From contig NZ_CYSB01000010.1 in assembly GCF_001458255.1 (NCBI RefSeq), positions 62,001-126,000 of the forward strand: DNA of 64,000 nt, given 5' to 3'. This document shows, piece by piece, positions 1-64,000 of this stretch. The position numbers and the translations under genes were made by a program. Under the pieces are notes generated by a model. That model was not told the origin of the DNA. It searched no databases and saw only the letters and a program-made list of their open reading frames with translations. Within the stretch, counting starts at the first letter, position 1, and every line of letters begins with the position of its first letter. Source of the stretch: Thalassovita autumnalis. GTDB taxonomy: Bacteria; Pseudomonadota; Alphaproteobacteria; Rhodobacterales; Rhodobacteraceae.

Positions 1-545
1 TCTGTCAGCAGATCCACAAAGGGGCGTCCGGTCTGCATCGCCAGCGCCTCCCCCAGCAGACCATACCCTAGGTTGGAATAGGCATGGCGCGGCGTGGCAC
101 CGGGATCTTTGCCCGACCAGTTGCGAAACCAGTCCAACAACTCGGCGCGCGCAAAGCTTGCATAGGGGCCGTCCGCTGACTGGTTCAGCACCGCCTTCCA
201 CAAGGGCTTGTAGTAATTCGGCAACCCACTGGTGTGGGAGGTCAGGCGTTCCGGCGTGATCCACTCGGGCACCACGCCCAGATCCGGTGCCATCTCGCGC
301 AGGGGCGCTTGCGGATCAACCTTGCCCTCTTCGATCATCAGGCATAGCAAAATCGCGGTGAACACCTTGGTGATGGACCCAATCTCATAAATCACATCTT
401 CGGGCGCGACCCCGGCCAAGGGCACGCCCGCTTGCTGATAGGCGGCCTGTCCACCAGCAAAACGGACCCCCGTCACAGTGTGCTTGGGGCCGGTATAGGT
501 GTTCATCATGGCCGTCAGGCGTTCAGTCTGTGGATGTATCGTCAT
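1..545 (-). CDS. Serine hydrolase, class C beta-lactamase/PBP-like (3' part outside window)
   Basis: This is the N-terminal part of a gene that runs leftward off the window. The visible protein has an SxxK motif in the context GSITKVFTA and, further on, a YSN motif, which are the first two catalytic signatures of the AmpC/esterase EstB-like serine hydrolase family. The third motif would lie outside the window. An ATG at 545 gives MTIHPQTERL; two later ATGs at 509 and 506 are alternatives. No export signal is obvious, so a cytoplasmic esterase or peptidase is as likely as a beta-lactamase. Substrate unknown. Confidence 0.8.
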   Translation of the reverse strand, partial: MTIHPQTERLTAMMNTYTGPKHTVTGVRFAGGQAAYQQAGVPLAGVAPEDVIYEIGSITKVFTAILLCLMIEEGKVDPQAPLREMAPDLGVVPEWITPERLTSHTSGLPNYYKPLWKAVLNQSADGPYASFARAELLDWFRNWSGKDPGATPRHAYSNLGYGLLGEALAMQTGRPFVDLLT

Positions 546-683
546 AGCGGGCACACGGTTTGCTTTCACTGACGAACAATGGGGAGCGTGGTGGCGAATT
601 TCCAGAGTGGCCCCAGCAGATAACCGTCAAATACCTCAAGTGCGACGCCCAAAGGCCCCTTTAGCTGAGGCGCCCCAATGCAA

Positions 684-715
684 AAAAGCCCCCGACGCGA
701 AGGTCAGGGGCTTTT
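684..715 (-). terminator. Rho-independent terminator of azoR
   Basis: An inverted repeat pairs AAAAGCCCC (684-692) with GGGGCTTTT (707-715). On the minus strand it is followed by a run of T, and it lies just past the azoR stop codon at 742. Confidence 0.7.
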
Positions 716-741
716 GACAGTCGTGGAGTGGCGCGTGGGGA

Positions 742-1338
742 TCAGGCCGCCAGTTCCGCGATATGTGCGTTGGCCGCTTTCAGCGAGGCCTCGGCATCGA
801 TGGCGCCTTTGTCTGCGACGACAAACTGAACATCGGTGATGCCGATAAAGCCCAGAACATGGCGCAAGTAGCCCGAGGCAAAGTCATAATCCGACCCAAA
901 GGCTGTGCCGCCCGAGGTATAGGCGATGATCGCACGGGTGTTTTTGATCAGGCCCTCGGGGCCATTTTCCGTGTAGCTGAAGGTGACGCCAGCGCGGGCA
1001 ACGTGGTCAATCCAGGCTTTCAGCTGGCTTGGCGCGGAGAAGTTGTAGACGGGCAGGCCAATCACAACGGTATCGGCCTCTTTCAACTCGGCAACCAGCG
1101 TGTCTGCCAGATCGGCCGCGTCGTTCTGGTCTGCGGTGCGGGCATCCGCAGGGGTGTTCACGGCTGCCAGCCAGGCGCCGTCAATCTGGCCCAGATGGGT
1201 GGCCGCCAGATCGCGATAGGTCACTTCTGTGTCAGCGTGGCTGGATTGCAGCTTTTCGACGATCGCGCGGGTCAGCCCTTTGGAGACCGAATTGTCTGCA
1301 GTGATGGCTGAGTCGATGTGGAGAACTTTATGGGTCAT
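742..1338 (-). CDS. azoR: FMN-dependent NADH-azoreductase
   Basis: The product is a 198-residue flavodoxin-fold protein of the AzoR/AcpD family, which reduces quinones and azo compounds with NADH using FMN. It begins MTHKVLHIDSAI and contains the family motifs GLPVYNFSAPSQLKAWID (the FMN/substrate region) and YTSGG. The length matches the family. The ATG at 1338 is chosen because AGGAA lies a suitable distance upstream; an in-frame extension to 1521 has no support. It is divergent from a LysR gene, the classic arrangement for an inducible quinone or electrophile-stress enzyme. Confidence 0.92.
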   Translation of the reverse strand: MTHKVLHIDSAITADNSVSKGLTRAIVEKLQSSHADTEVTYRDLAATHLGQIDGAWLAAVNTPADARTADQNDAADLADTLVAELKEADTVVIGLPVYNFSAPSQLKAWIDHVARAGVTFSYTENGPEGLIKNTRAIIAYTSGGTAFGSDYDFASGYLRHVLGFIGITDVQFVVADKGAIDAEASLKAANAHIAELAA

Positions 1339-1397
1339 TGTCTTATTCCTCAGAGTGGTGGGGTGGTGCTGTGGTTTGTCTGGAACGCAATTTAGCT

Positions 1398-1452
1398 CTT
1401 GCACATTCGAACACAATTTGCGTAATTCGACATAAAGTGTGATAATTTGCAC
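1398..1452. promoter_or_regulatory. Candidate LysR operator in the azoR/lysR divergent promoter
   Basis: The AT-richer gap between the divergent genes carries TCGAA (1407-1411) and TTCGA (1426-1430) as an inverted repeat, with ATTCGA appearing twice 20 bases apart. TTGCACAT occurs at both edges of the interval. This fits a LysR-type binding region controlling both genes, but the exact site is inferred. Confidence 0.4.
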
Positions 1453-1513
1453 ATATGGGCGAGCCTGGCCACAGACGGCCCTTCGCCGATCATTGAGCAT
1501 TAGGGCAGGTGAT

Positions 1514-2389
1514 ATGGACAACTGGGATGAGGTGCGGACCGCCTATCAGGTGGCCAGAATGGGAACCGTCAGCGGGGCGGCAGAAATCCTGGGCGTGCAC
1601 CACGCCACGGTGATCCGTCACATCGACGCGCTTGAGGGGCGTTTGGGCGTCAAACTGTTCCAACGCCATGCGCGCGGCTATACCCCAACCGAGGCAGGCA
1701 CCGATCTGATGCGGGTGGCCCAGACCACCGACGAACAGCTCAGCCAGCTGGCCAGCCGTGTCAAAGGGCAGGGCAATGATGTCTCAGGTGAATTGGTGAT
1801 CACCTCGCTGGCGGGCCTCTCCGGCCTGTTGATGCCAGCGTTAGCAGATTTTCAGGAAAAATACCCTGAGGTAATTCTGCGCTTCCTGACTGGGGACCGA
1901 TTGTTCCGCCTGGAATATGGTGAGGCGCATGTGGCGATCCGTGCAGGACGCGCGCCAGAAGAGCCTGACAATGTTGTGCAGCCGCTGATGTCGCAGGGGT
2001 CCAGCCTCTATGCCTCCAAGGAGTATCTGGAAAAATACGGCATGCCCCAGTCGGAGACGGATTTTGCCAATCACCGCTTTGTCTGCTCGGACGATCGCAA
2101 CAGTCGTGCCCCGTTCAATCGCTGGATCTGGGAAAACATCCCTGAAGAAAACATCGTCTTCCGCTCCTCGGACCCACGCGCTGTGGGCATGGCGATGCAG
2201 GCGGGCATTGGCATTGGCTACGCCACCAAGTGGAGCGCCGAGCAAAACCCCGAGCTGGAAAAGATCTGCGCCCACAAAGAGGAATGGCCGTCGCCCCTGT
2301 GGCTGGTGACCCATGTGGATCTGCACCGCACCACCAAGGTGCAGGCTTTCCTGAGCCATATTAAAGAATACGCCAAAAGCTGGACCTAA
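1514..2389 (+). CDS. LysR-family transcriptional regulator next to azoR
   Basis: This 291-residue protein has an N-terminal winged helix-turn-helix (about residues 5-60, with SGAAEILGVHHATVIRHI) and a C-terminal periplasmic-binding-like effector domain. The start at 1514 is preferred because GGCAGGTG precedes it; an upstream in-frame ATG at 1439 would run through the divergent promoter. It probably controls azoR and itself. The DMT transporter gene starts 5 nt downstream and may be co-transcribed. The effector is unknown, with quinones or electrophiles a reasonable guess from context. Confidence 0.88.
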   Translation: MDNWDEVRTAYQVARMGTVSGAAEILGVHHATVIRHIDALEGRLGVKLFQRHARGYTPTEAGTDLMRVAQTTDEQLSQLASRVKGQGNDVSGELVITSLAGLSGLLMPALADFQEKYPEVILRFLTGDRLFRLEYGEAHVAIRAGRAPEEPDNVVQPLMSQGSSLYASKEYLEKYGMPQSETDFANHRFVCSDDRNSRAPFNRWIWENIPEENIVFRSSDPRAVGMAMQAGIGIGYATKWSAEQNPELEKICAHKEEWPSPLWLVTHVDLHRTTKVQAFLSHIKEYAKSWT

Positions 2390-2394
2390 TCCCA

Positions 2395-3282
2395 ATGCGT
2401 CAATCCACGCGCGGCCATCTGGCCATGCTGATCTTCTCGTCGCTTGTGGCGGGGTCGTTTTCGCTTGGCTCACTTGCGGCCAATGAACTGGCCCCGGCCG
2501 CGCTGAATGCAGTGCGTTTTGCCATCGCGGCGGCGGTTCTGGGGGCGGTGGCTCTGGCGACCACCGGCTTGCCGCGCCAGATGTGGCAGGCACCGTGGCG
2601 CTACCTGCTGTTGTCGGGGTTCTTTGCCAGCTATTTCATCCTGATGTTTGAGGGGTTGAAGACCGCCCCGCCGGTCTCTGCCGCAGCGGTCTTTACGCTG
2701 ACACCGATCATGAGCGGGCTGGCGGGCTATGTCCTGTTGCGCCAGATCACCACGCGCCACATGGCAACGGCCTTGGTGATCGGTGGGGCTGGCGCCCTCT
2801 GGGTGATTTTCCGCGCAGACCTGCAGGCGCTCCTGGGGTTTGAGGTTGGCCGGGGTGAGGTGATCTATTTCATCGGCTGCGCAGCCCATGCGGTCTACAC
2901 GCCTATGGTGCGCAAGCTAAACCGGGGTGAATCGGCGCTGCAGTTTTCCTTTGGTGTGACGCTGGCCTGCTGTTTGGTCGCCATGCTCTGGGGCTGGGGT
3001 GATATCGTGGCCACGGATTGGTCGGCGCTGCCGGGTATTGTCTGGATCACCATCCTCTATGTGGCGATCTTCGCCTCCGCTGCCACCTTTGTGCTGTTGC
3101 AGTTCGCCGCACTGCGCATCCCGTCCGCCAAAGTGATGGCCTATACCTATCTGGTGCCCAGCTGGGTTCTGGTCTGGGAGGTGGCGCTGGGCCACGGCGT
3201 GCCGCAGGTGTTGGTTCTGGGTGGTGTGGCGCTGACCATCGTGGCGCTGATCATGCTGCTCAAGGACGAAGGAGCGGGTTAG
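2395..3282 (+). CDS. DMT-family (EamA) transporter
   Basis: The protein has 295 residues and about ten hydrophobic segments arranged as two EamA repeats, the architecture of drug/metabolite exporters. It begins MRQSTRGHLAMLIFSSLVAGSF and ends in a short basic/acidic tail. It starts 5 nt after the lysR stop, with no strong ribosome-binding site of its own, so translation may be coupled. Its last 4 nt overlap the 3' end of the opposing arsR-type gene. Substrate cannot be told from sequence; metabolite or toxic-compound export is typical. Confidence 0.88.
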   Translation: MRQSTRGHLAMLIFSSLVAGSFSLGSLAANELAPAALNAVRFAIAAAVLGAVALATTGLPRQMWQAPWRYLLLSGFFASYFILMFEGLKTAPPVSAAAVFTLTPIMSGLAGYVLLRQITTRHMATALVIGGAGALWVIFRADLQALLGFEVGRGEVIYFIGCAAHAVYTPMVRKLNRGESALQFSFGVTLACCLVAMLWGWGDIVATDWSALPGIVWITILYVAIFASAATFVLLQFAALRIPSAKVMAYTYLVPSWVLVWEVALGHGVPQVLVLGGVALTIVALIMLLKDEGAG

Positions 3283-3650
3283 CCGGCTTCCTGTTCGGGC
3301 TCAATTGGGTCCTTAACGGGATCATCTGCCAGTTCGACTTCGAGGAACCGCTCAAAAGCGTCCAGATTGATCGCTTCAAACTGGCCAAACCCCTGCATCC
3401 AGACGCTGGCTTCGCGCAGGGCGTCTGGCTCCAGCTTGCACCATTTCACCCGGCCGCGCTTTTCTTGGGAGATCAGCCCGGCATTGGCCAGGATTGTCAG
3501 GTGTTTGGACACTGCTGCCAGTGACATATCAATCGGTTCGGCCACATCCGTGACCGCCATGTCATCCTCCAGCAGCATCGAAAGGATCTGTCGCCGGGTC
3601 GGATCCGCCAAGGCCGCGAAGACCGTGTCCAATGTAGGTTTATCAGCCAT
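3279..3650 (-). CDS. ArsR-family winged-helix regulator
   Basis: This 123-residue protein starts MADKPTLDTVFAALADPTRR, a typical ArsR/SmtB opening, and has the recognition helix region MSLAAVSKHLTILANAGLI. There is no CxC metal-binding pair in the alpha-3 helix, so a metal sensor is unlikely. It resembles the ArsR members that often pair with SRPBCC (AHSA1) proteins or act as biofilm-type regulators. No partner gene is adjacent here. Its stop codon overlaps the stop codon of the convergent DMT transporter. Confidence 0.88.
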   Translation of the reverse strand: MADKPTLDTVFAALADPTRRQILSMLLEDDMAVTDVAEPIDMSLAAVSKHLTILANAGLISQEKRGRVKWCKLEPDALREASVWMQGFGQFEAINLDAFERFLEVELADDPVKDPIEPEQEAG

Positions 3651-3832
3651 AGGCCCTGCCTAGCGGCTGTGTTGGGGGATGGTCAATGGCTGGCAGTAGC
3701 TCGTGCTGAGGCCGGTTCTGAGATCGGTGCTAAATAAAACTCAACCAATTCGTTAAATAACGCAAAACCCCTTGAATTTGCCTTGGGGTCACCGGTCCGC
3801 CCGACGCGGTTGCGCAGTGAGGCGGAAAAATT

Positions 3833-3844
3833 TGTTTTAAAACA
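3833..3844. promoter_or_regulatory. AT-rich palindrome upstream of atpI
   Basis: TGTTTTAAAACA is a perfect 12-bp palindrome inside the 289-nt gap (3651-3939) between the arsR-type gene and atpI. That gap must hold the promoter of the F0 operon, but no clear -35/-10 pair could be fixed. The palindrome could be an operator or chance AT-rich sequence. Confidence 0.3.
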
Positions 3845-3939
3845 GTACATTGAGTGGTTGCAAATGCCGCATTCAGCGCTGTTGACTCTGACCCCCCAGC
3901 CCCTTAGCAAGGCGCCAGTCATCCATAGGGGCTTTGCGC

Positions 3940-4269
3940 GTGACCGATCCAGAGCAAAAACAGCGACTAGAAGCGCTGGAAGCTAAGATCGAGGCGGCCA
4001 AAGAGGCACAGGCACCGAGGCCCCGCGTGGATGAACACTATTCCATGGCAAATCATGCCTGGCGAATGGTGGTCGAATTAGTCTCCGGTCTTGGGATCGG
4101 GTTTGGCATAGGATACGGGCTGGACAGCCTGTTCGGGACGATCCCGATCTTCCTTGTCACATTTACATTGTTGGGTCTTGCGGCCGGGATACAGACGATG
4201 ATCCGAACCGCGCGTGAGATCGAAACGCAGAAATTGGCCGAAGAGGCCGAGAACGACGAGAGGGCATAA
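3940..4269 (+). CDS. atpI: F0F1 ATP synthase assembly protein AtpI
   Basis: This 109-residue protein has a charged coiled N-terminus ([18 protein letters not shown]) and two membrane segments containing [13 protein letters not shown] and [16 protein letters not shown], the hallmark of AtpI. AtpI helps assemble the c-ring and may carry Mg2+. The GTG at 3940 is chosen because AGGGG sits 8 nt upstream; an in-frame TTG at 3934 is too close to that site. It leads the F0 operon, with the atpB start 2 nt after its stop. Confidence 0.9.
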
Positions 4270-4271
4270 AC

Positions 4272-5030
4272 GTGGCAAGCGAAGCACAAGGCGCCAAAGA
4301 GGGTGGTCTCGAATTTCACCCGATGGATCAGTTCATCGTTAAGCCGCTGTTCGGTGGTGATGAAATCGCATGGTACACCATCACCAACGTGACCCTGTGG
4401 ATGGCGCTGGCCGTGATCGGCATCACCGCAATGATGGTGATCGGCACCTCGCGTCGCGCCATGATCCCGTCGCGCAGCCAGTCGATCGGTGAACTGGCCT
4501 ATGGCTTCATCTACAAGATGGTTGAAGACGTCGCCGGCAAAGATGCGGTGAAGTTCTTCCCCTACATCATGACTCTCTTCATGTTCATCGTCTTCGCCAA
4601 CTTCCTTGGCCTCTTGCCGATGAGCTTCACCACCACCTCGCATTTCGCTGTGACCATCACTCTGGCCCTCCTGGTGTTTGTCACTGTGACCGTGGTTGGT
4701 TTTGTTAAAAACGGCGCTGCCTTCCTTGGCCTGTTCTGGGTCAGCTCGGCACCGCTGGCGCTGCGTCCGATCCTGGCCGTGATCGAAGTAATTTCCTACT
4801 TCGTCCGCCCGGTCAGCCACAGCATTCGTCTGGCAGGCAACGTGATGGCCGGCCACGCAGTTATCAAGGTGTTCGCAGGCTTCGCTGCGCTGGCTGTTGT
4901 CAGCCCGCTGTCGATCGTCGCCATCACCGCGATGTACGGTCTTGAGGTCCTGGTGGCCTTCATCCAGGCCTACGTCTTTACCATTCTGACCTGTGTATAT
5001 CTGAAAGATGCTCTGCATCCGTCGCACTAA
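4272..5030 (+). CDS. atpB: F0F1 ATP synthase subunit a
   Basis: The 252-residue membrane protein is subunit a, which forms the proton half-channels against the c-ring. The essential arginine is in the helix around [17 protein letters not shown]. Five or six hydrophobic segments and the length fit the family. The start is a GTG at 4272, 2 nt after atpI, giving [21 protein letters not shown]; the internal ATG at 4324 would remove conserved N-terminal residues. It belongs to the atpIBEF'F operon, with F1 genes located elsewhere as is usual in alphaproteobacteria. Confidence 0.96.
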
Positions 5031-5082
5031 GGTCTGAACCTCACACCACTTTTTCTAACTTCCAATCGTAAGGAGATACACA

Positions 5083-5307
5083 ATGGAAGGTGAACTCGCA
5101 CACATCGGCGCCGGTCTGGCAGGTCTGGGTACTGGTCTCGCAGCTCTGGGTGTTGGCAACGTTGCTGCTAACTTCCTGGCAGGCGCACTGCGCAACCCGT
5201 CGGCAGCAGCGTCGCAGACCGCGACCCTGTTCATCGGCATCGCATTTGCAGAAGCACTGGGCATCTTCTCGTTCCTGGTTGCTCTGCTGCTGATGTTCGC
5301 CGTCTAA
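5083..5307 (+). CDS. atpE: F0F1 ATP synthase subunit c
   Basis: This is a 74-residue hairpin proteolipid with two glycine/alanine-rich membrane helices joined by the polar RNP loop (residues 37-39). Glu57, in [10 protein letters not shown], is the proton-carrying carboxylate. AAGGAG lies upstream of the ATG. The ring of these subunits rotates against subunit a (gene upstream). The downstream gap contains a GC-rich stretch before atpF'. Confidence 0.97.
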
Positions 5308-5389
5308 GCCTTACGGAACACATCCTTACGGCCGGGTGGGTGCAACGCACTCACCCGGTGTAACCAGGAAGTTCCCGAAGGAGGACGTT

Positions 5390-5920
5390 ATGGCGACCAA
5401 TACCAACGCCGCCGAAGCTGCTTATTCGGTACACCCTATGCCACAGCTGGAACCCTCGTTTTGGGGCAACCAGGTGTTTTGGCTTCTGGTCACGCTGGTC
5501 GTGATCTATTTCGTCCTGTCGCGCATCGCGCTGCCGCGCATTGCTGCGGTTCTGGCCGAGCGTCAGGGGACCATCACCAACGACCTCGCCAAAGCTGAAG
5601 AGCTGAAAGCGAAAGCGGTTGAAGCGGAAGAGGCTTATAACAAGGCTCTGGCAGACGCCCGTGCAGAAGCACAGCGCATCGCCGCCGAAACCAAGGCCGA
5701 AATGCAGGCCGAACTCGACGCAGCGACCGTTAAGGCCGATGCCGAGATCGCCGAAAAACTGGCCGAAAGTGAAAAAGCTATCGCCGAGATCCGTGCGAAC
5801 GCCCTGGCATCGGTGGAAGCCGTCGCCAAGGATACCGCAGCGGAACTCATCACTGCCCTGGGCGGTGAAGCCGATGACAAAGCCGTCGACGCAGCTGTGG
5901 CTGCTCGCATGAAGGGGTAA
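5390..5920 (+). CDS. atpF': F0F1 ATP synthase subunit b'
   Basis: This 176-residue stator subunit has one membrane anchor (around residues 25-45, [20 protein letters not shown]) followed by a long charged Ala/Glu/Lys-rich coiled coil. It is the diverged b' partner found in phototrophs and alphaproteobacteria. The ATG at 5390 is fixed by a perfect AAGGAGG at 5378-5384; an in-frame upstream start at 5336 has no such site. It lies 5 nt from atpF, so the two stator subunits are made together. Confidence 0.95.
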
Positions 5921-5925
5921 GAGAT

Positions 5926-6483
5926 ATGCGTAAACTTGCAACTCTCGTCGCTCTGACTGCGGCCAGCCCCGCCTTTGCTGCTGGTGGCCCGTTCTTCTCG
6001 CTGCGCAACACCGATTTCATCGTGTTGCTGGCATTCCTCTTGTTCGTCGGCATCCTGCTGAAGTTCAAAGTGCCCTCGATGATCGGTGGCCTGCTGGACA
6101 AACGCGCTGACGACATCAAGAACGAGCTGGACGAAGCCCGCGCCCTGCGTGAAGAAGCCCAGGCAATCCTGGCCTCTTATGAGCGCAAGTCGAAGGAAAC
6201 GCAGGAGCAGGCAGATCGCATCGTGGCTCAGGCCAAAGAAGATGCAGCCGCCTTTGCTGCGCAGGCCAAAGAAGACCTGCAGAAGTCGATCGAGCGCCGC
6301 CTGAGTGCTGCGCAGGATCAGATCGCTTCGGCAGAAGCCTCGGCCGTACGTGACGTGCGCAACGCGGCGATTAATGTGGCTGTTGAAGCTGCCGGTGACA
6401 TCGTTGCCAAGCAGATGAACGCAACCGCAGCCAACAAGCTGATCGACGCTGCGATCGGCGAAGTGGACGCCAAGCTGCACTAA
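5926..6483 (+). CDS. atpF: F0F1 ATP synthase subunit b
   Basis: The 185-residue protein has a membrane segment near FIVLLAFLLFVGILLKFKVP and a coiled-coil stalk, as in subunit b of the peripheral stator. It also begins with a signal-like hydrophobic stretch ending in SPAFAAGG; a cleavable leader of this kind is reported for some alphaproteobacterial b subunits, but cleavage is inferred here. It is the last gene of the operon and is followed by a strong terminator. Confidence 0.95.
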   Translation: MRKLATLVALTAASPAFAAGGPFFSLRNTDFIVLLAFLLFVGILLKFKVPSMIGGLLDKRADDIKNELDEARALREEAQAILASYERKSKETQEQADRIVAQAKEDAAAFAAQAKEDLQKSIERRLSAAQDQIASAEASAVRDVRNAAINVAVEAAGDIVAKQMNATAANKLIDAAIGEVDAKLH

Positions 6484-6504
6484 TCGCTTTGCATCGTGAC
6501 ATTC

Positions 6505-6537
6505 AAAACACCCCGTAGCCCGGCTGCGGGGTGTTTT
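6505..6537 (+). terminator. Rho-independent terminator of the atp F0 operon
   Basis: AAAACACCCCG (6505-6515) pairs perfectly with CGGGGTGTTTT (6527-6537) around an 11-nt loop. It ends the atp operon and, being symmetrical, could also serve the convergent GNAT gene. Confidence 0.85.
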
Positions 6538-6570
6538 GCTTTTGGTCTGTTTGGTTTTGAACAGCGCTGA

Positions 6571-7044
6571 TCAGCGCAGGTGTTTTTCCATAGCCCAGTT
6601 GTGCAGCGTGACACCATTGCGCGCGATTTCACGCCGTTCAAGCACCCCAAATCCCTGTCTTAGAAAGAACCGTTTGGCGGCATCGCTGGCCTCGACCCAG
6701 AGCCGGGTGATGCCTTGGCGGCGCGCCTGATCTTCCAGATGATCATAAAGCGCCGTGCCGACACCGCTACCCGCATGCTCGGGATCACGATAGAAACAGT
6801 CGATGTGCCCGTCCGGCTGAAGCTCGACAAAGCCAGTGGGGTAATCGTTGGTATCAACCGCGACATAGACTTGATGGTCACCAGCCTGAATGCGGGCCAG
6901 ATAGCGCTCCGCCGGGATTGGCCTGGCGCTCCAGGCCTGTCGTTGGTCGGCAGAATATTCACCCTCTGGCGTTGCCTGAACCGCCCGGTGAAAGATTCGG
7001 CCAAGCGCAGTGGCATCCTCATTGCGGAACGGGCGAATCTGCAT
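6571..7044 (-). CDS. GNAT-family N-acetyltransferase
   Basis: A 157-residue acetyltransferase with the acetyl-CoA pyrophosphate loop HAGSGVGTALYDHLE and the preceding beta-strand GHIDCFYRDP. The end (LFFLR-like KRFFLRQGFGVLERREI) is typical of the yjaB/yiiD-like GNAT proteins. The ATG at 7044 (MQIRPFRNEDA) is preferred to the longer reading frame because the family begins here and AGGATT precedes it. Substrate unknown. It is convergent to the atp operon and lies downstream of pheA on the same strand with a 66-nt gap. Confidence 0.85.
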   Translation of the reverse strand: MQIRPFRNEDATALGRIFHRAVQATPEGEYSADQRQAWSARPIPAERYLARIQAGDHQVYVAVDTNDYPTGFVELQPDGHIDCFYRDPEHAGSGVGTALYDHLEDQARRQGITRLWVEASDAAKRFFLRQGFGVLERREIARNGVTLHNWAMEKHLR

Positions 7045-7110
7045 GAAACCAATCCTGGGGCTGGGCATGGGCAGCGCCTGCCATCCGGCGGCGCTGCCTG
7101 ATGTCACGAA

Positions 7111-7950
7111 TTAGGCTCCGTGGTGGGGACGGGCCGCCGGGTAGACGCCAACGATCTTCAGCTCATTGGTGAAATAGCTCAACTCATCCAAGGCAAGCTG
7201 CACATTGGCGTCATCCGGGTGACCCTCAATATCCGCATAGAACTGAGTCGCGGTGAATGAGCCGTTCTTCATATAGCTTTCCAGCTTGGTCATGTTGACG
7301 CCATTGGTGGCAAAGCCGCCCATCGCCTTGTAGAGCGCCGCCGGGATGTTGCGCACCTCAAAGACGAAGGTGGTGATCATCTCAGCCTCACCCCGCCGTG
7401 CGTGGTTTGGTTCACGCGACATGATGACAAAACGGGTGGTGTTGTGGCCGTGATCTTCGATGTCTTTGGCCAGCACATTCAGCCCGTAGATCTTGGCCGC
7501 CATTTCCGATGCCAGCACACCCGTGGTGCGCTCATCGGATTTCGCCAGATCGGCGGCGGCACCGGCGCTGTCAGCTGCGGCTTCACCGCGAATCCCGTGT
7601 TTTTGCAAGAAGTTAGCCGATTGCGGCAGCAGCACCAGATGGGCTTGAACCTTCTCCAGCTCCTCCAGCGCAACACCCTGATGCGCCATCAGGGCAATGC
7701 GCACCCGCACAAAGGTTTCCCCGATGATATGCAGCCCGCTTTCCGGCAGCAGGCGGTGGATGTCCGCAACCCGACCATAGGTCGAATTCTCAATCGGCAG
7801 CATGGCCAGATCCGCCTCGCCGTTGCGCACGGCGGCGATCACGTCTTCAAAGGTCCGGCAGGGCAGGGCCTCCATTTCGGGGTAGCAGTTGTGGCAGGCC
7901 TCATGTGAGTAGGCGCCCAATTCTCCCTGAAAGGCGATACGATTGGTCAT
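7111..7950 (-). CDS. pheA: Prephenate dehydratase
   Basis: This 279-residue monofunctional enzyme converts prephenate to phenylpyruvate in phenylalanine synthesis. The catalytic domain opens with RIAFQGELGAYSHEAC and includes the NTTRF motif. The C-terminal ACT domain contains LESYMKNGSF, equivalent to the ESRP phenylalanine-sensing motif of the family. No chorismate mutase domain is fused. It is divergent from the cytochrome c gene and shares a 122-nt promoter gap with it. Confidence 0.95.
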   Translation of the reverse strand: MTNRIAFQGELGAYSHEACHNCYPEMEALPCRTFEDVIAAVRNGEADLAMLPIENSTYGRVADIHRLLPESGLHIIGETFVRVRIALMAHQGVALEELEKVQAHLVLLPQSANFLQKHGIRGEAAADSAGAAADLAKSDERTTGVLASEMAAKIYGLNVLAKDIEDHGHNTTRFVIMSREPNHARRGEAEMITTFVFEVRNIPAALYKAMGGFATNGVNMTKLESYMKNGSFTATQFYADIEGHPDDANVQLALDELSYFTNELKIVGVYPAARPHHGA

Positions 7951-8072
7951 TGCTGATATTTCCCCGTCAAATAGACCCGTTTAGGGCGTTTGGTCGCGGA
8001 AACTATACCTTGCGCAAGGCAAGGGGAAGCGGGTAGATACGCCTCTGAACACATGTAACAAACGGGCGACCC

Positions 8073-8594
8073 ATGCTTGATACTATGACCCTTACCAAAG
8101 CCGTCGGTGCATTCTGTGGTGCGCTGCTGGTTTTCTTGCTTGGCAACTGGGCGGCAGAGGCACTCTATAACACCGAAGTTGGCGGTCATGGTGATCACCA
8201 CGCACAGGCCTATGTCATCGACACTGGTGCTGACGACAGCCACGGCGGTGCCGAGGAAGAAGGTCCTGACTTCGCGACCCTGTTGGCAGAAGCTGACGTG
8301 GCCAAAGGTGCCAAGGTTTTTGGCAAATGTAAGGCCTGCCACAAACTGGACGATGGTGCGAACGGCACCGGTCCGCACCTCTATCAGATCGTAGACCGCG
8401 CCGTGTCTGCAGCCGATGGCTTCGCCTATTCGGGCAAGCTGGTGGCAGTTGCTGACACCTGGACTGTCGACAATCTGAACGGTTTTGTTGAAAACCCCAA
8501 GAAATTCGCGCCGGGCACAAAAATGTCCTTCTCGGGCCTGAAAAAAGAGACCGACCGCGCCAATCTGATCGCCTATCTGCAGAGCCTGCAGTAA
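8073..8594 (+). CDS. cycM: Membrane-anchored cytochrome c (CycM/c-y type)
   Basis: The 173-residue protein has an uncleaved N-terminal membrane anchor (about residues 8-30), an acidic and histidine-rich linker, and a class I cytochrome c domain with the haem site C86-K-A-C89-H90 and a GTKMSFSG loop supplying the axial Met. Such membrane-tethered c552/c-y proteins carry electrons from the bc1 complex to terminal oxidases, including cbb3. A second ATG at 8085 is possible; neither start has a strong ribosome-binding site. Confidence 0.93.
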   Translation: MLDTMTLTKAVGAFCGALLVFLLGNWAAEALYNTEVGGHGDHHAQAYVIDTGADDSHGGAEEEGPDFATLLAEADVAKGAKVFGKCKACHKLDDGANGTGPHLYQIVDRAVSAADGFAYSGKLVAVADTWTVDNLNGFVENPKKFAPGTKMSFSGLKKETDRANLIAYLQSLQ

Positions 8595-8633
8595 GCCATT
8601 GGCGTCCGCCGTCTGACCGGCGATCTGTTACAG

Positions 8634-8670
8634 AAAGGACCGTTGCCCAGCCGGGCAGCGGTCCTTTTCT
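8634..8670 (+). terminator. Rho-independent terminator of cycM
   Basis: AAAGGACCGTTGCCC and GGGCAGCGGTCCTTTT form a long near-perfect stem with a short AGCC loop, followed by T-rich sequence, 40 nt after the cycM stop. Confidence 0.9.
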
Positions 8671-8817
8671 TTGTGCGCAGGTCGCGCCTGATCGGCTATC
8701 TTGCTAGAATGTAATCACTATTGGGTGAGGCGTGGCTTGATGTAATGGGCGTGCCGATTTAGCTTTAATCAACGAAGAGATGCGAAGAACGCGTTCCAAC
8801 AGCTGGAGGATCTTTCA

Positions 8818-10728
8818 ATGGCACCATCCAAAATGCGCGCCCAAACGCACGCAATCGTGGCTGAACCTTCTGCTGGGCTGTACTGGCTTGGGGGTGGATT
8901 GACCGCCTTGGCGCTGCTCGGTCTGGCAGGGCAGGCGGGGGCTGAAGAAAAGATCATCACCAGCCATGGTTACAACTTCTTTGGTGAGCTGGAATATGGC
9001 GCTGATTTCGATCACCTGCGCTATGTGAACCCCGAAGCACCCAAAGGCGGTGAGATCTCGATCTGGACGCTGGGCACCTTCGACAGCTTTAACCTCTACA
9101 CCCGCAAGGGCAACGCCGGTGCCCTGTCAAACATTGGCCATGAGGATGTTCTGACCTCCTACGCGGATGATCCCACAGGTGTTTACTGTTTCCTTTGCAC
9201 GACGATGGAATATCCGGAATCAATCGATTGGGTGACCTTCAACCTGCGCGACGATGTGACGATGGCGGACGGCACACCATGGACCGGCCACGATCTGAAG
9301 TTCACCTTTGATATGTTCATGACCGACGGCCTGCCGTCGTTCCGTGCGGCCTTTGGCGCCTTTGTCGAAGAGGTTGAGGTGCTCGACACCTACAAGGTGC
9401 GGTTCCACTTCGCCCCCGACAGCCCTGAACGTGATCGCATCGGATTGGCCGGGGGCATGCCTGCCTTCTCGCAGAAATGGATCGAAGAGAACGGCTATAA
9501 TATCGATGAGGCAAACGTCACACCGATCATGGGTTCAGGCCCATATCAGCTGGACAGCTACGATATTCCCAGCCGCATCATCTACAAGCGCAACCCTGAC
9601 TACTGGGGCAACGATCTGGCGGTGAACAAGGGGCGCAACAACTTTGACAGCATCCGGGTCGAATACTTTGGTGACAGCGTTGCCGCCTTTGAGGCCTTCA
9701 AAGCAGGTGCCTATACCTTCCGGTCTGAAAACAGCTCCAAGACCTGGGCGACAGGTTACAATTTCCCCGGTGTGGTCAACGGCTATGTGAAGCCGGAAAA
9801 GCTGCCTGATGGCTCGCTGTCGTTGATGCAGAGCTATGTGTTCAATCTCCGTCGTGAAATCTTCCAGGATCGTCGTGTCCGCGAAGCGGTTGGGCTGATG
9901 TTTAACTTCGAATGGTCCAACGAATCGCTGTTCTATGGCCTCTATTCCCGGGTCACCAGTTTCTGGGGCAACTCGGACCTGCAGGCCACCGGCGTGCCCT
10001 CTGAGGGTGAATTGGCGCTGTTGCAGCCATTGGTCGATCAGGGGCTGCTTGAGGCATCGATCCTGACCGATGAGGTGGTGATGCCGCCGGTTTCAGGCAG
10101 CCGTCAGCTGGATCGCAAGAACCTGCGCAAAGCCTCGAAACTGCTGGATGAGGCGGGCTGGATCGTTGGCGACGACGGCTTGCGCCGCAAGGACGGTCAG
10201 GTGCTGACCATTGAGTTCCTGGACGATTCGCCAGCCTTTGACCGCATCACACTGCCCTATGTTGAAAACCTCAAACGTCTGGGCATCGATGCCAGCCTGA
10301 ACCGTGTTGATCCGGCGCAGGCCAGTGAGCGTGAGCGCAAGTACGACTTTGACATGACCACCCACAACGGCCGCATGTCGCTGGAACCCTCCACCGGGTT
10401 GAAGCAATGGTTCGGGTCTGAGGGCGTCAACGAAAGCTCGCGCAACCTGATGGGCGTTGCCGATCCCGCCGTAGATGCGCTGATCGAAGAGGTGGTGGCC
10501 GCCACCAGCAAGGCCGAGTTGAAAACCGCAGTACATGCGCTGGACCGGGTGCTGCGCGCGAAACTCTTCTGGGTGCCGCAGTGGTTCAAGTCGGAGCATA
10601 CGGTGGCCTACTACGACATGTATGAATACCCGACGCCGCTGCCGGCCTATGCCCGCGGAGAGTTGGATTTCTGGTGGTATAACGCCGAAAAGCACGAGGC
10701 GCTCAAAGCCGCTGGCGCGCTGAGGTAA
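8818..10728 (+). CDS. yejA: Peptide ABC transporter substrate-binding protein (YejA-type)
   Basis: This 636-residue family-5 extracellular solute-binding protein has a signal region with a hydrophobic core ([17 protein letters not shown]) ending near residue 43. The mature part starts with [20 protein letters not shown], typical of YejA. YejABEF takes up oligopeptides and, in enterics, the peptide-nucleotide antibiotic microcin C. GGAGG lies about 10 nt upstream of the ATG. It heads a four-gene operon, with yejB 7 nt downstream. The true ligand here is unknown. Confidence 0.93.
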
Positions 10729-10735
10729 CGGGGCG

Positions 10736-11821
10736 ATGGGCGCCTATATCCTCCGACGTTTGCTCTTGGTGATCCCGACGCTGATCGGGGTCATGATCAT
10801 CAACTTTGCCCTGGTGCAGTTTGTGCCCGGTGGCCCGATCGAACAGATCATCGCCCAGACACAGGGCGAAGGAAACGTCTTCGAAAGCTTCGATGGCTCA
10901 GGCTCTGAGGTGGCGGGTGGCGATCTGGGTGGCGATGACCGCTATCAGGGCGCCCGTGGCCTGCCGCCTGAATTCATCGCTGAGCTGGAAAAAGAGTTCG
11001 GCTTTGACAAGCCGCCGTTGGAACGCTTCCTGTCGATGATGTGGAACTACATCCGCTTTGATTTCGGCGAAAGCTACTTCCGCTCAATCTCGGTGGTGGA
11101 TCTGGTCATCGAAAAGATGCCGGTGTCGATCACGCTGGGCCTGTGGTCCACTGTCATCGCCTATATCATCTCGATCCCCCTTGGCATCCGCAAGGCAGTC
11201 AAGGATGGCTCTCGCTTTGATACATGGACCTCCGGCCTGATCATCGTGGCCTATGCGATCCCGGGCTTCCTCTTTGCGATCCTCTTGCTGGTGCTGTTTG
11301 CCGGTGGTTCCTACTGGCAGATCTTCCCGCTCAGGGGGCTGACCTCGGACAATTGGGAACAACTCAGCTGGTTCGGCAAGATCATCGATTACTTCTGGCA
11401 CATCACCCTGCCGGTGGTGGCCTCCACCATTTCGGCCTTCGCCACGCTCACCCTGCTGACCAAGAACAGCTTCCTTGATGAAATCAAGAAACAGTATGTG
11501 GTCACCGCGCGCGCCAAGGGCCTCAGTGAATCGCGGGTGCTTTATGGCCATGTCTTCCGCAATGCGATGCTGATCGTGATTGCGGGCTTCCCGGCGGTGT
11601 TCATCGGCGTGTTCTTCGGCGGCTCCCTGATTATTGAGACACTGTTCAGCCTCGACGGTCTGGGCCGCATGGGCTTTGAGGCGGCCGTGGCACGCGACTA
11701 CCCGGTGGTCTTTGGCACCCTCTTCGTCTTTGGCCTGATCGGGCTGGTTGTCGGGATCATTTCCGATCTGATGTATGTGCTGGTCGATCCGCGCATCGAC
11801 TTTGAAAAGCGGGAGGGATGA
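10736..11821 (+). CDS. yejB: Peptide ABC transporter permease (YejB-type)
   Basis: The 361-residue inner-membrane permease begins [20 protein letters not shown], the usual opening of DppB/YejB proteins. It has a long first periplasmic loop, several membrane segments, and the cytoplasmic EAA-type motif around [22 protein letters not shown]. Its length and the extended loop fit YejB rather than the shorter DppB. It is between yejA (7 nt) and yejE (4 nt). Confidence 0.94.
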
Positions 11822-11825
11822 GACC

Positions 11826-12944
11826 ATGGCATTTGGTATGACACTCTCACCGCTGAACCAGCGCCGCTGGTCCAACTTGAAGGCCAACCGCCGCGCCTAC
11901 TGGTCGCTGATCGTCTTCAGCGTGTTGTTTGTGATCTCGCTCTTTGCCGAGCTGGTGGCAAACGACAAACCCATTCTGGTGAACTACCGCGGCGATTACT
12001 TCACCCCGGTCTTCCAGTTTTATCCCGAAACCGCCTTTGGCGGCGATTTCCAGACCGAGGCCGTCTATAGCGATCCTGAGGTGAAATGCCTGATCCGCTC
12101 CGGCGGGATGGAGGATTGTTGGGACGATCCGGAAGGGGTGATTGAACAGATCAACGCTGGGGAGTACAGCGCGGAAGGCTTCCACAAAGGCTGGTCGATC
12201 TGGCCGCTGATCCCCTACAGCTATCAGTCCACCGTGGACCGCCCCGGCGCCGCGCCGCTGCCGCCGAACGCGCAGAACTGGCTGGGCACCGATGACACCA
12301 AACGCGATGTCATGGCGCGGGTGATCTATGGCTTCCGCCTGTCGATCCTGTTTGCGCTGATCGTCACCACGCTTTCCAGCATCATCGGCATCATTGCCGG
12401 CGCGGTGCAGGGCTATTTCGGCGGCTGGGTCGACCTGATTTTCCAGCGGATCATTGAGATCTGGAGCGGCACGCCCTCGCTCTACGTAATCATCATCCTG
12501 TTTGCGATCATCGGGCGAAGTTTCTGGCTGCTGGTGTTCATCACCGTGCTCTTCGGCTGGATCGGGCTGGTGGGCGTGGTCCGGGCGGAGTTCCTGCGCG
12601 CACGTAATCTGGAATATGTCCGCGCTGCCAAGGCGCTTGGCGTCTCCAACATCACCATCATGTTCCGCCATATGCTGCCCAACGCCATGGTCGCCACCGT
12701 AACGTTGCTGCCCTTTATTGTGACAGGCACGCTGGCAACATTGGCGGGGCTCGACTTCCTTGGTTTTGGTCTGCCGTCCTCGGCCCCGTCGCTGGGGGAA
12801 TTGACGCTGCAGGCGAAACAAAACCTGCAGGCGCCATGGCTGGGCTTCACCGCCTTCTTTGTCTTCGCCATCATGCTGTCGCTCCTCGTGTTCATCTTTG
12901 AAGGTGTGCGCGATGCCTTTGATCCAAGGAAAACCTTCCAATGA
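11826..12944 (+). CDS. yejE: Peptide ABC transporter permease (YejE-type)
   Basis: This 372-residue permease pairs with YejB. It has the large periplasmic insert after the first membrane segment that marks YejE (NYRGDYFTPVFQFYPETAFGG) and the EAA loop around RAAKALGVSNITIMFRHMLPNA. The ATG at 11826 follows GGAGGGATGAGACC, so translation is probably coupled to the yejB stop at 11821; an in-frame extension to 11775 is inside yejB and not supported. Its stop overlaps the yejF start by 4 nt (ATGA). Confidence 0.94.
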   Translation: MAFGMTLSPLNQRRWSNLKANRRAYWSLIVFSVLFVISLFAELVANDKPILVNYRGDYFTPVFQFYPETAFGGDFQTEAVYSDPEVKCLIRSGGMEDCWDDPEGVIEQINAGEYSAEGFHKGWSIWPLIPYSYQSTVDRPGAAPLPPNAQNWLGTDDTKRDVMARVIYGFRLSILFALIVTTLSSIIGIIAGAVQGYFGGWVDLIFQRIIEIWSGTPSLYVIIILFAIIGRSFWLLVFITVLFGWIGLVGVVRAEFLRARNLEYVRAAKALGVSNITIMFRHMLPNAMVATVTLLPFIVTGTLATLAGLDFLGFGLPSSAPSLGELTLQAKQNLQAPWLGFTAFFVFAIMLSLLVFIFEGVRDAFDPRKTFQ

Positions 12945-14515
12945 GCATTCTTGAGGTCAAAGACCTGACCGTCAGCTTCCGTCAGGAAGGCAAGGTCAAC
13001 AGGGCGGTGAAAGGGGTCTCCTTCACCGTGGACCGCGGTGAAACCGTCGCATTGGTCGGGGAAAGCGGTTCGGGCAAATCGGTGACGGCGATGTCCACTG
13101 TTTCGCTGCTGGGCGAAAACGCCGAAGTGGGCGGATCGGTCACTTATGAAGGCACCGAAATGATCGGCGCCAGTGAGGCCGAGTTGCAGCGCGTGCGCGG
13201 CAATGACATCTCTTTCATCTTTCAGGAGCCGATGACCTCGCTCAACCCGCTGCACACGATTGAAAAGCAGTTGAGCGAATCGCTGATGCTGCACCAGGGC
13301 ATCGCGGCTGATCAGGCCCGGGGACAGGTACTGGAGCTGCTGGATAAGGTTGGCATCCGGGATGCGGAAAAACGCCTGACCTCCTATCCGCACCAGCTGT
13401 CCGGCGGTCAACGCCAGCGGGTGATGATCGCCATGGCGCTGGCCAACAAGCCCGACGTGTTGATTGCGGATGAGCCTACCACAGCCTTGGATGTGACCAT
13501 TCAGGCGCAGATCCTTGATCTGCTGGTTGAGCTGAAAGAAAGCGAAAACATGGGGCTGTTGTTCATCACCCATGACCTGGGGATCGTGCAGAAACTGGCC
13601 GATAAGGTCTGTGTGATGAAAGACGGCGAAGTTGTTGAGGCTGGACCAACCGCCGAGATCTTTGCCAATCCTCAGCACGAATACACCCAGATGCTGTTGT
13701 CCGCCCGCGCCGCCGGGGTGCCTACCCCGGTTCCGGAGGGGGCAGAAACCATCCTGACCACCGACAGCCTGCGCATCTGGTTCCCGATCCAGCGGGGCTT
13801 CTTCAAACGCACGGTGGGCCACATCAAGGCGGTGAATGACGCCAGTTTTTCCCTGCGGGCAGGCGAAACGCTGGGGGTTGTGGGGGAGTCGGGGTCCGGC
13901 AAAACCACATTGGCCCTTGCCGTGATGCGTTTGATCGCCTCGGAGGGCGGGATCAATTTTGAGGGTCGCGACATTCGCAACATCTCAACCAAAGAGTTGC
14001 GGGCGCTGCGCAAGGACATGCAGATCGTCTTTCAGGATCCCTTTGGCAGTCTGTCCCCCCGGATGAGCTGCGCCCAGATCATTGCCGAAGGGCTATCGGT
14101 CCATGGCGGCGGCAAGAGCGATCAACGCACCAAAGTGGCCGCCGTGATGGAGGAGGTGGGCCTCGATCCCGCCACGATGGACCGCTATCCACATGAGTTT
14201 TCCGGCGGCCAACGCCAGCGCATCGCCATTGCGCGCGCGATGATTCTGAACCCGCGCCTTGTGGTGCTGGATGAGCCAACCTCGGCCCTGGATATGACGG
14301 TGCAGGTGCAGATCGTTGATCTGCTGCGCGACCTGCAACAAAAACACGGGCTGACCTATCTGTTCATCAGTCACGACCTGCATGTGGTGCGGGCGATGAG
14401 CCACAAGATGATTGTGATGCAACAGGGCGATGTGGTGGAGGCCGGGCCGGCAGATGCCCTGTTCAACAACCCGCAGACCGATTACGCCAAGACTCTGCTG
14501 GCCGCGACGGTCTGA
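12941..14515 (+). CDS. yejF: Peptide ABC transporter double ATPase (YejF-type)
   Basis: The 524-residue protein carries two complete ABC cassettes in tandem. Each has a Walker A (GESGSGKS and GESGSGKTT), a signature (LSGGQRQR and FSGGQRQR) and a Walker B (IADEPT and VLDEPT), so both sites look active. One polypeptide supplies the whole ATPase dimer for YejBE. It overlaps yejE by 4 nt and closes the operon. The hemN gene follows on the opposite strand. Confidence 0.95.
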
Positions 14516-14580
14516 ACCGAAAAACGCCCGCCCCAACATTGCTGGGACAGGCGCCGCATCACTGTAAATATCAAACCAGT

Positions 14581-15936
14581 TCAGATTGCTGAGCTATGGC
14601 CCGCTTTGGACAGGTCATAGGCGTCAAATGCGCGCGCAATCATCCGGGTCAGTGGGCGGGCCGCTTCGGGAATGAACAGATCGCCATTGCGGCGATCAAG
14701 CATACCTGGGAAGGCGCTGTCAGCTTGATCCAGCATCGCCTGCAGCTGCGCGGCAGGGACGTCAAAACCATCCAGCAGCTCGGCACTGTCAACCTTGAAG
14801 TCGCACATGATCATCTCAATGATTCGGCTGCGCAGCTTGTCCTCAGGTGTGAACCGATGGCCCTTGGTGACTGAAAAACGGCCCTCCCGGATCGCGCCGG
14901 TATGGGCACCGGTGGCCGGGGCGTTCTGCGTGTAGCCCTGCGGGAACCGCGAAATTGAAGAGGCCCCAACCCCGATCAACACATCCGATGTGTCATCGGT
15001 GTAGCCTTGAAAATTCCGCCGCAACCGCCCGGCCTTCTGCGCGATGGTCAGACCGTCATCCTGCGTCGCAAAGTGGTCGATGCCAATTTCAGCGTAATTG
15101 TCCCAGACGAACAGTTTGCGCGCCGTCTCAAACAGTTCCAGTCGTTCTTCGGGTGTTGGCAGCGCGTCCGAGGGGATCATCTGCTGCCGTTTGGCCATCC
15201 AGGGCACATGGGCATAGCCGTAAAGTGCCACGCGATCGGGCTCCAGCGACAGCAGCTTCTGCACGCTTTCAGTGATCCGTTCCTGGCTCTGATGCGGCAG
15301 GCCAAACAGGATATCAGCGTTCAGGCTGTAGACACCGTGGCTGCGGATCGCCTCCACGGCGTCGCGGGTGATGTCATAGCCCTGAATACGGCCAATGGTT
15401 TTCTGGATCTCGTCGTCGAAATCCTGCACCCCGATCGAGGCGCGGTTCATCCCCGCCGCGGCCAAGACCTTGAGCCGCGCGTCGTCAATCTCATTCGGGT
15501 CAATCTCAACCGAAAACTCAGCATTGGGCGCGAAAGGCGCCACATCAGCAATTGCGCCGGCCAGCTCATTCATCATCTCAGGTGACAGCAGTGTCGGCGT
15601 GCCGCCGCCCCAATGCAGCCGTGACAGGCTGATGCCTTCGGGCAGCTGACGCTTCAGCATCTTCAGCTCAGCCTTGAGCACCTCAAGGTAGGCGGCCACA
15701 GGTGATTCACTCTGCGTGCCCTGGGTGCGGCAGGCGCAGAACCAGCACAACCGGCGGCAAAATGGCACATGCACATAGAGCGAAATACTGGAGCCAGGCG
15801 CTAAGGCGCTGATCCAGCTGGCATAATCGCTCCCGTTCACTTCCGTCGAGAAGTGCGGGGCAGTGGGATAAGAGGTGTAACGCGGGACTTTCGCGTCAAA
15901 CAGTCCCAGTTTGGCAAGTTGCGTTTTCGTTTCCAT
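14581..15936 (-). CDS. hemN: Oxygen-independent coproporphyrinogen III oxidase
   Basis: A 451-residue radical SAM enzyme that decarboxylates coproporphyrinogen III to protoporphyrinogen IX without oxygen. The iron-sulfur site is C60-RRL-C64-WF-C67-A-C69, and WGGGTPTLL follows as the SAM-contact motif. The ATG at 15936 is chosen because AAAGG sits 8 nt upstream; the ATG at 15942 is only 2 nt from it. A perfect-spacing FNR box lies 37 nt upstream, shared with divergent fnrL, which suggests low-oxygen control. Confidence 0.95.
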   Translation of the reverse strand: METKTQLAKLGLFDAKVPRYTSYPTAPHFSTEVNGSDYASWISALAPGSSISLYVHVPFCRRLCWFCACRTQGTQSESPVAAYLEVLKAELKMLKRQLPEGISLSRLHWGGGTPTLLSPEMMNELAGAIADVAPFAPNAEFSVEIDPNEIDDARLKVLAAAGMNRASIGVQDFDDEIQKTIGRIQGYDITRDAVEAIRSHGVYSLNADILFGLPHQSQERITESVQKLLSLEPDRVALYGYAHVPWMAKRQQMIPSDALPTPEERLELFETARKLFVWDNYAEIGIDHFATQDDGLTIAQKAGRLRRNFQGYTDDTSDVLIGVGASSISRFPQGYTQNAPATGAHTGAIREGRFSVTKGHRFTPEDKLRSRIIEMIMCDFKVDSAELLDGFDVPAAQLQAMLDQADSAFPGMLDRRNGDLFIPEAARPLTRMIARAFDAYDLSKAGHSSAI

Positions 15937-15972
15937 GGACATAGCCTTTAGGAGAACGGCGTCAAAGCCTCT

Positions 15973-15986
15973 TTGACCCAGATCAA
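15973..15986. promoter_or_regulatory. FNR-type box between hemN and fnrL
   Basis: TTGACCCAGATCAA fits the TTGAT-N4-ATCAA consensus with one change. Its centre is 21 nt from the fnrL ATG and 43 nt from the hemN ATG. That position suits repression of fnrL; activation of hemN at -41.5 would start the transcript almost at the hemN start codon. Confidence 0.85.
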
Positions 15987-16000
15987 GCGCGAACGGATAG

Positions 16001-16747
16001 ATGCTGAAAGAGATTTCCCTCCCCAGCCCCCATGATTGTTCTGATTGCCCGATTCGGCATCGGGCAGTCTGTGCCAGGTGTGATGCCGATGAATTGGAGC
16101 ACCTGGATAAGATCAAATATTACCGCAGCTTCGAGGCGGGCCAGACTGTTGTCTGGTCAGGGGATCCGATGGATTTCGTCGGCTCGGTTGTCTCGGGCAT
16201 CGCGACCCTGACCCAAACGATGGAAGACGGCCGCACCCAGATGGTTGGTCTGTTGCTGCCCAGCGATTTTGTTGGTCGCCCGGGCCGTGATGGTTCGGCC
16301 TATGACGTGGTGGCAACCACCGATCTGGTGATGTGCTGTTTCCGTAAAAAACCGTTTGAAAAGATGATGTTGGAAACGCCCCACATCGCGCAGCGGTTGT
16401 TGGAAATGACGCTGGATGAACTGGATGCAGCGCGTGAATGGATGTTGGTCCTGGGCCGCAAAACCGCACGCGAGAAAATCGCCAGCCTGCTGTCGATCAT
16501 CGCAAGGCGCGACGCCACGCTGCACCTGCGCCCGGCGCAGGGCAAGGTGGTGTTTGACCTGCCGCTGACCCGCGAAGCGATGGCGGATTATCTGGGTCTG
16601 ACGCTGGAGACGGTCAGCCGCCAGATCTCGGCGCTGAAGCGCGACGGGGTGATCCAGCTGGAAGGCAAACGCCATGTGACCGTGCCCGATCTCGACCGGT
16701 TGATGGATGAGGCAGGGGATGATTCTGACGGTGGCGTTTTCGCCTGA
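16001..16747 (+). CDS. fnrL: Crp/Fnr-family oxygen regulator FnrL
   Basis: The 248-residue regulator has Cys13, Cys16, Cys24 and Cys27 at its N-terminus plus Cys112/113 in the central beta-roll, enough to bind the oxygen-labile [4Fe-4S] cluster of FnrL proteins. The effector domain is followed by a helix-turn-helix with the recognition segment LTLETVSRQISALKRDG, whose E-xx-SR pattern matches FNR binding to TTGAT. It likely controls hemN, uspA, ccoNOQP and ccoGHIS in this window through the boxes described here. Confidence 0.95.
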   Translation: MLKEISLPSPHDCSDCPIRHRAVCARCDADELEHLDKIKYYRSFEAGQTVVWSGDPMDFVGSVVSGIATLTQTMEDGRTQMVGLLLPSDFVGRPGRDGSAYDVVATTDLVMCCFRKKPFEKMMLETPHIAQRLLEMTLDELDAAREWMLVLGRKTAREKIASLLSIIARRDATLHLRPAQGKVVFDLPLTREAMADYLGLTLETVSRQISALKRDGVIQLEGKRHVTVPDLDRLMDEAGDDSDGGVFA

Positions 16748-16777
16748 TACGCGCCTATATCCTCAAATGCACATCTG

Positions 16778-16805
16778 AAAATGGCGGGGCTGGCCCCGCC
16801 ATTTT
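16778..16805. terminator. Bidirectional terminator between fnrL and uspA
   Basis: AAAATGGCGGGGC pairs with GCCCCGCCATTTT in a perfect stem with a two-base core loop. A-run and T-run on either side let it serve both convergent genes. Confidence 0.88.
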
Positions 16806-16821
16806 CGTTTTCGGGCATTTT

Positions 16822-17661
16822 TTAGTGCGCCATGAATACTGGCAGCGGTGACAGTTCCAGCATATCCCGCGTGGCACCGCCTAAGATCGCCTCGCGGAAC
16901 CGCGAATGGCCATAGGCCCCCATCACCACCAGATCGCAGTTGATGTCGCCCGCATGGCGTAGGATCACGTCAGAGACCCGCGGCAGGGTTTTCGACAGCA
17001 CGTCGATTTCGGTTTTGACGTCGTGACGGGCCAGAAACTGGGACAGCATACCACCGGGATCGGACCGGCTGGGCCCATGGGCTGGCGGGTCCACCACCAC
17101 AACACAGACGCGCTCGGCCTGTTTCAGGATCGGTAGGGCCGCGCGCACTGTGCGCAGCGCCTCGGGGCTTTCGTTCCAGGCAACCAGAACGGTTTTCGGG
17201 GTCGGCAGGGCCGTCACACCTTCTGGCATCACCAGAACCGGCACACCGCCATCAAACAGGGCCGCTTCGACAACCGCTTCCAGCTCCAAACCCAGCCCTT
17301 CGCCATAGGGTTTGGCCAGAACCGCCAGATCACTGAACCGGGCATGCAGCCCGACGTGCCGGCCAATGTCGGCCAATTGTGACACGCCGCTTTCAACACC
17401 CCAGCGCACATCCTGCAGACCCAGATATTTGTCGGCGCTGTCTTCAAGAGACTTGGCCTCTTCATGCGCGCGCGTTAGGGTTTCTTGTACGACCAAAGCG
17501 TTTGTGCCGGCGTAGTGGTACCCTGTTTGGGTGCGATCTACGCCAAGTGCAAGCACCTCAATATGTGCGTCATATTTTCGCGCAATTGTGGTGGTTTGGT
17601 CGAGAAGACCGGGGATTTGTGCCGGATCTGTCAGCACAGAAAATAGTGTTTTAAAGGCCAT
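16822..17661 (-). CDS. Tandem-domain universal stress protein
   Basis: This 279-residue protein contains two Usp domains; the second ends with LVVMGAYGHSRFREAILGGATRDML, a G-x2-G-x9-G-[ST]-like nucleotide-binding pattern. The ATG at 17661 (MAFKTLFSVL) is supported by AGGAGG 9 nt upstream; a longer frame to 17820 runs into the regulatory region and is rejected. An FNR box centred 70 nt upstream gives a fitting -41.5 promoter with a roughly 29-nt leader. UspA proteins next to cbb3 genes are common in this group; the role is probably low-oxygen stress survival. Confidence 0.9.
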   Translation of the reverse strand: MAFKTLFSVLTDPAQIPGLLDQTTTIARKYDAHIEVLALGVDRTQTGYHYAGTNALVVQETLTRAHEEAKSLEDSADKYLGLQDVRWGVESGVSQLADIGRHVGLHARFSDLAVLAKPYGEGLGLELEAVVEAALFDGGVPVLVMPEGVTALPTPKTVLVAWNESPEALRTVRAALPILKQAERVCVVVVDPPAHGPSRSDPGGMLSQFLARHDVKTEIDVLSKTLPRVSDVILRHAGDINCDLVVMGAYGHSRFREAILGGATRDMLELSPLPVFMAH

Positions 17662-17724
17662 TTCCGAGTTCCTCCTGAGCAGATTGGCTGAATTTGAATT
17701 TAACGCCCCAACTGATGTGTGACT

Positions 17725-17738
17725 TTGACACGTGTCAA
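17725..17738. promoter_or_regulatory. FNR-type box at the uspA promoter
   Basis: TTGACACGTGTCAA is a perfect 14-bp palindrome close to the FNR consensus (C in place of T at position 5, G in place of A at position 10). It sits at the right distance for the minus-strand uspA promoter, with TTAAAT near the expected -10. Confidence 0.75.
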
Positions 17739-17781
17739 TTTCACACCCTCTTGTGTCAGAGCCTCGTGAGAACGGTGGATT

Positions 17782-17795
17782 TTGATGCAGATCAA
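17782..17795. promoter_or_regulatory. FNR box at the ccoNOQP promoter
   Basis: TTGATGCAGATCAA is an exact TTGAT-N4-ATCAA site. Centred at -41.5, it predicts a start near 17830 and a leader of about 60 nt before ccoN. Confidence 0.9.
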
Positions 17796-17889
17796 GGCGG
17801 TGACAGGCCCAGGGCCGCATTAAGCCGCCAGTCTGGAACCGCCCGTACGCGAAACGAATCGTGCGGGTTCAGAGACGAAGGGACGCAAA

Positions 17890-19494
17890 ATGGTTAACTA
17901 TATCAAGCTGATCGCGCTTGGTCTCGCAACGCTCGGTGCGTTGATCGCGGCCAACTACGGTCGGGACTTGGCCTACTCGGTGAACATGCTGATTGCAGCT
18001 TTGTTCGCGATTGTGGCTTTTATCTTTATTCTACGTCGCACGGATGAGCCAGCAGGCTCTGACGTGTCAGGCGAATACATGGATGGCGTGGTCCGCTACG
18101 GCGTGATCGCTACAGCTTTCTGGGGAGTGGTGGGCTTCCTGGTGGGTGTGGTCATCGCTTTCCAGCTGGCATTCCCAGCACTTAACTTGGATTTCATGCA
18201 GGGCTTCACCAACTTTGGTCGCCTGCGCCCGCTGCACACCTCCGCGGTGATTTTTGCCTTTGGCGGTAACGCGCTGCTGGCCACCTCGTTCTACATCGTG
18301 CAACGCACCTCGGCCGCGCGGCTGTGGGGCGGCAATCTGGCGTGGTTCGTGTTCTGGGGCTACCAGCTGTTCATCCTGATGGCGGCAACCGGCTACCTGC
18401 TGGGTGCAACCAACGCCAAAGAATACGCTGAACCGGAATGGCATATCGATCTGTGGCTGACCATCGTCTGGGTCTGCTATCTGCTGGTCTTCGCCGGTAC
18501 GATCATGAAACGGAAAGAGCCGCATATCTACGTGGCCAACTGGTTCTTCCTGGCCTTCATCATCACCGTAGCCATGCTGCATATCGTCAACAACCTGGCG
18601 ATCCCGGTCTCGATCTTCGGCTCCAAATCGGTGCAGGTCTTCTCGGGTGTGCAGGACGCGATGGTGCAGTGGTGGTATGGCCACAACGCTGTGGGCTTCT
18701 TCCTGACTGCGGGCTTCCTGGGCATGATGTACTACTTCGTGCCGAAACAGGCGGAACGTCCAGTTTATTCCTACAAACTGTCGATCATCCACTTCTGGGC
18801 GCTGATCTTCTTGTATATCTGGGCCGGTCCGCACCACCTGCACTACACCGCGCTGCCGGATTGGGCTTCGACCCTTGGCATGGTGTTCTCGATCGTGCTG
18901 TGGATGCCCAGCTGGGGTGGCATGATCAACGGCCTGATGACGCTGTCTGGCGCCTGGGACAAGCTGCGCACCGATCCGGTTCTGCGGATGATGGTGATCT
19001 CGCTTGGCTTCTACGGCATGTCGACCTTCGAAGGTCCGATGATGTCGATCCGCGCTGTGAACTCGCTCAGCCACTACACCGACTGGACCATTGGTCACGT
19101 GCACTCCGGTGCGCTGGGGTGGAACGGTATGATCACCTTTGGTGCGCTCTACTTCCTGATGCCCAAGCTGTGGAACAAAGAGCGTCTCTATAGCCTGAGC
19201 CTGGTGTCCTGGCACTTCTGGCTCGCCACCATCGGCATCATTCTCTATGCGGCCTCGATGTGGGTGACCGGTATCATGGAAGGTCTGATGTGGCGTGAAG
19301 TGGATGCCAACGGCTTCCTGGTGAACTCGTTCGCCGACACCGTAAGCGCCAAGTTCCCAATGTATGTGGTCCGCGGACTGGGTGGGGTTCTGTTCCTCGC
19401 GGGTTCCTTGATCATGTGCTACAACCTCTGGATGACTGCAAAGCGCGCCCCGGCCTCTGAGGCCGAAGGCTCCGCCGCAGTTCCGGCTGAATAA
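17890..19494 (+). CDS. ccoN: cbb3-type cytochrome c oxidase subunit I
   Basis: This 534-residue, roughly 12-helix membrane protein is the catalytic subunit, binding low-spin haem b and the haem b3-CuB centre. Expected histidine motifs are present: [39 protein letters not shown] and [11 protein letters not shown]. Length matches CcoN. It starts at the ATG following AAGGGAC. First gene of ccoNOQP, with ccoO 14 nt downstream, and preceded by an exact FNR box. Confidence 0.97.
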
Positions 19495-19508
19495 GGAGGG
19501 CCGGACAG

Positions 19509-20240
19509 ATGGCAATTCTAGACAAACACGCGATCCTCGAGAAAAACGTTACCCTGTTGGCAATCTTTGCCTTCCTGGTGGTGACCATCGGCGGCATCGT
19601 TCAAATCGCACCGCTGTTCTGGCTGGAAAACACGATTGAGGATGTAGAGGGCATGCGCCCCTACACCCCGCTCGAACTGGCCGGTCGTGACATCTACATG
19701 CGCGAAGGCTGCTACGTCTGCCACAGTCAGATGATCCGTCCGATGCGTGACGAAGTGGAGCGTTATGGCCACTACTCGCTGGCGGCGGAGTCGAAATATG
19801 ACCACCCGCACCAGTGGGGGTCCAAGCGGACCGGCCCGGATCTGGCCCGTGTTGGTGGTCGCTACTCGGATGAGTGGCAGGCAGACCACCTGCGCGATCC
19901 GCAGTCGGTGGTGCCGGAATCGGTGATGCCCAAATACGGCTTCCTGGAGAAGACCCGGATTGATGGCAAATACATCGATGAGCTGCTGAACGCACATCGC
20001 ATCGTGGGCGTGCCCTACACCGATGACATGATTGCAAATGCGCAGGCGGACTTTGCCGCGCAGGCCGATCCTGACAGCGACTATGACGGTCTGCTGGAAC
20101 GCTACGGCGAAGACTCGGTTCAAGTGCGCAACTTCGACGGTCAGCCTGAACTGACCGAAGCGGATGCGATGATCGCTTACCTGCAGATGCTGGGGACCTT
20201 GGTTGATTTCTCAACCTTTACCCCGGACGCAAGCCGCTAA
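19509..20240 (+). CDS. ccoO: cbb3-type cytochrome c oxidase subunit II (monohaem)
   Basis: The 243-residue subunit has one N-terminal membrane helix (about residues 14-37) and a periplasmic mono-haem cytochrome c domain with C68-YV-C71-H72, followed by SQMIRP. It takes electrons from CcoP and passes them to CcoN. AAGGAGG precedes the start. The order ccoN-ccoO-ccoQ-ccoP is standard. Confidence 0.96.
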
Positions 20241-20254
20241 AGGAGGGCGAGAAT

Positions 20255-20446
20255 ATGGAAACCTATTCCCTGCTCAGAGAGTTCGCGGACAGCTGGATGT
20301 TGCTGGCACTGTTTACGTTCTTCATGGGGGTCGTCGTGTTCGTGATGCGCCCTGGAAGCACCAAGACCTACAGCAATGTCGCTGACATTCCTTTCCGGCA
20401 CGAAGACAAGCCCGCCGCCAAAAGCGGCGACGCCAAGGAGGCGTGA
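20255..20446 (+). CDS. ccoQ: cbb3-type cytochrome c oxidase subunit CcoQ
   Basis: A 63-residue protein with one membrane helix (WMLLALFTFFMGVVVFVMRPG) and a short charged tail. CcoQ stabilises the interaction of CcoP with the CcoNO core. AAAGGAGGGCG upstream is a strong ribosome-binding site. It is 3 nt from ccoP. Confidence 0.93.
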   Translation: METYSLLREFADSWMLLALFTFFMGVVVFVMRPGSTKTYSNVADIPFRHEDKPAAKSGDAKEA

Positions 20447-20449
20447 AAC

Positions 20450-21319
20450 ATGGCTAAAAAACCTACGCAAAATAAAGACGTCGGCACCACAGGCCATTCC
20501 TGGGACGGCATCGAAGAGCTGAACACCCCATTGCCGCGCTGGTGGCTGTGGACCTTCTACGCCACCATCGTCTGGGGCCTCTACTATGTGGCAGCCTATC
20601 CAGCCTGGCCGTTGATCAACGGCGCCACGCAGGGCTTCCTTGGCTTCTCAACCCGTGCCGAAGTTGCGGCTGACATTGCAGAATTTGAGGCCAAACAGGC
20701 CCCAATGAACGACAAGCTGGCCTCGGTTGAGCTGACCGCGATTGCCGATGATGCAGAGCTGCTGGGCTATGCAAACTCGGCCGGTGCGGCGGTGTTCAAG
20801 ACCTGGTGTGCCCAGTGTCACGGTTCTGGTGCGTCGGGGGCCGTTGGCTATCCGAACCTGGTGGATGACGATTGGCTTTGGGGTGGGGATATCGAATCGA
20901 TCCACACCACCATCACTGTCGGCGTCCGTCAGCCCACCGACGAAGACTATCTTCGCCAGTCGGAAATGCCCGCCTTTGGCCGCGATGAGCTGTTGGAGGA
21001 TGGTCAGATCGACGAAGTGGTTAATTTCGTGATGTCGCTGTCAGGTGACGCACAGGATGCCACCCTCGTTGAGGCCGGTGCCGTGGTTTACGAAGAAAAC
21101 TGCGCCGCCTGCCACGGTGACGAAGGAAAAGGTGACATAGATCAAGGCGCGCCGAATCTGGCTGATGCAATCTGGCTCTATGGTGACAGTTACGACGCCA
21201 TCCGCGAGTCGGTCTATTACGCCCGTTACGGTGCAATGCCGGCCTGGAACACCCGCCTGTCTGAGGCGGAGATCCGCGCGGTATCCACCTTTGTCCACAC
21301 TCGTGGTGGTGGTCAGTAA
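20450..21319 (+). CDS. ccoP: cbb3-type cytochrome c oxidase subunit III (dihaem)
   Basis: The 289-residue protein has a membrane anchor (about residues 31-50) and two cytochrome c domains, with haem sites C120-AQ-C123-H124 and C218-AA-C221-H222. Conserved MPAFG and MPAWN segments supply axial methionines. It is the entry point for electrons from soluble or membrane-bound cytochrome c. The length fits the shorter alphaproteobacterial CcoP. Confidence 0.96.
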   Translation: MAKKPTQNKDVGTTGHSWDGIEELNTPLPRWWLWTFYATIVWGLYYVAAYPAWPLINGATQGFLGFSTRAEVAADIAEFEAKQAPMNDKLASVELTAIADDAELLGYANSAGAAVFKTWCAQCHGSGASGAVGYPNLVDDDWLWGGDIESIHTTITVGVRQPTDEDYLRQSEMPAFGRDELLEDGQIDEVVNFVMSLSGDAQDATLVEAGAVVYEENCAACHGDEGKGDIDQGAPNLADAIWLYGDSYDAIRESVYYARYGAMPAWNTRLSEAEIRAVSTFVHTRGGGQ

Positions 21320-21355
21320 CACCTGAGATACCCCGGGGCGTTTCCCGACGCCCTA

Positions 21356-21412
21356 GGGGCTGGCACCGGCCCTTCCGTCCTGTTCGCGCGTTTCCTGGAA
21401 GGCCGGTGCCCC
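21356..21412 (+). terminator. Large hairpin after ccoP
   Basis: GGGGC-TG-GCACCGGCC-C-TTCC pairs with GGAAGGCCGGTGCCCC across a roughly 20-nt loop, leaving one or two bulges, and runs into TTATT. It probably ends the ccoNOQP transcript or protects its 3' end. Confidence 0.75.
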
Positions 21413-21516
21413 TTATTCAGTAAAGCGTGTTGCGTTCCCTTAAAAAGACAAGAGGTCTCGGTTTTCCACCGGGATCTCTTGCTCGTTATGCCCTCTGGGG
21501 AGTCGTAGGGCAGGGA

Positions 21517-21675
21517 TTACAGCTGGCGGATCTTGACCATGCCGCGGGCGCTGTCAAAGGCGCAGCAGGATTGGCGCGGCACGCGCAGTTTCGGTTTTTC
21601 CTCTGCCCGGGGATCCTGGACAGGCTGGTCCTGCCGGGTTGCAGTCAGAAAGCTATGTGCAAAAATATTCAACAT
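21517..21675 (-). CDS. Possible 52-residue protein divergent from a LysR gene
   Basis: The 455-nt gap between ccoP and the LysR gene (21320-21774) holds a terminator and this minus-strand frame. It starts MLNIFAHSFLTATRQDQP, has a polar middle, a CC pair, and ends AFDSARGMVKIRQL. AAGGTC lies just upstream of the ATG at 21675. The position, divergent from a LysR regulator with about 100 nt between starts, is typical for a regulator's target. I do not recognise the family. A 106-codon plus-strand frame covers the same DNA and looks less gene-like. Confidence 0.42.
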   Translation of the reverse strand: MLNIFAHSFLTATRQDQPVQDPRAEEKPKLRVPRQSCCAFDSARGMVKIRQL

Positions 21676-21774
21676 GACCTTGTCTCTATCACTGGGTTTC
21701 TTTTGTCTTTTTGCGCTTTATTGTTGGCTATGACGACTCTGGTCTGATTTCTATAATGTAAGTTGAGGTTACAC

Positions 21775-22647
21775 ATGGATTGGCGTTCCCTGCCGCCCCT
21801 GACAGCACTGCGTGCCTTTCTGGCGTTCCATGAGGCGGGCAATATGGCGGCGGCGGGCCAGTCGCTAAACGTCAGCCACGCGGCAATTTCACAGCAAATC
21901 AAATCGCTTGAGGCCCATTTGGGCGTGACCCTGTTGGACCGCCGCGCCCGCAAAACCTCTCTGACCGAAGAGGGGCTGCAGCTGGCTCAGGCAATTGAGC
22001 GCGGCTTTGGCGAGATGCTGCGTGTGGTTGAGGTGCTGACCGGGGGTGAGGCTGCGCGCCCTGTGCAGATCTCCGTCACCCCGTCCTTTGCCGCAAACTG
22101 GCTGATGCCCCGTCTGGCTGATTTCCGCATCAAACACCCTGAGGTTTCGCTGATGATCGATCCCAGCGCTGAGGTGAAACAGCTGGAACCCGGCGGCATC
22201 GATGTGGCGATTCGTCATGGGGATGGGCATTGGCCGGGGCTGGATGTGAAGCTGATCGTGGCAGCGCCGATTGTTCTGGTCGCCGCGCCGCATCTGGTGC
22301 CCAAGAAAAACGATCTGCGGCCTGAGGATCTGCTGGACCTGCCTTGGCTGCAGGAGCTGGGCACCCATGAATGCAGCAGTTGGCTGCGCAAACAGGGGGT
22401 CAGCAGCGATCCCGCCTTTGGCATTTCCTCGATGCCCGGTAACCTGATGCTGGAAGCGCTGCGACTGGGCCAGGGGATCGGCGTTGCCGCCCGTCCCTTG
22501 ATCGCCCCTGATATTCAGGCGGGCCGGCTGCAGGTGATCTTCGAAGAGCCCGAAGGCACAGGCTATTACATGGTCACGCGCCCGGGCGTGCAACGCAAGC
22601 CGCTGAAAACATTCGCCCGCTGGATGGTGCGACAAAGCGGCCAATAG
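21775..22647 (+). CDS. LysR-family regulator, GcvA-like
   Basis: This 290-residue regulator begins with MDWRSLPPLTALRAFLAF, the typical GcvA/AmpR-subgroup opening, followed by a winged helix with HAAISQQIKSLEAHLGVTLLDRR cut by the usual linker into a PBP-like effector domain. The ATG at 21775 has GAGG 6 nt upstream; an in-frame TTG at 21763 is rejected. It sits between the two cco operons but is not obviously part of the FNR circuit. It may control the small divergent gene at 21517-21675. Confidence 0.88.
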   Translation: MDWRSLPPLTALRAFLAFHEAGNMAAAGQSLNVSHAAISQQIKSLEAHLGVTLLDRRARKTSLTEEGLQLAQAIERGFGEMLRVVEVLTGGEAARPVQISVTPSFAANWLMPRLADFRIKHPEVSLMIDPSAEVKQLEPGGIDVAIRHGDGHWPGLDVKLIVAAPIVLVAAPHLVPKKNDLRPEDLLDLPWLQELGTHECSSWLRKQGVSSDPAFGISSMPGNLMLEALRLGQGIGVAARPLIAPDIQAGRLQVIFEEPEGTGYYMVTRPGVQRKPLKTFARWMVRQSGQ

Positions 22648-22666
22648 ATGAATTGAAGATGTGAGT

Positions 22667-22680
22667 TTGATTCAGGTCAA
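22667..22680. promoter_or_regulatory. FNR box at the ccoGHIS promoter
   Basis: TTGATTCAGGTCAA differs from TTGAT-N4-ATCAA at one position. If centred at -41.5 the start would be near 22715, giving a leader of about 27 nt to the ccoG GTG. Confidence 0.85.
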
Positions 22681-22741
22681 AGTCACCTTAGGTGCATCCC
22701 TGTGAGAAGGGTTCAAATGTCATAGCCAACGGAGCGAGTCC

Positions 22742-24232
22742 GTGTCGCAAAGCCAACCAGATGCCCCGCAAAACCTATATGCCGCCCGCGAGCCCGTATT
22801 TCCGCGCCGCGTGAGCGGGAAGTTCCGCAACATGAAGTGGGTGATCATGGCGATCACCCTGGGCATCTACTACTTAACCCCATGGATTCGCTGGGATCGC
22901 GGCGTGAACCTTCCGGATCAGGCTGTGCTGGTGGATCTGGCGAACCGCCGTTTCTACTTCTTCTGGATCGAAATATGGCCGCATGAGTTCTACTTCGTTG
23001 CCGGGCTATTGGTGATGGCCGGCTTGGGGCTGTTCCTGTTCACCTCCGCGCTGGGGCGGGTCTGGTGCGGCTATGCCTGTCCACAAACCGTCTGGACCGA
23101 TCTTTTTATTCTGGTCGAACGCTGGGTTGAGGGGGATCGAAACGCCCGCCTGCGTTTACACCGGCAGAAAAAATGGGACGCACGTAAGCTGCGTCTGCGG
23201 CTGACCAAATTTGTGCTGTGGATTCTGATCGCTTTGGCGACCGGGGGCGCTTGGGTCTTCTATTTCACCGATGCGCCGCAGCTCGCGGTGGATCTGGTGA
23301 CGCTGAATGCGCATCCGATTGCCTATTCCACCATGCTGATCCTGACGGCGACCACCTTCTTCTTTGGTGGCATCGCGCGCGAACAGATCTGTATCTACGC
23401 CTGCCCCTGGCCGCGTATTCAGGCGGCGATGATGGATGAGGACACGCTGACCATCGGCTACCGCCACTGGCGCGGTGAACCCCGGGGCAAGCTGAAACCG
23501 CATAAGAAAACGAAACCCGCCGCTGCGGCTGCGGCCAGTGATGCCCCTGTCATCTCTGAAGCCGCGGCGCCACAGGGCGACTGTATTGACTGTATGGCCT
23601 GCGTGAACGTCTGCCCGATGGGGATCGACATCCGCGATGGCCAGCAGATGGAATGCATCACCTGCGGTCTCTGCATCGATGCCTGCGATGATGTGATGGA
23701 GAAAATCGGCAAGCCCCGCGGGTTGATCGACTATCTGGCGCTGACTGATGAAACCGCTGAACAGGCCGGGAAAGAACCGAAATCGGTTTGGAAACATATC
23801 TTCCGCCCGCGCACCATCCTCTACACCACGCTGTGGTCACTGGTGGGGATTGCGCTGGTGGTGGCGCTGTTCATCCGCGCTGACATCGAACTGACGGTCG
23901 CCCCGGTGCGTAACCCGGTTTACGTGACCCTCTCGGATGGCTCGATCCGCAACACCTATGACGTGCGCCTGCGCAACAAAAACGGTGATGACCGACCCTT
24001 CAAGATCTCGATCAAAGGGCACCCGACGCTGCGCCTGCAGCTGGAAGGCACCCCTTATGATACAGTGGACGTGCCAGCCGACACCATGAGCCTGCAACGG
24101 GTCTATGTGGTGGCCCCCAAAGGGTCAGAGCCAGCGCTGAGCGAACGCATGGACCTGCGGATCTGGGTTGAAGATATCAGCAACGGCGATCGCGCTTACA
24201 AAGACACACTCTTTAACGGAAAAGGAAACTGA
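22742..24232 (+). CDS. ccoG: cbb3 oxidase assembly Cu(II) reductase CcoG (RdxA/FixG)
   Basis: This 496-residue membrane protein has several helices, a CGYACPQTVW motif near residue 109, and a dicluster ferredoxin region at about residues 280-315 with CIDCMACVNVCP and CITCGLCIDACD. CcoG reduces Cu(II) for delivery to the CuB site of CcoN. The C-terminus is the periplasmic Ig-like FixG domain. It begins with GTG at 22742 after GGAG. It heads ccoGHIS; ccoH starts 2 nt after its stop. Confidence 0.95.
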   Translation: MSQSQPDAPQNLYAAREPVFPRRVSGKFRNMKWVIMAITLGIYYLTPWIRWDRGVNLPDQAVLVDLANRRFYFFWIEIWPHEFYFVAGLLVMAGLGLFLFTSALGRVWCGYACPQTVWTDLFILVERWVEGDRNARLRLHRQKKWDARKLRLRLTKFVLWILIALATGGAWVFYFTDAPQLAVDLVTLNAHPIAYSTMLILTATTFFFGGIAREQICIYACPWPRIQAAMMDEDTLTIGYRHWRGEPRGKLKPHKKTKPAAAAAASDAPVISEAAAPQGDCIDCMACVNVCPMGIDIRDGQQMECITCGLCIDACDDVMEKIGKPRGLIDYLALTDETAEQAGKEPKSVWKHIFRPRTILYTTLWSLVGIALVVALFIRADIELTVAPVRNPVYVTLSDGSIRNTYDVRLRNKNGDDRPFKISIKGHPTLRLQLEGTPYDTVDVPADTMSLQRVYVVAPKGSEPALSERMDLRIWVEDISNGDRAYKDTLFNGKGN

Positions 24233-24233
24233 C

Positions 24234-24689
24234 ATGGCCAAGGAACTGACCGGCAAACATGTCTTGCTCATTTTTGTCGTCGCCTTCGGGACCATCATTG
24301 CGGTGAACCTGACACTTGCCTTCAACGCCGTCAGCACGTTTCCCGGCCTTGAGGTGAAAAACAGCTACGTGGCATCGCAGCACTTTGACGAACGCAAAGC
24401 TGCGCAAGAGGCGCTGGGATGGATTGTCGCCGGCACCCATGAGGCCGGTCAGCTGCGCCTGACCATCACCGGTGCGGATGGTGCCCCGGTTGAGGTGGCT
24501 GAACTGCAGGCAACGCTGGGCCGCGCCACCCATGTGGCCGATGACCTTGAGCCAAACCTTGTGTTCGATGGCACCGCCTATGTCGCCAGATTGGACATCG
24601 ATGATGGCAACTGGAACATTCGTATGAAGGCCACGGCGCAGGACGGCACTGAATTTGTGCAGCGCGTTATTCTGGATGTGATCAGGTAA
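24234..24689 (+). CDS. ccoH: cbb3 oxidase assembly protein CcoH (FixH)
   Basis: The 151-residue protein has one N-terminal membrane helix (HVLLIFVVAFGTIIAVNLTLAF cut at its ends) and a periplasmic FixH domain, with the conserved NSYVASQHFDERK stretch just after. It stabilises late cbb3 assembly intermediates. The ATG at 24234 follows AAAGGAAACTGAC; the frame opens earlier inside ccoG, but that start is not credible. It is followed 4 nt later by ccoI. Confidence 0.93.
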   Translation: MAKELTGKHVLLIFVVAFGTIIAVNLTLAFNAVSTFPGLEVKNSYVASQHFDERKAAQEALGWIVAGTHEAGQLRLTITGADGAPVEVAELQATLGRATHVADDLEPNLVFDGTAYVARLDIDDGNWNIRMKATAQDGTEFVQRVILDVIR

Positions 24690-24693
24690 GCCA

Positions 24694-26892
24694 ATGACCG
24701 AAACCCTCCGCCCACAAGTGGCCGCTTGCCCGGCCTGTGTCGCTGCCCCCTCCGCCGAAGCGATTGCCGCCAGCGCCGCCCCGAAAGAGGCGCGTTTGGC
24801 CCTTTCGGTGCCTGCCGTGCATTGTGCGGCCTGTATCTCCACGGTGGAAAAAGCATTGGCAGCGGTGCCGGGGGTGCATTCGGCGCGGGTCAACCTGACC
24901 CTCAAACGGGCTTTGGTCGAGGCCGATCCCGAGGTGGACGCCACCCCGCTGATCACCGCGCTGGAGGGCGTGGGCTACGAAGCGCATGAGTTGGACGCGG
25001 GCGCGCTGAGCGCAACCGAAACCGACAAAGCCGGGCGTGAACTGCTGATGCGCCTTGCGGTGGCGGGCTTTGCCTCGATGAATGTGATGCTGCTGTCGGT
25101 TTCGGTCTGGTCCGGGGCGGAGGATGCAACCCGCGATCTGTTCCACTGGATCTCAGCCGCGATTGCCTTGCCCACTATCGTCTTTTCCGGCCAGCCGTTT
25201 TTCCGCAATGCCTTTGCCGCGCTGCGGGCGCGGCGGCTCAACATGGATGTGCCGATTGTGCTGGCCATCGTGCTGGCCGTTGCCACCTCGCTCTGGGAAA
25301 CCTCGCTTTCGGGCGAACACGCCTATTTTGATGCCGCCCTGACCCTTGTCTTCTTCCTGCTGGCGGGCCGTTATCTGGATCACCGCACCCGCGCGGTGGC
25401 CCGATCCGCCGCCGAAGAACTGGCCGCGCTGGAGGTGCCGCGCGCCATCCTGCTGCGCGACGGGCAGGAACATCAGGTTGCTGTGTCTGAGGTGCAGGTG
25501 GGCGATCTGGTCCTAGTGCGCCCCGGCGGCCGGATGCCGGTCGACGGTGAGATTGCCCAGGGCACCTCTGAAATTGACCGCTCCCTGCTGACCGGGGAAA
25601 CGCTGCCGGTCTTTGCCACCGCAGGCCAGACGGTCTCCACCGGTGAGGTCAACCTGACCGGTCCCCTGACCCTGCGCGCCACCGCCGTGGGCAAGGACAC
25701 CTCGCTGCATCAGATGGCGGAACTGGTGGCCATCGCTGAATCCGGCCGATCACGCTACACCTCGCTGGCGGACAGTGCGGCCAAGCTCTACGCGCCGGGG
25801 GTTCATATCCTATCTGCGCTCAGCTTCCTGGGCTGGCTGATCTACTCCGGTGACATGCGCACTTCGCTCAACATCGCGGCGGCGGTTTTGATCATCACCT
25901 GCCCCTGTGCGCTGGGTCTTGCGGTACCGGCGGTGACCACCGCGGCCTCGGGCCGGCTGTTCCGCAAGGGGATGCTGATCAAGGATTCCACAGCCCTGGA
26001 ACGTCTGGCGCAGGTCGACACGGTGGTCTTTGACAAAACCGGCACGCTGACCGCAGGCACCCCTGAACTGACGAACCTCAGTGATCATGACGCAACCGCC
26101 CTGCAGGTGGCGCTTGGCCTTGCCGAAGGCTCCGCCCACCCGTTGTCACAATCCCTCTCCGCCGCCGCCCGCGCCGCCGGGGTGGAACCTGCCGCCCTGA
26201 CCGACCTGCGCGAAGTTCCGGGCTACGGGGCTGAGGCCCGCTGGGGCAACAAACAAGTCCGTCTGGGACGTGGCGCCTGGGTTGGCGCCCCCAGTGGGAC
26301 GATCAGCAATGCCATGACCGTGGCGTGGCTGGCGATTGAGGGGCAAGCGCCCGTGCCCTTCACCTTCACCGATCGGCTGCGCGCCGGGGCTGCAGAGGCA
26401 GTGCGCGATCTGCAGGCCGCGGGCAAGGAGGTCCTCCTGATGTCCGGTGACACCTCCGGCGCGGTTGAGGCACTGGCGGATCGTCTGGGCATCCAGCACT
26501 GGATGGCCGAGGCGCTGCCCGCCGACAAAGCCGCCCGTATCGATCATATGACCCAGCAGGGCAAAAAGGTGCTGATGGTGGGCGATGGCCTGAACGACAC
26601 CGCCGCGCTGAGTGCCGCACATGTCTCCATCTCACCTGCGTCAGCACTGGATGCGGCCCGCGTGGCCTCAGACATCGTGCTGCTCGGCGGCGACCTCACA
26701 CCGATTGCAGATGCTTTGGACACGGCGCAGTCCGCCACCAAACGTATCCGCGAGAACTTTCAAATCGCGACGCTTTACAACGTTATCGCCGTGCCGATCG
26801 CCGTCATCGGCCTTGCCACCCCTCTGGTGGCGGCCTTGGCGATGTCGACCAGCTCGATTACAGTGTCGCTGAACGCGTTGCGGCTGCGCTGA
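24694..26892 (+). CDS. ccoI: Copper-transporting P-type ATPase CcoI (FixI)
   Basis: The 732-residue P1B-type ATPase supplies copper for cbb3 assembly. It has an HMA domain with C44-AA-C47, eight expected membrane helices, the transport motif CPC in ITCPCALGLAVP, the phosphorylation site DKTGT and the hinge GDGLNDTAAL. An additional CxxC (C12, C15) lies before the HMA domain. The dephosphorylation loop appears as TGE. It is 4 nt after ccoH and upstream of ccoS. Confidence 0.96.
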   Translation: MTETLRPQVAACPACVAAPSAEAIAASAAPKEARLALSVPAVHCAACISTVEKALAAVPGVHSARVNLTLKRALVEADPEVDATPLITALEGVGYEAHELDAGALSATETDKAGRELLMRLAVAGFASMNVMLLSVSVWSGAEDATRDLFHWISAAIALPTIVFSGQPFFRNAFAALRARRLNMDVPIVLAIVLAVATSLWETSLSGEHAYFDAALTLVFFLLAGRYLDHRTRAVARSAAEELAALEVPRAILLRDGQEHQVAVSEVQVGDLVLVRPGGRMPVDGEIAQGTSEIDRSLLTGETLPVFATAGQTVSTGEVNLTGPLTLRATAVGKDTSLHQMAELVAIAESGRSRYTSLADSAAKLYAPGVHILSALSFLGWLIYSGDMRTSLNIAAAVLIITCPCALGLAVPAVTTAASGRLFRKGMLIKDSTALERLAQVDTVVFDKTGTLTAGTPELTNLSDHDATALQVALGLAEGSAHPLSQSLSAAARAAGVEPAALTDLREVPGYGAEARWGNKQVRLGRGAWVGAPSGTISNAMTVAWLAIEGQAPVPFTFTDRLRAGAAEAVRDLQAAGKEVLLMSGDTSGAVEALADRLGIQHWMAEALPADKAARIDHMTQQGKKVLMVGDGLNDTAALSAAHVSISPASALDAARVASDIVLLGGDLTPIADALDTAQSATKRIRENFQIATLYNVIAVPIAVIGLATPLVAALAMSTSSITVSLNALRLR

Positions 26893-26936
26893 CGGCCCCC
26901 GGGCGACCCGTCGCGACGCATCTAAAGGAACACACT

Positions 26937-27095
26937 ATGGAAATCCTCGCCTATCTGATCCCGATCTCACTGTTTTTGGGCGGCGTGGGACTGGCGGCCT
27001 TTGTCTACACGGTGCGCAGCAACCAATATGATGATCCCGACGGCAACAGCCAGCGGATCCTCAGCACCGAATATGACGACAAGCCGAAAAGCTGA
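26937..27095 (+). CDS. ccoS: cbb3 oxidase maturation protein CcoS (FixS)
   Basis: A 52-residue protein with one membrane helix (ILAYLIPISLFLGGVGLAAF) followed by YTVRSNQYDDPDGNSQRIL, the diagnostic CcoS motif. It is needed for cofactor insertion into CcoN. AAAGGAACACACT precedes the ATG at 26937. It is the last gene of ccoGHIS. Confidence 0.93.
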   Translation: MEILAYLIPISLFLGGVGLAAFVYTVRSNQYDDPDGNSQRILSTEYDDKPKS

Positions 27096-27115
27096 CGCGA
27101 TCGGCTGAACAAACA

Positions 27116-27150
27116 AAAGCCCCCGCGGTGCGTGACCCGCGGGGGCCTTT
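27116..27150. terminator. Bidirectional terminator after ccoS and dac
   Basis: AAAGCCCCCGCGG pairs with CCGCGGGGGCCTTT around a short loop. It is flanked by A- and T-rich sequence and lies between convergent ccoS and the carboxypeptidase gene. Confidence 0.88.
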
Positions 27151-27172
27151 ATGTTCCGGATATGTGAGGGCC

Positions 27173-28600
27173 TTACCCCGGCCCAACCATGAAACAGGTG
27201 ACCTGTCGGGCCTGCAGGCGACGGCAGGCAAGATCGGCCTTTTCGCGCGGCATTCCCATGAATTGGGCGTCAAAGCCGCTTTTGCGTTTCACCACTTTGC
27301 GCAGCGATCCATCCAGCGTACTCATCTCGGTCAGTGCGGTTTTCAACAGCATCCGTTCCGCCGCATAGCGGCTGGGGAAACGGCCAACGTTGATGCCCCA
27401 GTGATTGCCGCCTGAGGTCGACAGGCGGCTGACCACCTCCTGGCCGTCATCCGTTGTGTCCGTCTCTTCCACGGCAGCGGCCAGGCTGGCGGTGGGGTCG
27501 GTGCTGGCCAGAACCACATCCTTGGCCTCCATCCGCGCCTTCGGGCGTTTGGTGCTATTGGCTTCGGCAACGGCTTTGTTGATCTCATCCCCCAGCGCCA
27601 GCAACACTGGATCTTTCGCCTTCTCCGTATCAGATCCTGTGCCAGATCCGGGGCGGGCCACGGGCCTCAGGCTGCGTTTGACGGTGGTGACCGTGCGAAT
27701 GATCTTACCCGTGCCGGGCTCTGCGCTATAGACGGGGCGCGCGGGTTTGCGCACCGCGACGCGGGTCTTGGACTTTTGGAACCCCATATCCAACAGCTCG
27801 GCCACCCGGGCGTTGCGGGTGGCGGTGGAGCGACCGCCAAACACCGTGGCGATGATACGTTCACTGCCCCGCTCGGCCGAGGCCACAAGGTTAAAGCCCG
27901 CCGCGCGGGTGTAGCCGGTCTTGATCCCATCGGCGCCGCGATAGTTGGCCAGCAGGCGGCGGTTGGTGTTGTTCACCGTTTTGATCCCGGCATGGGTCGA
28001 ACGACGGGAGAACAGATTGTAGTAATCGGGGTAGTCATAAAAGATGTGCCGCCCCAGCGTGGTCATATCGCGGGCGGTGGACATGTGACCTTTCTCGGTC
28101 AACCCATGGGCGTTCTTGAAAGTGGTGCGGCTCATCCCCAGCGCTTTGGCAGTGCGGTTCATCCGGCGGGCAAAAGCCGCCTCGGACCCCGAAATCGCTT
28201 CGCCGATGGCGGTTGCGGCATCATTGGCGGATTTCACAGCCGCCGCACGGATCAGGTAGCGCAGTTTGATGCGCTGACCGGCCACCAGCCCCAGCTTGGA
28301 CGGCGGTTCTGCCGCTGCCTTTGAGGAAATTCGCACCTTTGTGTCCAGAGAGATTTCGCCGTTCTCAACCGCCTCAAAGGCGATGTAGAGCGTCATCATT
28401 TTGGTCAGCGAGGCCGGATGCAGCCGGGTATCGGCATTGCGCGTATGGATCACACGCCCGTCACGGGCATCGATCACCATCGCTGCATAGGGCGCGGCCT
28501 GCGCACCCTGCGGAAGGGCTGCGAAGATGCAAAGGAAGGAGAGAATCAGCATGCCACAAAAAGCACGCCGCCCCTGTCGGAGGGTTTCGATCACTGCCAT
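27173..28600 (-). CDS. D-alanyl-D-alanine carboxypeptidase with C-terminal SPOR domain
   Basis: This 475-residue penicillin-binding protein of the S11 family trims pentapeptides in peptidoglycan. The active-site motifs are S64-LT-K67, S124-A-N126 and K227-TG. An N-terminal signal segment ends near AQAAPYAAM. After a variable linker, the last roughly 80 residues (GNHWGINVGRFPSRYAAERML onward) form a SPOR domain that binds denuded glycan at the septum. GAGG precedes the ATG at 28600; a longer frame to 28639 is not needed. Confidence 0.93.
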   Translation of the reverse strand: MAVIETLRQGRRAFCGMLILSFLCIFAALPQGAQAAPYAAMVIDARDGRVIHTRNADTRLHPASLTKMMTLYIAFEAVENGEISLDTKVRISSKAAAEPPSKLGLVAGQRIKLRYLIRAAAVKSANDAATAIGEAISGSEAAFARRMNRTAKALGMSRTTFKNAHGLTEKGHMSTARDMTTLGRHIFYDYPDYYNLFSRRSTHAGIKTVNNTNRRLLANYRGADGIKTGYTRAAGFNLVASAERGSERIIATVFGGRSTATRNARVAELLDMGFQKSKTRVAVRKPARPVYSAEPGTGKIIRTVTTVKRSLRPVARPGSGTGSDTEKAKDPVLLALGDEINKAVAEANSTKRPKARMEAKDVVLASTDPTASLAAAVEETDTTDDGQEVVSRLSTSGGNHWGINVGRFPSRYAAERMLLKTALTEMSTLDGSLRKVVKRKSGFDAQFMGMPREKADLACRRLQARQVTCFMVGPG

Positions 28601-28843
28601 GTCTGCCTCAGTGCCGCCGGTTTTCCGGTCTGGCCTCAATTATTGTTGCACCAACGCTAGCACAGGCCGGGCGTCGAATAAAGCGTGCAATGATACCGCT
28701 TTGGTATGTAAACGCCCGCCCGGCACCCTTTGGGGTAGATCTTGTGGCTGCGGGTAGGGCAGGGGCCAGACCGGGGATTTAACGGGGATTTACGGTGCAG
28801 AAAATGGCTGAGTTTGGCTGCGGGGGATGCCGCTAACCGGAGC

Positions 28844-29359
28844 CTAATCCAGCCGTTTGAACATGTAAGTGGTCGAATCGTAACGTTCCCCGTGCACATC
28901 CAGGCAGTAGCCGGGAATGACCCCGGCGGTCTGAAATCCCAGCGCGCTGTACAACGGCTCCGCCGCGTCACCCGTGCGGGTGTCCAGCGTCAGCAGCCCC
29001 TTGCCAATCCGGCGCGCCTCCGCCTCAAGATGGTGCATCAGCTGCCGGGCCAGTCCCTTGCGGCGGTGACCGGGATGCACCAGCAGTTTGGAGACTTCAC
29101 CGCGGTGCGGCTGGTTGCCGGGCATCGCTGTGATCAGCGTCACCACCCCGGCGGGCTGACCCTGATCCAGCGCTACGTACAGACGCCGCGCGCCGCCGTC
29201 GACCTCTGCCAGCAGCCCCTGCCAGAAGCTTTTCGCCTCCGCCTGGGTATGGGGCAGAATAAAGCCGACGCTGGCACCATCGGCCACACAGGCGTGCAGA
29301 ATTTCGGCCAGATCATCCAGCCGCTGCGCCATGTCATAGGCGCTCCATTCAGTGATCAT
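28844..29359 (-). CDS. GNAT-family N-acetyltransferase, downstream of an XRE-cupin regulator
   Basis: A 171-residue GNAT protein with the acetyl-CoA loop HPGHRRKGLARQLMHHLE and C-terminal ALGFQTAGVIPGYCLD. It starts 9 nt after the XRE-cupin gene stop and is surely co-transcribed, so the regulator likely controls it. The substrate is unknown; polyamine or amino-acid derivatives are plausible given the usual partners of XRE-cupin regulators. The 243-nt region before dac carries no other clear gene. Confidence 0.87.
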   Translation of the reverse strand: MITEWSAYDMAQRLDDLAEILHACVADGASVGFILPHTQAEAKSFWQGLLAEVDGGARRLYVALDQGQPAGVVTLITAMPGNQPHRGEVSKLLVHPGHRRKGLARQLMHHLEAEARRIGKGLLTLDTRTGDAAEPLYSALGFQTAGVIPGYCLDVHGERYDSTTYMFKRLD

Positions 29360-29368
29360 CGGATCCTC

Positions 29369-29908
29369 TCACAGCAGAAAAAGGTGGTAATGGGCGGCGC
29401 TCGCGCCTGTCTCAAACCGGGTCGCGCCGTAAAGCCGGTAGCGCAGGCAATCGCCGGGGCTGAGGCTATGCGCTTTGCCTTCAACGCTCACCGTCAGCTG
29501 ACCGCTGAGCAGCAACAGGTGATGTTCCAGCCCGGCCCGTGGCGGTGCGTCATAGCTGATGCACTGCCCCGCTGGCAGCTGGCAGTCCAGCCATTCCCCC
29601 GCCAGATCCGCACCGGGGGGGGAAATGACACTGCGCGTGAAGCCCGTGTCGCCATCCCGCCAGGACTTGCGACCATCGGCTGGGATCACCGCCGGGGCCT
29701 GATCTTCGACCAGCGCCAGCAAGCGCGACATTGAGGTGCCGTAAGCCCGGCACAGCTTGGCCAGGGTGTCTGTTGTCGGGCTGACCTGCGCCTTTTCCAC
29801 CCGCGCCAATGTGGCCCGGCTGACCCCGGTTTCCTGCGCTAATTGGTCCAGTGACCATCCGGCCTCGGCCCTGAGGCGGGTTAAATGTTGGGCGAGCAAG
29901 CTGTCCAT
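29369..29908 (-). CDS. XRE-family regulator with C-terminal cupin domain
   Basis: This 179-residue regulator has an N-terminal helix-turn-helix (residues about 8-62, with WSLDQLAQETGVSRATLARVEK) and a C-terminal cupin barrel (GLEHHLLLLSGQLTVSVEG). This architecture covers sensors of small amino-acid or polyamine ligands. A strong inverted and repeated TGTGAGAAT motif lies directly upstream of the ATG at 29908 and is probably its own operator. Confidence 0.9.
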   Translation of the reverse strand: MDSLLAQHLTRLRAEAGWSLDQLAQETGVSRATLARVEKAQVSPTTDTLAKLCRAYGTSMSRLLALVEDQAPAVIPADGRKSWRDGDTGFTRSVISPPGADLAGEWLDCQLPAGQCISYDAPPRAGLEHHLLLLSGQLTVSVEGKAHSLSPGDCLRYRLYGATRFETGASAAHYHLFLL

Positions 29909-29923
29909 GTCTCAATTCCGGTC

Positions 29924-29964
29924 AATTCTCTCATTTGTGAGAATTGCGACCGAATGTGAGAATG
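29924..29964. promoter_or_regulatory. Operator cluster of the XRE-cupin regulator
   Basis: AATTCTC (29924-29930) and GAGAATT (29939-29945) form an inverted repeat. TGTGAGAAT appears at 29936-29944 and again at 29956-29964, giving three half-sites on roughly two helical turns. The cluster lies 16 nt from the regulator's ATG, so autoregulation is likely. Confidence 0.65.
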
Positions 29965-29972
29965 TAAAGGGA

Positions 29973-30680
29973 TTAGCTCTGTTCGATCCGATCGATTAGC
30001 GAAACAAGCTGCCCCAGATGGTCCAATGCCTCATATTTAGGCGCGGTTTCGGGGGCCGGGGCTTTTTCGAACTCCCAGACCTCACCATGGGGCACGTAGA
30101 CCCCCCAACCGCCAGCATCGACCATCGGCACAACATCGGACTTCATCGAATTGCCCGCCATCAGCCCCCGCACCGCGCCGTCGCCATGATCGGCAAAGAT
30201 CCGAGCGTAGACCTCAGGGGTTTTGTCACTGACAATCTCCACCCCATCAAACAGATCGCCAAGGCCTGATTGCGCCAGCTTGCGCTCCTGATCGATCAGA
30301 TCGCCCTTGGTGATCAGCAAAACGCGGTGGCTGTCGGCAATGGCCTCCACCGCCTCATGTGCGTGGGGCAACAGCTCAATCGGGTGCTGCAACATCTCTT
30401 GCCCGGCATCGATCAGCTCACGCAAGACAGCGCCCGGCACCCGGTTTTCGGTGACCTCCAGCGCGGTTTCGATCATCGACAGCACAAAGCCCTTCACGCC
30501 GAACCCGTAGTGCCCCAGATTGCGCCGTTCAGCCGCCAGCAGCCGGTCACTCAGGTGATCAGGGTCGGCATGATCGCGCAGCAAATCGGCGAATCGCTCC
30601 TGTGTGATCCGAAAGAACCTTTCGTTGTGCCAAAGCGTGTCATCAGCATCGAAACCAATTGTTGTGAGTTTCTGTGCCAA
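29973..30680 (-). CDS. HAD-superfamily hydrolase
   Basis: A 235-residue HAD phosphatase with motif I near [10 protein letters not shown], motif II in LLITKGDL, and motif IV in [26 protein letters not shown]. It resembles the YjjG-type pyrimidine 5'-nucleotidase/house-cleaning group, but the substrate is not determined by sequence. It is divergent from clpS. The XRE-cupin gene lies 64 nt downstream on the same strand, with its own likely promoter in between. Confidence 0.88.
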
Positions 30681-30800
30681 AATTCACCCCCAATTTCATA
30701 TCAGTTGCGGGTCTGCGCGCTGCTGACCTCTTTTCTAACCTACAACACAGGTTATATAGACCGTTCAAAGCGTAGTAGCCTCAAACCGAAGACCCTTCTT

Positions 30801-31154
30801 ATGATTGACTGTGCCGTGATGACAACTGTGATGACATCCGACAATGATGATGACTTCGGCGGCGACAGCTCTGTCGCTCTGCAGACCAAGCCGAAGACCA
30901 AGCGCCCGCCACTCTACAAGGTGATGTTGCTCAATGATGACTACACTCCGATGGAGTTTGTGGTGCACATCCTTGAGCGTTTCTTTGGCATGACCCACAG
31001 TCAGGCGTTTGAGATCATGCTGACCGTGCATAAGAAAGGCGTCGCCGTTGTGGGCGTCTTCAGCCACGAGATTGCAGAAACCAAGGTGACACAGGTGATG
31101 GATTTTGCCCGTCGCCATCAGCATCCGCTGCAATGCACCATGGAAAAGGAGTGA
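30801..31154 (+). CDS. clpS: ATP-dependent Clp protease adaptor ClpS
   Basis: The protein carries the ClpS core [22 protein letters not shown] and the conserved [20 protein letters not shown], which bind N-degron substrates and pass them to ClpAP. Three in-frame ATGs (30801, 30819, 30831) are possible and none has a clear ribosome-binding site; the last would give a 107-residue protein. The long frame starting at 30270 runs over the divergent HAD gene and is rejected. No clpA is adjacent. Confidence 0.9.
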
Positions 31155-31185
31155 ACCGCCCCGGTTCACGCATTTAGGTCCTGAC

Positions 31186-32178
31186 ATGAGCCACCCGCGT
31201 TTGTCCCTCGCCCTTGATGGCGGTGGGCTGGATATTTCGTCTGGCCGCATCGTTGTGTTTGGCGCCCGCAGTGATCTTGATCTGCGCGATCTGCCGAAAG
31301 AGCGCTGCCAGCTGATCACCGGCTATAAACCGGATGTGGATACGCTGAGCGCGCAGGGCTGGGAGGTGGCGACAGGGGCCGATGGATCATTTGACACCGC
31401 GATCGTCTTTCTGCCCCGCGCCAAGAAACTGGCCAAAGCGATGATCGCTGAGGCCGTGGGTCTGGGTGTGGCCACTGTGGTGGTGGATGGTCAGAAAACC
31501 GATGGCGTCGACTCGCTCCTGAAAGAGATGCGCAAACGCGGTGAGGTGGCCAATGTCCTGTCCAAGGCCCATGGCAAACTGTTCTGGGTCACCGGGCTGT
31601 GTGCCGCAGATCTGGCGGACTGGCAGGCCCCCGCAAAACAGGAAATCGAAGAGGGGTTTGTGACCGCGCCGGGGGTGTTTTCCGCTGACGGTATCGATCC
31701 TGCCTCCCGCCTTTTGGTGGATGTGCTGCCGCAGAAGCTGGGCAAACACTTGGCCGATCTGGGGGCCGGTTGGGGCTACCTGTCGCGCAATCTCTTGACC
31801 CGGGATAGCGTCAAAACGCTCTCTCTGGTAGAATCAGACCATGCGAGTCTGACCTGCGCCAAGGCCAATCTAAGCGATGATCGCGCGACATTTCACTGGG
31901 CGGATGCCACCAAATGGCGCTCGGACCGGCTGTTGGATGGGGTGATCATGAACCCGCCGTTCCACACTGGTCGCGCGGCAGAACCTCAATTAGGTCAAGC
32001 ATTTATCGCAAATGCTGCGCGAAATCTTTCGCAGTCCGGCCAACTTTGGCTGGTGGCAAACCGCCAATTGCCTTATGAAACATCTCTTGCCGAACTCTTC
32101 CTGGATGTGGAAGAAATTGGCGGAGATAATCGGTTCAAGGTTCTTCACGCTGCGCGGCGCCGCCGCTCGGGTCGTTAA
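31186..32178 (+). CDS. rsmC: 16S rRNA methyltransferase, RsmC-like
   Basis: The 330-residue protein has the two-domain RsmC/RlmG layout: an inactive N-terminal methyltransferase fold and a C-terminal Rossmann domain with SAM motif HLADLGAGWGYLSR and catalytic IMNPPFHTGR. In E. coli RsmC makes m2G1207 of 16S rRNA. The ATG at 31186 (MSHPRLSLAL) is chosen over an earlier frame inside clpS. It follows clpS by 31 nt. Confidence 0.88.
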   Translation: MSHPRLSLALDGGGLDISSGRIVVFGARSDLDLRDLPKERCQLITGYKPDVDTLSAQGWEVATGADGSFDTAIVFLPRAKKLAKAMIAEAVGLGVATVVVDGQKTDGVDSLLKEMRKRGEVANVLSKAHGKLFWVTGLCAADLADWQAPAKQEIEEGFVTAPGVFSADGIDPASRLLVDVLPQKLGKHLADLGAGWGYLSRNLLTRDSVKTLSLVESDHASLTCAKANLSDDRATFHWADATKWRSDRLLDGVIMNPPFHTGRAAEPQLGQAFIANAARNLSQSGQLWLVANRQLPYETSLAELFLDVEEIGGDNRFKVLHAARRRRSGR

Positions 32179-32234
32179 CACAGCTCGTCACCAAATCGCC
32201 GCCGGCTGACCCCGCGGCCCCGCAGGAGAAACCC

Positions 32235-33032
32235 ATGTCATTTGCGATTTCCGGCAAAACTGCCATCGTCACTGGTGGCGCTAACGGCATCGGTTTGGCC
32301 ATTGGCCGCCATTTCCTCGACAAAGGCGCCAATGTGATCTTCGCCGATATGGACGAAGACAACCTGATCCGCGAATTGGGCCCGAATGAGGAAGGCAACC
32401 CGCACCGCTACTTTGCCGGCGATCTGCGTGAGAAACTGACCTTGGCGAACCTGCTCTCGGCCACTCTGGACGCTTTTGACAGTGTCGACATTCTGGTCAA
32501 CGCCTCACGCCAGATCATCGCCGCCGACCCGCTGAACGGGGATGACGCGATGGAGATCATGCTGCAGCAGAACCTGCTCACTGCGCTGAAACTGTCGCAG
32601 CTGGTGGCCAAGCGCATGATCAAACAGGGCGCTGAGGAGGAGGAGGGCATCCTTGGCACCATCGTTAACATCTCTTGCATCGCCTCACGCCGCACCTCGC
32701 CGGACCTGCTGGCCTATTCGGTCAGCTCGGCGGCATTGGATCAGATGACCCGCTCCCTGGCTGTGGCCCTCGCGCCCAACCGGATCCGCGTCAACGGTCT
32801 GGCTTTTGGGTCGGTCATGTCGAACAGCCTGAAAGAGACCCTGCGCGAACATGGTGAGTTCCGCGATGAGATTGAGGCGCGCACCCCGCTTGGTCGGATC
32901 GCCGCCCCCACCGAACTGGCCGAAGCGGCACAGTTCCTGGCCTCAGACGCCTCGGGCTTTATGACCGGTCAGATCATGACCGTGGACGGCGGCCGCACCC
33001 TGATGGACCCGGTCACCGCACCGGCGCATTAA
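32235..33032 (+). CDS. SDR-fold protein lacking the catalytic lysine
   Basis: A 265-residue classical SDR by fold: cofactor motif TGGANGIG (residues 13-20), DLREK (63-67), and the active-site tyrosine Y161 with S147 at the usual spacing. The YxxxK motif reads Y161-S-V-S-S165, so the catalytic Lys is Ser. The NNAG motif is also changed to VNAS. The C-terminus retains the PG-like loop region and a TVDGGRTLMDP tail as in dehydrogenases. It may be a pseudoenzyme or use another proton path. It is 57 nt after rsmC, with a good AGGAGAAA site. Confidence 0.85.
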   Translation: MSFAISGKTAIVTGGANGIGLAIGRHFLDKGANVIFADMDEDNLIRELGPNEEGNPHRYFAGDLREKLTLANLLSATLDAFDSVDILVNASRQIIAADPLNGDDAMEIMLQQNLLTALKLSQLVAKRMIKQGAEEEEGILGTIVNISCIASRRTSPDLLAYSVSSAALDQMTRSLAVALAPNRIRVNGLAFGSVMSNSLKETLREHGEFRDEIEARTPLGRIAAPTELAEAAQFLASDASGFMTGQIMTVDGGRTLMDPVTAPAH

Positions 33033-33065
33033 CTGACCTTCCGTCCGGGTCACGTAGTGAGCCGG

Positions 33066-33099
33066 TTCGCACCCGACCCGCCCCCAAGGCGGGTGCGAA
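33066..33099 (+). terminator. GC-rich hairpin after the SDR gene
   Basis: TTCGCACCCG pairs with CGGGTGCGAA around a loop that itself contains ACCCGCCCCC. A weak TTCTTG follows. It could terminate the rsmC/SDR transcript; the internal CCCGACCCGCCCC also occurs at 59157-59169. Confidence 0.55.
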
Positions 33100-33281
33100 T
33101 TCTTGATGATCGTCCAGTGCACAACGACTCTTTGGGCCCAGAGGCCACGCAAGTTATAGAGCCGCCTTCGGATCGGGCGCGAACCTCCCGTTGCACTCTA
33201 TTCGTGACGCGACCGAACGCGCGCTTTTCGCCCTTCGCCGCACCTGCTACATCCCTAACAATAGGATGAAGGAGCGCCGCA

Positions 33282-34175
33282 ATGTCGGAAGAGTTTGCAC
33301 AAGAAAAACAACGCGCCAGCCAGTGGTTCCGCCAGCTGCGTGATGAGATTGTTGCCGCCTTTGAGGCGCTGGAGGACAGCCAGACCACCGGCCCCTTCGC
33401 GGATCAGCCTGCCGGACGCTTTGAGGTGACCGAGACCAAACGCGCTTCGGCGGATGGCTCGGACGCAGGCGGCGGCTTGATGAGTGTGATGCGCGGCGGC
33501 CGGGTGTTTGAAAAAGTGGGGGTTAATATCTCCACTGTTTACGGTGAGTTGGGCGAACGGGCGCAGAACGCTATGGCCGCGCGCAAAGGCATCCCCGGCA
33601 TGAAACAGGATCCGCGCTTCTGGGCCTCGGGCATTTCGCTGGTGGCGCATATGCAGAACCCGCATACCCCTGCCGTGCATATGAACACCCGCATGTTCTG
33701 GACCCCGCATGCCTGGTGGTTTGGCGGTGGATCGGACCTGAACCCCTGCATCGAATATGATGAGGACACCGCGCATTTCCACGGCGTGCAGAAAGAGTTC
33801 TGTGACAAGCACGACACCGCGTTCTATCCGCGCCTGAAGGAATGGGCGGATGAGTATTTCTTTGTGCCCCATCGCGGCCGCGCGCGCGGGGTTGGCGGCA
33901 TCTTTCTGGATGATCACAACTCGGGCGACTGGGAGGCGGATTTTGCCTTTATTCAGGACGTCGGCCGCGCCTTCCTGCCGGCTTTCCTGCCGGTGACTGA
34001 GAAACGCCGTGATACGGTCTGGAGCGAGGCGGACAAAGACCAGCAGCTGCAGCACCGTGGCCTTTATGCGGAATATAACCTTGTCTATGACCGTGGCACC
34101 AAGTTTGGTCTGGAAACCGGCCATGACGCCAATGCGGTCCTGATGAGCCTGCCGCCGATGGCGAAATGGGTGTGA
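33282..34175 (+). CDS. hemF: Oxygen-dependent coproporphyrinogen III oxidase
   Basis: This 297-residue enzyme performs the aerobic version of the HemN reaction. Family hallmarks include VHMNTRMF, WWFGGGSDLNP, FLPHRG-like FFVPHRGRARGVGGIFLDD and LYAEYNLVYDRGTKFGL. Length fits HemF. AAGGAG precedes the ATG by a normal distance. With hemN at 14581-15936, the cell can make haem with or without oxygen. Confidence 0.96.
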   Translation: MSEEFAQEKQRASQWFRQLRDEIVAAFEALEDSQTTGPFADQPAGRFEVTETKRASADGSDAGGGLMSVMRGGRVFEKVGVNISTVYGELGERAQNAMAARKGIPGMKQDPRFWASGISLVAHMQNPHTPAVHMNTRMFWTPHAWWFGGGSDLNPCIEYDEDTAHFHGVQKEFCDKHDTAFYPRLKEWADEYFFVPHRGRARGVGGIFLDDHNSGDWEADFAFIQDVGRAFLPAFLPVTEKRRDTVWSEADKDQQLQHRGLYAEYNLVYDRGTKFGLETGHDANAVLMSLPPMAKWV

Positions 34176-34204
34176 GCGGATCCACACGACCGGCTTAGAA
34201 ATGG

Positions 34205-34229
34205 GCCTCCACCGCGGTGGGGGCTTTTT
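34205..34229 (+). terminator. Rho-independent terminator of hemF
   Basis: GCCTCCACC pairs with GGTGGGGGC around a very short loop and runs into TTTTT, 30 nt past the hemF stop. Confidence 0.8.
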
Positions 34230-34308
34230 CTTTGGCGAGCTTCGTAGCAGTGTCTGGAAGGTATCAGAAGAGCCCAAAGGTGATTGCCTTCAAGCTGGGC
34301 CACTGCGG

Positions 34309-34380
34309 CCGAACCGAGGGGCAAAGCGAAGCGCCCGCCCCGTGGGGGCGGTTCGGGCGCTGCCAAATCGAAGATTTGGC
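34309..34380. repeat. Stacked GC-rich hairpins upstream of the GFA gene
   Basis: CCGAACC opens a region that contains GCCCGCCCCGTGGGGGCGG (a short-loop hairpin within GCGC...GCGC arms) and then GCCAAATC-GAA-GATTTGGC, a perfect 8-bp stem. It lies in the leader of the GFA gene. It resembles the repetitive intergenic hairpins of this genome rather than a typical promoter. Confidence 0.5.
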
Positions 34381-34421
34381 TGAGTGAAACTGTGGAAGGG
34401 GCAAGAGTAAGGGAGAGAGCC

Positions 34422-34826
34422 ATGGCCAAAGGGGAATGCAATTGCGGCGCGGTCCGGTTTGAGATCACGTCCGAGATCCGCGATGTCTACATGTGCCACT
34501 GTTCCATCTGTCGCCGTATGACCGGCGGCGCAGGGGTGCCGGTGGTCGTGGTCCCGAATGAGGATTTCCGCTGGCTGTCAGGGCAAGACAACATCGCCAC
34601 CTGGAAAAAGCCAGACGTCGATTGGCAGGGCTGGTTCTGCCGCACCTGTGGTTCGCCTTTGCCGGGCGACAATGATCCGGCGCGCACCTATGTGCCTGTG
34701 GGCGTGCTGACCGAAGGCGCCGAGGCTCTGGAGGTGAAACATCACATCTGGGTTGGCTCCAAGGCGCATTGGGATGTGATTGGGGACGCGGGCAAACAAC
34801 ACCCCGAGGCCTTTGGCACTGGCTGA
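34422..34826 (+). CDS. GFA-family zinc protein (glutathione-dependent formaldehyde-activating-like)
   Basis: The 134-residue protein has the three cysteine clusters of the GFA/CENP-V fold: CNCGAV, CHCSICRRMTG and CRTCGSPL. These bind zinc. Some members adduct glutathione to formaldehyde, but most are uncharacterised. GGGAG precedes the ATG at 34422; an in-frame start at 34284 runs through the hairpin region. It is convergent with the formate dehydrogenase operon, which makes a C1-related role tempting but unproven. Confidence 0.85.
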   Translation: MAKGECNCGAVRFEITSEIRDVYMCHCSICRRMTGGAGVPVVVVPNEDFRWLSGQDNIATWKKPDVDWQGWFCRTCGSPLPGDNDPARTYVPVGVLTEGAEALEVKHHIWVGSKAHWDVIGDAGKQHPEAFGTG

Positions 34827-34849
34827 GTGGCTCAGGCTGAAAAGGGGCA

Positions 34850-34920
34850 GGGGGCGTTGCCCCCTCCGTTCAAAAGGGTTTTGAACGTCACCCCCAGAGT
34901 ATTTGTGAAACGATGAAAAG
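34850..34920 (+). repeat. Structured dispersed element, copy 1
   Basis: Hairpin one is GGGGGC-GTT-GCCCCC. Hairpin two is CGTTCAAAA-GGG-TTTTGAACG. They are followed by the tail CCCCCAGAGTATTTGTGAAA and CGATGAAAAG. A second copy at 45594-45654 has the same order with a different second stem, and the tail recurs at 48946. It lies between the GFA stop and the fdsD stop. Confidence 0.6.
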
Positions 34921-34922
34921 CG

Positions 34923-35147
34923 TCAGTCGATCTCAACTGGTTTGCGGATCTGCGGCGCGGCTTTCAGCACCAGCGGTTTCAATCCTTGGCCGCCGGCGGC
35001 GATAATTTCGGACAGTTGATCGCGCATCCGTGGCTCCCAGAAGTCACTGATATGGGCAGCCACACCTTCGATGCCTTCAGCTTCTTTTTTGCTTTCGAAA
35101 AAGGTGGCGATCTGGTTCGCCATATAGATCAGTTTTTCCGGTTTCAT
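34923..35147 (-). CDS. fdsD: Formate dehydrogenase delta subunit FdsD
   Basis: A 74-residue protein matching the small FdsD/DUF family (MANQIATFFESK, AAHISDFWEPRMRDQL). FdsD and FdhD are needed to make active FdsABG in Rhodobacter-type enzymes. It overlaps the fdhD stop by 4 nt and ends the operon. Confidence 0.92.
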   Translation of the reverse strand: MKPEKLIYMANQIATFFESKKEAEGIEGVAAHISDFWEPRMRDQLSEIIAAGGQGLKPLVLKAAPQIRKPVEID

Positions 35148-35953
35148 TGCGGTTCTCCGCTGTGGATGCGGTGGGTGTGGGTGAAGACGTCAAAGCGGGT
35201 GCCGCGGGCGCGGGTCACCAGGGTGAGCCCGGCCTGATCAGCCAGATCCACCCCCAAGGCGGTGGGGGCGGAGACCGCGATCAGCACTGGCGCGCCGATC
35301 TGGGCGGTCTTCTGGATCATCTCAGACGACAGGCGGCTGGTGACGGTGATGGCACCGGTGCTGGCGTCGATCCCGGCAAGGGCCAGGGCGCCTGCCAGCT
35401 TGTCCAATGCATTGTGGCGGCCTACATCCTCGCGCACGAGGATCAGCCCGTCGCCGGGGCGATAAAACCCGGCCGCGTGGGCGGCATGGGTTTCGTCATG
35501 CAGCGGCTGTTGCTGGCGCATGGCTGTGGTGGCCAGATGGATGTCCTGACGGCGCAGCCGCAGGTTGGCGGTGACACGCGGCAGGGCGCGCATCGCCTGT
35601 TCTAGGCTTTCCACCCCGCAAAGGCCGCAGCCCACAGGACCAGCCAGCGCACGGCGGCGCTTGGCCATTGCGGCGGCACGCTCCTCGGGCAGCCACATCT
35701 GCAGCTCCACGCCTTGGGCGTGGCGGATCACCTCCACCTCACCCAGCTCATCGGCACTGTCGACCAGCCCTTCGGTCAGGGAAAACCCAACGGCAAAGTC
35801 GATCAGGTCCGCAGGCGAGCCCATCATCACCGCCAGCGTGGTGCCATTATAGACCAGCGCAATCGGCATCTCCTCGGCCAGCGCGGTGGTCTGGTCGCTG
35901 AGGCCCAGAGGCCCGGCCGTCAGGCCCGGTTTATCAACCGCCGCCCGCATCAC
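35144..35953 (-). CDS. fdhD: Formate dehydrogenase accessory sulfurtransferase FdhD
   Basis: The 269-residue FdhD passes sulfur from the IscS-type desulfurase to the molybdenum cofactor of formate dehydrogenase. The conserved cysteine pair is in VGCGLCGVESLE, and VREDVGRHNALDKL is the second family block. It overlaps fdsA and fdsD by 4 nt on each side, so it is made with its target enzyme. Confidence 0.95.
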   Translation of the reverse strand: MMRAAVDKPGLTAGPLGLSDQTTALAEEMPIALVYNGTTLAVMMGSPADLIDFAVGFSLTEGLVDSADELGEVEVIRHAQGVELQMWLPEERAAAMAKRRRALAGPVGCGLCGVESLEQAMRALPRVTANLRLRRQDIHLATTAMRQQQPLHDETHAAHAAGFYRPGDGLILVREDVGRHNALDKLAGALALAGIDASTGAITVTSRLSSEMIQKTAQIGAPVLIAVSAPTALGVDLADQAGLTLVTRARGTRFDVFTHTHRIHSGEPQ

Positions 35954-38832
35954 TCGGCCGCCGGCAGGATGCGGCGCGATTTCTCGGCCTGGGCGTTATA
36001 ATCTTCCTGCCAGTCGCTGGGACCGTTTGACAGGCTGACCTGCACTGCGGTGACCTTGTATTCCGGACAGTTGGTGGCCCAGTCGGAGTAATCCGTGGTG
36101 ATCACATTGGCCTGCGTATCGGGGTGGTGGAAGGTGGTATAGACCACGCCGGTGCTGACCCGATCGGTAATCTTGGCCCGCAGCGTGGTTTCGCCCGAAC
36201 GCGAGGCCAGCTTCAGCCAGTCGCCATCCTTGATGCCGCGCACTTCGGCGTCATGGGCGTGGATCTCCAGCTCATCCTGATCGTGCCAGACCACGTTCTC
36301 CGTCCGCCGGGTCTGCGCGCCCACGTTATACTGCGACAGGATGCGGCCGGTGGTCAGCAGCAGTGGGAAGCGTGGGCCGGTTTTCTCATCCGTGGCGACA
36401 TATTCGGTGACGATGAAGCGGCCTTTGCCCCGGACAAACCCATCGACATGCATCAAAGGCGTGCCTTCGGGGTTGGCCTCATTGCAGGGCCACTGGATCG
36501 AGCCTTTCTCCTCCAGCATGGCGTAGTCCACACCGGCGAAGCTGGGGGTGGTGGCGGCAATTTCGTCCATGATCTGGCTGGGGTGGGTGTAGTGCCAGTC
36601 TGCCCCCATCGCCTGCGCCAGCAGCTGCGTCACCTCCCAGTCGGCATAGCCGTTTTTCGGCGCCATTACCTTGCGCACGCGGTTGATGCGGCGTTCGGCA
36701 TTGGTGAAGGTGCCGTCCTTTTCCAGGAAGGTCGAACCGGGCAGGAAGACATGCGCGTAGTTGGCAGTTTCATTGAGGAAGAGGTCATGCACGATGACAC
36801 ATTCCATTGCCGCCAGACCAGCTGCTACGTGTTTGGTGTCGGGGTCTGATTGCAGGATGTCCTCACCCTGACAGTAAAGGCCCTTGAAGGTGCCATCGAC
36901 CGCCGCGTCCAGCATGTTGGGGATGCGCAGACCAGGTTCGGGATCGATGGTGACACCCCAGGCGTCTTCGAAAATGGCGCGGACTTCCGGGCCTTTCACA
37001 TGGCGATAGCCCGGCAGTTCATGCGGGAAGCTGCCCATATCGCAGGAGCCCTGCACGTTGTTCTGACCCCGCAGCGGGTTCACCCCCACACCGCGCCGGC
37101 CGATGTTGCCGGTCAGCATGGCCAGGTTGGCGATGCCGATCACGGTGGTGGAGCCCTGCGAATGTTCGGTCACCCCCAGCCCGTAGTAGATTGCACCGTT
37201 GCCACCGGTGGCAAACAGACGCGCGGCCGCGCGCAGTTCGGCCGCTGGCACGCCGGTCAGCAGTTCGACGGCTTCGGGGCTGTGACGCGGATCGCTGACA
37301 AATTCGGCGTATTCCTGGAACTCTTCCCAGTCACACCGCTCCTGGATGAAGGCCTGATCCATCAGCCCTTCGGTCACGATCACATGGGCCAGCGCGGTCA
37401 CAACCGCCACATTGGTGCCGGGGCGCAGGGCAAGGTGATGCTGCGCCTCAATGTGGTTCGAGCGCACCAGATCGGTGCGGCGCGGGTCCACCACAATCAG
37501 CTTGGCGCCCTGACGCAGACGTTTCTTCAACCGGCTGGCAAATACCGGATGCCCGTCGGTCGGGTTGGCGCCGATCACGATCACCACATCGGTGTCTTCG
37601 ACACTGTCGAAATCCTGGGTTCCTGCCGAGGTGCCAAAGGTCTGCCCCAGCCCGTAGCCGGTGGGCGAATGGCAGACACGGGCGCAGGTGTCGGTGTTGT
37701 TGTTCATGAACACGCCACGCGCCAGTTTCTGCACCAGGAAGGTTTCCTCATTGGTGCAACGGCTGGAGGTGATCACCCCGATAGAGCGGCGGCCATGTTG
37801 TTCCTGCAGCCCTTTCAGACGGTTGGCCGCAAAGCTCAGCGCCTCGTCCCAGCTGACCTCTTGCCACGGCTCATCGATCGAGTCGCGGATCATCGGGTTC
37901 AGGATGCGGTCTTTGTGGTTGGCATAGCCATAGGCAAAACGGCCCTTCACGCAGGAATGGCCACGGTTCGCCTTGCCGTGTTTGTAGGGCACCATACGCA
38001 CCAGTTCGTCACCGCGCATCTCCGCCTTGAAGGAACAGCCGACGCCGCAATAGGCGCAGGTGGTGACCACGGATTTGTCCGGTGTGCCCAGCTCGATCAC
38101 GGATTTTTCCTGCAGGGTTGCGGTGGGGCAGGCCTGCACACAGGCGCCACAGCTGACGCAATCGGACCCCAGGAAATCATCCCCCGCCATCCCGGCGGAG
38201 ACACGGCTGTCAAAACCACGGCCTTCGATGGTCAGCGCAAAAGTGCCCTGCACCTCTTCGCAGGCGCGCACGCAGCGCGAACAGACGATGCATTTGGAAG
38301 GATCATAGGTGAAATAGGGGTTGCTGTCGTCTTTGGGCAGCCACTGCGGGTTTTCTTCGCCGCTGGTGTTGCGGGCCTCGAAATGGGTCTCTTTGGCCTC
38401 ATAACGCACATCGCGCAGGCCCACGGCCCCGGCTGCATCTTGCAATTCACAGTCGCCGTTGGCGGCGCAGGTCAGGCAGTCCAGCGGGTGGTCCGAGATG
38501 TAAAGCTCCATCACGCCTTTGCGCAGCTTCTGCACCTTCTCGGTCTGAGTTTTCACCACCATGCCTTCGCTGACCGGCGTGGTGCAGGAGGCCGGGGTGC
38601 CCCGGCGGCCCTCAATCTCCACCAGACACAGGCGGCAGGAGCCAAACGCTTCAACCGAGTCGGTGGCGCAAAGCTTGGGGATCTTGATCCCCGCCTCCAT
38701 CGAGGCCCGCATGACCGAGGTGCCTTCGGGGACCGAAACCTCAAAGCCATCCACGATGAGCGAGACCATATTGGTGGATTTCGACGCGGGCGTGCCCATG
38801 TCGTAATCGTCGGGCATCATGAAATCTTTCAT
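35950..38832 (-). CDS. fdsA: NAD-dependent formate dehydrogenase alpha subunit (molybdenum)
   Basis: The 960-residue catalytic subunit has a [2Fe-2S] ferredoxin domain (C55, C66, C69, C83), a His-Cys3 site (H115, C119, C122, C128), two [4Fe-4S] groups (from C181 and C225), and the bis-MGD domain with its own cluster (C259, C262, C266, C294). The active-site pair is C387-H388 in NTDTCARVCHSPTG, so it is a cysteine rather than selenocysteine enzyme. It oxidises formate to CO2 and feeds electrons to FdsBG. It overlaps fdsB and fdhD by 4 nt. Confidence 0.96.
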   Translation of the reverse strand: MKDFMMPDDYDMGTPASKSTNMVSLIVDGFEVSVPEGTSVMRASMEAGIKIPKLCATDSVEAFGSCRLCLVEIEGRRGTPASCTTPVSEGMVVKTQTEKVQKLRKGVMELYISDHPLDCLTCAANGDCELQDAAGAVGLRDVRYEAKETHFEARNTSGEENPQWLPKDDSNPYFTYDPSKCIVCSRCVRACEEVQGTFALTIEGRGFDSRVSAGMAGDDFLGSDCVSCGACVQACPTATLQEKSVIELGTPDKSVVTTCAYCGVGCSFKAEMRGDELVRMVPYKHGKANRGHSCVKGRFAYGYANHKDRILNPMIRDSIDEPWQEVSWDEALSFAANRLKGLQEQHGRRSIGVITSSRCTNEETFLVQKLARGVFMNNNTDTCARVCHSPTGYGLGQTFGTSAGTQDFDSVEDTDVVIVIGANPTDGHPVFASRLKKRLRQGAKLIVVDPRRTDLVRSNHIEAQHHLALRPGTNVAVVTALAHVIVTEGLMDQAFIQERCDWEEFQEYAEFVSDPRHSPEAVELLTGVPAAELRAAARLFATGGNGAIYYGLGVTEHSQGSTTVIGIANLAMLTGNIGRRGVGVNPLRGQNNVQGSCDMGSFPHELPGYRHVKGPEVRAIFEDAWGVTIDPEPGLRIPNMLDAAVDGTFKGLYCQGEDILQSDPDTKHVAAGLAAMECVIVHDLFLNETANYAHVFLPGSTFLEKDGTFTNAERRINRVRKVMAPKNGYADWEVTQLLAQAMGADWHYTHPSQIMDEIAATTPSFAGVDYAMLEEKGSIQWPCNEANPEGTPLMHVDGFVRGKGRFIVTEYVATDEKTGPRFPLLLTTGRILSQYNVGAQTRRTENVVWHDQDELEIHAHDAEVRGIKDGDWLKLASRSGETTLRAKITDRVSTGVVYTTFHHPDTQANVITTDYSDWATNCPEYKVTAVQVSLSNGPSDWQEDYNAQAEKSRRILPAAE

Positions 38833-40355
38833 TCTGCGGCCTCCTTCGCGGGGGTGAATTCTTCGGGGAATTGTTCAAGGGCGGACATGACGGGGAAGGG
38901 GGTGAAGCCCCCCAGCGCGCAGAGTGATCCCTCTTTCATCGTGTCACACAGGTCGGTCAGCAGCTCCACCGCGGCGCTGTCACCGGCTTTGATCCGGTCG
39001 ATGGTTTCCACACCGCGCACCGCGCCAATCCGGCAGGGGGTGCATTTGCCGCAGCTTTCCACCGCGCAGAACTCCATCGCGAACCGCGCCATGCCCAGCA
39101 TGTCGGCGCTGTCATCAAAAACCACAATACCGGCGTGACCGATCAGCGCGTCCTCGGCGGTGAATTCCTCATAGCCAAAGAGCGTGTCGAACTTGGCTGG
39201 CGCCAGATAGGCGCCTAAGGGGCCACCGACCTGCACCGCCTTGACCGGACGGCCCGTCGCGGTGCCACCGGCGATGTCGTTGATCAGATCCCCCAGCGGC
39301 ATGCCAAAAGCGGTTTCAAACAGCCCGCCAAACTTGACGTTGCCCGCGATCTGGATCGGCATGGTGCCGCGCGACCGGCCAAGGCCGAAGTCCGCGTAAT
39401 GCTGCGCGCCTTTTTCCAGAATGACCGGCACGGTGGCCAGCGAGATCACGTTGTTGACCACGGTGGGTTTGCCCAGAAACCCCTCAAGCGCGGGCAAGGG
39501 CGGTTTGGCCCGCACGATGCCGCGCTTACCTTCCAGCGAGTTCAGCAGCGAGGTTTCCTCACCACAGACATAGGCCCCCGCACCCACGCGGATTTCCATG
39601 TCGAAGGCTTTGCCTGATCCCAACAGATCCGCGCCCAGCAGACCGTTCAGCCGCGCGATGCGCACCGCCTCATTCATCACACGGATGGCAACGGGATATT
39701 CCGAACGCAGGTAGACATAGCCCTTGGTCGCCCCAACGGCGAGGCCGGCAATCGCCATGCCTTCGATCAGGGTGAAGGGGTCCCCTTCCATGATCATCCG
39801 GTCGGCAAAGGTGCCGCTGTCGCCTTCATCGGCGTTGCAGATGATGTATTTCTGATCCGCCTCAGCGCCCAGAACCGTGTTCCATTTGATGCCCGTCGGG
39901 AAGCCCGCGCCGCCCCGGCCCCGCAGGCCCGAGTCGGTGACTTCCTGAACCACATCGGCAGGCGTCATCGCCAGCGCGCGGCGCAGACCGGTCAGACCGC
40001 CATGCGCCTCATAATCCGCAATCGACAGCGGATCGATCACGCCGCACCGGGCAAAGGTCAGGCGGGTCTGGCGCGCCAGATAGGGGATCTCCTCCACCGG
40101 ACCCAGCGCCTTGGCGTGGCCCTCAAGATCGTCAAACAGAAACGGCACATCGGCGGTCTCCATCGGGCCGAAGCCGATGCGGCCCGCCTCGGTCTCAACC
40201 TCGACCAGCGGTTCCAGCCAGACCATGCCACGGGTGCCGTTGCGGATCAGTTCCACAGGGATGTCGCGGGCTTTGGCTTCTGCCACGATCGCTGCGGCAA
40301 CCTCATCTGCGCCAACCGCAACGGCGGCGGTGTCGAGGGGCACGTAGATCTTCAT
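38829..40355 (-). CDS. fdsB: Formate dehydrogenase beta subunit (NuoF-like)
   Basis: This 508-residue subunit binds FMN, NAD+ and a [4Fe-4S] cluster. Motifs: GLRGRGGAGFPTGIKW (FMN/NAD), GAYVCGEETSLLNSLEGKRG (NAD), and ESCGKCTPCRIG plus a later Cys (cluster). A roughly 150-residue N-terminal extension of the thioredoxin-like type precedes the NuoF core. It hands electrons from FdsA clusters to NAD+. It overlaps both neighbours by 4 nt. Confidence 0.95.
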   Translation of the reverse strand: MKIYVPLDTAAVAVGADEVAAAIVAEAKARDIPVELIRNGTRGMVWLEPLVEVETEAGRIGFGPMETADVPFLFDDLEGHAKALGPVEEIPYLARQTRLTFARCGVIDPLSIADYEAHGGLTGLRRALAMTPADVVQEVTDSGLRGRGGAGFPTGIKWNTVLGAEADQKYIICNADEGDSGTFADRMIMEGDPFTLIEGMAIAGLAVGATKGYVYLRSEYPVAIRVMNEAVRIARLNGLLGADLLGSGKAFDMEIRVGAGAYVCGEETSLLNSLEGKRGIVRAKPPLPALEGFLGKPTVVNNVISLATVPVILEKGAQHYADFGLGRSRGTMPIQIAGNVKFGGLFETAFGMPLGDLINDIAGGTATGRPVKAVQVGGPLGAYLAPAKFDTLFGYEEFTAEDALIGHAGIVVFDDSADMLGMARFAMEFCAVESCGKCTPCRIGAVRGVETIDRIKAGDSAAVELLTDLCDTMKEGSLCALGGFTPFPVMSALEQFPEEFTPAKEAAE

Positions 40356-40831
40356 GCGCTTGCCTCCGCCAGTAGGGTTTCCAGCTTCTCTGCGGTCAGC
40401 CGGCCATGCAGCGTGTCATCCACCATCGCAGCCGGACCTGAGGCACAGAGGCCCAGGCAATAGACCGGTTCAATCGTCACCGCCCCGTCCTTTGAGGTGC
40501 CGTGCCATTCCAGCCCCAGCTTTTGCAGCGCGTCATCGGCCATCTGGTTCACACCCATGGCCTGACAGGCCTCGGCGCGGCAGATTTTCACCACATGGCG
40601 GCCCGCAGGCAGGTCGCGGAAATCGTGGTAGAAGCTGACAACGCCATGCACCTCGGCGCGGCCGATGTTCAGGTGATCCGCGATGACCGGCACCGCAGCA
40701 GCGGGGATATGGTCGAATTCTTCCTGCACTGCATGCAGGATCGGCAGCAGCGGTCCTTCCAGCCCAACATGCTGGGCGAGGATATTGTGCAGCGCCTCGG
40801 CTTGAGTATCGGCAAGCAATGCATCTGGCAT
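40352..40831 (-). CDS. fdsG: Formate dehydrogenase gamma subunit (NuoE-like)
   Basis: The 159-residue protein is a thioredoxin-fold [2Fe-2S] subunit of the NuoE type. Cluster ligands are in CRAEACQAMG and YCLGLCASGPA. It sits first among the structural genes, with fdsB overlapping its stop by 4 nt. The 92-nt gap from the LysR gene likely contains the operon promoter. Confidence 0.94.
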   Translation of the reverse strand: MPDALLADTQAEALHNILAQHVGLEGPLLPILHAVQEEFDHIPAAAVPVIADHLNIGRAEVHGVVSFYHDFRDLPAGRHVVKICRAEACQAMGVNQMADDALQKLGLEWHGTSKDGAVTIEPVYCLGLCASGPAAMVDDTLHGRLTAEKLETLLAEASA

Positions 40832-40923
40832 CGCAGGGCCCTCCCTAACAGTAACTTACCACGATTTGGGTGATTTTTACATCACCGATCAATATCGAAA
40901 TTTCGTTACTTGATAGAAATTGA

Positions 40924-41832
40924 CTATCGTTGACCCAACCGTTCCGAAAGCGACATGGCAGAGTCGAGAAGCGCCGTCAGCACCGGCGCATGGGGTTCGC
41001 GGTGTGGCGCAATAAGCCCAATTCGATGGCTGGCTTCGGGGCTGACCAGCGGAACGGCCACCAATCCGCCGTCAGGTGATTCGTTTTGCAGGAAGATTTC
41101 GGTGCTTTTCTGCGGCAGGATCGACGCCCATCCGCCGCTCATCACATGGGAAATCAACACGATCAGGGAGGAGGCTTCGATCTGCGGCTGCGTTTCCACC
41201 CCGGCGGTGCTGAGATGGGTGTTGATGATACGGCGGTTCTGCATGTCCGGGGTCAGCAGGCACAGCGGCAGCTCTGCCAGTTCGGCCCATTTCACCTGCG
41301 CCCGGCTGGCCAGCGGGTGATCGCGCCGCAGCATCAGCACATAGCGTTCGGCATGGATCGGCACCGTGGTCACCCGGCCCAGCGGTTCATTGTCCAGATA
41401 GGTCAGCCCGGCATCGATCTGCAAATTGTCCAGCATCGACAGGATCTCACCCGAGGTGCGCGACCAGATGGTCAGCCGCACATTTGGATGGGCACGAGCA
41501 AAATCCGCCGTCAGGTCAGACACCAGCGTCAGCGCGGTCGGGATCACCGCCAGCCGCAGATTGCCGGAAAGCCCCTGCCGCGCGGTGCGCATCTCTTCTT
41601 TCATGGTGCGCACATCGCCCACGATCTGGCGCGCCCAGTCCAAAACCCGTTGCCCTTCAGGCGTCAGCCCCTGAAACCGCGATCCCCGATGCACCAGCAC
41701 CACGCCCAGCTGTTCCTCCAGCTGCTTGATGGCGGCCGAAAGGCTGGGCTGGGTGACCCGGCAGGCCTCCGCCGCGCGGCCAAAGTGCTGCTCACGGGCG
41801 AGGGCGATGAACATTTCCAACTTGTCGATCAT
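40924..41832 (-). CDS. LysR-family regulator upstream of the formate dehydrogenase operon
   Basis: This 302-residue LysR protein starts MIDKLEMFIALAREQHFGRA, with HTH segment VTQPSLSAAIKQLEEQLG. The ATG at 41832 is chosen from the family start; a longer frame to 41931 is unlikely. It reads in the same direction as fdsG, 92 nt upstream, so it may both precede and regulate the fds genes. The effector is likely formate or a related C1 signal by context. Confidence 0.85.
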   Translation of the reverse strand: MIDKLEMFIALAREQHFGRAAEACRVTQPSLSAAIKQLEEQLGVVLVHRGSRFQGLTPEGQRVLDWARQIVGDVRTMKEEMRTARQGLSGNLRLAVIPTALTLVSDLTADFARAHPNVRLTIWSRTSGEILSMLDNLQIDAGLTYLDNEPLGRVTTVPIHAERYVLMLRRDHPLASRAQVKWAELAELPLCLLTPDMQNRRIINTHLSTAGVETQPQIEASSLIVLISHVMSGGWASILPQKSTEIFLQNESPDGGLVAVPLVSPEASHRIGLIAPHREPHAPVLTALLDSAMSLSERLGQR

Positions 41833-41997
41833 CCGGCGACTATTGCGCGTCCCTGCGGAAAACGGAACCGGGGGGGCAGCAATTCCTTTGGCCCGACTCT
41901 CGGTGATGGATGCAAGCCAAGTGACGGCCAAGTGACGGGGCGAAACAATTTACAGCCTTTCGCGTGCCGTGTTCCCTGACCGCAGGGAGGAACCGAA

Positions 41998-42609
41998 ATG
42001 AGCAAAGTGTTGTATGAACGCGTCGGCCGCATCGCGCGGATCACCTTGAACCGGCCTGAGGTGATGAAACCGGTGATCTGCAAGGTGCACGGGTTTGCGG
42101 TTGCCGGGGGTTCGGACATCGCGCTCTGCGCAGATCTGACCATCATGGCGGAGGAGGCGCAGATCGGCTACATGCCCGCCCGCGTCTGGGGGTGCCCGAC
42201 CACCGCGATGTGGGTCTATCGTCTGGGGCCGGAACGGGCCAAGCGGATGCTGTTCACCGGTGACAAGATCACCGGGCGTGAGGCTGCGGATATGGGGCTG
42301 GTGCTGAACGCCGTGCCCGCCGCGGATCTGGACGCTGAGGTTGAGGCGATGGCCGAACGGATGGCGGCGGTTCCGATCAATCAGCTGGCGATGCAGAAGA
42401 TGGTGATCAATCAAGCGATGGAGCAGACCATGCAGGCCACGCAACGTCTGGCCACCGTGTTTGACGGTATCACCCGCCATTCGCCCGAAGGGTTGAACTT
42501 CAAACAGCGGGCTGAGGCGGTGGGCTGGAAACAGGCGGTGTCGGAACGCGACAGCGGCACCTGGGATTGGACGGCAAACGGCCCGTTGCCCGGCGCGAAC
42601 CGCCCGTAA
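41998..42609 (+). CDS. Crotonase-family protein with a large internal deletion
   Basis: The 203-residue frame starts as a normal enoyl-CoA hydratase/isomerase (VLYERVGRIARITLNRPEVM) and then jumps to KPVICKVHGFAVAGGSDIAL, which belongs after the first oxyanion-hole region. Family members run about 280-290 residues, so roughly 80 are missing, including the A-G-x-D oxyanion segment. The second motif AGGSD, the GYMPARVWGCPT loop and the C-terminus remain. The join reads GTGATGAAACC, and a short repeat around ATGAA may have caused it. Probably inactive as a crotonase. Confidence 0.8.
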   Translation: MSKVLYERVGRIARITLNRPEVMKPVICKVHGFAVAGGSDIALCADLTIMAEEAQIGYMPARVWGCPTTAMWVYRLGPERAKRMLFTGDKITGREAADMGLVLNAVPAADLDAEVEAMAERMAAVPINQLAMQKMVINQAMEQTMQATQRLATVFDGITRHSPEGLNFKQRAEAVGWKQAVSERDSGTWDWTANGPLPGANRP

Positions 42610-42632
42610 CCACTAGACCTTGATTGCAAAAG

Positions 42633-42666
42633 AAAAGCCGCCCGGCAGACAGCGCGGGCGGCTTTT
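42633..42666. terminator. Bidirectional terminator between the crotonase gene and accA
   Basis: AAAAGCCGCCC (42633-42643) pairs with GGGCGGCTTTT (42656-42666) around a 12-nt loop, between convergent genes. Confidence 0.9.
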
Positions 42667-42686
42667 AATCTAACTCATTTATAGGC

Positions 42687-43649
42687 TTAGGCAGCCAGGC
42701 CCTTGCTGCCCATATCGAGGAACTTCTGGCGGCGGTCTTTGACCAGCTGCTCCGGCGACTGGCCGGCCAGCTCATCCAGCATTGACTGGATGTGTTCGCC
42801 AACCGCTTTGATCGAGGCACCGGCATCGCGATGTGCGCCGCCCAGCGGTTCGTCGATCACCCGGTCGGTCACGCCCAGCTTGGTCAGGTCCTGCGCGGTT
42901 AGACGCAGCGCCTCAGCGGCTTCGCGCATCTTGTCGGCGTTCTTCCACAGGATCGAGGCACAGCCCTCAGGCGTGATCACCGAATAGACCGAATGTTCCA
43001 TCATCGCGACGCGGTTTGCCGTGGCAAAGGCCACCGCCCCGCCCGAGCCACCTTCGCCAACGATCACCGAAATCAGCGGCACGCCGATCTGCAGGCATTT
43101 TTCTGTCGAACGGGCGATGGCTTCGGACTGGCCGCGCTCTTCCGCGCCTTTGCCGGGATAGGCACCGGGGGTGTCCACCAGGGTGATCACCGGCAGGCCA
43201 AACTTGTCTGCCATTTCCATCAGACGCACGGCTTTGCGGTAGCCCTCGGGGCGCGCCATGCCAAAGTTGCGGTCGATTCGGCTTTTGGTGTCATTGCCTT
43301 TTTCGTGGCCGATCACCATCACCGGGGTGTCGCCGAAACGCGCCAGGCCGCCCATGACGGCGTGATCATCGGCAAAGTTCCGGTCACCCGCCAGCGGCGT
43401 GTATTCGGTGAACAGCGCGTCGATGTAATCTTGGCAATGCGGCCGGTCGGGATGCCGTGCCACCTGGCATTTGCGCCACGGTGTCAGGGTCTTATACAGT
43501 TCGGCCAGCATTTCGGACGCTTTTTTGTCCAAAGCAGCAGCTTCTTCTTCGACGTCCATTTCCTCGTTCTGGCGGGCCATCGCACGCAGCTCTTCGGCTT
43601 TGCCTTCGATCTCGGCAAGGGGGCGTTCAAAGTCGAGGTAGTTGGTCAT
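42687..43649 (-). CDS. accA: Acetyl-CoA carboxylase carboxyltransferase subunit alpha
   Basis: A 320-residue enzyme subunit that, with AccD, moves the carboxyl group from biotin to acetyl-CoA in fatty-acid synthesis. It has the N-terminal coiled region ([17 protein letters not shown]), the glycine-rich [10 protein letters not shown] loop and [12 protein letters not shown]. Length matches AccA. accD is not in this window. Confidence 0.96.
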
Positions 43650-43754
43650 TTTATGTCAGTCTCCAGCCTTGGATGGCAGGTTATATGGCGCTGCCTGCGC
43701 TCAGATGCAACAACGCATGTGACCTAAGGGGAGGGGCAGGCGTATTTTCCCCAA

Positions 43755-44372
43755 TCAAATCGCGCCAGAGAGCGCCGCTCGCAGCGCCAATTCAGGCGAG
43801 GTCAAAACAGGGCAGGGCAGGTCTTGCAATGCCGCTGCCGCCCCCGCCATGGAGGCCTGCGCCAGAACGATGGCGCTATACTGCCCTTGCCCGGCCACAT
43901 GCCGGATATCCTGGCTAAGCGCCGTGGCAAATCCCTGCAAATCACCAGTCTCGAACAGCGGCCAATGTTGACCCAGAAACAGCGGCGCGGCTGGGGTCAT
44001 GTTGCCCTCGGCCTGCAACTCCCGCTCAAGCAGCGACAGGCTGGGCGCCTCGGTTGAGCGCAGGCAATAGACGATCAGCACCCGCCCCCCGGTTTGTGCG
44101 GCGGTGCGCATCATCGGCTGATCGATGCGAATGGCGCCAAACGCCTCAGCGATCGGGCCCAGGCTGGTGCAGCTGCACAAAACAGCCCCCTCCGCGGCGT
44201 CAATCGCCGCGCCAACCTCATCGCGCAGTGCCTCACTGATCCCGGCCTGCGCCTGCGCCAGCCAATCGGGACGCACCAGATGGGTCAGCGCAGCCTCCGG
44301 CGCCAACTGCTCGCGCAGAGTATTAAAGGTCAGGCGGTGCACATCGGCAGTGTGGATCAGGGTCAGTGTCAT
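43755..44372 (-). CDS. Asp/Glu racemase-fold protein with one catalytic-type cysteine
   Basis: The 205-residue protein has the VLCSCTSLGPIAEAF motif (C66, C68) expected around the first catalytic Cys of the Asp/Glu/hydantoin racemase superfamily. The second site, where racemases have a Cys, reads IVLAQASMAGAA with none. Single-Cys members include decarboxylases and isomerases such as arylmalonate decarboxylase and maleate isomerase, so racemase activity is unlikely. Start at 44372 is the MTLTLIHTADVH form. Specific function unknown. Confidence 0.7.
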   Translation of the reverse strand: MTLTLIHTADVHRLTFNTLREQLAPEAALTHLVRPDWLAQAQAGISEALRDEVGAAIDAAEGAVLCSCTSLGPIAEAFGAIRIDQPMMRTAAQTGGRVLIVYCLRSTEAPSLSLLERELQAEGNMTPAAPLFLGQHWPLFETGDLQGFATALSQDIRHVAGQGQYSAIVLAQASMAGAAAALQDLPCPVLTSPELALRAALSGAI

Positions 44373-44442
44373 GAAACAGAGATTAGGCTCAGAACCCATT
44401 AATGTTCCAGCACCGGTGCGGAAAAATTATTGATTTCTGAGC

Positions 44443-45030
44443 CTAGAGAACCGGCAGGAGCGACGCCACCAGCAACACGGCCATAAAGATATTGAACGCT
44501 CGCAGCCGTTGCGGTGAGGACAGTACACGGCTCATCTGCTGGCCCAGCGCCGTCCAGCTGCTGACCGAAGGCAGGTTCACCGCGCCGAAAATCGCCGCCA
44601 CCATCAGGATCGAAAACACCGTGCGTTCCGGCGCATAAAGGGTGATCGCGGTCAGCGCCATCTGCCAGGCCTTGGGGTTCACCCATTGAAACGCCGCTGC
44701 CTGCAGAAAGGTCATCGGCGTGCCGGTGCTTCCGCTGGTATCCGGCATGCCCGCATTGGCAATCTTCCACGCCAACCACAACAGATAGGCGATCCCGGCA
44801 ACCTTCAACACCGTGTGGGTTACTGGAAAGGCATCAAACAGACCCATCAGCCCAACCCCGACAAGGGCCACCATCAGAACAAACCCCAGCGCCACCCCCA
44901 GCATATGCGGAATGGTGCGCCGGAACCCGTAATTGGCGCCTGAGGCCATCAGCATCAGGTTGTTCGGGCCAGGGGTGATGGAGGTCACAAAGGCAAAAGC
45001 GGCGAGGGCGGTGAGCAGGTCGTAAGTCAT
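44443..45030 (-). CDS. LysE-family amino-acid exporter
   Basis: This 195-residue membrane protein has six hydrophobic segments and the LysE/RhtB signature FVTSITPGPNNLMLMASG followed by GFRRTIPHMLG. It exports amino acids or related compounds. The ATG at 45030 is preferred to a longer frame that would cover the divergent promoter. It is divergent from an Lrp-type regulator, the classic LysE/LysG-like pairing. Confidence 0.9.
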   Translation of the reverse strand: MTYDLLTALAAFAFVTSITPGPNNLMLMASGANYGFRRTIPHMLGVALGFVLMVALVGVGLMGLFDAFPVTHTVLKVAGIAYLLWLAWKIANAGMPDTSGSTGTPMTFLQAAAFQWVNPKAWQMALTAITLYAPERTVFSILMVAAIFGAVNLPSVSSWTALGQQMSRVLSSPQRLRAFNIFMAVLLVASLLPVL

Positions 45031-45102
45031 TGGGCAAGAATATGCTGTTCTTGCTGCATTGAAATTGCAATGTTGGGCGTGGATACGCAGATGAGACAAT
45101 AA

Positions 45103-45555
45103 ATGGCGAAGATAGATCAAATCAACGACAGGATATTGCAGGAATTGTCGCGTGACGGTCGGATTTCCAACCTGGAACTGGCGGATCGGGTGGGCCTGTC
45201 GCCCTCGGCCTGCCTGCGCCGGGTGCAGGAGCTGGAGCGTTCAGGCGTCATTCAGGGCTATCGCGCGGTGATCAACCCGGCGGCGCGGGATGTTGGCTTT
45301 GTGGCCTATATGACGGTGGGGCTGGGGCTGCACACCAAATCCGCGCAGGAGGCTTTTGAGCGCTCCATTGCTCTGGCTCCGGAAGTGCGCGAATGCCACA
45401 ACATTACGGGCACGGTCGAGTATCTCTTGCGGGTCGAGGCGCGGGATCTGGCGGACTACAAGCGGTTCCATACCGATATCTTGGGCACCTTGGATCAGGT
45501 CAATTCGATCACCACCTTTGTTGTCATGGGCTCCCCCAAGGATGAACGGGCGTGA
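45103..45555 (+). CDS. Lrp/AsnC-family regulator divergent from the LysE exporter
   Basis: A 150-residue regulator: HTH in the first 60 residues (NDRILQELSRDGRISNLELA) and a RAM ligand-binding domain ending TFVVMGSPKDERA. It sits 72 nt from the divergent exporter gene and likely controls it in response to an amino acid. It is followed by a dispersed structured element (45594-45654). Confidence 0.92.
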   Translation: MAKIDQINDRILQELSRDGRISNLELADRVGLSPSACLRRVQELERSGVIQGYRAVINPAARDVGFVAYMTVGLGLHTKSAQEAFERSIALAPEVRECHNITGTVEYLLRVEARDLADYKRFHTDILGTLDQVNSITTFVVMGSPKDERA

Positions 45556-45593
45556 TCTGCGGGGGGTGACGGGGGCGGTTCGGTTGGCGGAAT

Positions 45594-45654
45594 GGGGCGC
45601 TGCCCCCTTGGCCTGCGGCCAATTCCCCCGGAGTATTCGGGAAACAGTGAAAAA
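45594..45654 (+). repeat. Structured dispersed element, copy 2
   Basis: Hairpin one GGGGC-GCT-GCCCC, hairpin two TTGGCC-TGC-GGCCAA, then tail CCCCCGGAGTATTCGGGAAA and CAGTGAAAAA. Order, loop sizes and tail match the copy at 34850-34920, while the stem bases of hairpin two are different yet still fully paired. Confidence 0.6.
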
Positions 45655-45730
45655 TGCAGCATCTGCAGGTCAGCAAGACTTGTTCATCCGGGCTGGGGCA
45701 CATCTGCCCTGCGAAATGAAAGAGGGCGTT

Positions 45731-46567
45731 ATGGCTGGAAGCTACGAAGACCGGATCCTGCGGGTGGTGAAATATATCCACGACCATCCGGCGGGGGATC
45801 TGTCGCTGGACCGGCTGGCCGATGTGGCGGCGATGTCGCGGTTTCACTGGCATCGGGTGTTTCATGCGATGATGGGGGAAACCTGCGCCGAGATGGTGCG
45901 CCGGGTGCGGCTGCATCAGGCTGCGCTGCGGCTGGTGCAGGGCACCGATCCGGTGGCCGAGGTTGCCACCCAGGTGGGCTATCCCACACCGCAAAGCTTT
46001 GGTCGCGCCTTTCGGGCGGCCTATGGGCTGACGCCTCTGGCGTTTCGCAAGCAAGGGGTGCCGCTGGTGGCGCTCCGGCAGATGAAACCTGAGGAGTTTA
46101 AAGTGTTTGATGTAAAAATTGAGGAGCGTGGCGCGTTGCGTCTGGCAGGCTGGGAACATCAGGGATCCTATATGGGGATCGGTGCCAAGTTTGAGGAACT
46201 GGCGGCCTTGGCCACGGCGCGGGGCCTGTGGGAGAAGACCTGCGGCATGGCGGGGATCTACTGTGGCGATCCAACCGAAATGCCTGAGGAGCAGCTGCGC
46301 AGCTTTGCCGCGCTGATCCTGCGCGACGGTCAGGATCTGCCCGAAGGTCTGGAAGAACGCGGCTACGCTGCCGGTCGGGTGGCGGTGCTGGTCTTCAAAG
46401 GTCCCTATTCCAGCATGGCAGAGGCCTATCAGTATCTTTACGGCCGCTGGTTGCCGGAAAGCGGTGAAGAGGCCGCCGATGCCGCGCCCTATGAGGTCTA
46501 TCTGAATTCACCCGCCGACACCCCGGCGGAGGAGTTGCTGACCCAGCTCTGTGTGCTGTTGAAGTAA
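45731..46567 (+). CDS. AraC-family regulator with GyrI-like effector domain
   Basis: The 278-residue protein has two N-terminal AraC helix-turn-helix motifs (residues about 8-105; LSLDRLADVAAMSRFHWHRVF and VATQVGYPTPQSFGRAFRAAYG cut at their ends) and a C-terminal GyrI-like small-molecule binding domain, as in Rob or SbmC-linked regulators. The ATG at 45731 follows AGAGGG; an in-frame ATG at 45716 has no site. Likely controls efflux or stress genes, target unknown. Confidence 0.88.
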   Translation: MAGSYEDRILRVVKYIHDHPAGDLSLDRLADVAAMSRFHWHRVFHAMMGETCAEMVRRVRLHQAALRLVQGTDPVAEVATQVGYPTPQSFGRAFRAAYGLTPLAFRKQGVPLVALRQMKPEEFKVFDVKIEERGALRLAGWEHQGSYMGIGAKFEELAALATARGLWEKTCGMAGIYCGDPTEMPEEQLRSFAALILRDGQDLPEGLEERGYAAGRVAVLVFKGPYSSMAEAYQYLYGRWLPESGEEAADAAPYEVYLNSPADTPAEELLTQLCVLLK

Positions 46568-46590
46568 AGCGAAACGCGGTTCAGAAATGC

Positions 46591-46620
46591 AAAAGGGCGC
46601 CGGGTGTCGGCGCCCTTCTT
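46591..46620. terminator. Bidirectional terminator between the AraC gene and mcl1
   Basis: AAAAGGGCGCCG and CGGCGCCCTT form a stem around GGTGT, flanked by A- and T-rich ends, between convergent genes. Confidence 0.88.
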
Positions 46621-46649
46621 GGTGTTGGGGATAGCGTATTGGGGATGGC

Positions 46650-47609
46650 TCAGCTGCCGGCGATCAGCTCGGCCTGGGCGACGATCACCTCGGCCTGTTT
46701 GATCGAGGCGATATCGACCAGACGGCCCTTGTAGACCGTGGCGCCTTCGCCGTTGGCCTTGGCCTGTTCCATCGCGGCAAGGATTTCGCGGGCTTCGGTC
46801 ACAGCGGCTTCAGACGGGGTGAAGACCTCATTGGCCAGTGCGATCTGTTTCGGGTGGATCGCCCATTTGCCGACCATGCCCAGAGTGGCCGAGCGTTTGG
46901 CCTGCGCGATGTAACCTTCGTCATCCGAGAAATCGCCAAACGGCCCGTCCACCGGCAGCACACCATGGGTGCGGCAGGCGGCAACAATGGCGGCCTGAGC
47001 CCAGTGCCAGGGGTCGGACCAGTGTTTCTGGCCTTCGTGCAGCATGTAGTAGTTTTCCTGCGTGCCACCGATGCCGGTGGTCTGCATGCCCATTGAGGCG
47101 GCGAAATCCGCGGCGCCCAGGCTCATCGCGGCCATCCGGGGGGAGGCGGCGGCAATCTCTTCAACATGGGCGATGCCGGCGGCGGATTCGATGATCACCT
47201 CAAAATCAATGCGCTTGGTGCGGCCCTTGGCGACCTCAATCGCGGTGACCAGTGCATCGACGGCGTAGATATCCGCAGCGCAGCCCACTTTCGGGATCAT
47301 GATCTGATCCAGCCGATCGCCGGCTTGTTCCAACAGATCCACCACATCGCGGTACCAATAGGGGGTGTCCAGCCCGTTGATCCGCACTGACAGGGTTTTG
47401 CTGCCCCAATCGATGGTGTTGATCGCCTCAATCGCATTGGCACGTGCCATGTCCTTGTCCGAGGGGGCCACCGAATCCTCAAGGTCGATGTTGATCACAT
47501 CCGCAGCCGACGCCGCCATCTTGGCAAACAGCTTGGTGTTGGAGGCCGGGCCAAACAGCTGGCAACGGTTGGGGCGTGCAGGGGCGGCTGGTTGCAGGCG
47601 GAAGCTCAT
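46650..47609 (-). CDS. mcl1: L-malyl-CoA/beta-methylmalyl-CoA lyase
   Basis: A 319-residue HpcH/CitE-family aldolase that closely follows the Rhodobacter Mcl1 pattern: SFRLQPAAPARPNRCQLFGP at the N-terminus, NIDLEDSVAP (metal site), SLGAADFAASMGMQTTGIGG, and GKWAIHPKQIALANEVF. In the ethylmalonyl-CoA pathway it cleaves beta-methylmalyl-CoA into glyoxylate and propionyl-CoA and makes malyl-CoA from acetyl-CoA and glyoxylate. It is divergent from dgcN across a 289-nt gap. Confidence 0.95.
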   Translation of the reverse strand: MSFRLQPAAPARPNRCQLFGPASNTKLFAKMAASAADVINIDLEDSVAPSDKDMARANAIEAINTIDWGSKTLSVRINGLDTPYWYRDVVDLLEQAGDRLDQIMIPKVGCAADIYAVDALVTAIEVAKGRTKRIDFEVIIESAAGIAHVEEIAAASPRMAAMSLGAADFAASMGMQTTGIGGTQENYYMLHEGQKHWSDPWHWAQAAIVAACRTHGVLPVDGPFGDFSDDEGYIAQAKRSATLGMVGKWAIHPKQIALANEVFTPSEAAVTEAREILAAMEQAKANGEGATVYKGRLVDIASIKQAEVIVAQAELIAGS

Positions 47610-47701
47610 TGGGCGATTCCTCTGGGTAACGAAATTGCAGATTTTTCACCTTGAGGGTTATTAAATTGCGCCCCTGTTCGCAAGGATATTTTGCACCTGC
47701 G

Positions 47702-47731
47702 GCATCGCGCCTGCAGAGAAACCCGCGATGC
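47702..47731. promoter_or_regulatory. Inverted repeat in the mcl1/dgcN divergent region
   Basis: GCATCGCG (47702-47709) and CGCGATGC (47724-47731) are perfect inverted arms with a 14-nt spacer. CTTCGAAG and an AT-rich stretch follow nearer dgcN. The rest of the 289-nt gap holds no gene. An operator for one or both genes is plausible. Confidence 0.4.
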
Positions 47732-47898
47732 GGTGATTAATTCGCAGGCAGAATGTAAACTTCGAAGAATTTTCGAGTGATCGGCCAAAATTCAGAGGTT
47801 TCTCCCAATGACGCAGGGTGCCCAGCTGCAATCGCGAAGACACTCCCGGTACGAATCCATCACACTGCGCCAGCTAAAAGAAATGAAAGGCCGATACG

Positions 47899-48900
47899 AT
47901 GATCAAGACCCCCTATCTGCTGTTTTTGGGTGACGCCCCGGACCAACTGGCTGCAAAAGTGGCCCAAGGTATCAAGGACTGGCGTCCTGAATTTGCTGTA
48001 GGCCAGTATCGGATGGACGGCTGCAAGGCCGACATGGGCCTGCCCGACATGACCCTGGAAGAGGCCAAAGCGGCGGGCGCCAAAACCCTGGTGATCGGCG
48101 TGGCCAACCGCGGCGGCGTGATCAGCCAGGCCTGGAAAAAGGTTCTGGTCACCGCGCTGGAAGAGGGTTTTGATCTGGCCTCCGGCCTGCACAACCTGCT
48201 GAAAGACGAAGAAGACCTGGTTGCCGTGGCCAAAGCCACCGGTCAGGAACTGCACGACGTGCGCGTGCCTGAGGTCGACTATCCGATCGCCAACGGCAAA
48301 AAACGCACCGGCAAACGTCTGCTGGCGGTGGGCACCGACTGTTCGGTGGGCAAGATGTACACTGCCCTGTGCATGGAAAAGGAAATGCGTGAGCGCGGCA
48401 TGAAAGCCTCGTTCCGCGCCACCGGCCAGACTGGCATCCTGATCACCGGCGACGGTGTGCCGCTGGACGCGGTAATTGCTGACTTTATGGCGGGTTCGAT
48501 CGAATACATCACCCCCAACAATGACACCGATCACTGGGACATCATCGAAGGTCAGGGCAGCCTGTTCCACGTCTCCTACTCGGGCGTGACCATGGCACTG
48601 ATCCACGGCGGTCAGCCAGATGCGCTGGTGGTCTGCCATGAGCCGACCCGCGATCACATGCGTGGTCTGCCGGATTACCAGCTGCCGTCGCTTGAAGCGG
48701 TGCGCGATATGGCGCTGTCGCTGGCCAAAGTGGCCAACCCGGACTGTCAGGTTGTGGGCTATTCGATCAACACCCAGAACATGCCCGAGGATGAAGCCAA
48801 GGCCTATTGTGCCAAGGTTGAAGCCGAGCTGGGCCTGCCGGCAACCGACCCGTTCCGCTTTGGCGCGGGCAAGCTGGTCGACGCGCTGGACGCGATCTGA
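47899..48900 (+). CDS. dgcN: DUF1611 protein, likely D-glutamate N-acetyltransferase DgcN
   Basis: This 333-residue DUF1611 protein has a P-loop-like segment GTDCSVGKMYTALCMEKEM and the family stretch RATGQTGILITGDGVPLDA. In marine Pseudoalteromonas, DgcN acetylates D-glutamate and the enolase-superfamily DgcA racemises the product; the gene directly downstream here is a DgcA-type protein. AAAGG precedes the ATG by 8 nt. Identity is by family and context, and activity on D-Glu is inferred. Confidence 0.82.
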   Translation: MIKTPYLLFLGDAPDQLAAKVAQGIKDWRPEFAVGQYRMDGCKADMGLPDMTLEEAKAAGAKTLVIGVANRGGVISQAWKKVLVTALEEGFDLASGLHNLLKDEEDLVAVAKATGQELHDVRVPEVDYPIANGKKRTGKRLLAVGTDCSVGKMYTALCMEKEMRERGMKASFRATGQTGILITGDGVPLDAVIADFMAGSIEYITPNNDTDHWDIIEGQGSLFHVSYSGVTMALIHGGQPDALVVCHEPTRDHMRGLPDYQLPSLEAVRDMALSLAKVANPDCQVVGYSINTQNMPEDEAKAYCAKVEAELGLPATDPFRFGAGKLVDALDAI

Positions 48901-48913
48901 TCTAACAGCCTTG

Positions 48914-48968
48914 AAGGCCGGAGCGGACGACCCCTCCGGCCTTTTGAGTATTTAAGGAACATTGAAAG
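48914..48968 (+). terminator. Terminator hairpin joined to the dispersed tail motif
   Basis: AAGGCCGGAG pairs with CTCCGGCCTTTT (48934-48945) to make a good intrinsic terminator after dgcN. It is followed at once by GAGTATTTAAGGAACATTGA and AAGG, the same tail seen in the two structured elements. It separates dgcN from dgcA, so read-through may set their ratio. Confidence 0.75.
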
Positions 48969-48980
48969 GGGAGGGGCGGC

Positions 48981-49946
48981 ATGACCATCACCGTTCAAAA
49001 AGACGTCTTTAAACTGGCGCAGGTTTTCACCATCAGCCGGGGCAGCCGGACCGAGGCCAAGGTGCTGACGGTCAAGATCGAACGCGACGGCCATGTGGGC
49101 TGGGGCGAATGTGTGCCTTATGCGCGTTATGATGAGACGCTTGAGTCGGTCACCGCTGAAATCGAAGGCCTGCCCGCAGATGTCACCCGTGACGCCTTGC
49201 AGGATCTACTGCCTGCAGGCGCAGCCCGCAACGCGGTTGATTGTGCGCTCTGGGATTTGGAGGCGAAACAGGCTGGCAAACGGGTCTGGGAACTGGCGGG
49301 CCTGCCCGCGCCGGAGCCGGAAATCACCGCCTATACCCTGTCGCTTGCCTCCCCTGAGGAGATGCAGGCACAGGCCGCCAAGAACGCCCATCGCCCGCTG
49401 TTGAAGATCAAGCTGGGCACGCCCGACGATATGGTTCGCCTTGAGGCCGTGCGCAAAGGCGCCCCCGATGCGCGGATCATCGTCGACGCCAATGAGGGCT
49501 GGAGCGCCGAGGTCTACGCCGATCTGGCACCGCATCTGGTGCGTCTGGGGGTGGATCTGGTGGAACAGCCCCTGCCGGCCGGTGAAGATGACGCGCTGCT
49601 CGGCATGGACCGTCCGGTGCCAGTCTGCGCCGACGAAAGCTGCCATGACCGCACGTCGCTGGCGAAGCTGAAGGGCAAATATGATGTGGTGAACATCAAG
49701 CTCGACAAAACCGGCGGTCTGACCGAAGCGCTGAAGCTGCGCGATGCCGCGCTGGCCGAAGGTTATAAGGTGATGGTGGGCTGTATGGTCGGCTCCTCCC
49801 TCGCGATGGCACCGGCGACGCTGGTGGCACAGGGCGCCATGGTCACCGATCTGGATGGTCCGCTGCTGCTGGCCGAAGACCGCGATGCCCCGCTGACCTT
49901 TGATGAGGCCGGTGTGCACGGACCTGAGGCAGCGCTCTGGGGCTAA
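48981..49946 (+). CDS. dgcA: Enolase-superfamily epimerase, likely DgcA (N-acetyl-D-glutamate racemase)
   Basis: The 321-residue protein has the muconate-lactonising/dipeptide-epimerase pattern: KIKLG with the catalytic lysine, metal ligands in VDANEGW, in EQPLP and in ADESCHD, and a second lysine in NIKLDKTGG. Classical members epimerise L-Ala-D/L-Glu; the DgcA subgroup racemises N-acetyl-D-Glu. The pairing with DgcN favours the latter. GGAGGGGCGGC precedes the ATG. Confidence 0.82.
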   Translation: MTITVQKDVFKLAQVFTISRGSRTEAKVLTVKIERDGHVGWGECVPYARYDETLESVTAEIEGLPADVTRDALQDLLPAGAARNAVDCALWDLEAKQAGKRVWELAGLPAPEPEITAYTLSLASPEEMQAQAAKNAHRPLLKIKLGTPDDMVRLEAVRKGAPDARIIVDANEGWSAEVYADLAPHLVRLGVDLVEQPLPAGEDDALLGMDRPVPVCADESCHDRTSLAKLKGKYDVVNIKLDKTGGLTEALKLRDAALAEGYKVMVGCMVGSSLAMAPATLVAQGAMVTDLDGPLLLAEDRDAPLTFDEAGVHGPEAALWG

Positions 49947-49977
49947 GCCCTGGCGCGTCCCATCAAAACCCTAACTG

Positions 49978-50013
49978 ACAGCCCCATTCCGCCTTTCACA
50001 AAGGCGGGGCTGT
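49978..50013 (+). terminator. Terminator after dgcA
   Basis: ACAGCCCC and CCGCCTTT (with a 3-nt bulge) pair with AAAGGCGG and GGCTGT around CAC, followed by TGTTG. Strong stem 32 nt past the dgcA stop. Confidence 0.8.
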
Positions 50014-50116
50014 TGTTGCGCCCTGTTGCCGCGTCCTGTTGCGGTGCAGCCAGCTAATGCTTGACACATCGGGCAATGCGCCCAAGAAGAAACCAACCCA
50101 AATTCAGGAGCCAGTG

Positions 50117-50980
50117 ATGACCCGCACCGTATTCGTTAACGGAGAGTATTTGCCCGAAACCGACGCCAAAATCTCGATCTTTGATCGTGGTTTCCTGATG
50201 GCGGATGGCGTCTATGAGGTGACCAGCGTGCTGGGGGGCAAGCTGATCGATTTTGACGGTCACCTGAAACGTCTGGAGCGGTCGCTGAATGAGCTGGACA
50301 TGGAGAAACCATCTGAGTTTGACGACCTGCTGGAGATCCACCGCAAACTGGTCGAGTTGAACGGCATCGAAGAGGGCATGATCTACCTGCAGGTCACCCG
50401 TGGCGCCCCCGGCGATCGTGACTTCGTCTTCCCCGATCCGGCAGAAACCCGTCCGACGCTGGTTCTATTCACCCAGAACAAACCCGGTCTGGCCGATAGC
50501 CCTGCCGCCCAGAAAGGCATCAAGGTCATTTCGATCGAAGATATCCGCTGGGGCCGCCGGGATATCAAAACGGTGCAGCTGCTCTACCCGTCGATGGGCA
50601 AGATGATGGCGAAGAAAGCTGGTTGTGATGACGCCTGGCTGGTCGAAGAGGGCAAGGTGACCGAAGGCACCTCGAACAACGCCTATATCGTCAAAGACGG
50701 CAAGATCATCACCCGCGCGCTGAGCAATGACATCCTGCACGGCATCACCCGAGCGGCCGTCCTGCGGTTCGCCCGCGAAGCGCAGATGGAAGTGGTGGAG
50801 CGCAGCTTTACCATTGAAGAGGCGCAACAGGCTGATGAGGCTTTTGTGACCTCTGCCTCAACCTTCGTGATGCCGGTTGTTGAAATTGATGGCGCTGAGA
50901 TTGGTGAAGGCGCGGTTGGTCCGGTGGCCAAACGTCTGCGCGAGATTTACCTGGATGAGAGCCTGAAAGCAGCGGTCTAA
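50117..50980 (+). CDS. dat: D-amino-acid aminotransferase
   Basis: A 287-residue class IV PLP enzyme. It starts TRTVFVNGEYLPETDAKISI, typical of D-alanine aminotransferase, with active-site lysine in DIKTVQLLYPSMG and the PLP-binding EGTSNNAYIVKDG. These enzymes interconvert D-Ala, D-Glu and D-Asp with keto acids. The ATG at 50117 has CAGGAG before it. It lies after the dgcN-dgcA pair but has its own upstream region, beyond a terminator. Confidence 0.92.
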   Translation: MTRTVFVNGEYLPETDAKISIFDRGFLMADGVYEVTSVLGGKLIDFDGHLKRLERSLNELDMEKPSEFDDLLEIHRKLVELNGIEEGMIYLQVTRGAPGDRDFVFPDPAETRPTLVLFTQNKPGLADSPAAQKGIKVISIEDIRWGRRDIKTVQLLYPSMGKMMAKKAGCDDAWLVEEGKVTEGTSNNAYIVKDGKIITRALSNDILHGITRAAVLRFAREAQMEVVERSFTIEEAQQADEAFVTSASTFVMPVVEIDGAEIGEGAVGPVAKRLREIYLDESLKAAV

Positions 50981-51004
50981 CCCACCCGACAGGACGAAAT
51001 TTGC

Positions 51005-51029
51005 AAGGGCGGCCAGGGGCCGCCCTTTT
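51005..51029 (+). terminator. Rho-independent terminator of dat
   Basis: AAGGGCGGCC pairs with GGCCGCCCTTTT around a short AGG-containing loop, 25 nt after the dat stop. Confidence 0.85.
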
Positions 51030-51182
51030 GCGTTGCGTTGCCGCTAGGTCGCAGTCTCCCGGTGGTTGCGCGTAGCGCAAGTTGCCGGAATAGCAAGATA
51101 TTCTAATGGGGGGCGCTAGTTTTTTGACAGTTATGCTCTTTTCGGTTGAAGTGCCTGTGTCATATCCGATACCCGACGGTAT

Positions 51183-51257
51183 GGGCAGCCAAAGTGAGTG
51201 GCGCTGTTTTCAGCGGTGGCTGCCCAAGGCTTCTGCCTGCCGGGGGGCGGGCAGAAG
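51183..51257. repeat. Two tandem hairpins downstream of the dioxygenase gene
   Basis: GGGCAGCCA...TGGCTGCCC encloses CGCTG-TTTT-CAGCG. It is followed by GGCTTCTGCC...GGCAGAAGCC. They abut the stop codon at 51263 on the minus strand. They could end that transcript, though neither has a U-run. The remaining 51030-51182 shows no gene. Confidence 0.5.
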
Positions 51258-51262
51258 CCGAT

Positions 51263-52057
51263 CTACCCTTCAAACCGATAGCTTGAGGCCGTGACGCCAC
51301 CAAAGATGTCCTTCTGGTGGTAGGTGCGCTGGGCAGTGGCGCCTTCGGCGGCACCAAGGGCGGCAAACAGCGGCGCCAGATGGTCCTCTTTGGCGTGACA
51401 CTCGCGGGCATAGGGGGCCTGTTCCCAGTTCAGGATCGCCTCACGCCGTGCTTCAGGCGGCAGCGCCAGTGTTTCATGCAACCAGGCATCAAAGGCTTCG
51501 GAGGGCACTTTGGCCTTCGGGCCGAACTGGCGCAGGTTGTGATAGCTGAGGCCTGAGCCGATGATCAGCACGCCCTCATCGCGCAGGGGCGCCAAGGCGC
51601 GGCCCATTTTCCAGTGTTTTTCAGGGTCATACCCCTTTTGGAGGGAGACCTGAAACAGCGGCACATCCGCCTCGGGATAGATCAGCGCCATCGGCACGAA
51701 GGTGCCGTGGTCATAACCCATCGCATCATCCAACCGCGTCGGCAGACCCGCCTGATGCAACCGCTGTGCCACATCCTCGGCCAGTTCCGGCGCGCCGGGG
51801 GCGGGGTAGCTCAGCTCATAGGTTTCAGGTGGGAAGCCGTGATAGTCATAGACCATCCGCGGACGTTTGCAGTGCATCACCGCAAAACTCTCGGTTTCCC
51901 AATGGCCCGAGATCATCAGCACCGCTTTGGGCTTCTGATGCAACTCGGCTGAGATCTGGCGCAGGGAGGCCGCAAGCGGTTCCAGCTCCTGTGCCATGTT
52001 GGGCACCCAGGGCCAGGGGCCGCCGCCGTGCGAAATGAAATGTGTGGGCAGGGTCAT
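51263..52057 (-). CDS. ygiD: Class III extradiol ring-cleavage dioxygenase-like protein (YgiD/DODA)
   Basis: The 264-residue LigB-type protein contains the metal-binding pattern FISHGGGPW at the N-terminus, MISGHWE, YDHGTFVPM and SGLSYHN. These fit the 4,5-DOPA dioxygenase family, which cleaves catechols using Fe(II) or Zn(II). Physiological substrate unknown. It lies downstream of a small operon that includes a CHMI homologue, another meta-cleavage family member. Confidence 0.88.
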   Translation of the reverse strand: MTLPTHFISHGGGPWPWVPNMAQELEPLAASLRQISAELHQKPKAVLMISGHWETESFAVMHCKRPRMVYDYHGFPPETYELSYPAPGAPELAEDVAQRLHQAGLPTRLDDAMGYDHGTFVPMALIYPEADVPLFQVSLQKGYDPEKHWKMGRALAPLRDEGVLIIGSGLSYHNLRQFGPKAKVPSEAFDAWLHETLALPPEARREAILNWEQAPYARECHAKEDHLAPLFAALGAAEGATAQRTYHQKDIFGGVTASSYRFEG

Positions 52058-52222
52058 GTCACGTGCCTTTGCTGCTAAGAAGGTGTTGCATCAAAGGTAG
52101 GGGGGCACTGCGCGGGCGAAAACGCCCCGTGCCCCACAGATTATGTGCAGATCTGCGCGGTCACCTTCGCCGTTTTGGCGGTGCCACAAAGATGTTGGTC
52201 TGGTGCCAGCCCACAGCGGCAA

Positions 52223-52256
52223 CAAAAAACCTGAGGCCGGTTTGCGCAGCCTCAGG
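52223..52256 (-). terminator. Rho-independent terminator after the DUF1244 gene
   Basis: CCTGAGGC (52230-52237) pairs with GCCTCAGG (52249-52256); on the minus strand the stem is followed by TTTTTTG. It ends the 52284-53719 operon. Confidence 0.88.
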
Positions 52257-52283
52257 TCAAAGAATGCTTGGCAATGCGGCGGC

Positions 52284-52601
52284 TTATTTGCCCGCGTCAC
52301 CAACGTTTTCGGCAAAGGCCTTGGTAAACTCGGCCTGTTTTTCCGCGCTGGCGTCGGTTTGATAGTTGGTTTTCCACTCATCCATCGTCATGCCGTAGAA
52401 AATCTCACGCGCGGCGTTTTTGTCCATCTCGATGCCACGTTCATTGGCGGCTTCCTGATACCAGCGGCTGAGGCAGTTGCGGCAGAACCCGGCGAGGTTC
52501 ATCATGTCGATGTTTTGCACATCGGTGCGCTTTTCCATCAGGTGTTCACGCAACGCGCGGAAGGCGGCGGCTTCCAGCTCAATCCGGGTTTGATCGTCCA
52601 T
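52284..52601 (-). CDS. DUF1244-family protein
   Basis: A 105-residue all-helical small protein with the signature NLAGFCRNCLSRWYQEAANERG, which includes a CxxC pair, and EIFYGMTMDEWK. This is the DUF1244 family, common in alphaproteobacteria and of unknown function. GGAGACAGAC precedes the ATG. It is the last of three genes on this strand, 20 nt after the CHMI-like gene. Confidence 0.88.
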   Translation of the reverse strand: MDDQTRIELEAAAFRALREHLMEKRTDVQNIDMMNLAGFCRNCLSRWYQEAANERGIEMDKNAAREIFYGMTMDEWKTNYQTDASAEKQAEFTKAFAENVGDAGK

Positions 52602-52621
52602 GTCTGTCTCCTTTTAGCGTG

Positions 52622-52966
52622 TCACAACACGCGTTTGGCGTAAGAGGCACCGTGCATATCCACCGCCTCAGCTGTCAGGCTGCCCACCTCTGGCAGGTGG
52701 GCTTTCATCACATCTAGCACAATCCCGGTGAGATGCGATTTGGTCGCATCGTCGCGCCCTGGCAGTAGCCGCAGGGTGGCGTGGGTGTAGCTTTGCGGAT
52801 CCGTTCCAATCACGCCAAAGGGCTGCGGGCAGGCGCGGATTTTCAGGCTGGCGGGGTTGGGAATTGCCGGCTCTTTCGCCAGCGCGCCAAACAGGGCCTG
52901 GCAGAGCGATTGCAGATCAGCCTGCGTTTCAAGGCCGGCAGAATATTCCAGAACAACATGGGGCAT
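52622..52966 (-). CDS. 5-carboxymethyl-2-hydroxymuconate isomerase-like protein
   Basis: This 114-residue protein starts MPHVVLEYSAGL, providing the N-terminal proline that serves as the catalytic base in the CHMI/tautomerase superfamily after Met removal. The homoprotocatechuate pathway genes are not present nearby, so its substrate may differ. It is 12 nt after the N-formylglutamate amidohydrolase gene. Confidence 0.85.
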   Translation of the reverse strand: MPHVVLEYSAGLETQADLQSLCQALFGALAKEPAIPNPASLKIRACPQPFGVIGTDPQSYTHATLRLLPGRDDATKSHLTGIVLDVMKAHLPEVGSLTAEAVDMHGASYAKRVL

Positions 52967-52978
52967 GATGGGGCTTTC

Positions 52979-53719
52979 TCAGACGCCGCTGCGCGACAGG
53001 GTTTCGGTCAGGATCGGGGCCAGGCGCTGCCCCCATTGGGCCTGCTGCTGGTCGGTTTCGATCAGGTCATTGCGGATCTCAATCAGGGCGTTGGGGCGGC
53101 CATGCGCAGTGGCATGGGTGTCAATCGCATCGCCGGGCAGATAGCCGGTGTAGGGTTCATTGTCCCCGACACAAAGGTCCGGTTCCTCCTTCAGCCGGGT
53201 GATCAGCGGCTGGGCATAGCGCCCGTCCTCCGCCCAGAGCACACCGATATGCCAAGGGCGCGGCGCGCGGCCCTGCAGCTGCGGGGTGAAGGAATGCATC
53301 GAGATGATCACTGTATCGTCGCGCCGTGCCGCCAGATCTGCCAGGGCTGCATGATAGGGCCGGTAACAGGCGTCGAGCCGCCGCTCCAGCTCAGCCGCGT
53401 CGGCATGGCGGTTGGCGGGGATGATGGTGCCGTCATAGAGCTTCATCAGCAGGGTCGGATCATCGTCACCACGGTTGGGGTCAATCACCAGCCGGGAGAA
53501 ATCCGACAGGATCGCGGCACATCCCAAGGCATCGGCCAGCGCCCGGGTCACCCCGGCAGCACCGACGTCATAGGCGATGTGGCGGTTCATATCGCCCGCG
53601 CCCAACCCCAATTCGCCGCCATTCACAAAGGGCGGCACGGTATTGGTGGCATGGTCGCAGGTGATCAGGAAGCGGCTGTCGCGGTCATCGCCGTGAATGT
53701 GGAAGGGATGGTAGGTCAT
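52979..53719 (-). CDS. N-formylglutamate amidohydrolase-family protein
   Basis: The 246-residue zinc-hydrolase-like protein has the family stretches LITCDHATNTVP, DVGAAGVTRALADAL, SDFSRLVIDPNRG and IISMHSFTPQL. HutG2-type members release formate from N-formyl-L-glutamate in histidine breakdown, but many paralogues have unknown amide substrates. No hut genes are nearby. It leads an operon with the CHMI-like and DUF1244 genes. Confidence 0.88.
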   Translation of the reverse strand: MTYHPFHIHGDDRDSRFLITCDHATNTVPPFVNGGELGLGAGDMNRHIAYDVGAAGVTRALADALGCAAILSDFSRLVIDPNRGDDDPTLLMKLYDGTIIPANRHADAAELERRLDACYRPYHAALADLAARRDDTVIISMHSFTPQLQGRAPRPWHIGVLWAEDGRYAQPLITRLKEEPDLCVGDNEPYTGYLPGDAIDTHATAHGRPNALIEIRNDLIETDQQQAQWGQRLAPILTETLSRSGV

Positions 53720-53852
53720 GAAACTTTCACTTGGTTTGAAAAGCCTCTATGCCACTTTGCGCGTGATTGGAATTGTTTCTGCCGTACCATATGCGTATAA
53801 GGCAGCGAAGTTAGCGGTAACATTAGCCTGCTAGGAAGGGAATTGATCTGAT

Positions 53853-55301
53853 ATGAGACGCTTTCGCAACGTGAAAATCGTGGCCACTTTGGGCCCGGCC
53901 TCCAGCGACTATGAAACCATCCGTGCGCTGCATGAAGCCGGGGCGGACGTGTTCCGCCTGAACATGAGCCACGGCGACCACGAAGAAATCCGCGAACGTC
54001 ACGCGATCATTCGTCAGGTGGAAAAAGATCTGAACAACCCGGTGGGCATTCTGGCCGACCTGCAGGGCCCGAAGCTGCGTGTGGGTGTCTTCGTCAATGA
54101 TGCGGAGGAGCTGGAAAACGGCGCAAGCTTCCGTCTGGATCTGGATGAGACCCCGGGTGATGCAACCCGCGTCTGCCTGCCGCACAAAGAAATCTTTGAT
54201 GCGCTGGAAGTGGGCACCACCCTGTTGGTCAATGATGGTAAGATCCGCCTGAAAGTCACCGAATGCGGTGCTGACTTCGCCGAAACCGAAGTGATTGCGG
54301 GCGGCACGATCTCAAACCGTAAAGGTGTGAACGTGCCGGATGTGGTGCTGCCGCTGGCGGCGCTGTCGGAGAAGGACAAGAAAGACCTGGAGTTCGTCTG
54401 TCAGCTGGGTGTTGACTGGCTGGCGCTGAGCTTTGTGCAGCGTCCCGAAGATGTCTGGGAAGCGCGCAATCTGGCCAATGGCCGCGCCGCCATCCTGTCG
54501 AAGATTGAAAAACCTGCGGCGGTGAAAGCCTTTGAAGAGATCCTTGATGTCTCGGACGGGATCATGGTGGCGCGTGGCGATCTGGGTGTGGAGCTGCCGG
54601 TGCAGAACGTCCCGCCGATCCAGAAACGCCTGATCCGCAAGTGCCGCAAAGTAGCCAAGCCAGTGATCGTGGCAACGCAGATGCTGGAATCGATGATCGA
54701 TTCGCCGATGCCGACCCGGGCTGAGGTGTCGGATGTGGCAACCGCTATCTATGAAGGCGCCGATGCCATCATGCTGAGCGCCGAGTCCGCCGCCGGGTCC
54801 TTCCCGATCGAAGCGGTGACCACGATGAACAACGTGGCAGTCGAAGTGGAAAGCGATGCCACTTACACCGAAATCATCGAGGCCAGCCGGATCGCGGACC
54901 GCAAAACCGTTGCCGATGGCATCGTTGCGGCTGCACGTGAGATTGCGGAAACCACCGATATTAAGGCGATCTGCTGCTACACCCAGTCGGGGACAACGGC
55001 GCTGCTGGTGTCACGGGAACGTCCGCGGGTGCCGATCATCGCGCTGACCCCGCTGCGCGATACGGCGCGTCGTCTGGCGCTGAGCTGGGGCACCGACTGT
55101 GTGGTCATCAGCGGCGACGTCGATCGCTTCAAACAGGCGGTGGTCAATGCGGCGCGGGCAGCGCGGATGGGCGGCTATGCCACTGAGGATGATCAGATCC
55201 TTGTCACCGCGGGTGTGCCGTTCAATGTGACCGGCACCACCAACATTCTGCGGGTGGCGCCCTGTGCAGAACGTTTGATCTACGCGCACGATCCGGAATA
55301 A
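53853..55301 (+). CDS. pyk: Pyruvate kinase
   Basis: A 482-residue glycolytic enzyme making pyruvate and ATP from PEP. Motifs: RNVKIVATLGPASS, FRLNMSHG, ILADLQGPKLRVG, and the catalytic lysine region AAILSKIEKPAAV with MVARGDLGVELP and ATQMLESMIDSPMPTRAEVSD (shown in part). Length and domains are standard. Its divergent neighbour is the N-formylglutamate amidohydrolase gene. Confidence 0.96.
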   Translation: MRRFRNVKIVATLGPASSDYETIRALHEAGADVFRLNMSHGDHEEIRERHAIIRQVEKDLNNPVGILADLQGPKLRVGVFVNDAEELENGASFRLDLDETPGDATRVCLPHKEIFDALEVGTTLLVNDGKIRLKVTECGADFAETEVIAGGTISNRKGVNVPDVVLPLAALSEKDKKDLEFVCQLGVDWLALSFVQRPEDVWEARNLANGRAAILSKIEKPAAVKAFEEILDVSDGIMVARGDLGVELPVQNVPPIQKRLIRKCRKVAKPVIVATQMLESMIDSPMPTRAEVSDVATAIYEGADAIMLSAESAAGSFPIEAVTTMNNVAVEVESDATYTEIIEASRIADRKTVADGIVAAAREIAETTDIKAICCYTQSGTTALLVSRERPRVPIIALTPLRDTARRLALSWGTDCVVISGDVDRFKQAVVNAARAARMGGYATEDDQILVTAGVPFNVTGTTNILRVAPCAERLIYAHDPE

Positions 55302-55334
55302 CCTCTGCTGCAGGGCAGCCAGAGGGGCATCAAG

Positions 55335-55559
55335 ATGCAGGCGGATTTGATCATGGTTATTGGCGTGGTGATCGCCTGCTTTGCGATCCCCGCCCTTGTG
55401 TCTGCCTGGAGTGAGAAAGAAGCGCCGCGTGCAGCGGCGCTTTTTGTACTTATCGGCTTTGCGCTGGGCTATTACGCCACAACGGTCAAACCCGGCGGCT
55501 TTGCCTTGGTGGATATTCCGATGGCCTTTGTCGTCGTGGCAGGTCAGGTACTGAACTGA
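55335..55559 (+). CDS. Small two-helix membrane protein downstream of pyk
   Basis: A 74-residue hydrophobic protein with likely membrane segments at about residues 5-23 (IMVIGVVIACFAIPALVSAW) and 33-48, and a further hydrophobic C-terminal region. I do not recognise a named family. It begins 33 nt after the pyk stop with AGAGGGGCATCAAG upstream and probably shares its transcript. Confidence 0.75.
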   Translation: MQADLIMVIGVVIACFAIPALVSAWSEKEAPRAAALFVLIGFALGYYATTVKPGGFALVDIPMAFVVVAGQVLN

Positions 55560-55720
55560 TTCTGAGGGGTTTCGGTCGTCCGCCTTATTTTATTGGCGAT
55601 TACGGTGCAGATTCCCCCTTGCCAGCGGCGCCTATCCCCCCTAAAGAAGCGGCCTGTCTGCGCGGCCGGCTATATGGCATGCCGAGTCGCGTGTAATCGT
55701 ACAAAGACTAGGAGACGAAA

Positions 55721-55921
55721 ATGCCTAAGATGAAGACCAAGTCGAGCGCCAAAAAGCGCTTCAAGGTGACCGCGACCGGTAAAGTGATCGCAGGTCAGGC
55801 CGGCAAACGCCACGGCATGATCAAACGCACCAAGAAATTCATCCGCGACGCTCGCGGCACCACCACGCTGTCGGCTCCCGACGCGAAAATCGTCAAGGGC
55901 TACATGCCCTACGACCGCTAA
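55721..55921 (+). CDS. rpmI: 50S ribosomal protein L35
   Basis: A 66-residue basic protein, [20 protein letters not shown], unmistakably L35. AGGAGACGAAA precedes the start. It pairs with rplT 16 nt downstream; infC is not adjacent. The 160-nt leader may contain autoregulatory structure but none was resolved. Confidence 0.97.
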
Positions 55922-55937
55922 GTAGAGGAGAGCTGAT

Positions 55938-56300
55938 ATGTCCCGCGTTAAAGGTGGTACCACGACTCACGCCCGCCACAAGAAGGTCATTAAGGCAGCA
56001 AAAGGCTATTACGGCCGCCGCAAGAACACCTTCAAGGTCGCCCGTCAGGCCGTTGACAAGGCGAACCAGTACGCAACCCGCGACCGTAAGAACCGCAAGC
56101 GTAACTTCCGTGCGCTGTGGATCCAGCGTATCAACGCTGCTGTACGTGCACATGACGAAGCGCTGACATACTCGCGTTTCATCAACGGTCTGGGCCTGGC
56201 TGGCATCGAAGTTGACCGTAAAGTACTGGCCGACCTGGCCGTACATGAGCCCGACGCTTTCGGCGCAATCGTCGAAAAAGCCAAGGCCGCTCTGGCGTAA
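55938..56300 (+). CDS. rplT: 50S ribosomal protein L20
   Basis: The 120-residue L20, with [20 protein letters not shown] and [18 protein letters not shown], binds 23S rRNA early in 50S assembly and in other bacteria represses rpmI-rplT translation. AGAGGAG lies before the ATG. Confidence 0.97.
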
Positions 56301-56323
56301 GCCAAGCACTCGGTTACAAGATC

Positions 56324-56353
56324 AAAGGCGGTGCCCCCGGGTGCCGCCTTTTT
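56324..56353 (+). terminator. Rho-independent terminator of rpmI-rplT
   Basis: AAAGGCGG and CCGCCTTTTT close a stem over TGCCCCCGGGTG, with a run of T after it, 24 nt past the rplT stop. Confidence 0.88.
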
Positions 56354-56410
56354 CTTTGTTTATCAGGATTTCGCCGTGGTGGACGCGGCATCAGCAATTT
56401 TGAGGCTGTT

Positions 56411-56908
56411 ATGACAACTGATCGATCCCCTACGCTGCATATGCTCTGTGGCAAAATCGCCTCGGGCAAGTCGACGCTTTGCGCCCGGTTGAGTGCGGCG
56501 CCGGGCACGGTTCTCTTGTCTGAGGATGATTGGCTGGCCGCGCTTTATGGGGATCAGATGCAAACGCCGCAGGATTTCCTGCGCTGTTCGGCGGCGCTGC
56601 GCTCGGTCGTTGGGCCGCATGTGGTGCAGTTGCTGGCTGAGGGCCTGTCGGTGGTGTTGGATTTTCAGGCCAACACAGTGGCAAGCCGGACATGGATGAA
56701 GGGGCTGCTGGCGCAGACAGGGGCCGATCATCAGCTGCATGTGATGACCACACCGGATGCGCTGTGCCTGCAACGTCTAAAAGCCCGCAATGCGGCGGGG
56801 GAACATGCCTTTGCCGCGACGGAGGCGCAGTTTGCCCAGTTTGCCAAACACTACGCCGAACCCACCGCTGAGGAAGGGTTCAACATTGTGCTGCATGACG
56901 CAAGCTAG
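56411..56908 (+). CDS. P-loop kinase-like ATPase
   Basis: The 165-residue protein has a Walker A, GKIASGKST (about residues 14-22), a conserved acidic LLSEDDWLAALYG segment, and the DFQANTVASR strand. This is the AAA_33/zeta-toxin-like small-molecule kinase group; bacterial members can phosphorylate sugars, nucleosides or antibiotics. Target unknown. No antitoxin-like gene is next to it. Confidence 0.82.
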   Translation: MTTDRSPTLHMLCGKIASGKSTLCARLSAAPGTVLLSEDDWLAALYGDQMQTPQDFLRCSAALRSVVGPHVVQLLAEGLSVVLDFQANTVASRTWMKGLLAQTGADHQLHVMTTPDALCLQRLKARNAAGEHAFAATEAQFAQFAKHYAEPTAEEGFNIVLHDAS

Positions 56909-57084
56909 CGGCGTCAGTGCGCGTGTTGAAGCGCTGTTTGTCTGAAGCACCCCGATCCAAATTCGCCTAGCGGTGCGCAAATGTGCCGCCGCCGCGTTGT
57001 TTTGTGCCTGAAGGGCCGCATTGCTTGACAGTGACGGGCGGCGCCCTGTTTGCTGTTGTAAATTATAGCCATTTGGATTGTGCG

Positions 57085-57933
57085 ATGACTGCTTTTTACC
57101 CTCTGGACCCGGAAACGCTGAGCATTCCGCAGCAGCGCGCCAAGGAAATTGGCGCCACTTTGGCGGCGGAGTATCAGGCGCAGGCGCCTTATCACTACAC
57201 CAGCGTCGACAATTTTCTGCCGTTGGAGGTGCTGGAAAAGGTGCGGGCTGAGGTGATGGCGCTGCCGGATCAGGATCCGGAGTTTTCCAGCGGCAATGAA
57301 AAGCTCAAGACCTCCTATAACCCCGACCGTCTGCCGCCCTACACCCGCTCGGTGTTTCAGGCGTTGAACGCGCGACCTTTCATTCAGTTTCTGGAAAACA
57401 TGTCAGGCATCAAAGGTCTGATCCCCGATCCCTATTTCATGGGCGGCGGCATTCACCGGATCAACACCACCGGGTTCTTGGACATCCATGCGGACTTCAA
57501 CCACCATTCGATCATGAACCTGGAACGGCGCCTCAACGTGCTGATCTACCTCAATCCTGACTGGCAGGAGGACTACGGCGGATCCTTTGAGATCTGGACC
57601 AATGACATGAGTGAGAAGGTGGAAAGCTTCGTGCCGATCATGAACCGGATGTGCTGTTTTTCCACCGGGAATAACACCATGCATGGCAACCCAGAACCGG
57701 TGAACCATCCGGACGGTCTGCCGCGGCTGTCCATTGCGCTTTATTACTACACAGCCACCTGGGAAGAGGGGCGCACGGCGCAGTCCACCGTGTTCAAGCG
57801 TCGCCCCGGCAGTGAGGATGCGCGCAGCTATGAAGGCACGTTGCGGGTGGTGCGCGGTGTGGTGCCGCCGGTGCTTTATCGCAAGACCAACAATCTGATC
57901 CGCAAGCTGCGCGGCGTTGACCGCGCCAAGTAG
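57085..57933 (+). CDS. 2-oxoglutarate/Fe(II)-dependent oxygenase
   Basis: A 282-residue protein with a jelly-roll oxygenase core: HxD in LDIHADFNHH, the distal His in NTMHGNPEPV, and the 2OG-binding arginine in LPRLSIALYYYT. It begins YPLDPETLSIPQQRAKEIGA. The ATG at 57085 gives this start; an earlier in-frame start at 56983 is unlikely. Related proteins hydroxylate protein or small-molecule substrates; the target here is unknown. Confidence 0.86.
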   Translation: MTAFYPLDPETLSIPQQRAKEIGATLAAEYQAQAPYHYTSVDNFLPLEVLEKVRAEVMALPDQDPEFSSGNEKLKTSYNPDRLPPYTRSVFQALNARPFIQFLENMSGIKGLIPDPYFMGGGIHRINTTGFLDIHADFNHHSIMNLERRLNVLIYLNPDWQEDYGGSFEIWTNDMSEKVESFVPIMNRMCCFSTGNNTMHGNPEPVNHPDGLPRLSIALYYYTATWEEGRTAQSTVFKRRPGSEDARSYEGTLRVVRGVVPPVLYRKTNNLIRKLRGVDRAK

Positions 57934-58052
57934 AGCGGCGGAGTTGTGCCTCCGTTGCGTCTGGGTCTCAACCCGGGCGCGCCCCTGTGTCCAACCCTTG
58001 CGTTTTATGGCTCTGCTCGCTAGCAGGGGCGTAACGGAATTGGAGGGGTCGG

Positions 58053-59126
58053 ATGGACGATCTGAAACAGAAATACCTCAGCGCGATTGCCGATGCCGGT
58101 GATGAAGCCGCGCTAGAGGATCTGCGCCTGCAGGCAGTGGGTAAAAAGGGCGAGGTCAGCCTGAAGATGCGCGAGCTGGGCAAGATGACGCCAGAAGAGC
58201 GCCAGGTGGCAGGCCCGGCACTGAACGCGCTGAAAGATGAGATCAACTCGGCCCTGGCCGCGAAGAAAGCCGCACTTGCCGATGCCGCGCTGGAAGAGCG
58301 TCTGCGCACCGAATGGCTGGATGTGACCCTGCCGGGCCGGACCGAGCGCCGTGGCACCATCCACCCGATTTCGCAGGTCAGCGAAGAGATCGCTGCGATC
58401 TTTGCCAATCTGGGCTTTGCCGTGGCCGAAGGCCCGCAGATCGAGACCGATTGGTACAACTTCGACAGCCTGAACATCCCGCCGCATCACCCCGCGCGGC
58501 AGGAGTTTGACACCTTCTACATGAACCGTGCCGAAGGCGACGACCGCCCGCCGCATGTGCTGCGCACCCACACCTCGCCGGTCCAGACCCGCGCGATGGA
58601 AAAACAGGGCGCGCCGATCCGTGTGATCGCGCCGGGCCGTGTGTACCGTTCGGACTATGACCAGACCCACACGCCGATGTTCCACCAGGTGGAGGGGCTG
58701 TGCATCGACAAGGACGTGTCGATGGCGAACCTTAAGTGGGTGCTGGAAGAGTTCTTTGCCGCCTTCTTTGAAATCGATGGCATCAAGACCCGTTTCCGCG
58801 CCTCGCACTTCCCGTTCACGGAACCGTCGGCCGAGGTGGATATCCAGTGTTCCTGGGTTGATGGCCAGCTGAAGATCGGTGAAGGCGATGACTGGATGGA
58901 GGTGCTGGGCTCCGGCATGGTGCATCCGAAGGTGCTGGAAGCGGCCGGTGTGAACCCCGACGAATGGCAGGGCTTTGCCTTTGGCATGGGGATCGACCGT
59001 CTGGCGATGTTGAAATACGGCATCCCCGACCTGCGCGCCTTCTTTGACAGCGACCTGCGCTGGCTGCGCCACTACGGCTTTGCCTCGCTGGACGTGCCGA
59101 CCCTGCATGGGGGCCTGAGCCGTTAA
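58053..59126 (+). CDS. pheS: Phenylalanyl-tRNA synthetase alpha subunit
   Basis: The 357-residue catalytic subunit has an N-terminal coiled coil that binds tRNA, motif 2 in [12 protein letters not shown] and [19 protein letters not shown], and motif 3 [19 protein letters not shown] precedes the ATG. pheT follows 168 nt later, beyond a block of hairpins. Confidence 0.97.
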
Positions 59127-59132
59127 GCCAAC

Positions 59133-59226
59133 GCCCGGCCGATAGGCCGGGCAGCGCCCGACCCGCCCCATGGGCGGGCGCTTTACGCCCACCCCGGGAC
59201 GGGCGCTGCCCTTTGGGCAAGTCCCG
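59133..59226. repeat. Block of GC-rich hairpins between pheS and pheT
   Basis: GCCCGGCC-GATA-GGCCGGGC is a perfect hairpin. It is followed by GCGCCCGACCCGCCC-CAT-GGGCGGGCGC and then GGGAC...TGCCC-TTT-GGGCA-A-GTCCC. CCCGACCCGCCCC is shared with 33072-33084. They are read through if pheS and pheT share a promoter, and could set the ratio of the two subunits. Confidence 0.6.
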
Positions 59227-59294
59227 AGACATGAGATACTTGCGCGCGATACCGCCGCATCCGAACCGAATATTTGCCAAAAGGGCGCTGAGAC

Positions 59295-61694
59295 ATGAAA
59301 TTCACCCTCTCCTGGCTGAAAGAGCACCTGGACACCCAGGCTAGCCTTGATGAAATCCTCTACGCCCTGACCGATCTGGGTCTGGAAGTGGAAGAGGTCA
59401 CCGATCCGGCGGCGACTTTGCAGGGCTTCACCCTTGCCAAGATCGAAGAGGCCGAAAAACACCCCGACGCGGATAAGCTGCGGGTCTGTCAGGTCGCCAC
59501 CGACGAAGGCGAAAAACAGATCGTCTGCGGCGCCCCCAACGCCCGCGCGGGCATCACCGTGGTGCTGTGCAAACCGGGCATGTATATCCCCGGCCTCGAC
59601 ATCACCATCAAGGTGGGCAACATCCGCGGCGTTGAAAGCCACGGCATGATGGCCTCTATGCGTGAGCTGGAACTGGGCGATGATCACGACGGTATCATCG
59701 AACTGCCCTCGGGCGAGGTTGGTGAGAGCTTTGCCGATTGGCTGGCCGCCAACATGCCGGAAAAAGTGGATCCGGTGATCGAAATTGCGATCACCCCGAA
59801 CCGTCCCGATGCTCTGGGTGTGCGCGGCATTGCGCTGGATCTGGCGGCGCGGGGTCTGGGTGAGATGAAACCGGCCAAGACCGCATCGGTCGCGGGCGGG
59901 TTCAAATCCACCATCAACGTCACCATTGACGAAGACACCCGCGAAGGCGGCTGTGAGGTCTTTGCCGGGCGTCTGATCAAAGGTGTGAAAAACGGCCCCT
60001 CGCCAGAATGGCTGCAGCAGCGTCTGACCGCCATTGGTCTGCGCCCGATTTCGACGCTGGTCGATATCACCAACTTCTTCACCTATGACCGCAACCGCCC
60101 GCTGCACGTCTTTGACGCCGATAAGGTCAAAGGCGACCTGCGGGTGCATCGCGCCAAGGGTGGCGAGACCCTGCTGGGTCTGGATGAGAAGGAATACACC
60201 TTCTCCGCCGGTCAGGTGGTGATTTCGGATGACAACGGTGTGGAATCCATCGGTGGCATCATGGGGGGTGAGGTGTCTGGCTGTACCGAAGAGACCGTGA
60301 ATGTCTTCCTTGAGGCGGCGTTCTGGGACACCATTCAGATTGCTAAAACCGGCCGCGCGCTGAAGATCAACTCGGACGCGCGGTATCGCAACGAACGCGG
60401 CATTGATCCGGCCTACAACATGCAGGCGATGGAAGATGCCACCCAGATGATCCTGGATCTCTGCGGTGGTGAAGCCTCCGAGGTTGTGGTTGCAGGTGAG
60501 GTGCCCGATGTGGCGCGTGCCTATAAGCTGGACACCGATCGCGTGCAGTCGCTGGTGGGGATGGAAATCCCTGCTGACACCCAGCGCGAAACCCTGACCA
60601 AACTGGGTTTCGTGATGGAAGGTGACATGGCCCATGTGCCCAGCTGGCGCCCTGACGTGCAGGGTTCTGCCGATCTGGTGGAAGAGGTGGCGCGGGTTGC
60701 CTCGCTCACCAAGCTGGAGCCGATCCCCTTGGCGCGCCCCTCGGCCGGGGTGCCACGTCCGACGCAATCGCCCATTCAGCGCCGCGAACAGATCGCGCGT
60801 CGCACCACGGCGTCGCTGGGGTACAACGAATGCGTGACCTATAGCTTCATCGACCGCAAATCGGCGGAACTGTTCGGCGGTGGTGACAATGCCACCATGC
60901 TGGACAACCCGATTTCTTCCGAGATGAGCCATATGCGCCCGGCGCTGCTGCCCGGTCTGTTGCAGGCCGCGGCCCGCAATCAGGCGCGTGGTTTCAACGA
61001 TATGGCGTTGTTTGAATGTGGTCCGGCCTTCCACGGTGGGGAGCCGGGCGAACAGCACCTCTTGGTCACCGGCCTGCTAATTGGTCAGACTGGTCCCAAG
61101 GATGTGCATGGTGCATCGCGCGCGGTGGATGTTTATGACGCCAAGGCCGATGCCGAGGCGGTTCTGGCTGCGATCGGTGCGCCTGCCAAGGTACAGATCC
61201 TGCGCGGCGTGCAGGATTGGTGGCATCCGGGCCGTTCGGGCAAGATTTGCCTCGGCCCCAAAAAGGTGCTGGGCGTCTTTGGTGAGGTACACCCGAAGAT
61301 CCTGCAGGAAATGGGCGTGAAGGGCCCGGCCGTGGCCTTTACCCTGTTCCCCGAGGAAATCCCGCAGCCGAAAAAGAAATCGGCCACGCGCCCGGCGCTG
61401 GATATCAGCGATCTGCAGGCGGTGGAGCGGGACTTTGCCTTTGTGGTGGATGCTGAGGTTGAGGCGCTGACGCTGGTCAATGCCGCGGCTGGCGCCGACA
61501 AGGCCCTGATCGAAGAGGTGCGGGTCTTTGACCAGTTCATCGGTGGGTCTTTGGGCGAGGGCAAGAAATCCATCGCCATCACCGTGCGCCTGCAGCCAAG
61601 CGATAAGACCCTGAAAGAAAAGGATATCGAGGCTGTGGCAAGCAAGATCGTCGAAAAGGTCAGCAAGGCCACCGGCGGCGCGCTGCGCGGTTAA
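59295..61694 (+). CDS. pheT: Phenylalanyl-tRNA synthetase beta subunit
   Basis: This 799-residue subunit provides tRNA binding, editing and the (alpha-beta)2 structure. It has the EMAP/tRBD region near residue 40-150 (ADKLRVCQVATDEG, CGAPNARAGITV), B5 and B3/4 domains, and the C-terminal anticodon-binding FDX-ACB domain ending VSKATGGALRG. Length fits bacterial PheT. A GNAT gene follows 5 nt later. Confidence 0.97.
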   Translation: MKFTLSWLKEHLDTQASLDEILYALTDLGLEVEEVTDPAATLQGFTLAKIEEAEKHPDADKLRVCQVATDEGEKQIVCGAPNARAGITVVLCKPGMYIPGLDITIKVGNIRGVESHGMMASMRELELGDDHDGIIELPSGEVGESFADWLAANMPEKVDPVIEIAITPNRPDALGVRGIALDLAARGLGEMKPAKTASVAGGFKSTINVTIDEDTREGGCEVFAGRLIKGVKNGPSPEWLQQRLTAIGLRPISTLVDITNFFTYDRNRPLHVFDADKVKGDLRVHRAKGGETLLGLDEKEYTFSAGQVVISDDNGVESIGGIMGGEVSGCTEETVNVFLEAAFWDTIQIAKTGRALKINSDARYRNERGIDPAYNMQAMEDATQMILDLCGGEASEVVVAGEVPDVARAYKLDTDRVQSLVGMEIPADTQRETLTKLGFVMEGDMAHVPSWRPDVQGSADLVEEVARVASLTKLEPIPLARPSAGVPRPTQSPIQRREQIARRTTASLGYNECVTYSFIDRKSAELFGGGDNATMLDNPISSEMSHMRPALLPGLLQAAARNQARGFNDMALFECGPAFHGGEPGEQHLLVTGLLIGQTGPKDVHGASRAVDVYDAKADAEAVLAAIGAPAKVQILRGVQDWWHPGRSGKICLGPKKVLGVFGEVHPKILQEMGVKGPAVAFTLFPEEIPQPKKKSATRPALDISDLQAVERDFAFVVDAEVEALTLVNAAAGADKALIEEVRVFDQFIGGSLGEGKKSIAITVRLQPSDKTLKEKDIEAVASKIVEKVSKATGGALRG

Positions 61695-61699
61695 ACCTG

Positions 61700-62125
61700 A
61701 TGCAAGAGATCCGATCAGCCCGACCAGATGAGGCAGACGCCTTGGCCGGGCTGATCGACGCGGCCTATCAGCCCTACCGCGACTGTGGCCTTGTGTTGCC
61801 CGATGTCAGCGGCGGCTTGGATGAGGCCATTGCGGCCGGACAGGTCTGGGTCATTGGTGAAGTGCCTTTGGGTGTCCTGATGATGGCTACCACGCCACCC
61901 GACGCCCATCTGATGAACATCGCCGTCTCTGCCGCTGCCAAAGGGCAGGGGATCGGCGGGCAGCTGATCCGCTTTGCACTGGACCATGCCCGCGCGACGG
62001 GGTGCAGCCGGATGGCCTTGGCCACACATAAAGACATCCCCGAAAACGTTGCGCTTTATGAACACCTTGGCTGGCAGGTGACTGCGCGTGACGGCATGAA
62101 AGTGCTGATGTCGCGGGATCTGTGA
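61700..62125 (+). CDS. GNAT-family N-acetyltransferase after pheT
   Basis: A 141-residue GNAT enzyme, with the CoA loop AAKGQGIGGQLIRFALD and the terminal YEHLGWQVTARDG. It begins 5 nt after pheT, so it is probably co-transcribed and perhaps translationally coupled. Substrate unknown. It is convergent with the next LysR gene, 5 nt away. Confidence 0.86.
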   Translation: MQEIRSARPDEADALAGLIDAAYQPYRDCGLVLPDVSGGLDEAIAAGQVWVIGEVPLGVLMMATTPPDAHLMNIAVSAAAKGQGIGGQLIRFALDHARATGCSRMALATHKDIPENVALYEHLGWQVTARDGMKVLMSRDL

Positions 62126-62130
62126 CAGGG

Positions 62131-63042
62131 TCAGTCTGAGAATTTGGCCTCAGGCTTTTGCGCCAGAAATTCGGCCAGCAGATCAAAGACCAGCCGGATG
62201 CGGCGGCTGGTGTGCAACTCGCGGTGGGTGGTCAGCCAGACCGGAAAGACCACCGGCGCCAGATCGGGCAGCACACGTTCCACATCGGGGGTGGCAGCGG
62301 CCACATCATCAGCCATGGCCGCAATACCAAAGCCCTGGCGTACCAGCTCCCATGAAACCACGCCGCTTTCACTGCCGATGCGAAAGTTATTTTCGCTGAT
62401 CGGGAAGCCCAGCGGATGCAGGAAACCAAGCATCTGCGTCACGTTACCAAAGCTGATGAAGTCATGGTCGCGCAGATCGTCCAGCGTTTCAGGGCGGCCC
62501 TTGCGGTCAAGGTAGTCGGAGGAGGCGTAGAAGTATCCCCGCGCCTCACGCACCAGACGGGCAATCAGATCGGGTTGATCCGGGCGGACGTGGCGGATGG
62601 CGATGTCGGCCTCACGTCGCATCAGATCGCGGATGTCATTGGCGGCGACAATGTCAATTTCCAACTGCGGGGCGCGGGCGCGCAGCTCTTTCATGATCGG
62701 GGGCAGCAGATAGGCTGAGAAGACATCGCTGGCGGTGATCCGCACCACGCCCTCCACCGCCTGCGATTGGCCCGAGGCAACCAGCGCCACCTGATCAGCG
62801 GCGGCGTTCATGGCGCGCACGTGCTGCAGCAGCTCCTCCCCGGCCTGGGTCAGCACCAGATTGCGCCCGACCCGTTCAAACAGCATCAGGTTCAACTCAG
62901 CCTCCAGCGCGGTGACCTGACGGCCCAGCGTCGGTTGGGTCAGCCCAAGTTTGCGGGCCGCAGCCGAGAGCGAACCCTCCTCGGCAGTGGCCAGAAAGGC
63001 GCGCATATGGTTCCAGTCAAAACTGTTGGCCCCTTGGATCAT
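62131..63042 (-). CDS. LysR-family regulator divergent from a methyltransferase gene
   Basis: This 303-residue LysR protein has NHMRAFLATAEEGSLSAAAR and an HTH TQPTLGRQVTALEAELNLML near residues 36-55, with a type 2 PBP effector domain. It resembles the many Rhodobacteraceae LysR proteins that start with a short leader before the HTH. It reads divergently from the methyltransferase gene at 63169, which is a possible target. Confidence 0.88.
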   Translation of the reverse strand: MIQGANSFDWNHMRAFLATAEEGSLSAAARKLGLTQPTLGRQVTALEAELNLMLFERVGRNLVLTQAGEELLQHVRAMNAAADQVALVASGQSQAVEGVVRITASDVFSAYLLPPIMKELRARAPQLEIDIVAANDIRDLMRREADIAIRHVRPDQPDLIARLVREARGYFYASSDYLDRKGRPETLDDLRDHDFISFGNVTQMLGFLHPLGFPISENNFRIGSESGVVSWELVRQGFGIAAMADDVAAATPDVERVLPDLAPVVFPVWLTTHRELHTSRRIRLVFDLLAEFLAQKPEAKFSD

Positions 63043-63168
63043 GGTATCCTCAGCTGCGCCTGAACAGGCGGCGTTTATGCGTTTACGTATGGATGACTTG
63101 CAAATTTCCGCAATTTTTATCGCCTTTCTGCATGGCTATCTTCAAGGTGAAAAGATGAGGATGTGCAA

Positions 63169-63825
63169 ATGACGGCTCAAATGACCAATCAGAAGACGGC
63201 GAAGTTCTGGGACAACGTGGCGGATGGCTATGTCAAATCCAAGATCGGGGATATGGCGGCCTATGAATATACGCTGGAACGCTCGGCCTCTTATATGAAG
63301 GCGACCGATGAGGTGCTGGAACTGGGCTGCGGTACCGGGATGACGGCGGTCCGGCTGGCACCGCATGTGGCCCGTTTCACCGGGTCGGACGTGTCGGAGG
63401 GGATGCTGAAACATTGCCGTGCCCGCGCCGAGGAGGCGGGGGCAGAGAACCTGACCTTCACCCAGGCGATGGTGGGCGATCAGACCTTTAAGGGGCAGCA
63501 GTTTGATGTGGTGATGGCCCATTCCCTGCTGCATCTGCTGCCGGATCTGGAACAGCGGCTGACCGATATTCGCGACCTTGTGAAACCCGGTGGTCTGCTG
63601 ATCAGCAAAACCGTCTGTCTGGGCGAAGGACGCAGCCTGAAGGCGCGGGGTATCCGCATGCTGATCCCGATGATGCAGATGGTCGGCAAGGCGCCCTATG
63701 TGAACTCCATCTCGGTCTCAGAGTTGGAGGGGCTGTTGACCTGGGCGGGCTTCAAGATCGTGGAAAGCGGCAACTTCCCCAACAAGGTGCCGCCGGCGCG
63801 GTATCTGGTGGCCAGAAAGATCTGA
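63169..63825 (+). CDS. Class I SAM-dependent methyltransferase
   Basis: A 218-residue Methyltransf_25/11-type enzyme with SAM motif VLELGCGTGMTAVRL, acidic motif II near TGSDVSEGMLKH, and LVKPGGLLISKTV. Substrate unknown; small metabolite or lipid methylation is typical. The ATG at 63169 has GAGG 8 nt upstream; a GTG 6 nt earlier is less likely. It is divergent from the LysR gene. Confidence 0.88.
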   Translation: MTAQMTNQKTAKFWDNVADGYVKSKIGDMAAYEYTLERSASYMKATDEVLELGCGTGMTAVRLAPHVARFTGSDVSEGMLKHCRARAEEAGAENLTFTQAMVGDQTFKGQQFDVVMAHSLLHLLPDLEQRLTDIRDLVKPGGLLISKTVCLGEGRSLKARGIRMLIPMMQMVGKAPYVNSISVSELEGLLTWAGFKIVESGNFPNKVPPARYLVARKI

Positions 63826-63918
63826 GCGCGGTCCTGTGGTCTGATTTGAAACTCCTTCGCTCTGGGCAAGGGGCATGTGGCGGGCTAGACAGGTTTCCAA
63901 ATGAATGGAGGGCGCGAT

Positions 63919-64000
63919 ATGACGCTGAAAGTATACCTGTCTGGCGAGATTCACACCGATTGGCGTGAGCAGATCATTGAGGGCGCAAAAGAGCTGGATG
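63919..64000 (+). CDS. YtoQ-family protein (3' part outside window)
   Basis: The first 27 codons read MTLKVYLSGEIHTDWREQII and then EGAKELD, the conserved start of YtoQ proteins, whose role is unknown. GGAGGG precedes the ATG at 63919. The gene is cut by the window edge. Confidence 0.78.
   Translation, partial: MTLKVYLSGEIHTDWREQIIEGAKELD

Follow-up and report, generated by a model that had tools for sequence, protein, structure and literature searches.

Bacterial genomes can carry many short, palindromic intergenic copies of REP or BIME sequences, sometimes in inverted pairs; a REP element has a hairpin foot of the GTAG type and an associated RAYT transposase. The DNA uptake sequences of Neisseria and Haemophilus occur as inverted pairs that serve as terminators between convergent genes. 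Triple helices at RNA 3' ends, in which U-rich loops clamp an A tract, are known from MALAT1, MEN-beta and the PAN ENE. The put RNA of phage HK022 consists of two stem-loops and is reported to form a minor-groove triplex through a third strand located just 3' of its first stem; it contacts RNA polymerase and suppresses pausing and termination early in phage transcription (PMC9378689). HRC-8-4, a motif reported only from Rhodobacterales, has a terminator-like stem with conserved tip nucleotides followed by a U run, and is found mainly between ccoNOQP and ccoGHIS (PMC8632094).

The window, i.e., the whole 64-kb stretch of DNA analysed here, is part of a 4.36-Mb draft genome (the source genome hereafter). 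Two copies of a short structured element and a third copy of its tail are found in it, with the following features:

34849..34865, plus strand: copy 1, hairpin 1, AGGGGGC-GTT-GCCCCCT; the middle base of the loop is T at 34857
34867..34887, plus strand: copy 1, hairpin 2, an optional insert, CGTTCAAAA-GGG-TTTTGAACG
34891..34896, plus strand: copy 1, predicted third strand CCCCC and pairing base A (34896), the partner of the loop T (34857)
34897..34920, plus strand: copy 1, conserved tail, GAGTATTT-GTGAAACGATGAAAAG, with GAGTATTT reaching to 34904 and GTGAAACGATGAAAAG at 34905-34920
45594..45606, plus strand: copy 2, hairpin 1, GGGGC-GCT-GCCCC; the middle base of the loop is C at 45600
45608..45622, plus strand: copy 2, hairpin 2, TTGGCC-TGC-GGCCAA, an insert type repeated in the source genome
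45625..45630, plus strand: copy 2, predicted third strand CCCCC and pairing base G (45630), the partner of the loop C (45600)
45631..45653, plus strand: copy 2, tail, GAGTATTC-GGGAAACAGTGAAAA, differing from the core by one base and ending at about 45653
48913..48944, plus strand: third copy, head, an ordinary GC hairpin with a CCTTTT end, 3' of a gene ending at 48900
48946..48969, plus strand: third copy, tail, GAGTATTTAAGGAACATTGAAAGG, a pattern match to the GAGTATTT-type tail

A preliminary description had reported two similar sites with a common order of hairpin, hairpin and tail, each behind a plus-strand gene. Reading of the sequence bears this out: copy 1 lies 22 nt past the stop codon of gene 34422-34826 and copy 2 38 nt past that of gene 45103-45555, gene coordinates being those of a simple gene caller trained on the sequence analysed. 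The observation is thereby confirmed, but it understates the structure. Both hairpins are real, but the pair between loop and tail, the mirrored third strand, the dispensability of hairpin 2 and the existence of other heads were overlooked, as was the third tail copy at 48913-48969 with its different head.

Within the window, folding energy taken alone is weak evidence (z of -2.1 for copy 1 and -0.5 for copy 2), and a loose tail core allowing two mismatches is without enrichment (21 found vs 34.7 expected). Intrinsic terminators have a U-rich tract within 0-2 nt of the stem; a terminator scan of the plus strand from 34500 to 49500 detected neither copy 1 nor copy 2, nor the head of the third copy, which on reading consists of a stem and a U-rich tract. 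A match to a known Rfam family, which the preliminary description said would make the element not new, was also discarded: in a search of the 64-kb window with Rfam 15, no family reached its gathering score, and the best of four sub-threshold matches around copy 1 scored 18.6 bits vs the 45 needed. The element appears to be undescribed so far, as no description of it came up in the literature searches, which included passages of PMC12306157, PMC7866481, PMC8632094, PMC5107571, PMC2864571, PMC6238624 and PMC9378689, and no map of mRNA ends in Rhodobacteraceae was found in the literature searched.

Genome-wide, the element is abundant. In the source genome, CCCNGAGTATTTNNNNAA with at most one mismatch gave 53 matches, vs 3 for the reversed pattern; an upstream hairpin of the form GGG(G)C-NNN-GCC(C)C accompanies 47 of these, the other 6 being without hairpin 1. 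The tail pattern AGTATTTN{4,6}ANNNTGAAA gave 93 exact matches vs none reversed. A hairpin-plus-tail pattern, GGGGCNNNGCCCCN{3,33}CCNNGNGTATTT, which leaves both covarying bases open, matched in 220 of 390 genomes and in 96 of the 139 genera of the order, with a single match for its reversed control among those listed (in genome G207). Few hits would have pointed to chance similarity according to the preliminary description; these pattern counts rule it out, the reversed controls giving 3, 1, 0 and 0 among the matches listed. Copy number differs strongly among relatives, and the highest among the genomes tabulated is 84, in the 2.8-Mb genome G250, where hairpins such as CCGAGGC-NNN-GCCTCGG stand directly before the C-tract.

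Outside the family, one of 285 class genomes matched (289 were searched, 4 of them of Rhodobacteraceae). This lone match, G666:C48:100927-100955, is a single-hairpin copy and would reflect transfer or contamination. In a scan of named genomes that found 116 stretches, those of the 80 record titles listed that could be placed belong to Rhodobacteraceae sensu lato with two exceptions among the matches listed, a contig labelled Enemella and a MAG labelled only Alphaproteobacteria. The former (JAFKDC010000020.1, Enemella evansiae, an actinobacterial label) carries a full element and is probably a contaminating Rhodobacteraceae contig; alignment A2, used below, leaves this copy out. Judged by these patterns, both window copies are members of a dispersed Rhodobacteraceae family.

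The middle base of the hairpin-1 triloop pairs with the base just before GAGTATTT, about 14-45 nt away in the sequence. All 47 copies of the source genome have this pair (27 T-A, 19 C-G, 1 G-C), and the mutual information of the two columns, 1.11 bits, is the highest among the column pairs listed for these copies. The triloop itself is varied (GCT, GTT, TTT, CTT, TCT, TCC, TGC and others), and its middle base still matches the base before GAG. In other genomes, 137 of 143 copies (one per locus and fitting the pattern, out of 146 loci) have a Watson-Crick pair at this place, the remainder being 3 T-G, 2 C-A and 1 G-G, while 5000 shuffles gave at most 117. Alignment A2, with 145 copies, shows a standard pair in 142 (121 C-G, 19 U-A and 2 U-G, with 3 unpaired). 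In a wider set, 7 of 189 copies depart from C-G or T-A: 3 T-G, 2 C-A, and loci L029 and L049, where the base before GAG is C and A, respectively, both pairing on reading.

Copies of one genome may be related by descent, which is why orthologous sites are important here. Genome G257 is 69-82% identical to the source genome at the DNA level in aligned blocks, and 14 of its loci have a partner there; with L211 and L227 left out, 12 were compared, of which 11 were comparable (L203 gave no match, L052 was read from the sequence, and L215 and L222 are among the pairs that align on one flank only). Five of the 11 differ between the two species, C-G being replaced by T-A or the reverse; six agree, and none is half-changed. 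In orthologues from the close relative G391, the middle loop base is unchanged and the first loop base has changed in several copies. At the copy-2 locus, four of eight genomes with the gene carry the element behind it, with a C-G pair in the source genome and G391 and a T-A pair in G005 and G056 (the tract of the latter is interrupted); there is no element in G257, G392, G223 and G390. In G390, an opposite-strand facing tail (CTTCTTTGCTCTTCAAATACTC) and the ordinary terminator of the convergent gene replace it behind the Lrp-type gene.

Just ahead of the pairing base lies a C-tract that mirrors the hairpin-1 3' arm. In copy 1, it has 5 nt, the length of the G-tract; across 143 copies, its length equals that of the 3'-arm C-tract in 119 (shuffles, at most 81), and in a larger tally in 168 of 198. 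By itself, a shared length might reflect competition for the G-tract. In the plasmid copy L342, a GAGG stem goes with a CTCC tract, the order expected for a third strand running parallel to the purine arm. This prediction was tested after L342 with the search GAGGCNNNGCCTCN{1,31}CNCCNGNNTATTT, in which the tested letter is open and its C neighbours are fixed; it matched in 73 of 390 genomes, with no reversed match among those listed. Of the 150 listed places with an internal A in the G-tract, 140 (46 genomes) have T at the parallel position, the exceptions among them being A in 5 (5 genomes) and C in 5 (3 genomes); flanking tract lengths are equal in 143 of 145. Since the fixed C neighbours make a direct-repeat tract (CCTC) invisible to this search, a 1.2-Mb sample from three element-carrying genomes is informative: none of its 9 GAGG hairpins has CCTC, 5 have CTCC, and the remaining 4, all from G250, look like inserts. 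Over the 49 hairpin-tail units of this sample, C stands opposite G at 177 of 181 positions.

An alternative hairpin, in which the 5' G-tract would pair antiparallel with the tail C-tract, was considered and rejected: it explains equal lengths for pure G/C tracts only, and leaves unexplained both the loop pair and the parallel-register T facing an A that is off centre. T opposite A and C opposite G-C, in parallel, is the code of a pyrimidine-motif triple helix (a parallel strand with C at G-C and U at A-U), found here as a sequence code, and the covariation supports the predicted structure well. The stem itself also covaries, its outer pair in the 145 copies being G-C in 106, A-U in 18, C-G in 10 and U-A in 3, with 8 unpaired. 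In insert-free copies, as read from the alignment, two bases past the 3' arm usually lengthen the stem and one more, mostly A, forms the turn.

Hairpin 2 is an optional, variable insert. It is missing in six loci of the source genome (L002, L003, L016, L017, L020 and L024) and in many copies elsewhere, and is highly variable where present. The preliminary description had read the change to TTGGCC/GGCCAA between the two window copies as compensating; both versions do pair, but the copies are non-orthologous, and the change by itself is therefore no proof of compensation. Its broader claim of a selected structure stands, with stems that covary and one orthologous case, the copy-2 site, where hairpin 2 is TTGGCC/GGCCAA in the source genome vs TGCGCC/GGCGCA in G005, with pairing retained. 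Insert types also recur: loci L005 and L008 of the source genome have one in common, the copy-1 insert is likewise found in L008, TTGGCC/GGCCAA recurs in the source genome, and GGTCGCC-TGC-GGCGCCC and similar ones do so in G257. Such recurrence within species shows that copies exchange or spread sequence.

The tail is not restricted to hairpin 1. The 93 tails of the source genome follow hairpin 1 in 36 cases, a short head in 20 and other sequence in 37. Immediately before GAG, 35 of the 37 other-headed tails have T, a base that none of the 56 tails behind the two triloop heads has at this place. The short head has the form GCCT-N-CGGCG-N'-GAGTATTT; the corresponding pattern, GCCTNCGGCGNGAGTATTT, was found in 187 of 390 genomes, with no reversed match among those listed, and 148 of the 150 listed places, counted by eye, have a complementary N and N' (135 C-G, 9 T-A, 3 G-C, 1 A-T). 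The N-N' relation of this GCCTNCGGCGN'GAG head is accounted for equally well by a plain stem CTNC/GN'(G)AG, which makes it supporting evidence only. Hairpin-1 heads are the only ones more structured than control gene ends (p 0.006); short heads are not (p 0.37), nor are the 44 nt upstream of the 37 other-headed tails (median z -0.27 vs -0.88, p 0.94). The conserved tail runs about 16 nt beyond GAGTATTT and is purine-rich; a pause site or a protein site would be guesses as to its role. A start-codon reading of ATG, TTG or GTG in the tail was considered and set aside.

Tails also face each other. Match coordinates reveal 7 tail-to-tail pairs with a spacing of 4 or 5 nt in the source genome (a narrower facing-tail criterion gave 2 of 93), and in other genomes 17 of 149 copies have AAATAC or AAATAT within 100 nt downstream, several partner tails being complementary copy by copy. 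At L145, L147, L182, L139, L060 and L079, the facing tails are inverted repeats whose sequence differs by pair while complementarity is kept, as in CCATCGAAT/ATTCGATGG at L147.

The element is found at the 3' ends of genes in the orientation of transcription, as expected of an intrinsic terminator. Among 46 intergenic hairpin-1 copies of the source genome, 40 lie behind a co-oriented gene (22 before another co-oriented gene, 18 between convergent genes), 28 of these with a gap of 10-50 nt between stop codon and hairpin; 6 are the opposite way round and none is in a divergent gap. The 93 tails are convergent in 38 cases, co-directional in 36, reversed in 15 (some being partners in facing pairs), divergent in 2 and inside gene calls in 2. 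Divergent gaps are nevertheless the largest single intergenic class in the window (2605 of 7366 bp). Co-directional gaps shorter than 60 nt contain the element in 1 of 44 cases among the loci of the source genome and in 0 of 23 in the window. As to polarity with respect to replication, the single contig of genome G391 has 20 forward and 21 reverse copies; 29 of 30 loci of G391 and, counted by eye, 14 of 30 of G257 have a BLAST partner among the element loci of the source genome. Plasmids with independent annotation gave 13 matches, of which 8 were examined: one is unannotated, 5 start 1-26 nt past a co-oriented stop codon and 2 do not fit. The 5 fitting copies include two same-locus pairs, one locus in two Leisingera and one in two Paracoccus plasmids (L337 and L338, about 1500-1560), where the copy lies between iolC and iolD, perhaps within an operon. 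Some copies, at L003, L015, L020, L030 and L049, stand 3' of an ordinary hairpin-plus-T terminator and can hence act only on read-through RNA; no mutual exclusion with ordinary terminators is visible, some flagged pairs being TATTT misread as a T-tract.

How does this compare with the systems described above? Like intrinsic terminators, the element has a GC hairpin at gene ends, is oriented with transcription and occurs on both strands between some convergent genes, and some tails follow a classical hairpin and T-tract (48913-48969 in the window); in contrast to them, its main form is without a U-tract directly after the hairpin and has a mirrored pyrimidine tract, a loop-to-tail pair and the conserved tail. 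It shares with HRC-8-4 the terminator-like stem with conserved tip nucleotides and the occurrence in Rhodobacterales, but is found behind a wide variety of genes, and its hairpin 1 is not followed by a run of U. Triple helix formation at an RNA 3' end, predicted here, would recall MALAT1, MEN-beta and the PAN ENE, whereas the predicted triplex lies within one hairpin, is C-rich and bacterial, and involves no A tract. Short intergenic copies that are numerous and sometimes in inverted pairs are reminiscent of REP and BIME, from which the element differs in being oriented behind genes and conserved in place; its alignment shows neither a conserved hairpin foot of the REP type nor conservation in columns 1-3, immediately 5' of the hairpin. 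DNA uptake sequences likewise form inverted pairs where convergent genes meet, but the element has about 100 copies here, 91 of 93 outside gene calls, mostly oriented and often with a structured head.

The family, its orientation and position, the loop-to-tail pair and the mirrored tract are thus apparent at the level of sequence; we infer from them that RNA is the active form, that the triples form in vivo and that the element brings about termination or another definition of the 3' end. With covariation on one strand, mostly pointing away from the gene, the working form would most simply be the transcript. The element probably helps to define message ends, and there is about an even chance that it does so as a cis-acting element of nascent RNA, as a terminator or a back-up to one, a function read from position alone. 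As the RNA leaves the polymerase, the purine-rich 5' arm would pair with its complement, leaving a loop of three bases. Beyond a short linker, or a second hairpin where one is inserted, the pyrimidine tract would fold back onto this stem as a third strand in parallel with the purine arm, C lying next to G-C and U next to A-U. Pairing of the following base with the middle of the loop would close the fold. As the fold would end at GAGUAUUU, the polymerase would by then have reached, or only just left, the A/U-rich stretch and the purine-rich tail, and the completed fold would stop it or mark the mRNA 3' end. The element would thereby serve as the main terminator or as a back-up, the latter behind ordinary terminators; between some convergent genes, each strand has a copy of its own. 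Against termination are the lack of a classical U-tract in hairpin-1 heads, the perhaps intra-operon placement between iolC and iolD, and the absence of the element from 4 of 8 genomes at the copy-2 locus. The further proposal that a natural, intramolecular, loop-closed RNA triple helix, present many times per genome across much of the family, serves as the mRNA 3'-end signal is put forward tentatively, with the odds slightly against it. Of the three functions that the preliminary description offered with no choice made, terminator, 3' stability element and protein-binding RNA, position favours the first two.

Other readings account for part of these data. RNase E prefers RN/WUU, with which GUAUU agrees, and the element could act in RNA processing and stability, RNase E cutting in GUAUUU and a triple-stranded hairpin halting 3'-5' exonucleases so that the mRNA end is protected. 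Folded third strands are apt to block 3'-5' decay, and the iolC-iolD placement fits processing better than termination; in R. sphaeroides, the surroundings of RNase E sites show AU enrichment, and a role of stable structure in stopping PNPase has been discussed, although no sequence motif was reported for PNPase-dependent ends there. Processing would leave unexplained the conservation of a purine-rich tail past the cut, the copies behind ordinary terminators and the near-constant spacing of tail-to-tail pairs, and we consider it unlikely. The 7 facing pairs at 4-5 nt, the copy-by-copy complementarity of several partner tails in other genomes and the retention of the tail behind quite different heads would suit a site in DNA, the tail (GAGTATTT-N3-5-GGAACATTGAAAGG in the source genome) binding a polar protein, or the top strand folding as DNA, as a roadblock to polymerase. 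This is, however, decidedly improbable, as orientation behind genes and one-strand covariation of stem, loop and third strand point to a transcribed single strand.

That insert types recur at several sites within one species and that copy number varies strongly among relatives would suit a spreading repeat of the REP or MITE type accumulating harmlessly behind genes, but many sites are conserved between species, with their sequence rewritten and pairing retained, and orientation is mostly fixed; we regard this explanation as very unlikely. Finally, the two stems of put RNA, its triplex third strand just after the first and its polymerase contact (PMC9378689) raise the idea of an RNA that binds RNA polymerase and alters pausing or read-through. 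The resemblance, drawn from description and not sequence, is offset by the minor-groove triplex of put and by its suppression of termination early in phage transcription, whereas the element sits at gene ends, which makes a put-like role extremely improbable.

Runs of C.G-C triples need protonated C and are unfavourable at neutral pH. Given its reliance on such triples, the fold of a 3'-end element as preferred here may respond to pH, which, if true, would couple the ends of transcripts to cellular state. Should the third strand form, the element would be a natural RNA triple helix of common occurrence, its code readable from the sequence, and one of the few bacterial cases apart from riboswitches and the phage put RNA; if true, it would be a bacterial counterpart of eukaryotic 3'-end triple helices. 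Rhodobacteraceae being a major marine family, an element found at so many of its gene ends matters for operon annotation and for genetic engineering.
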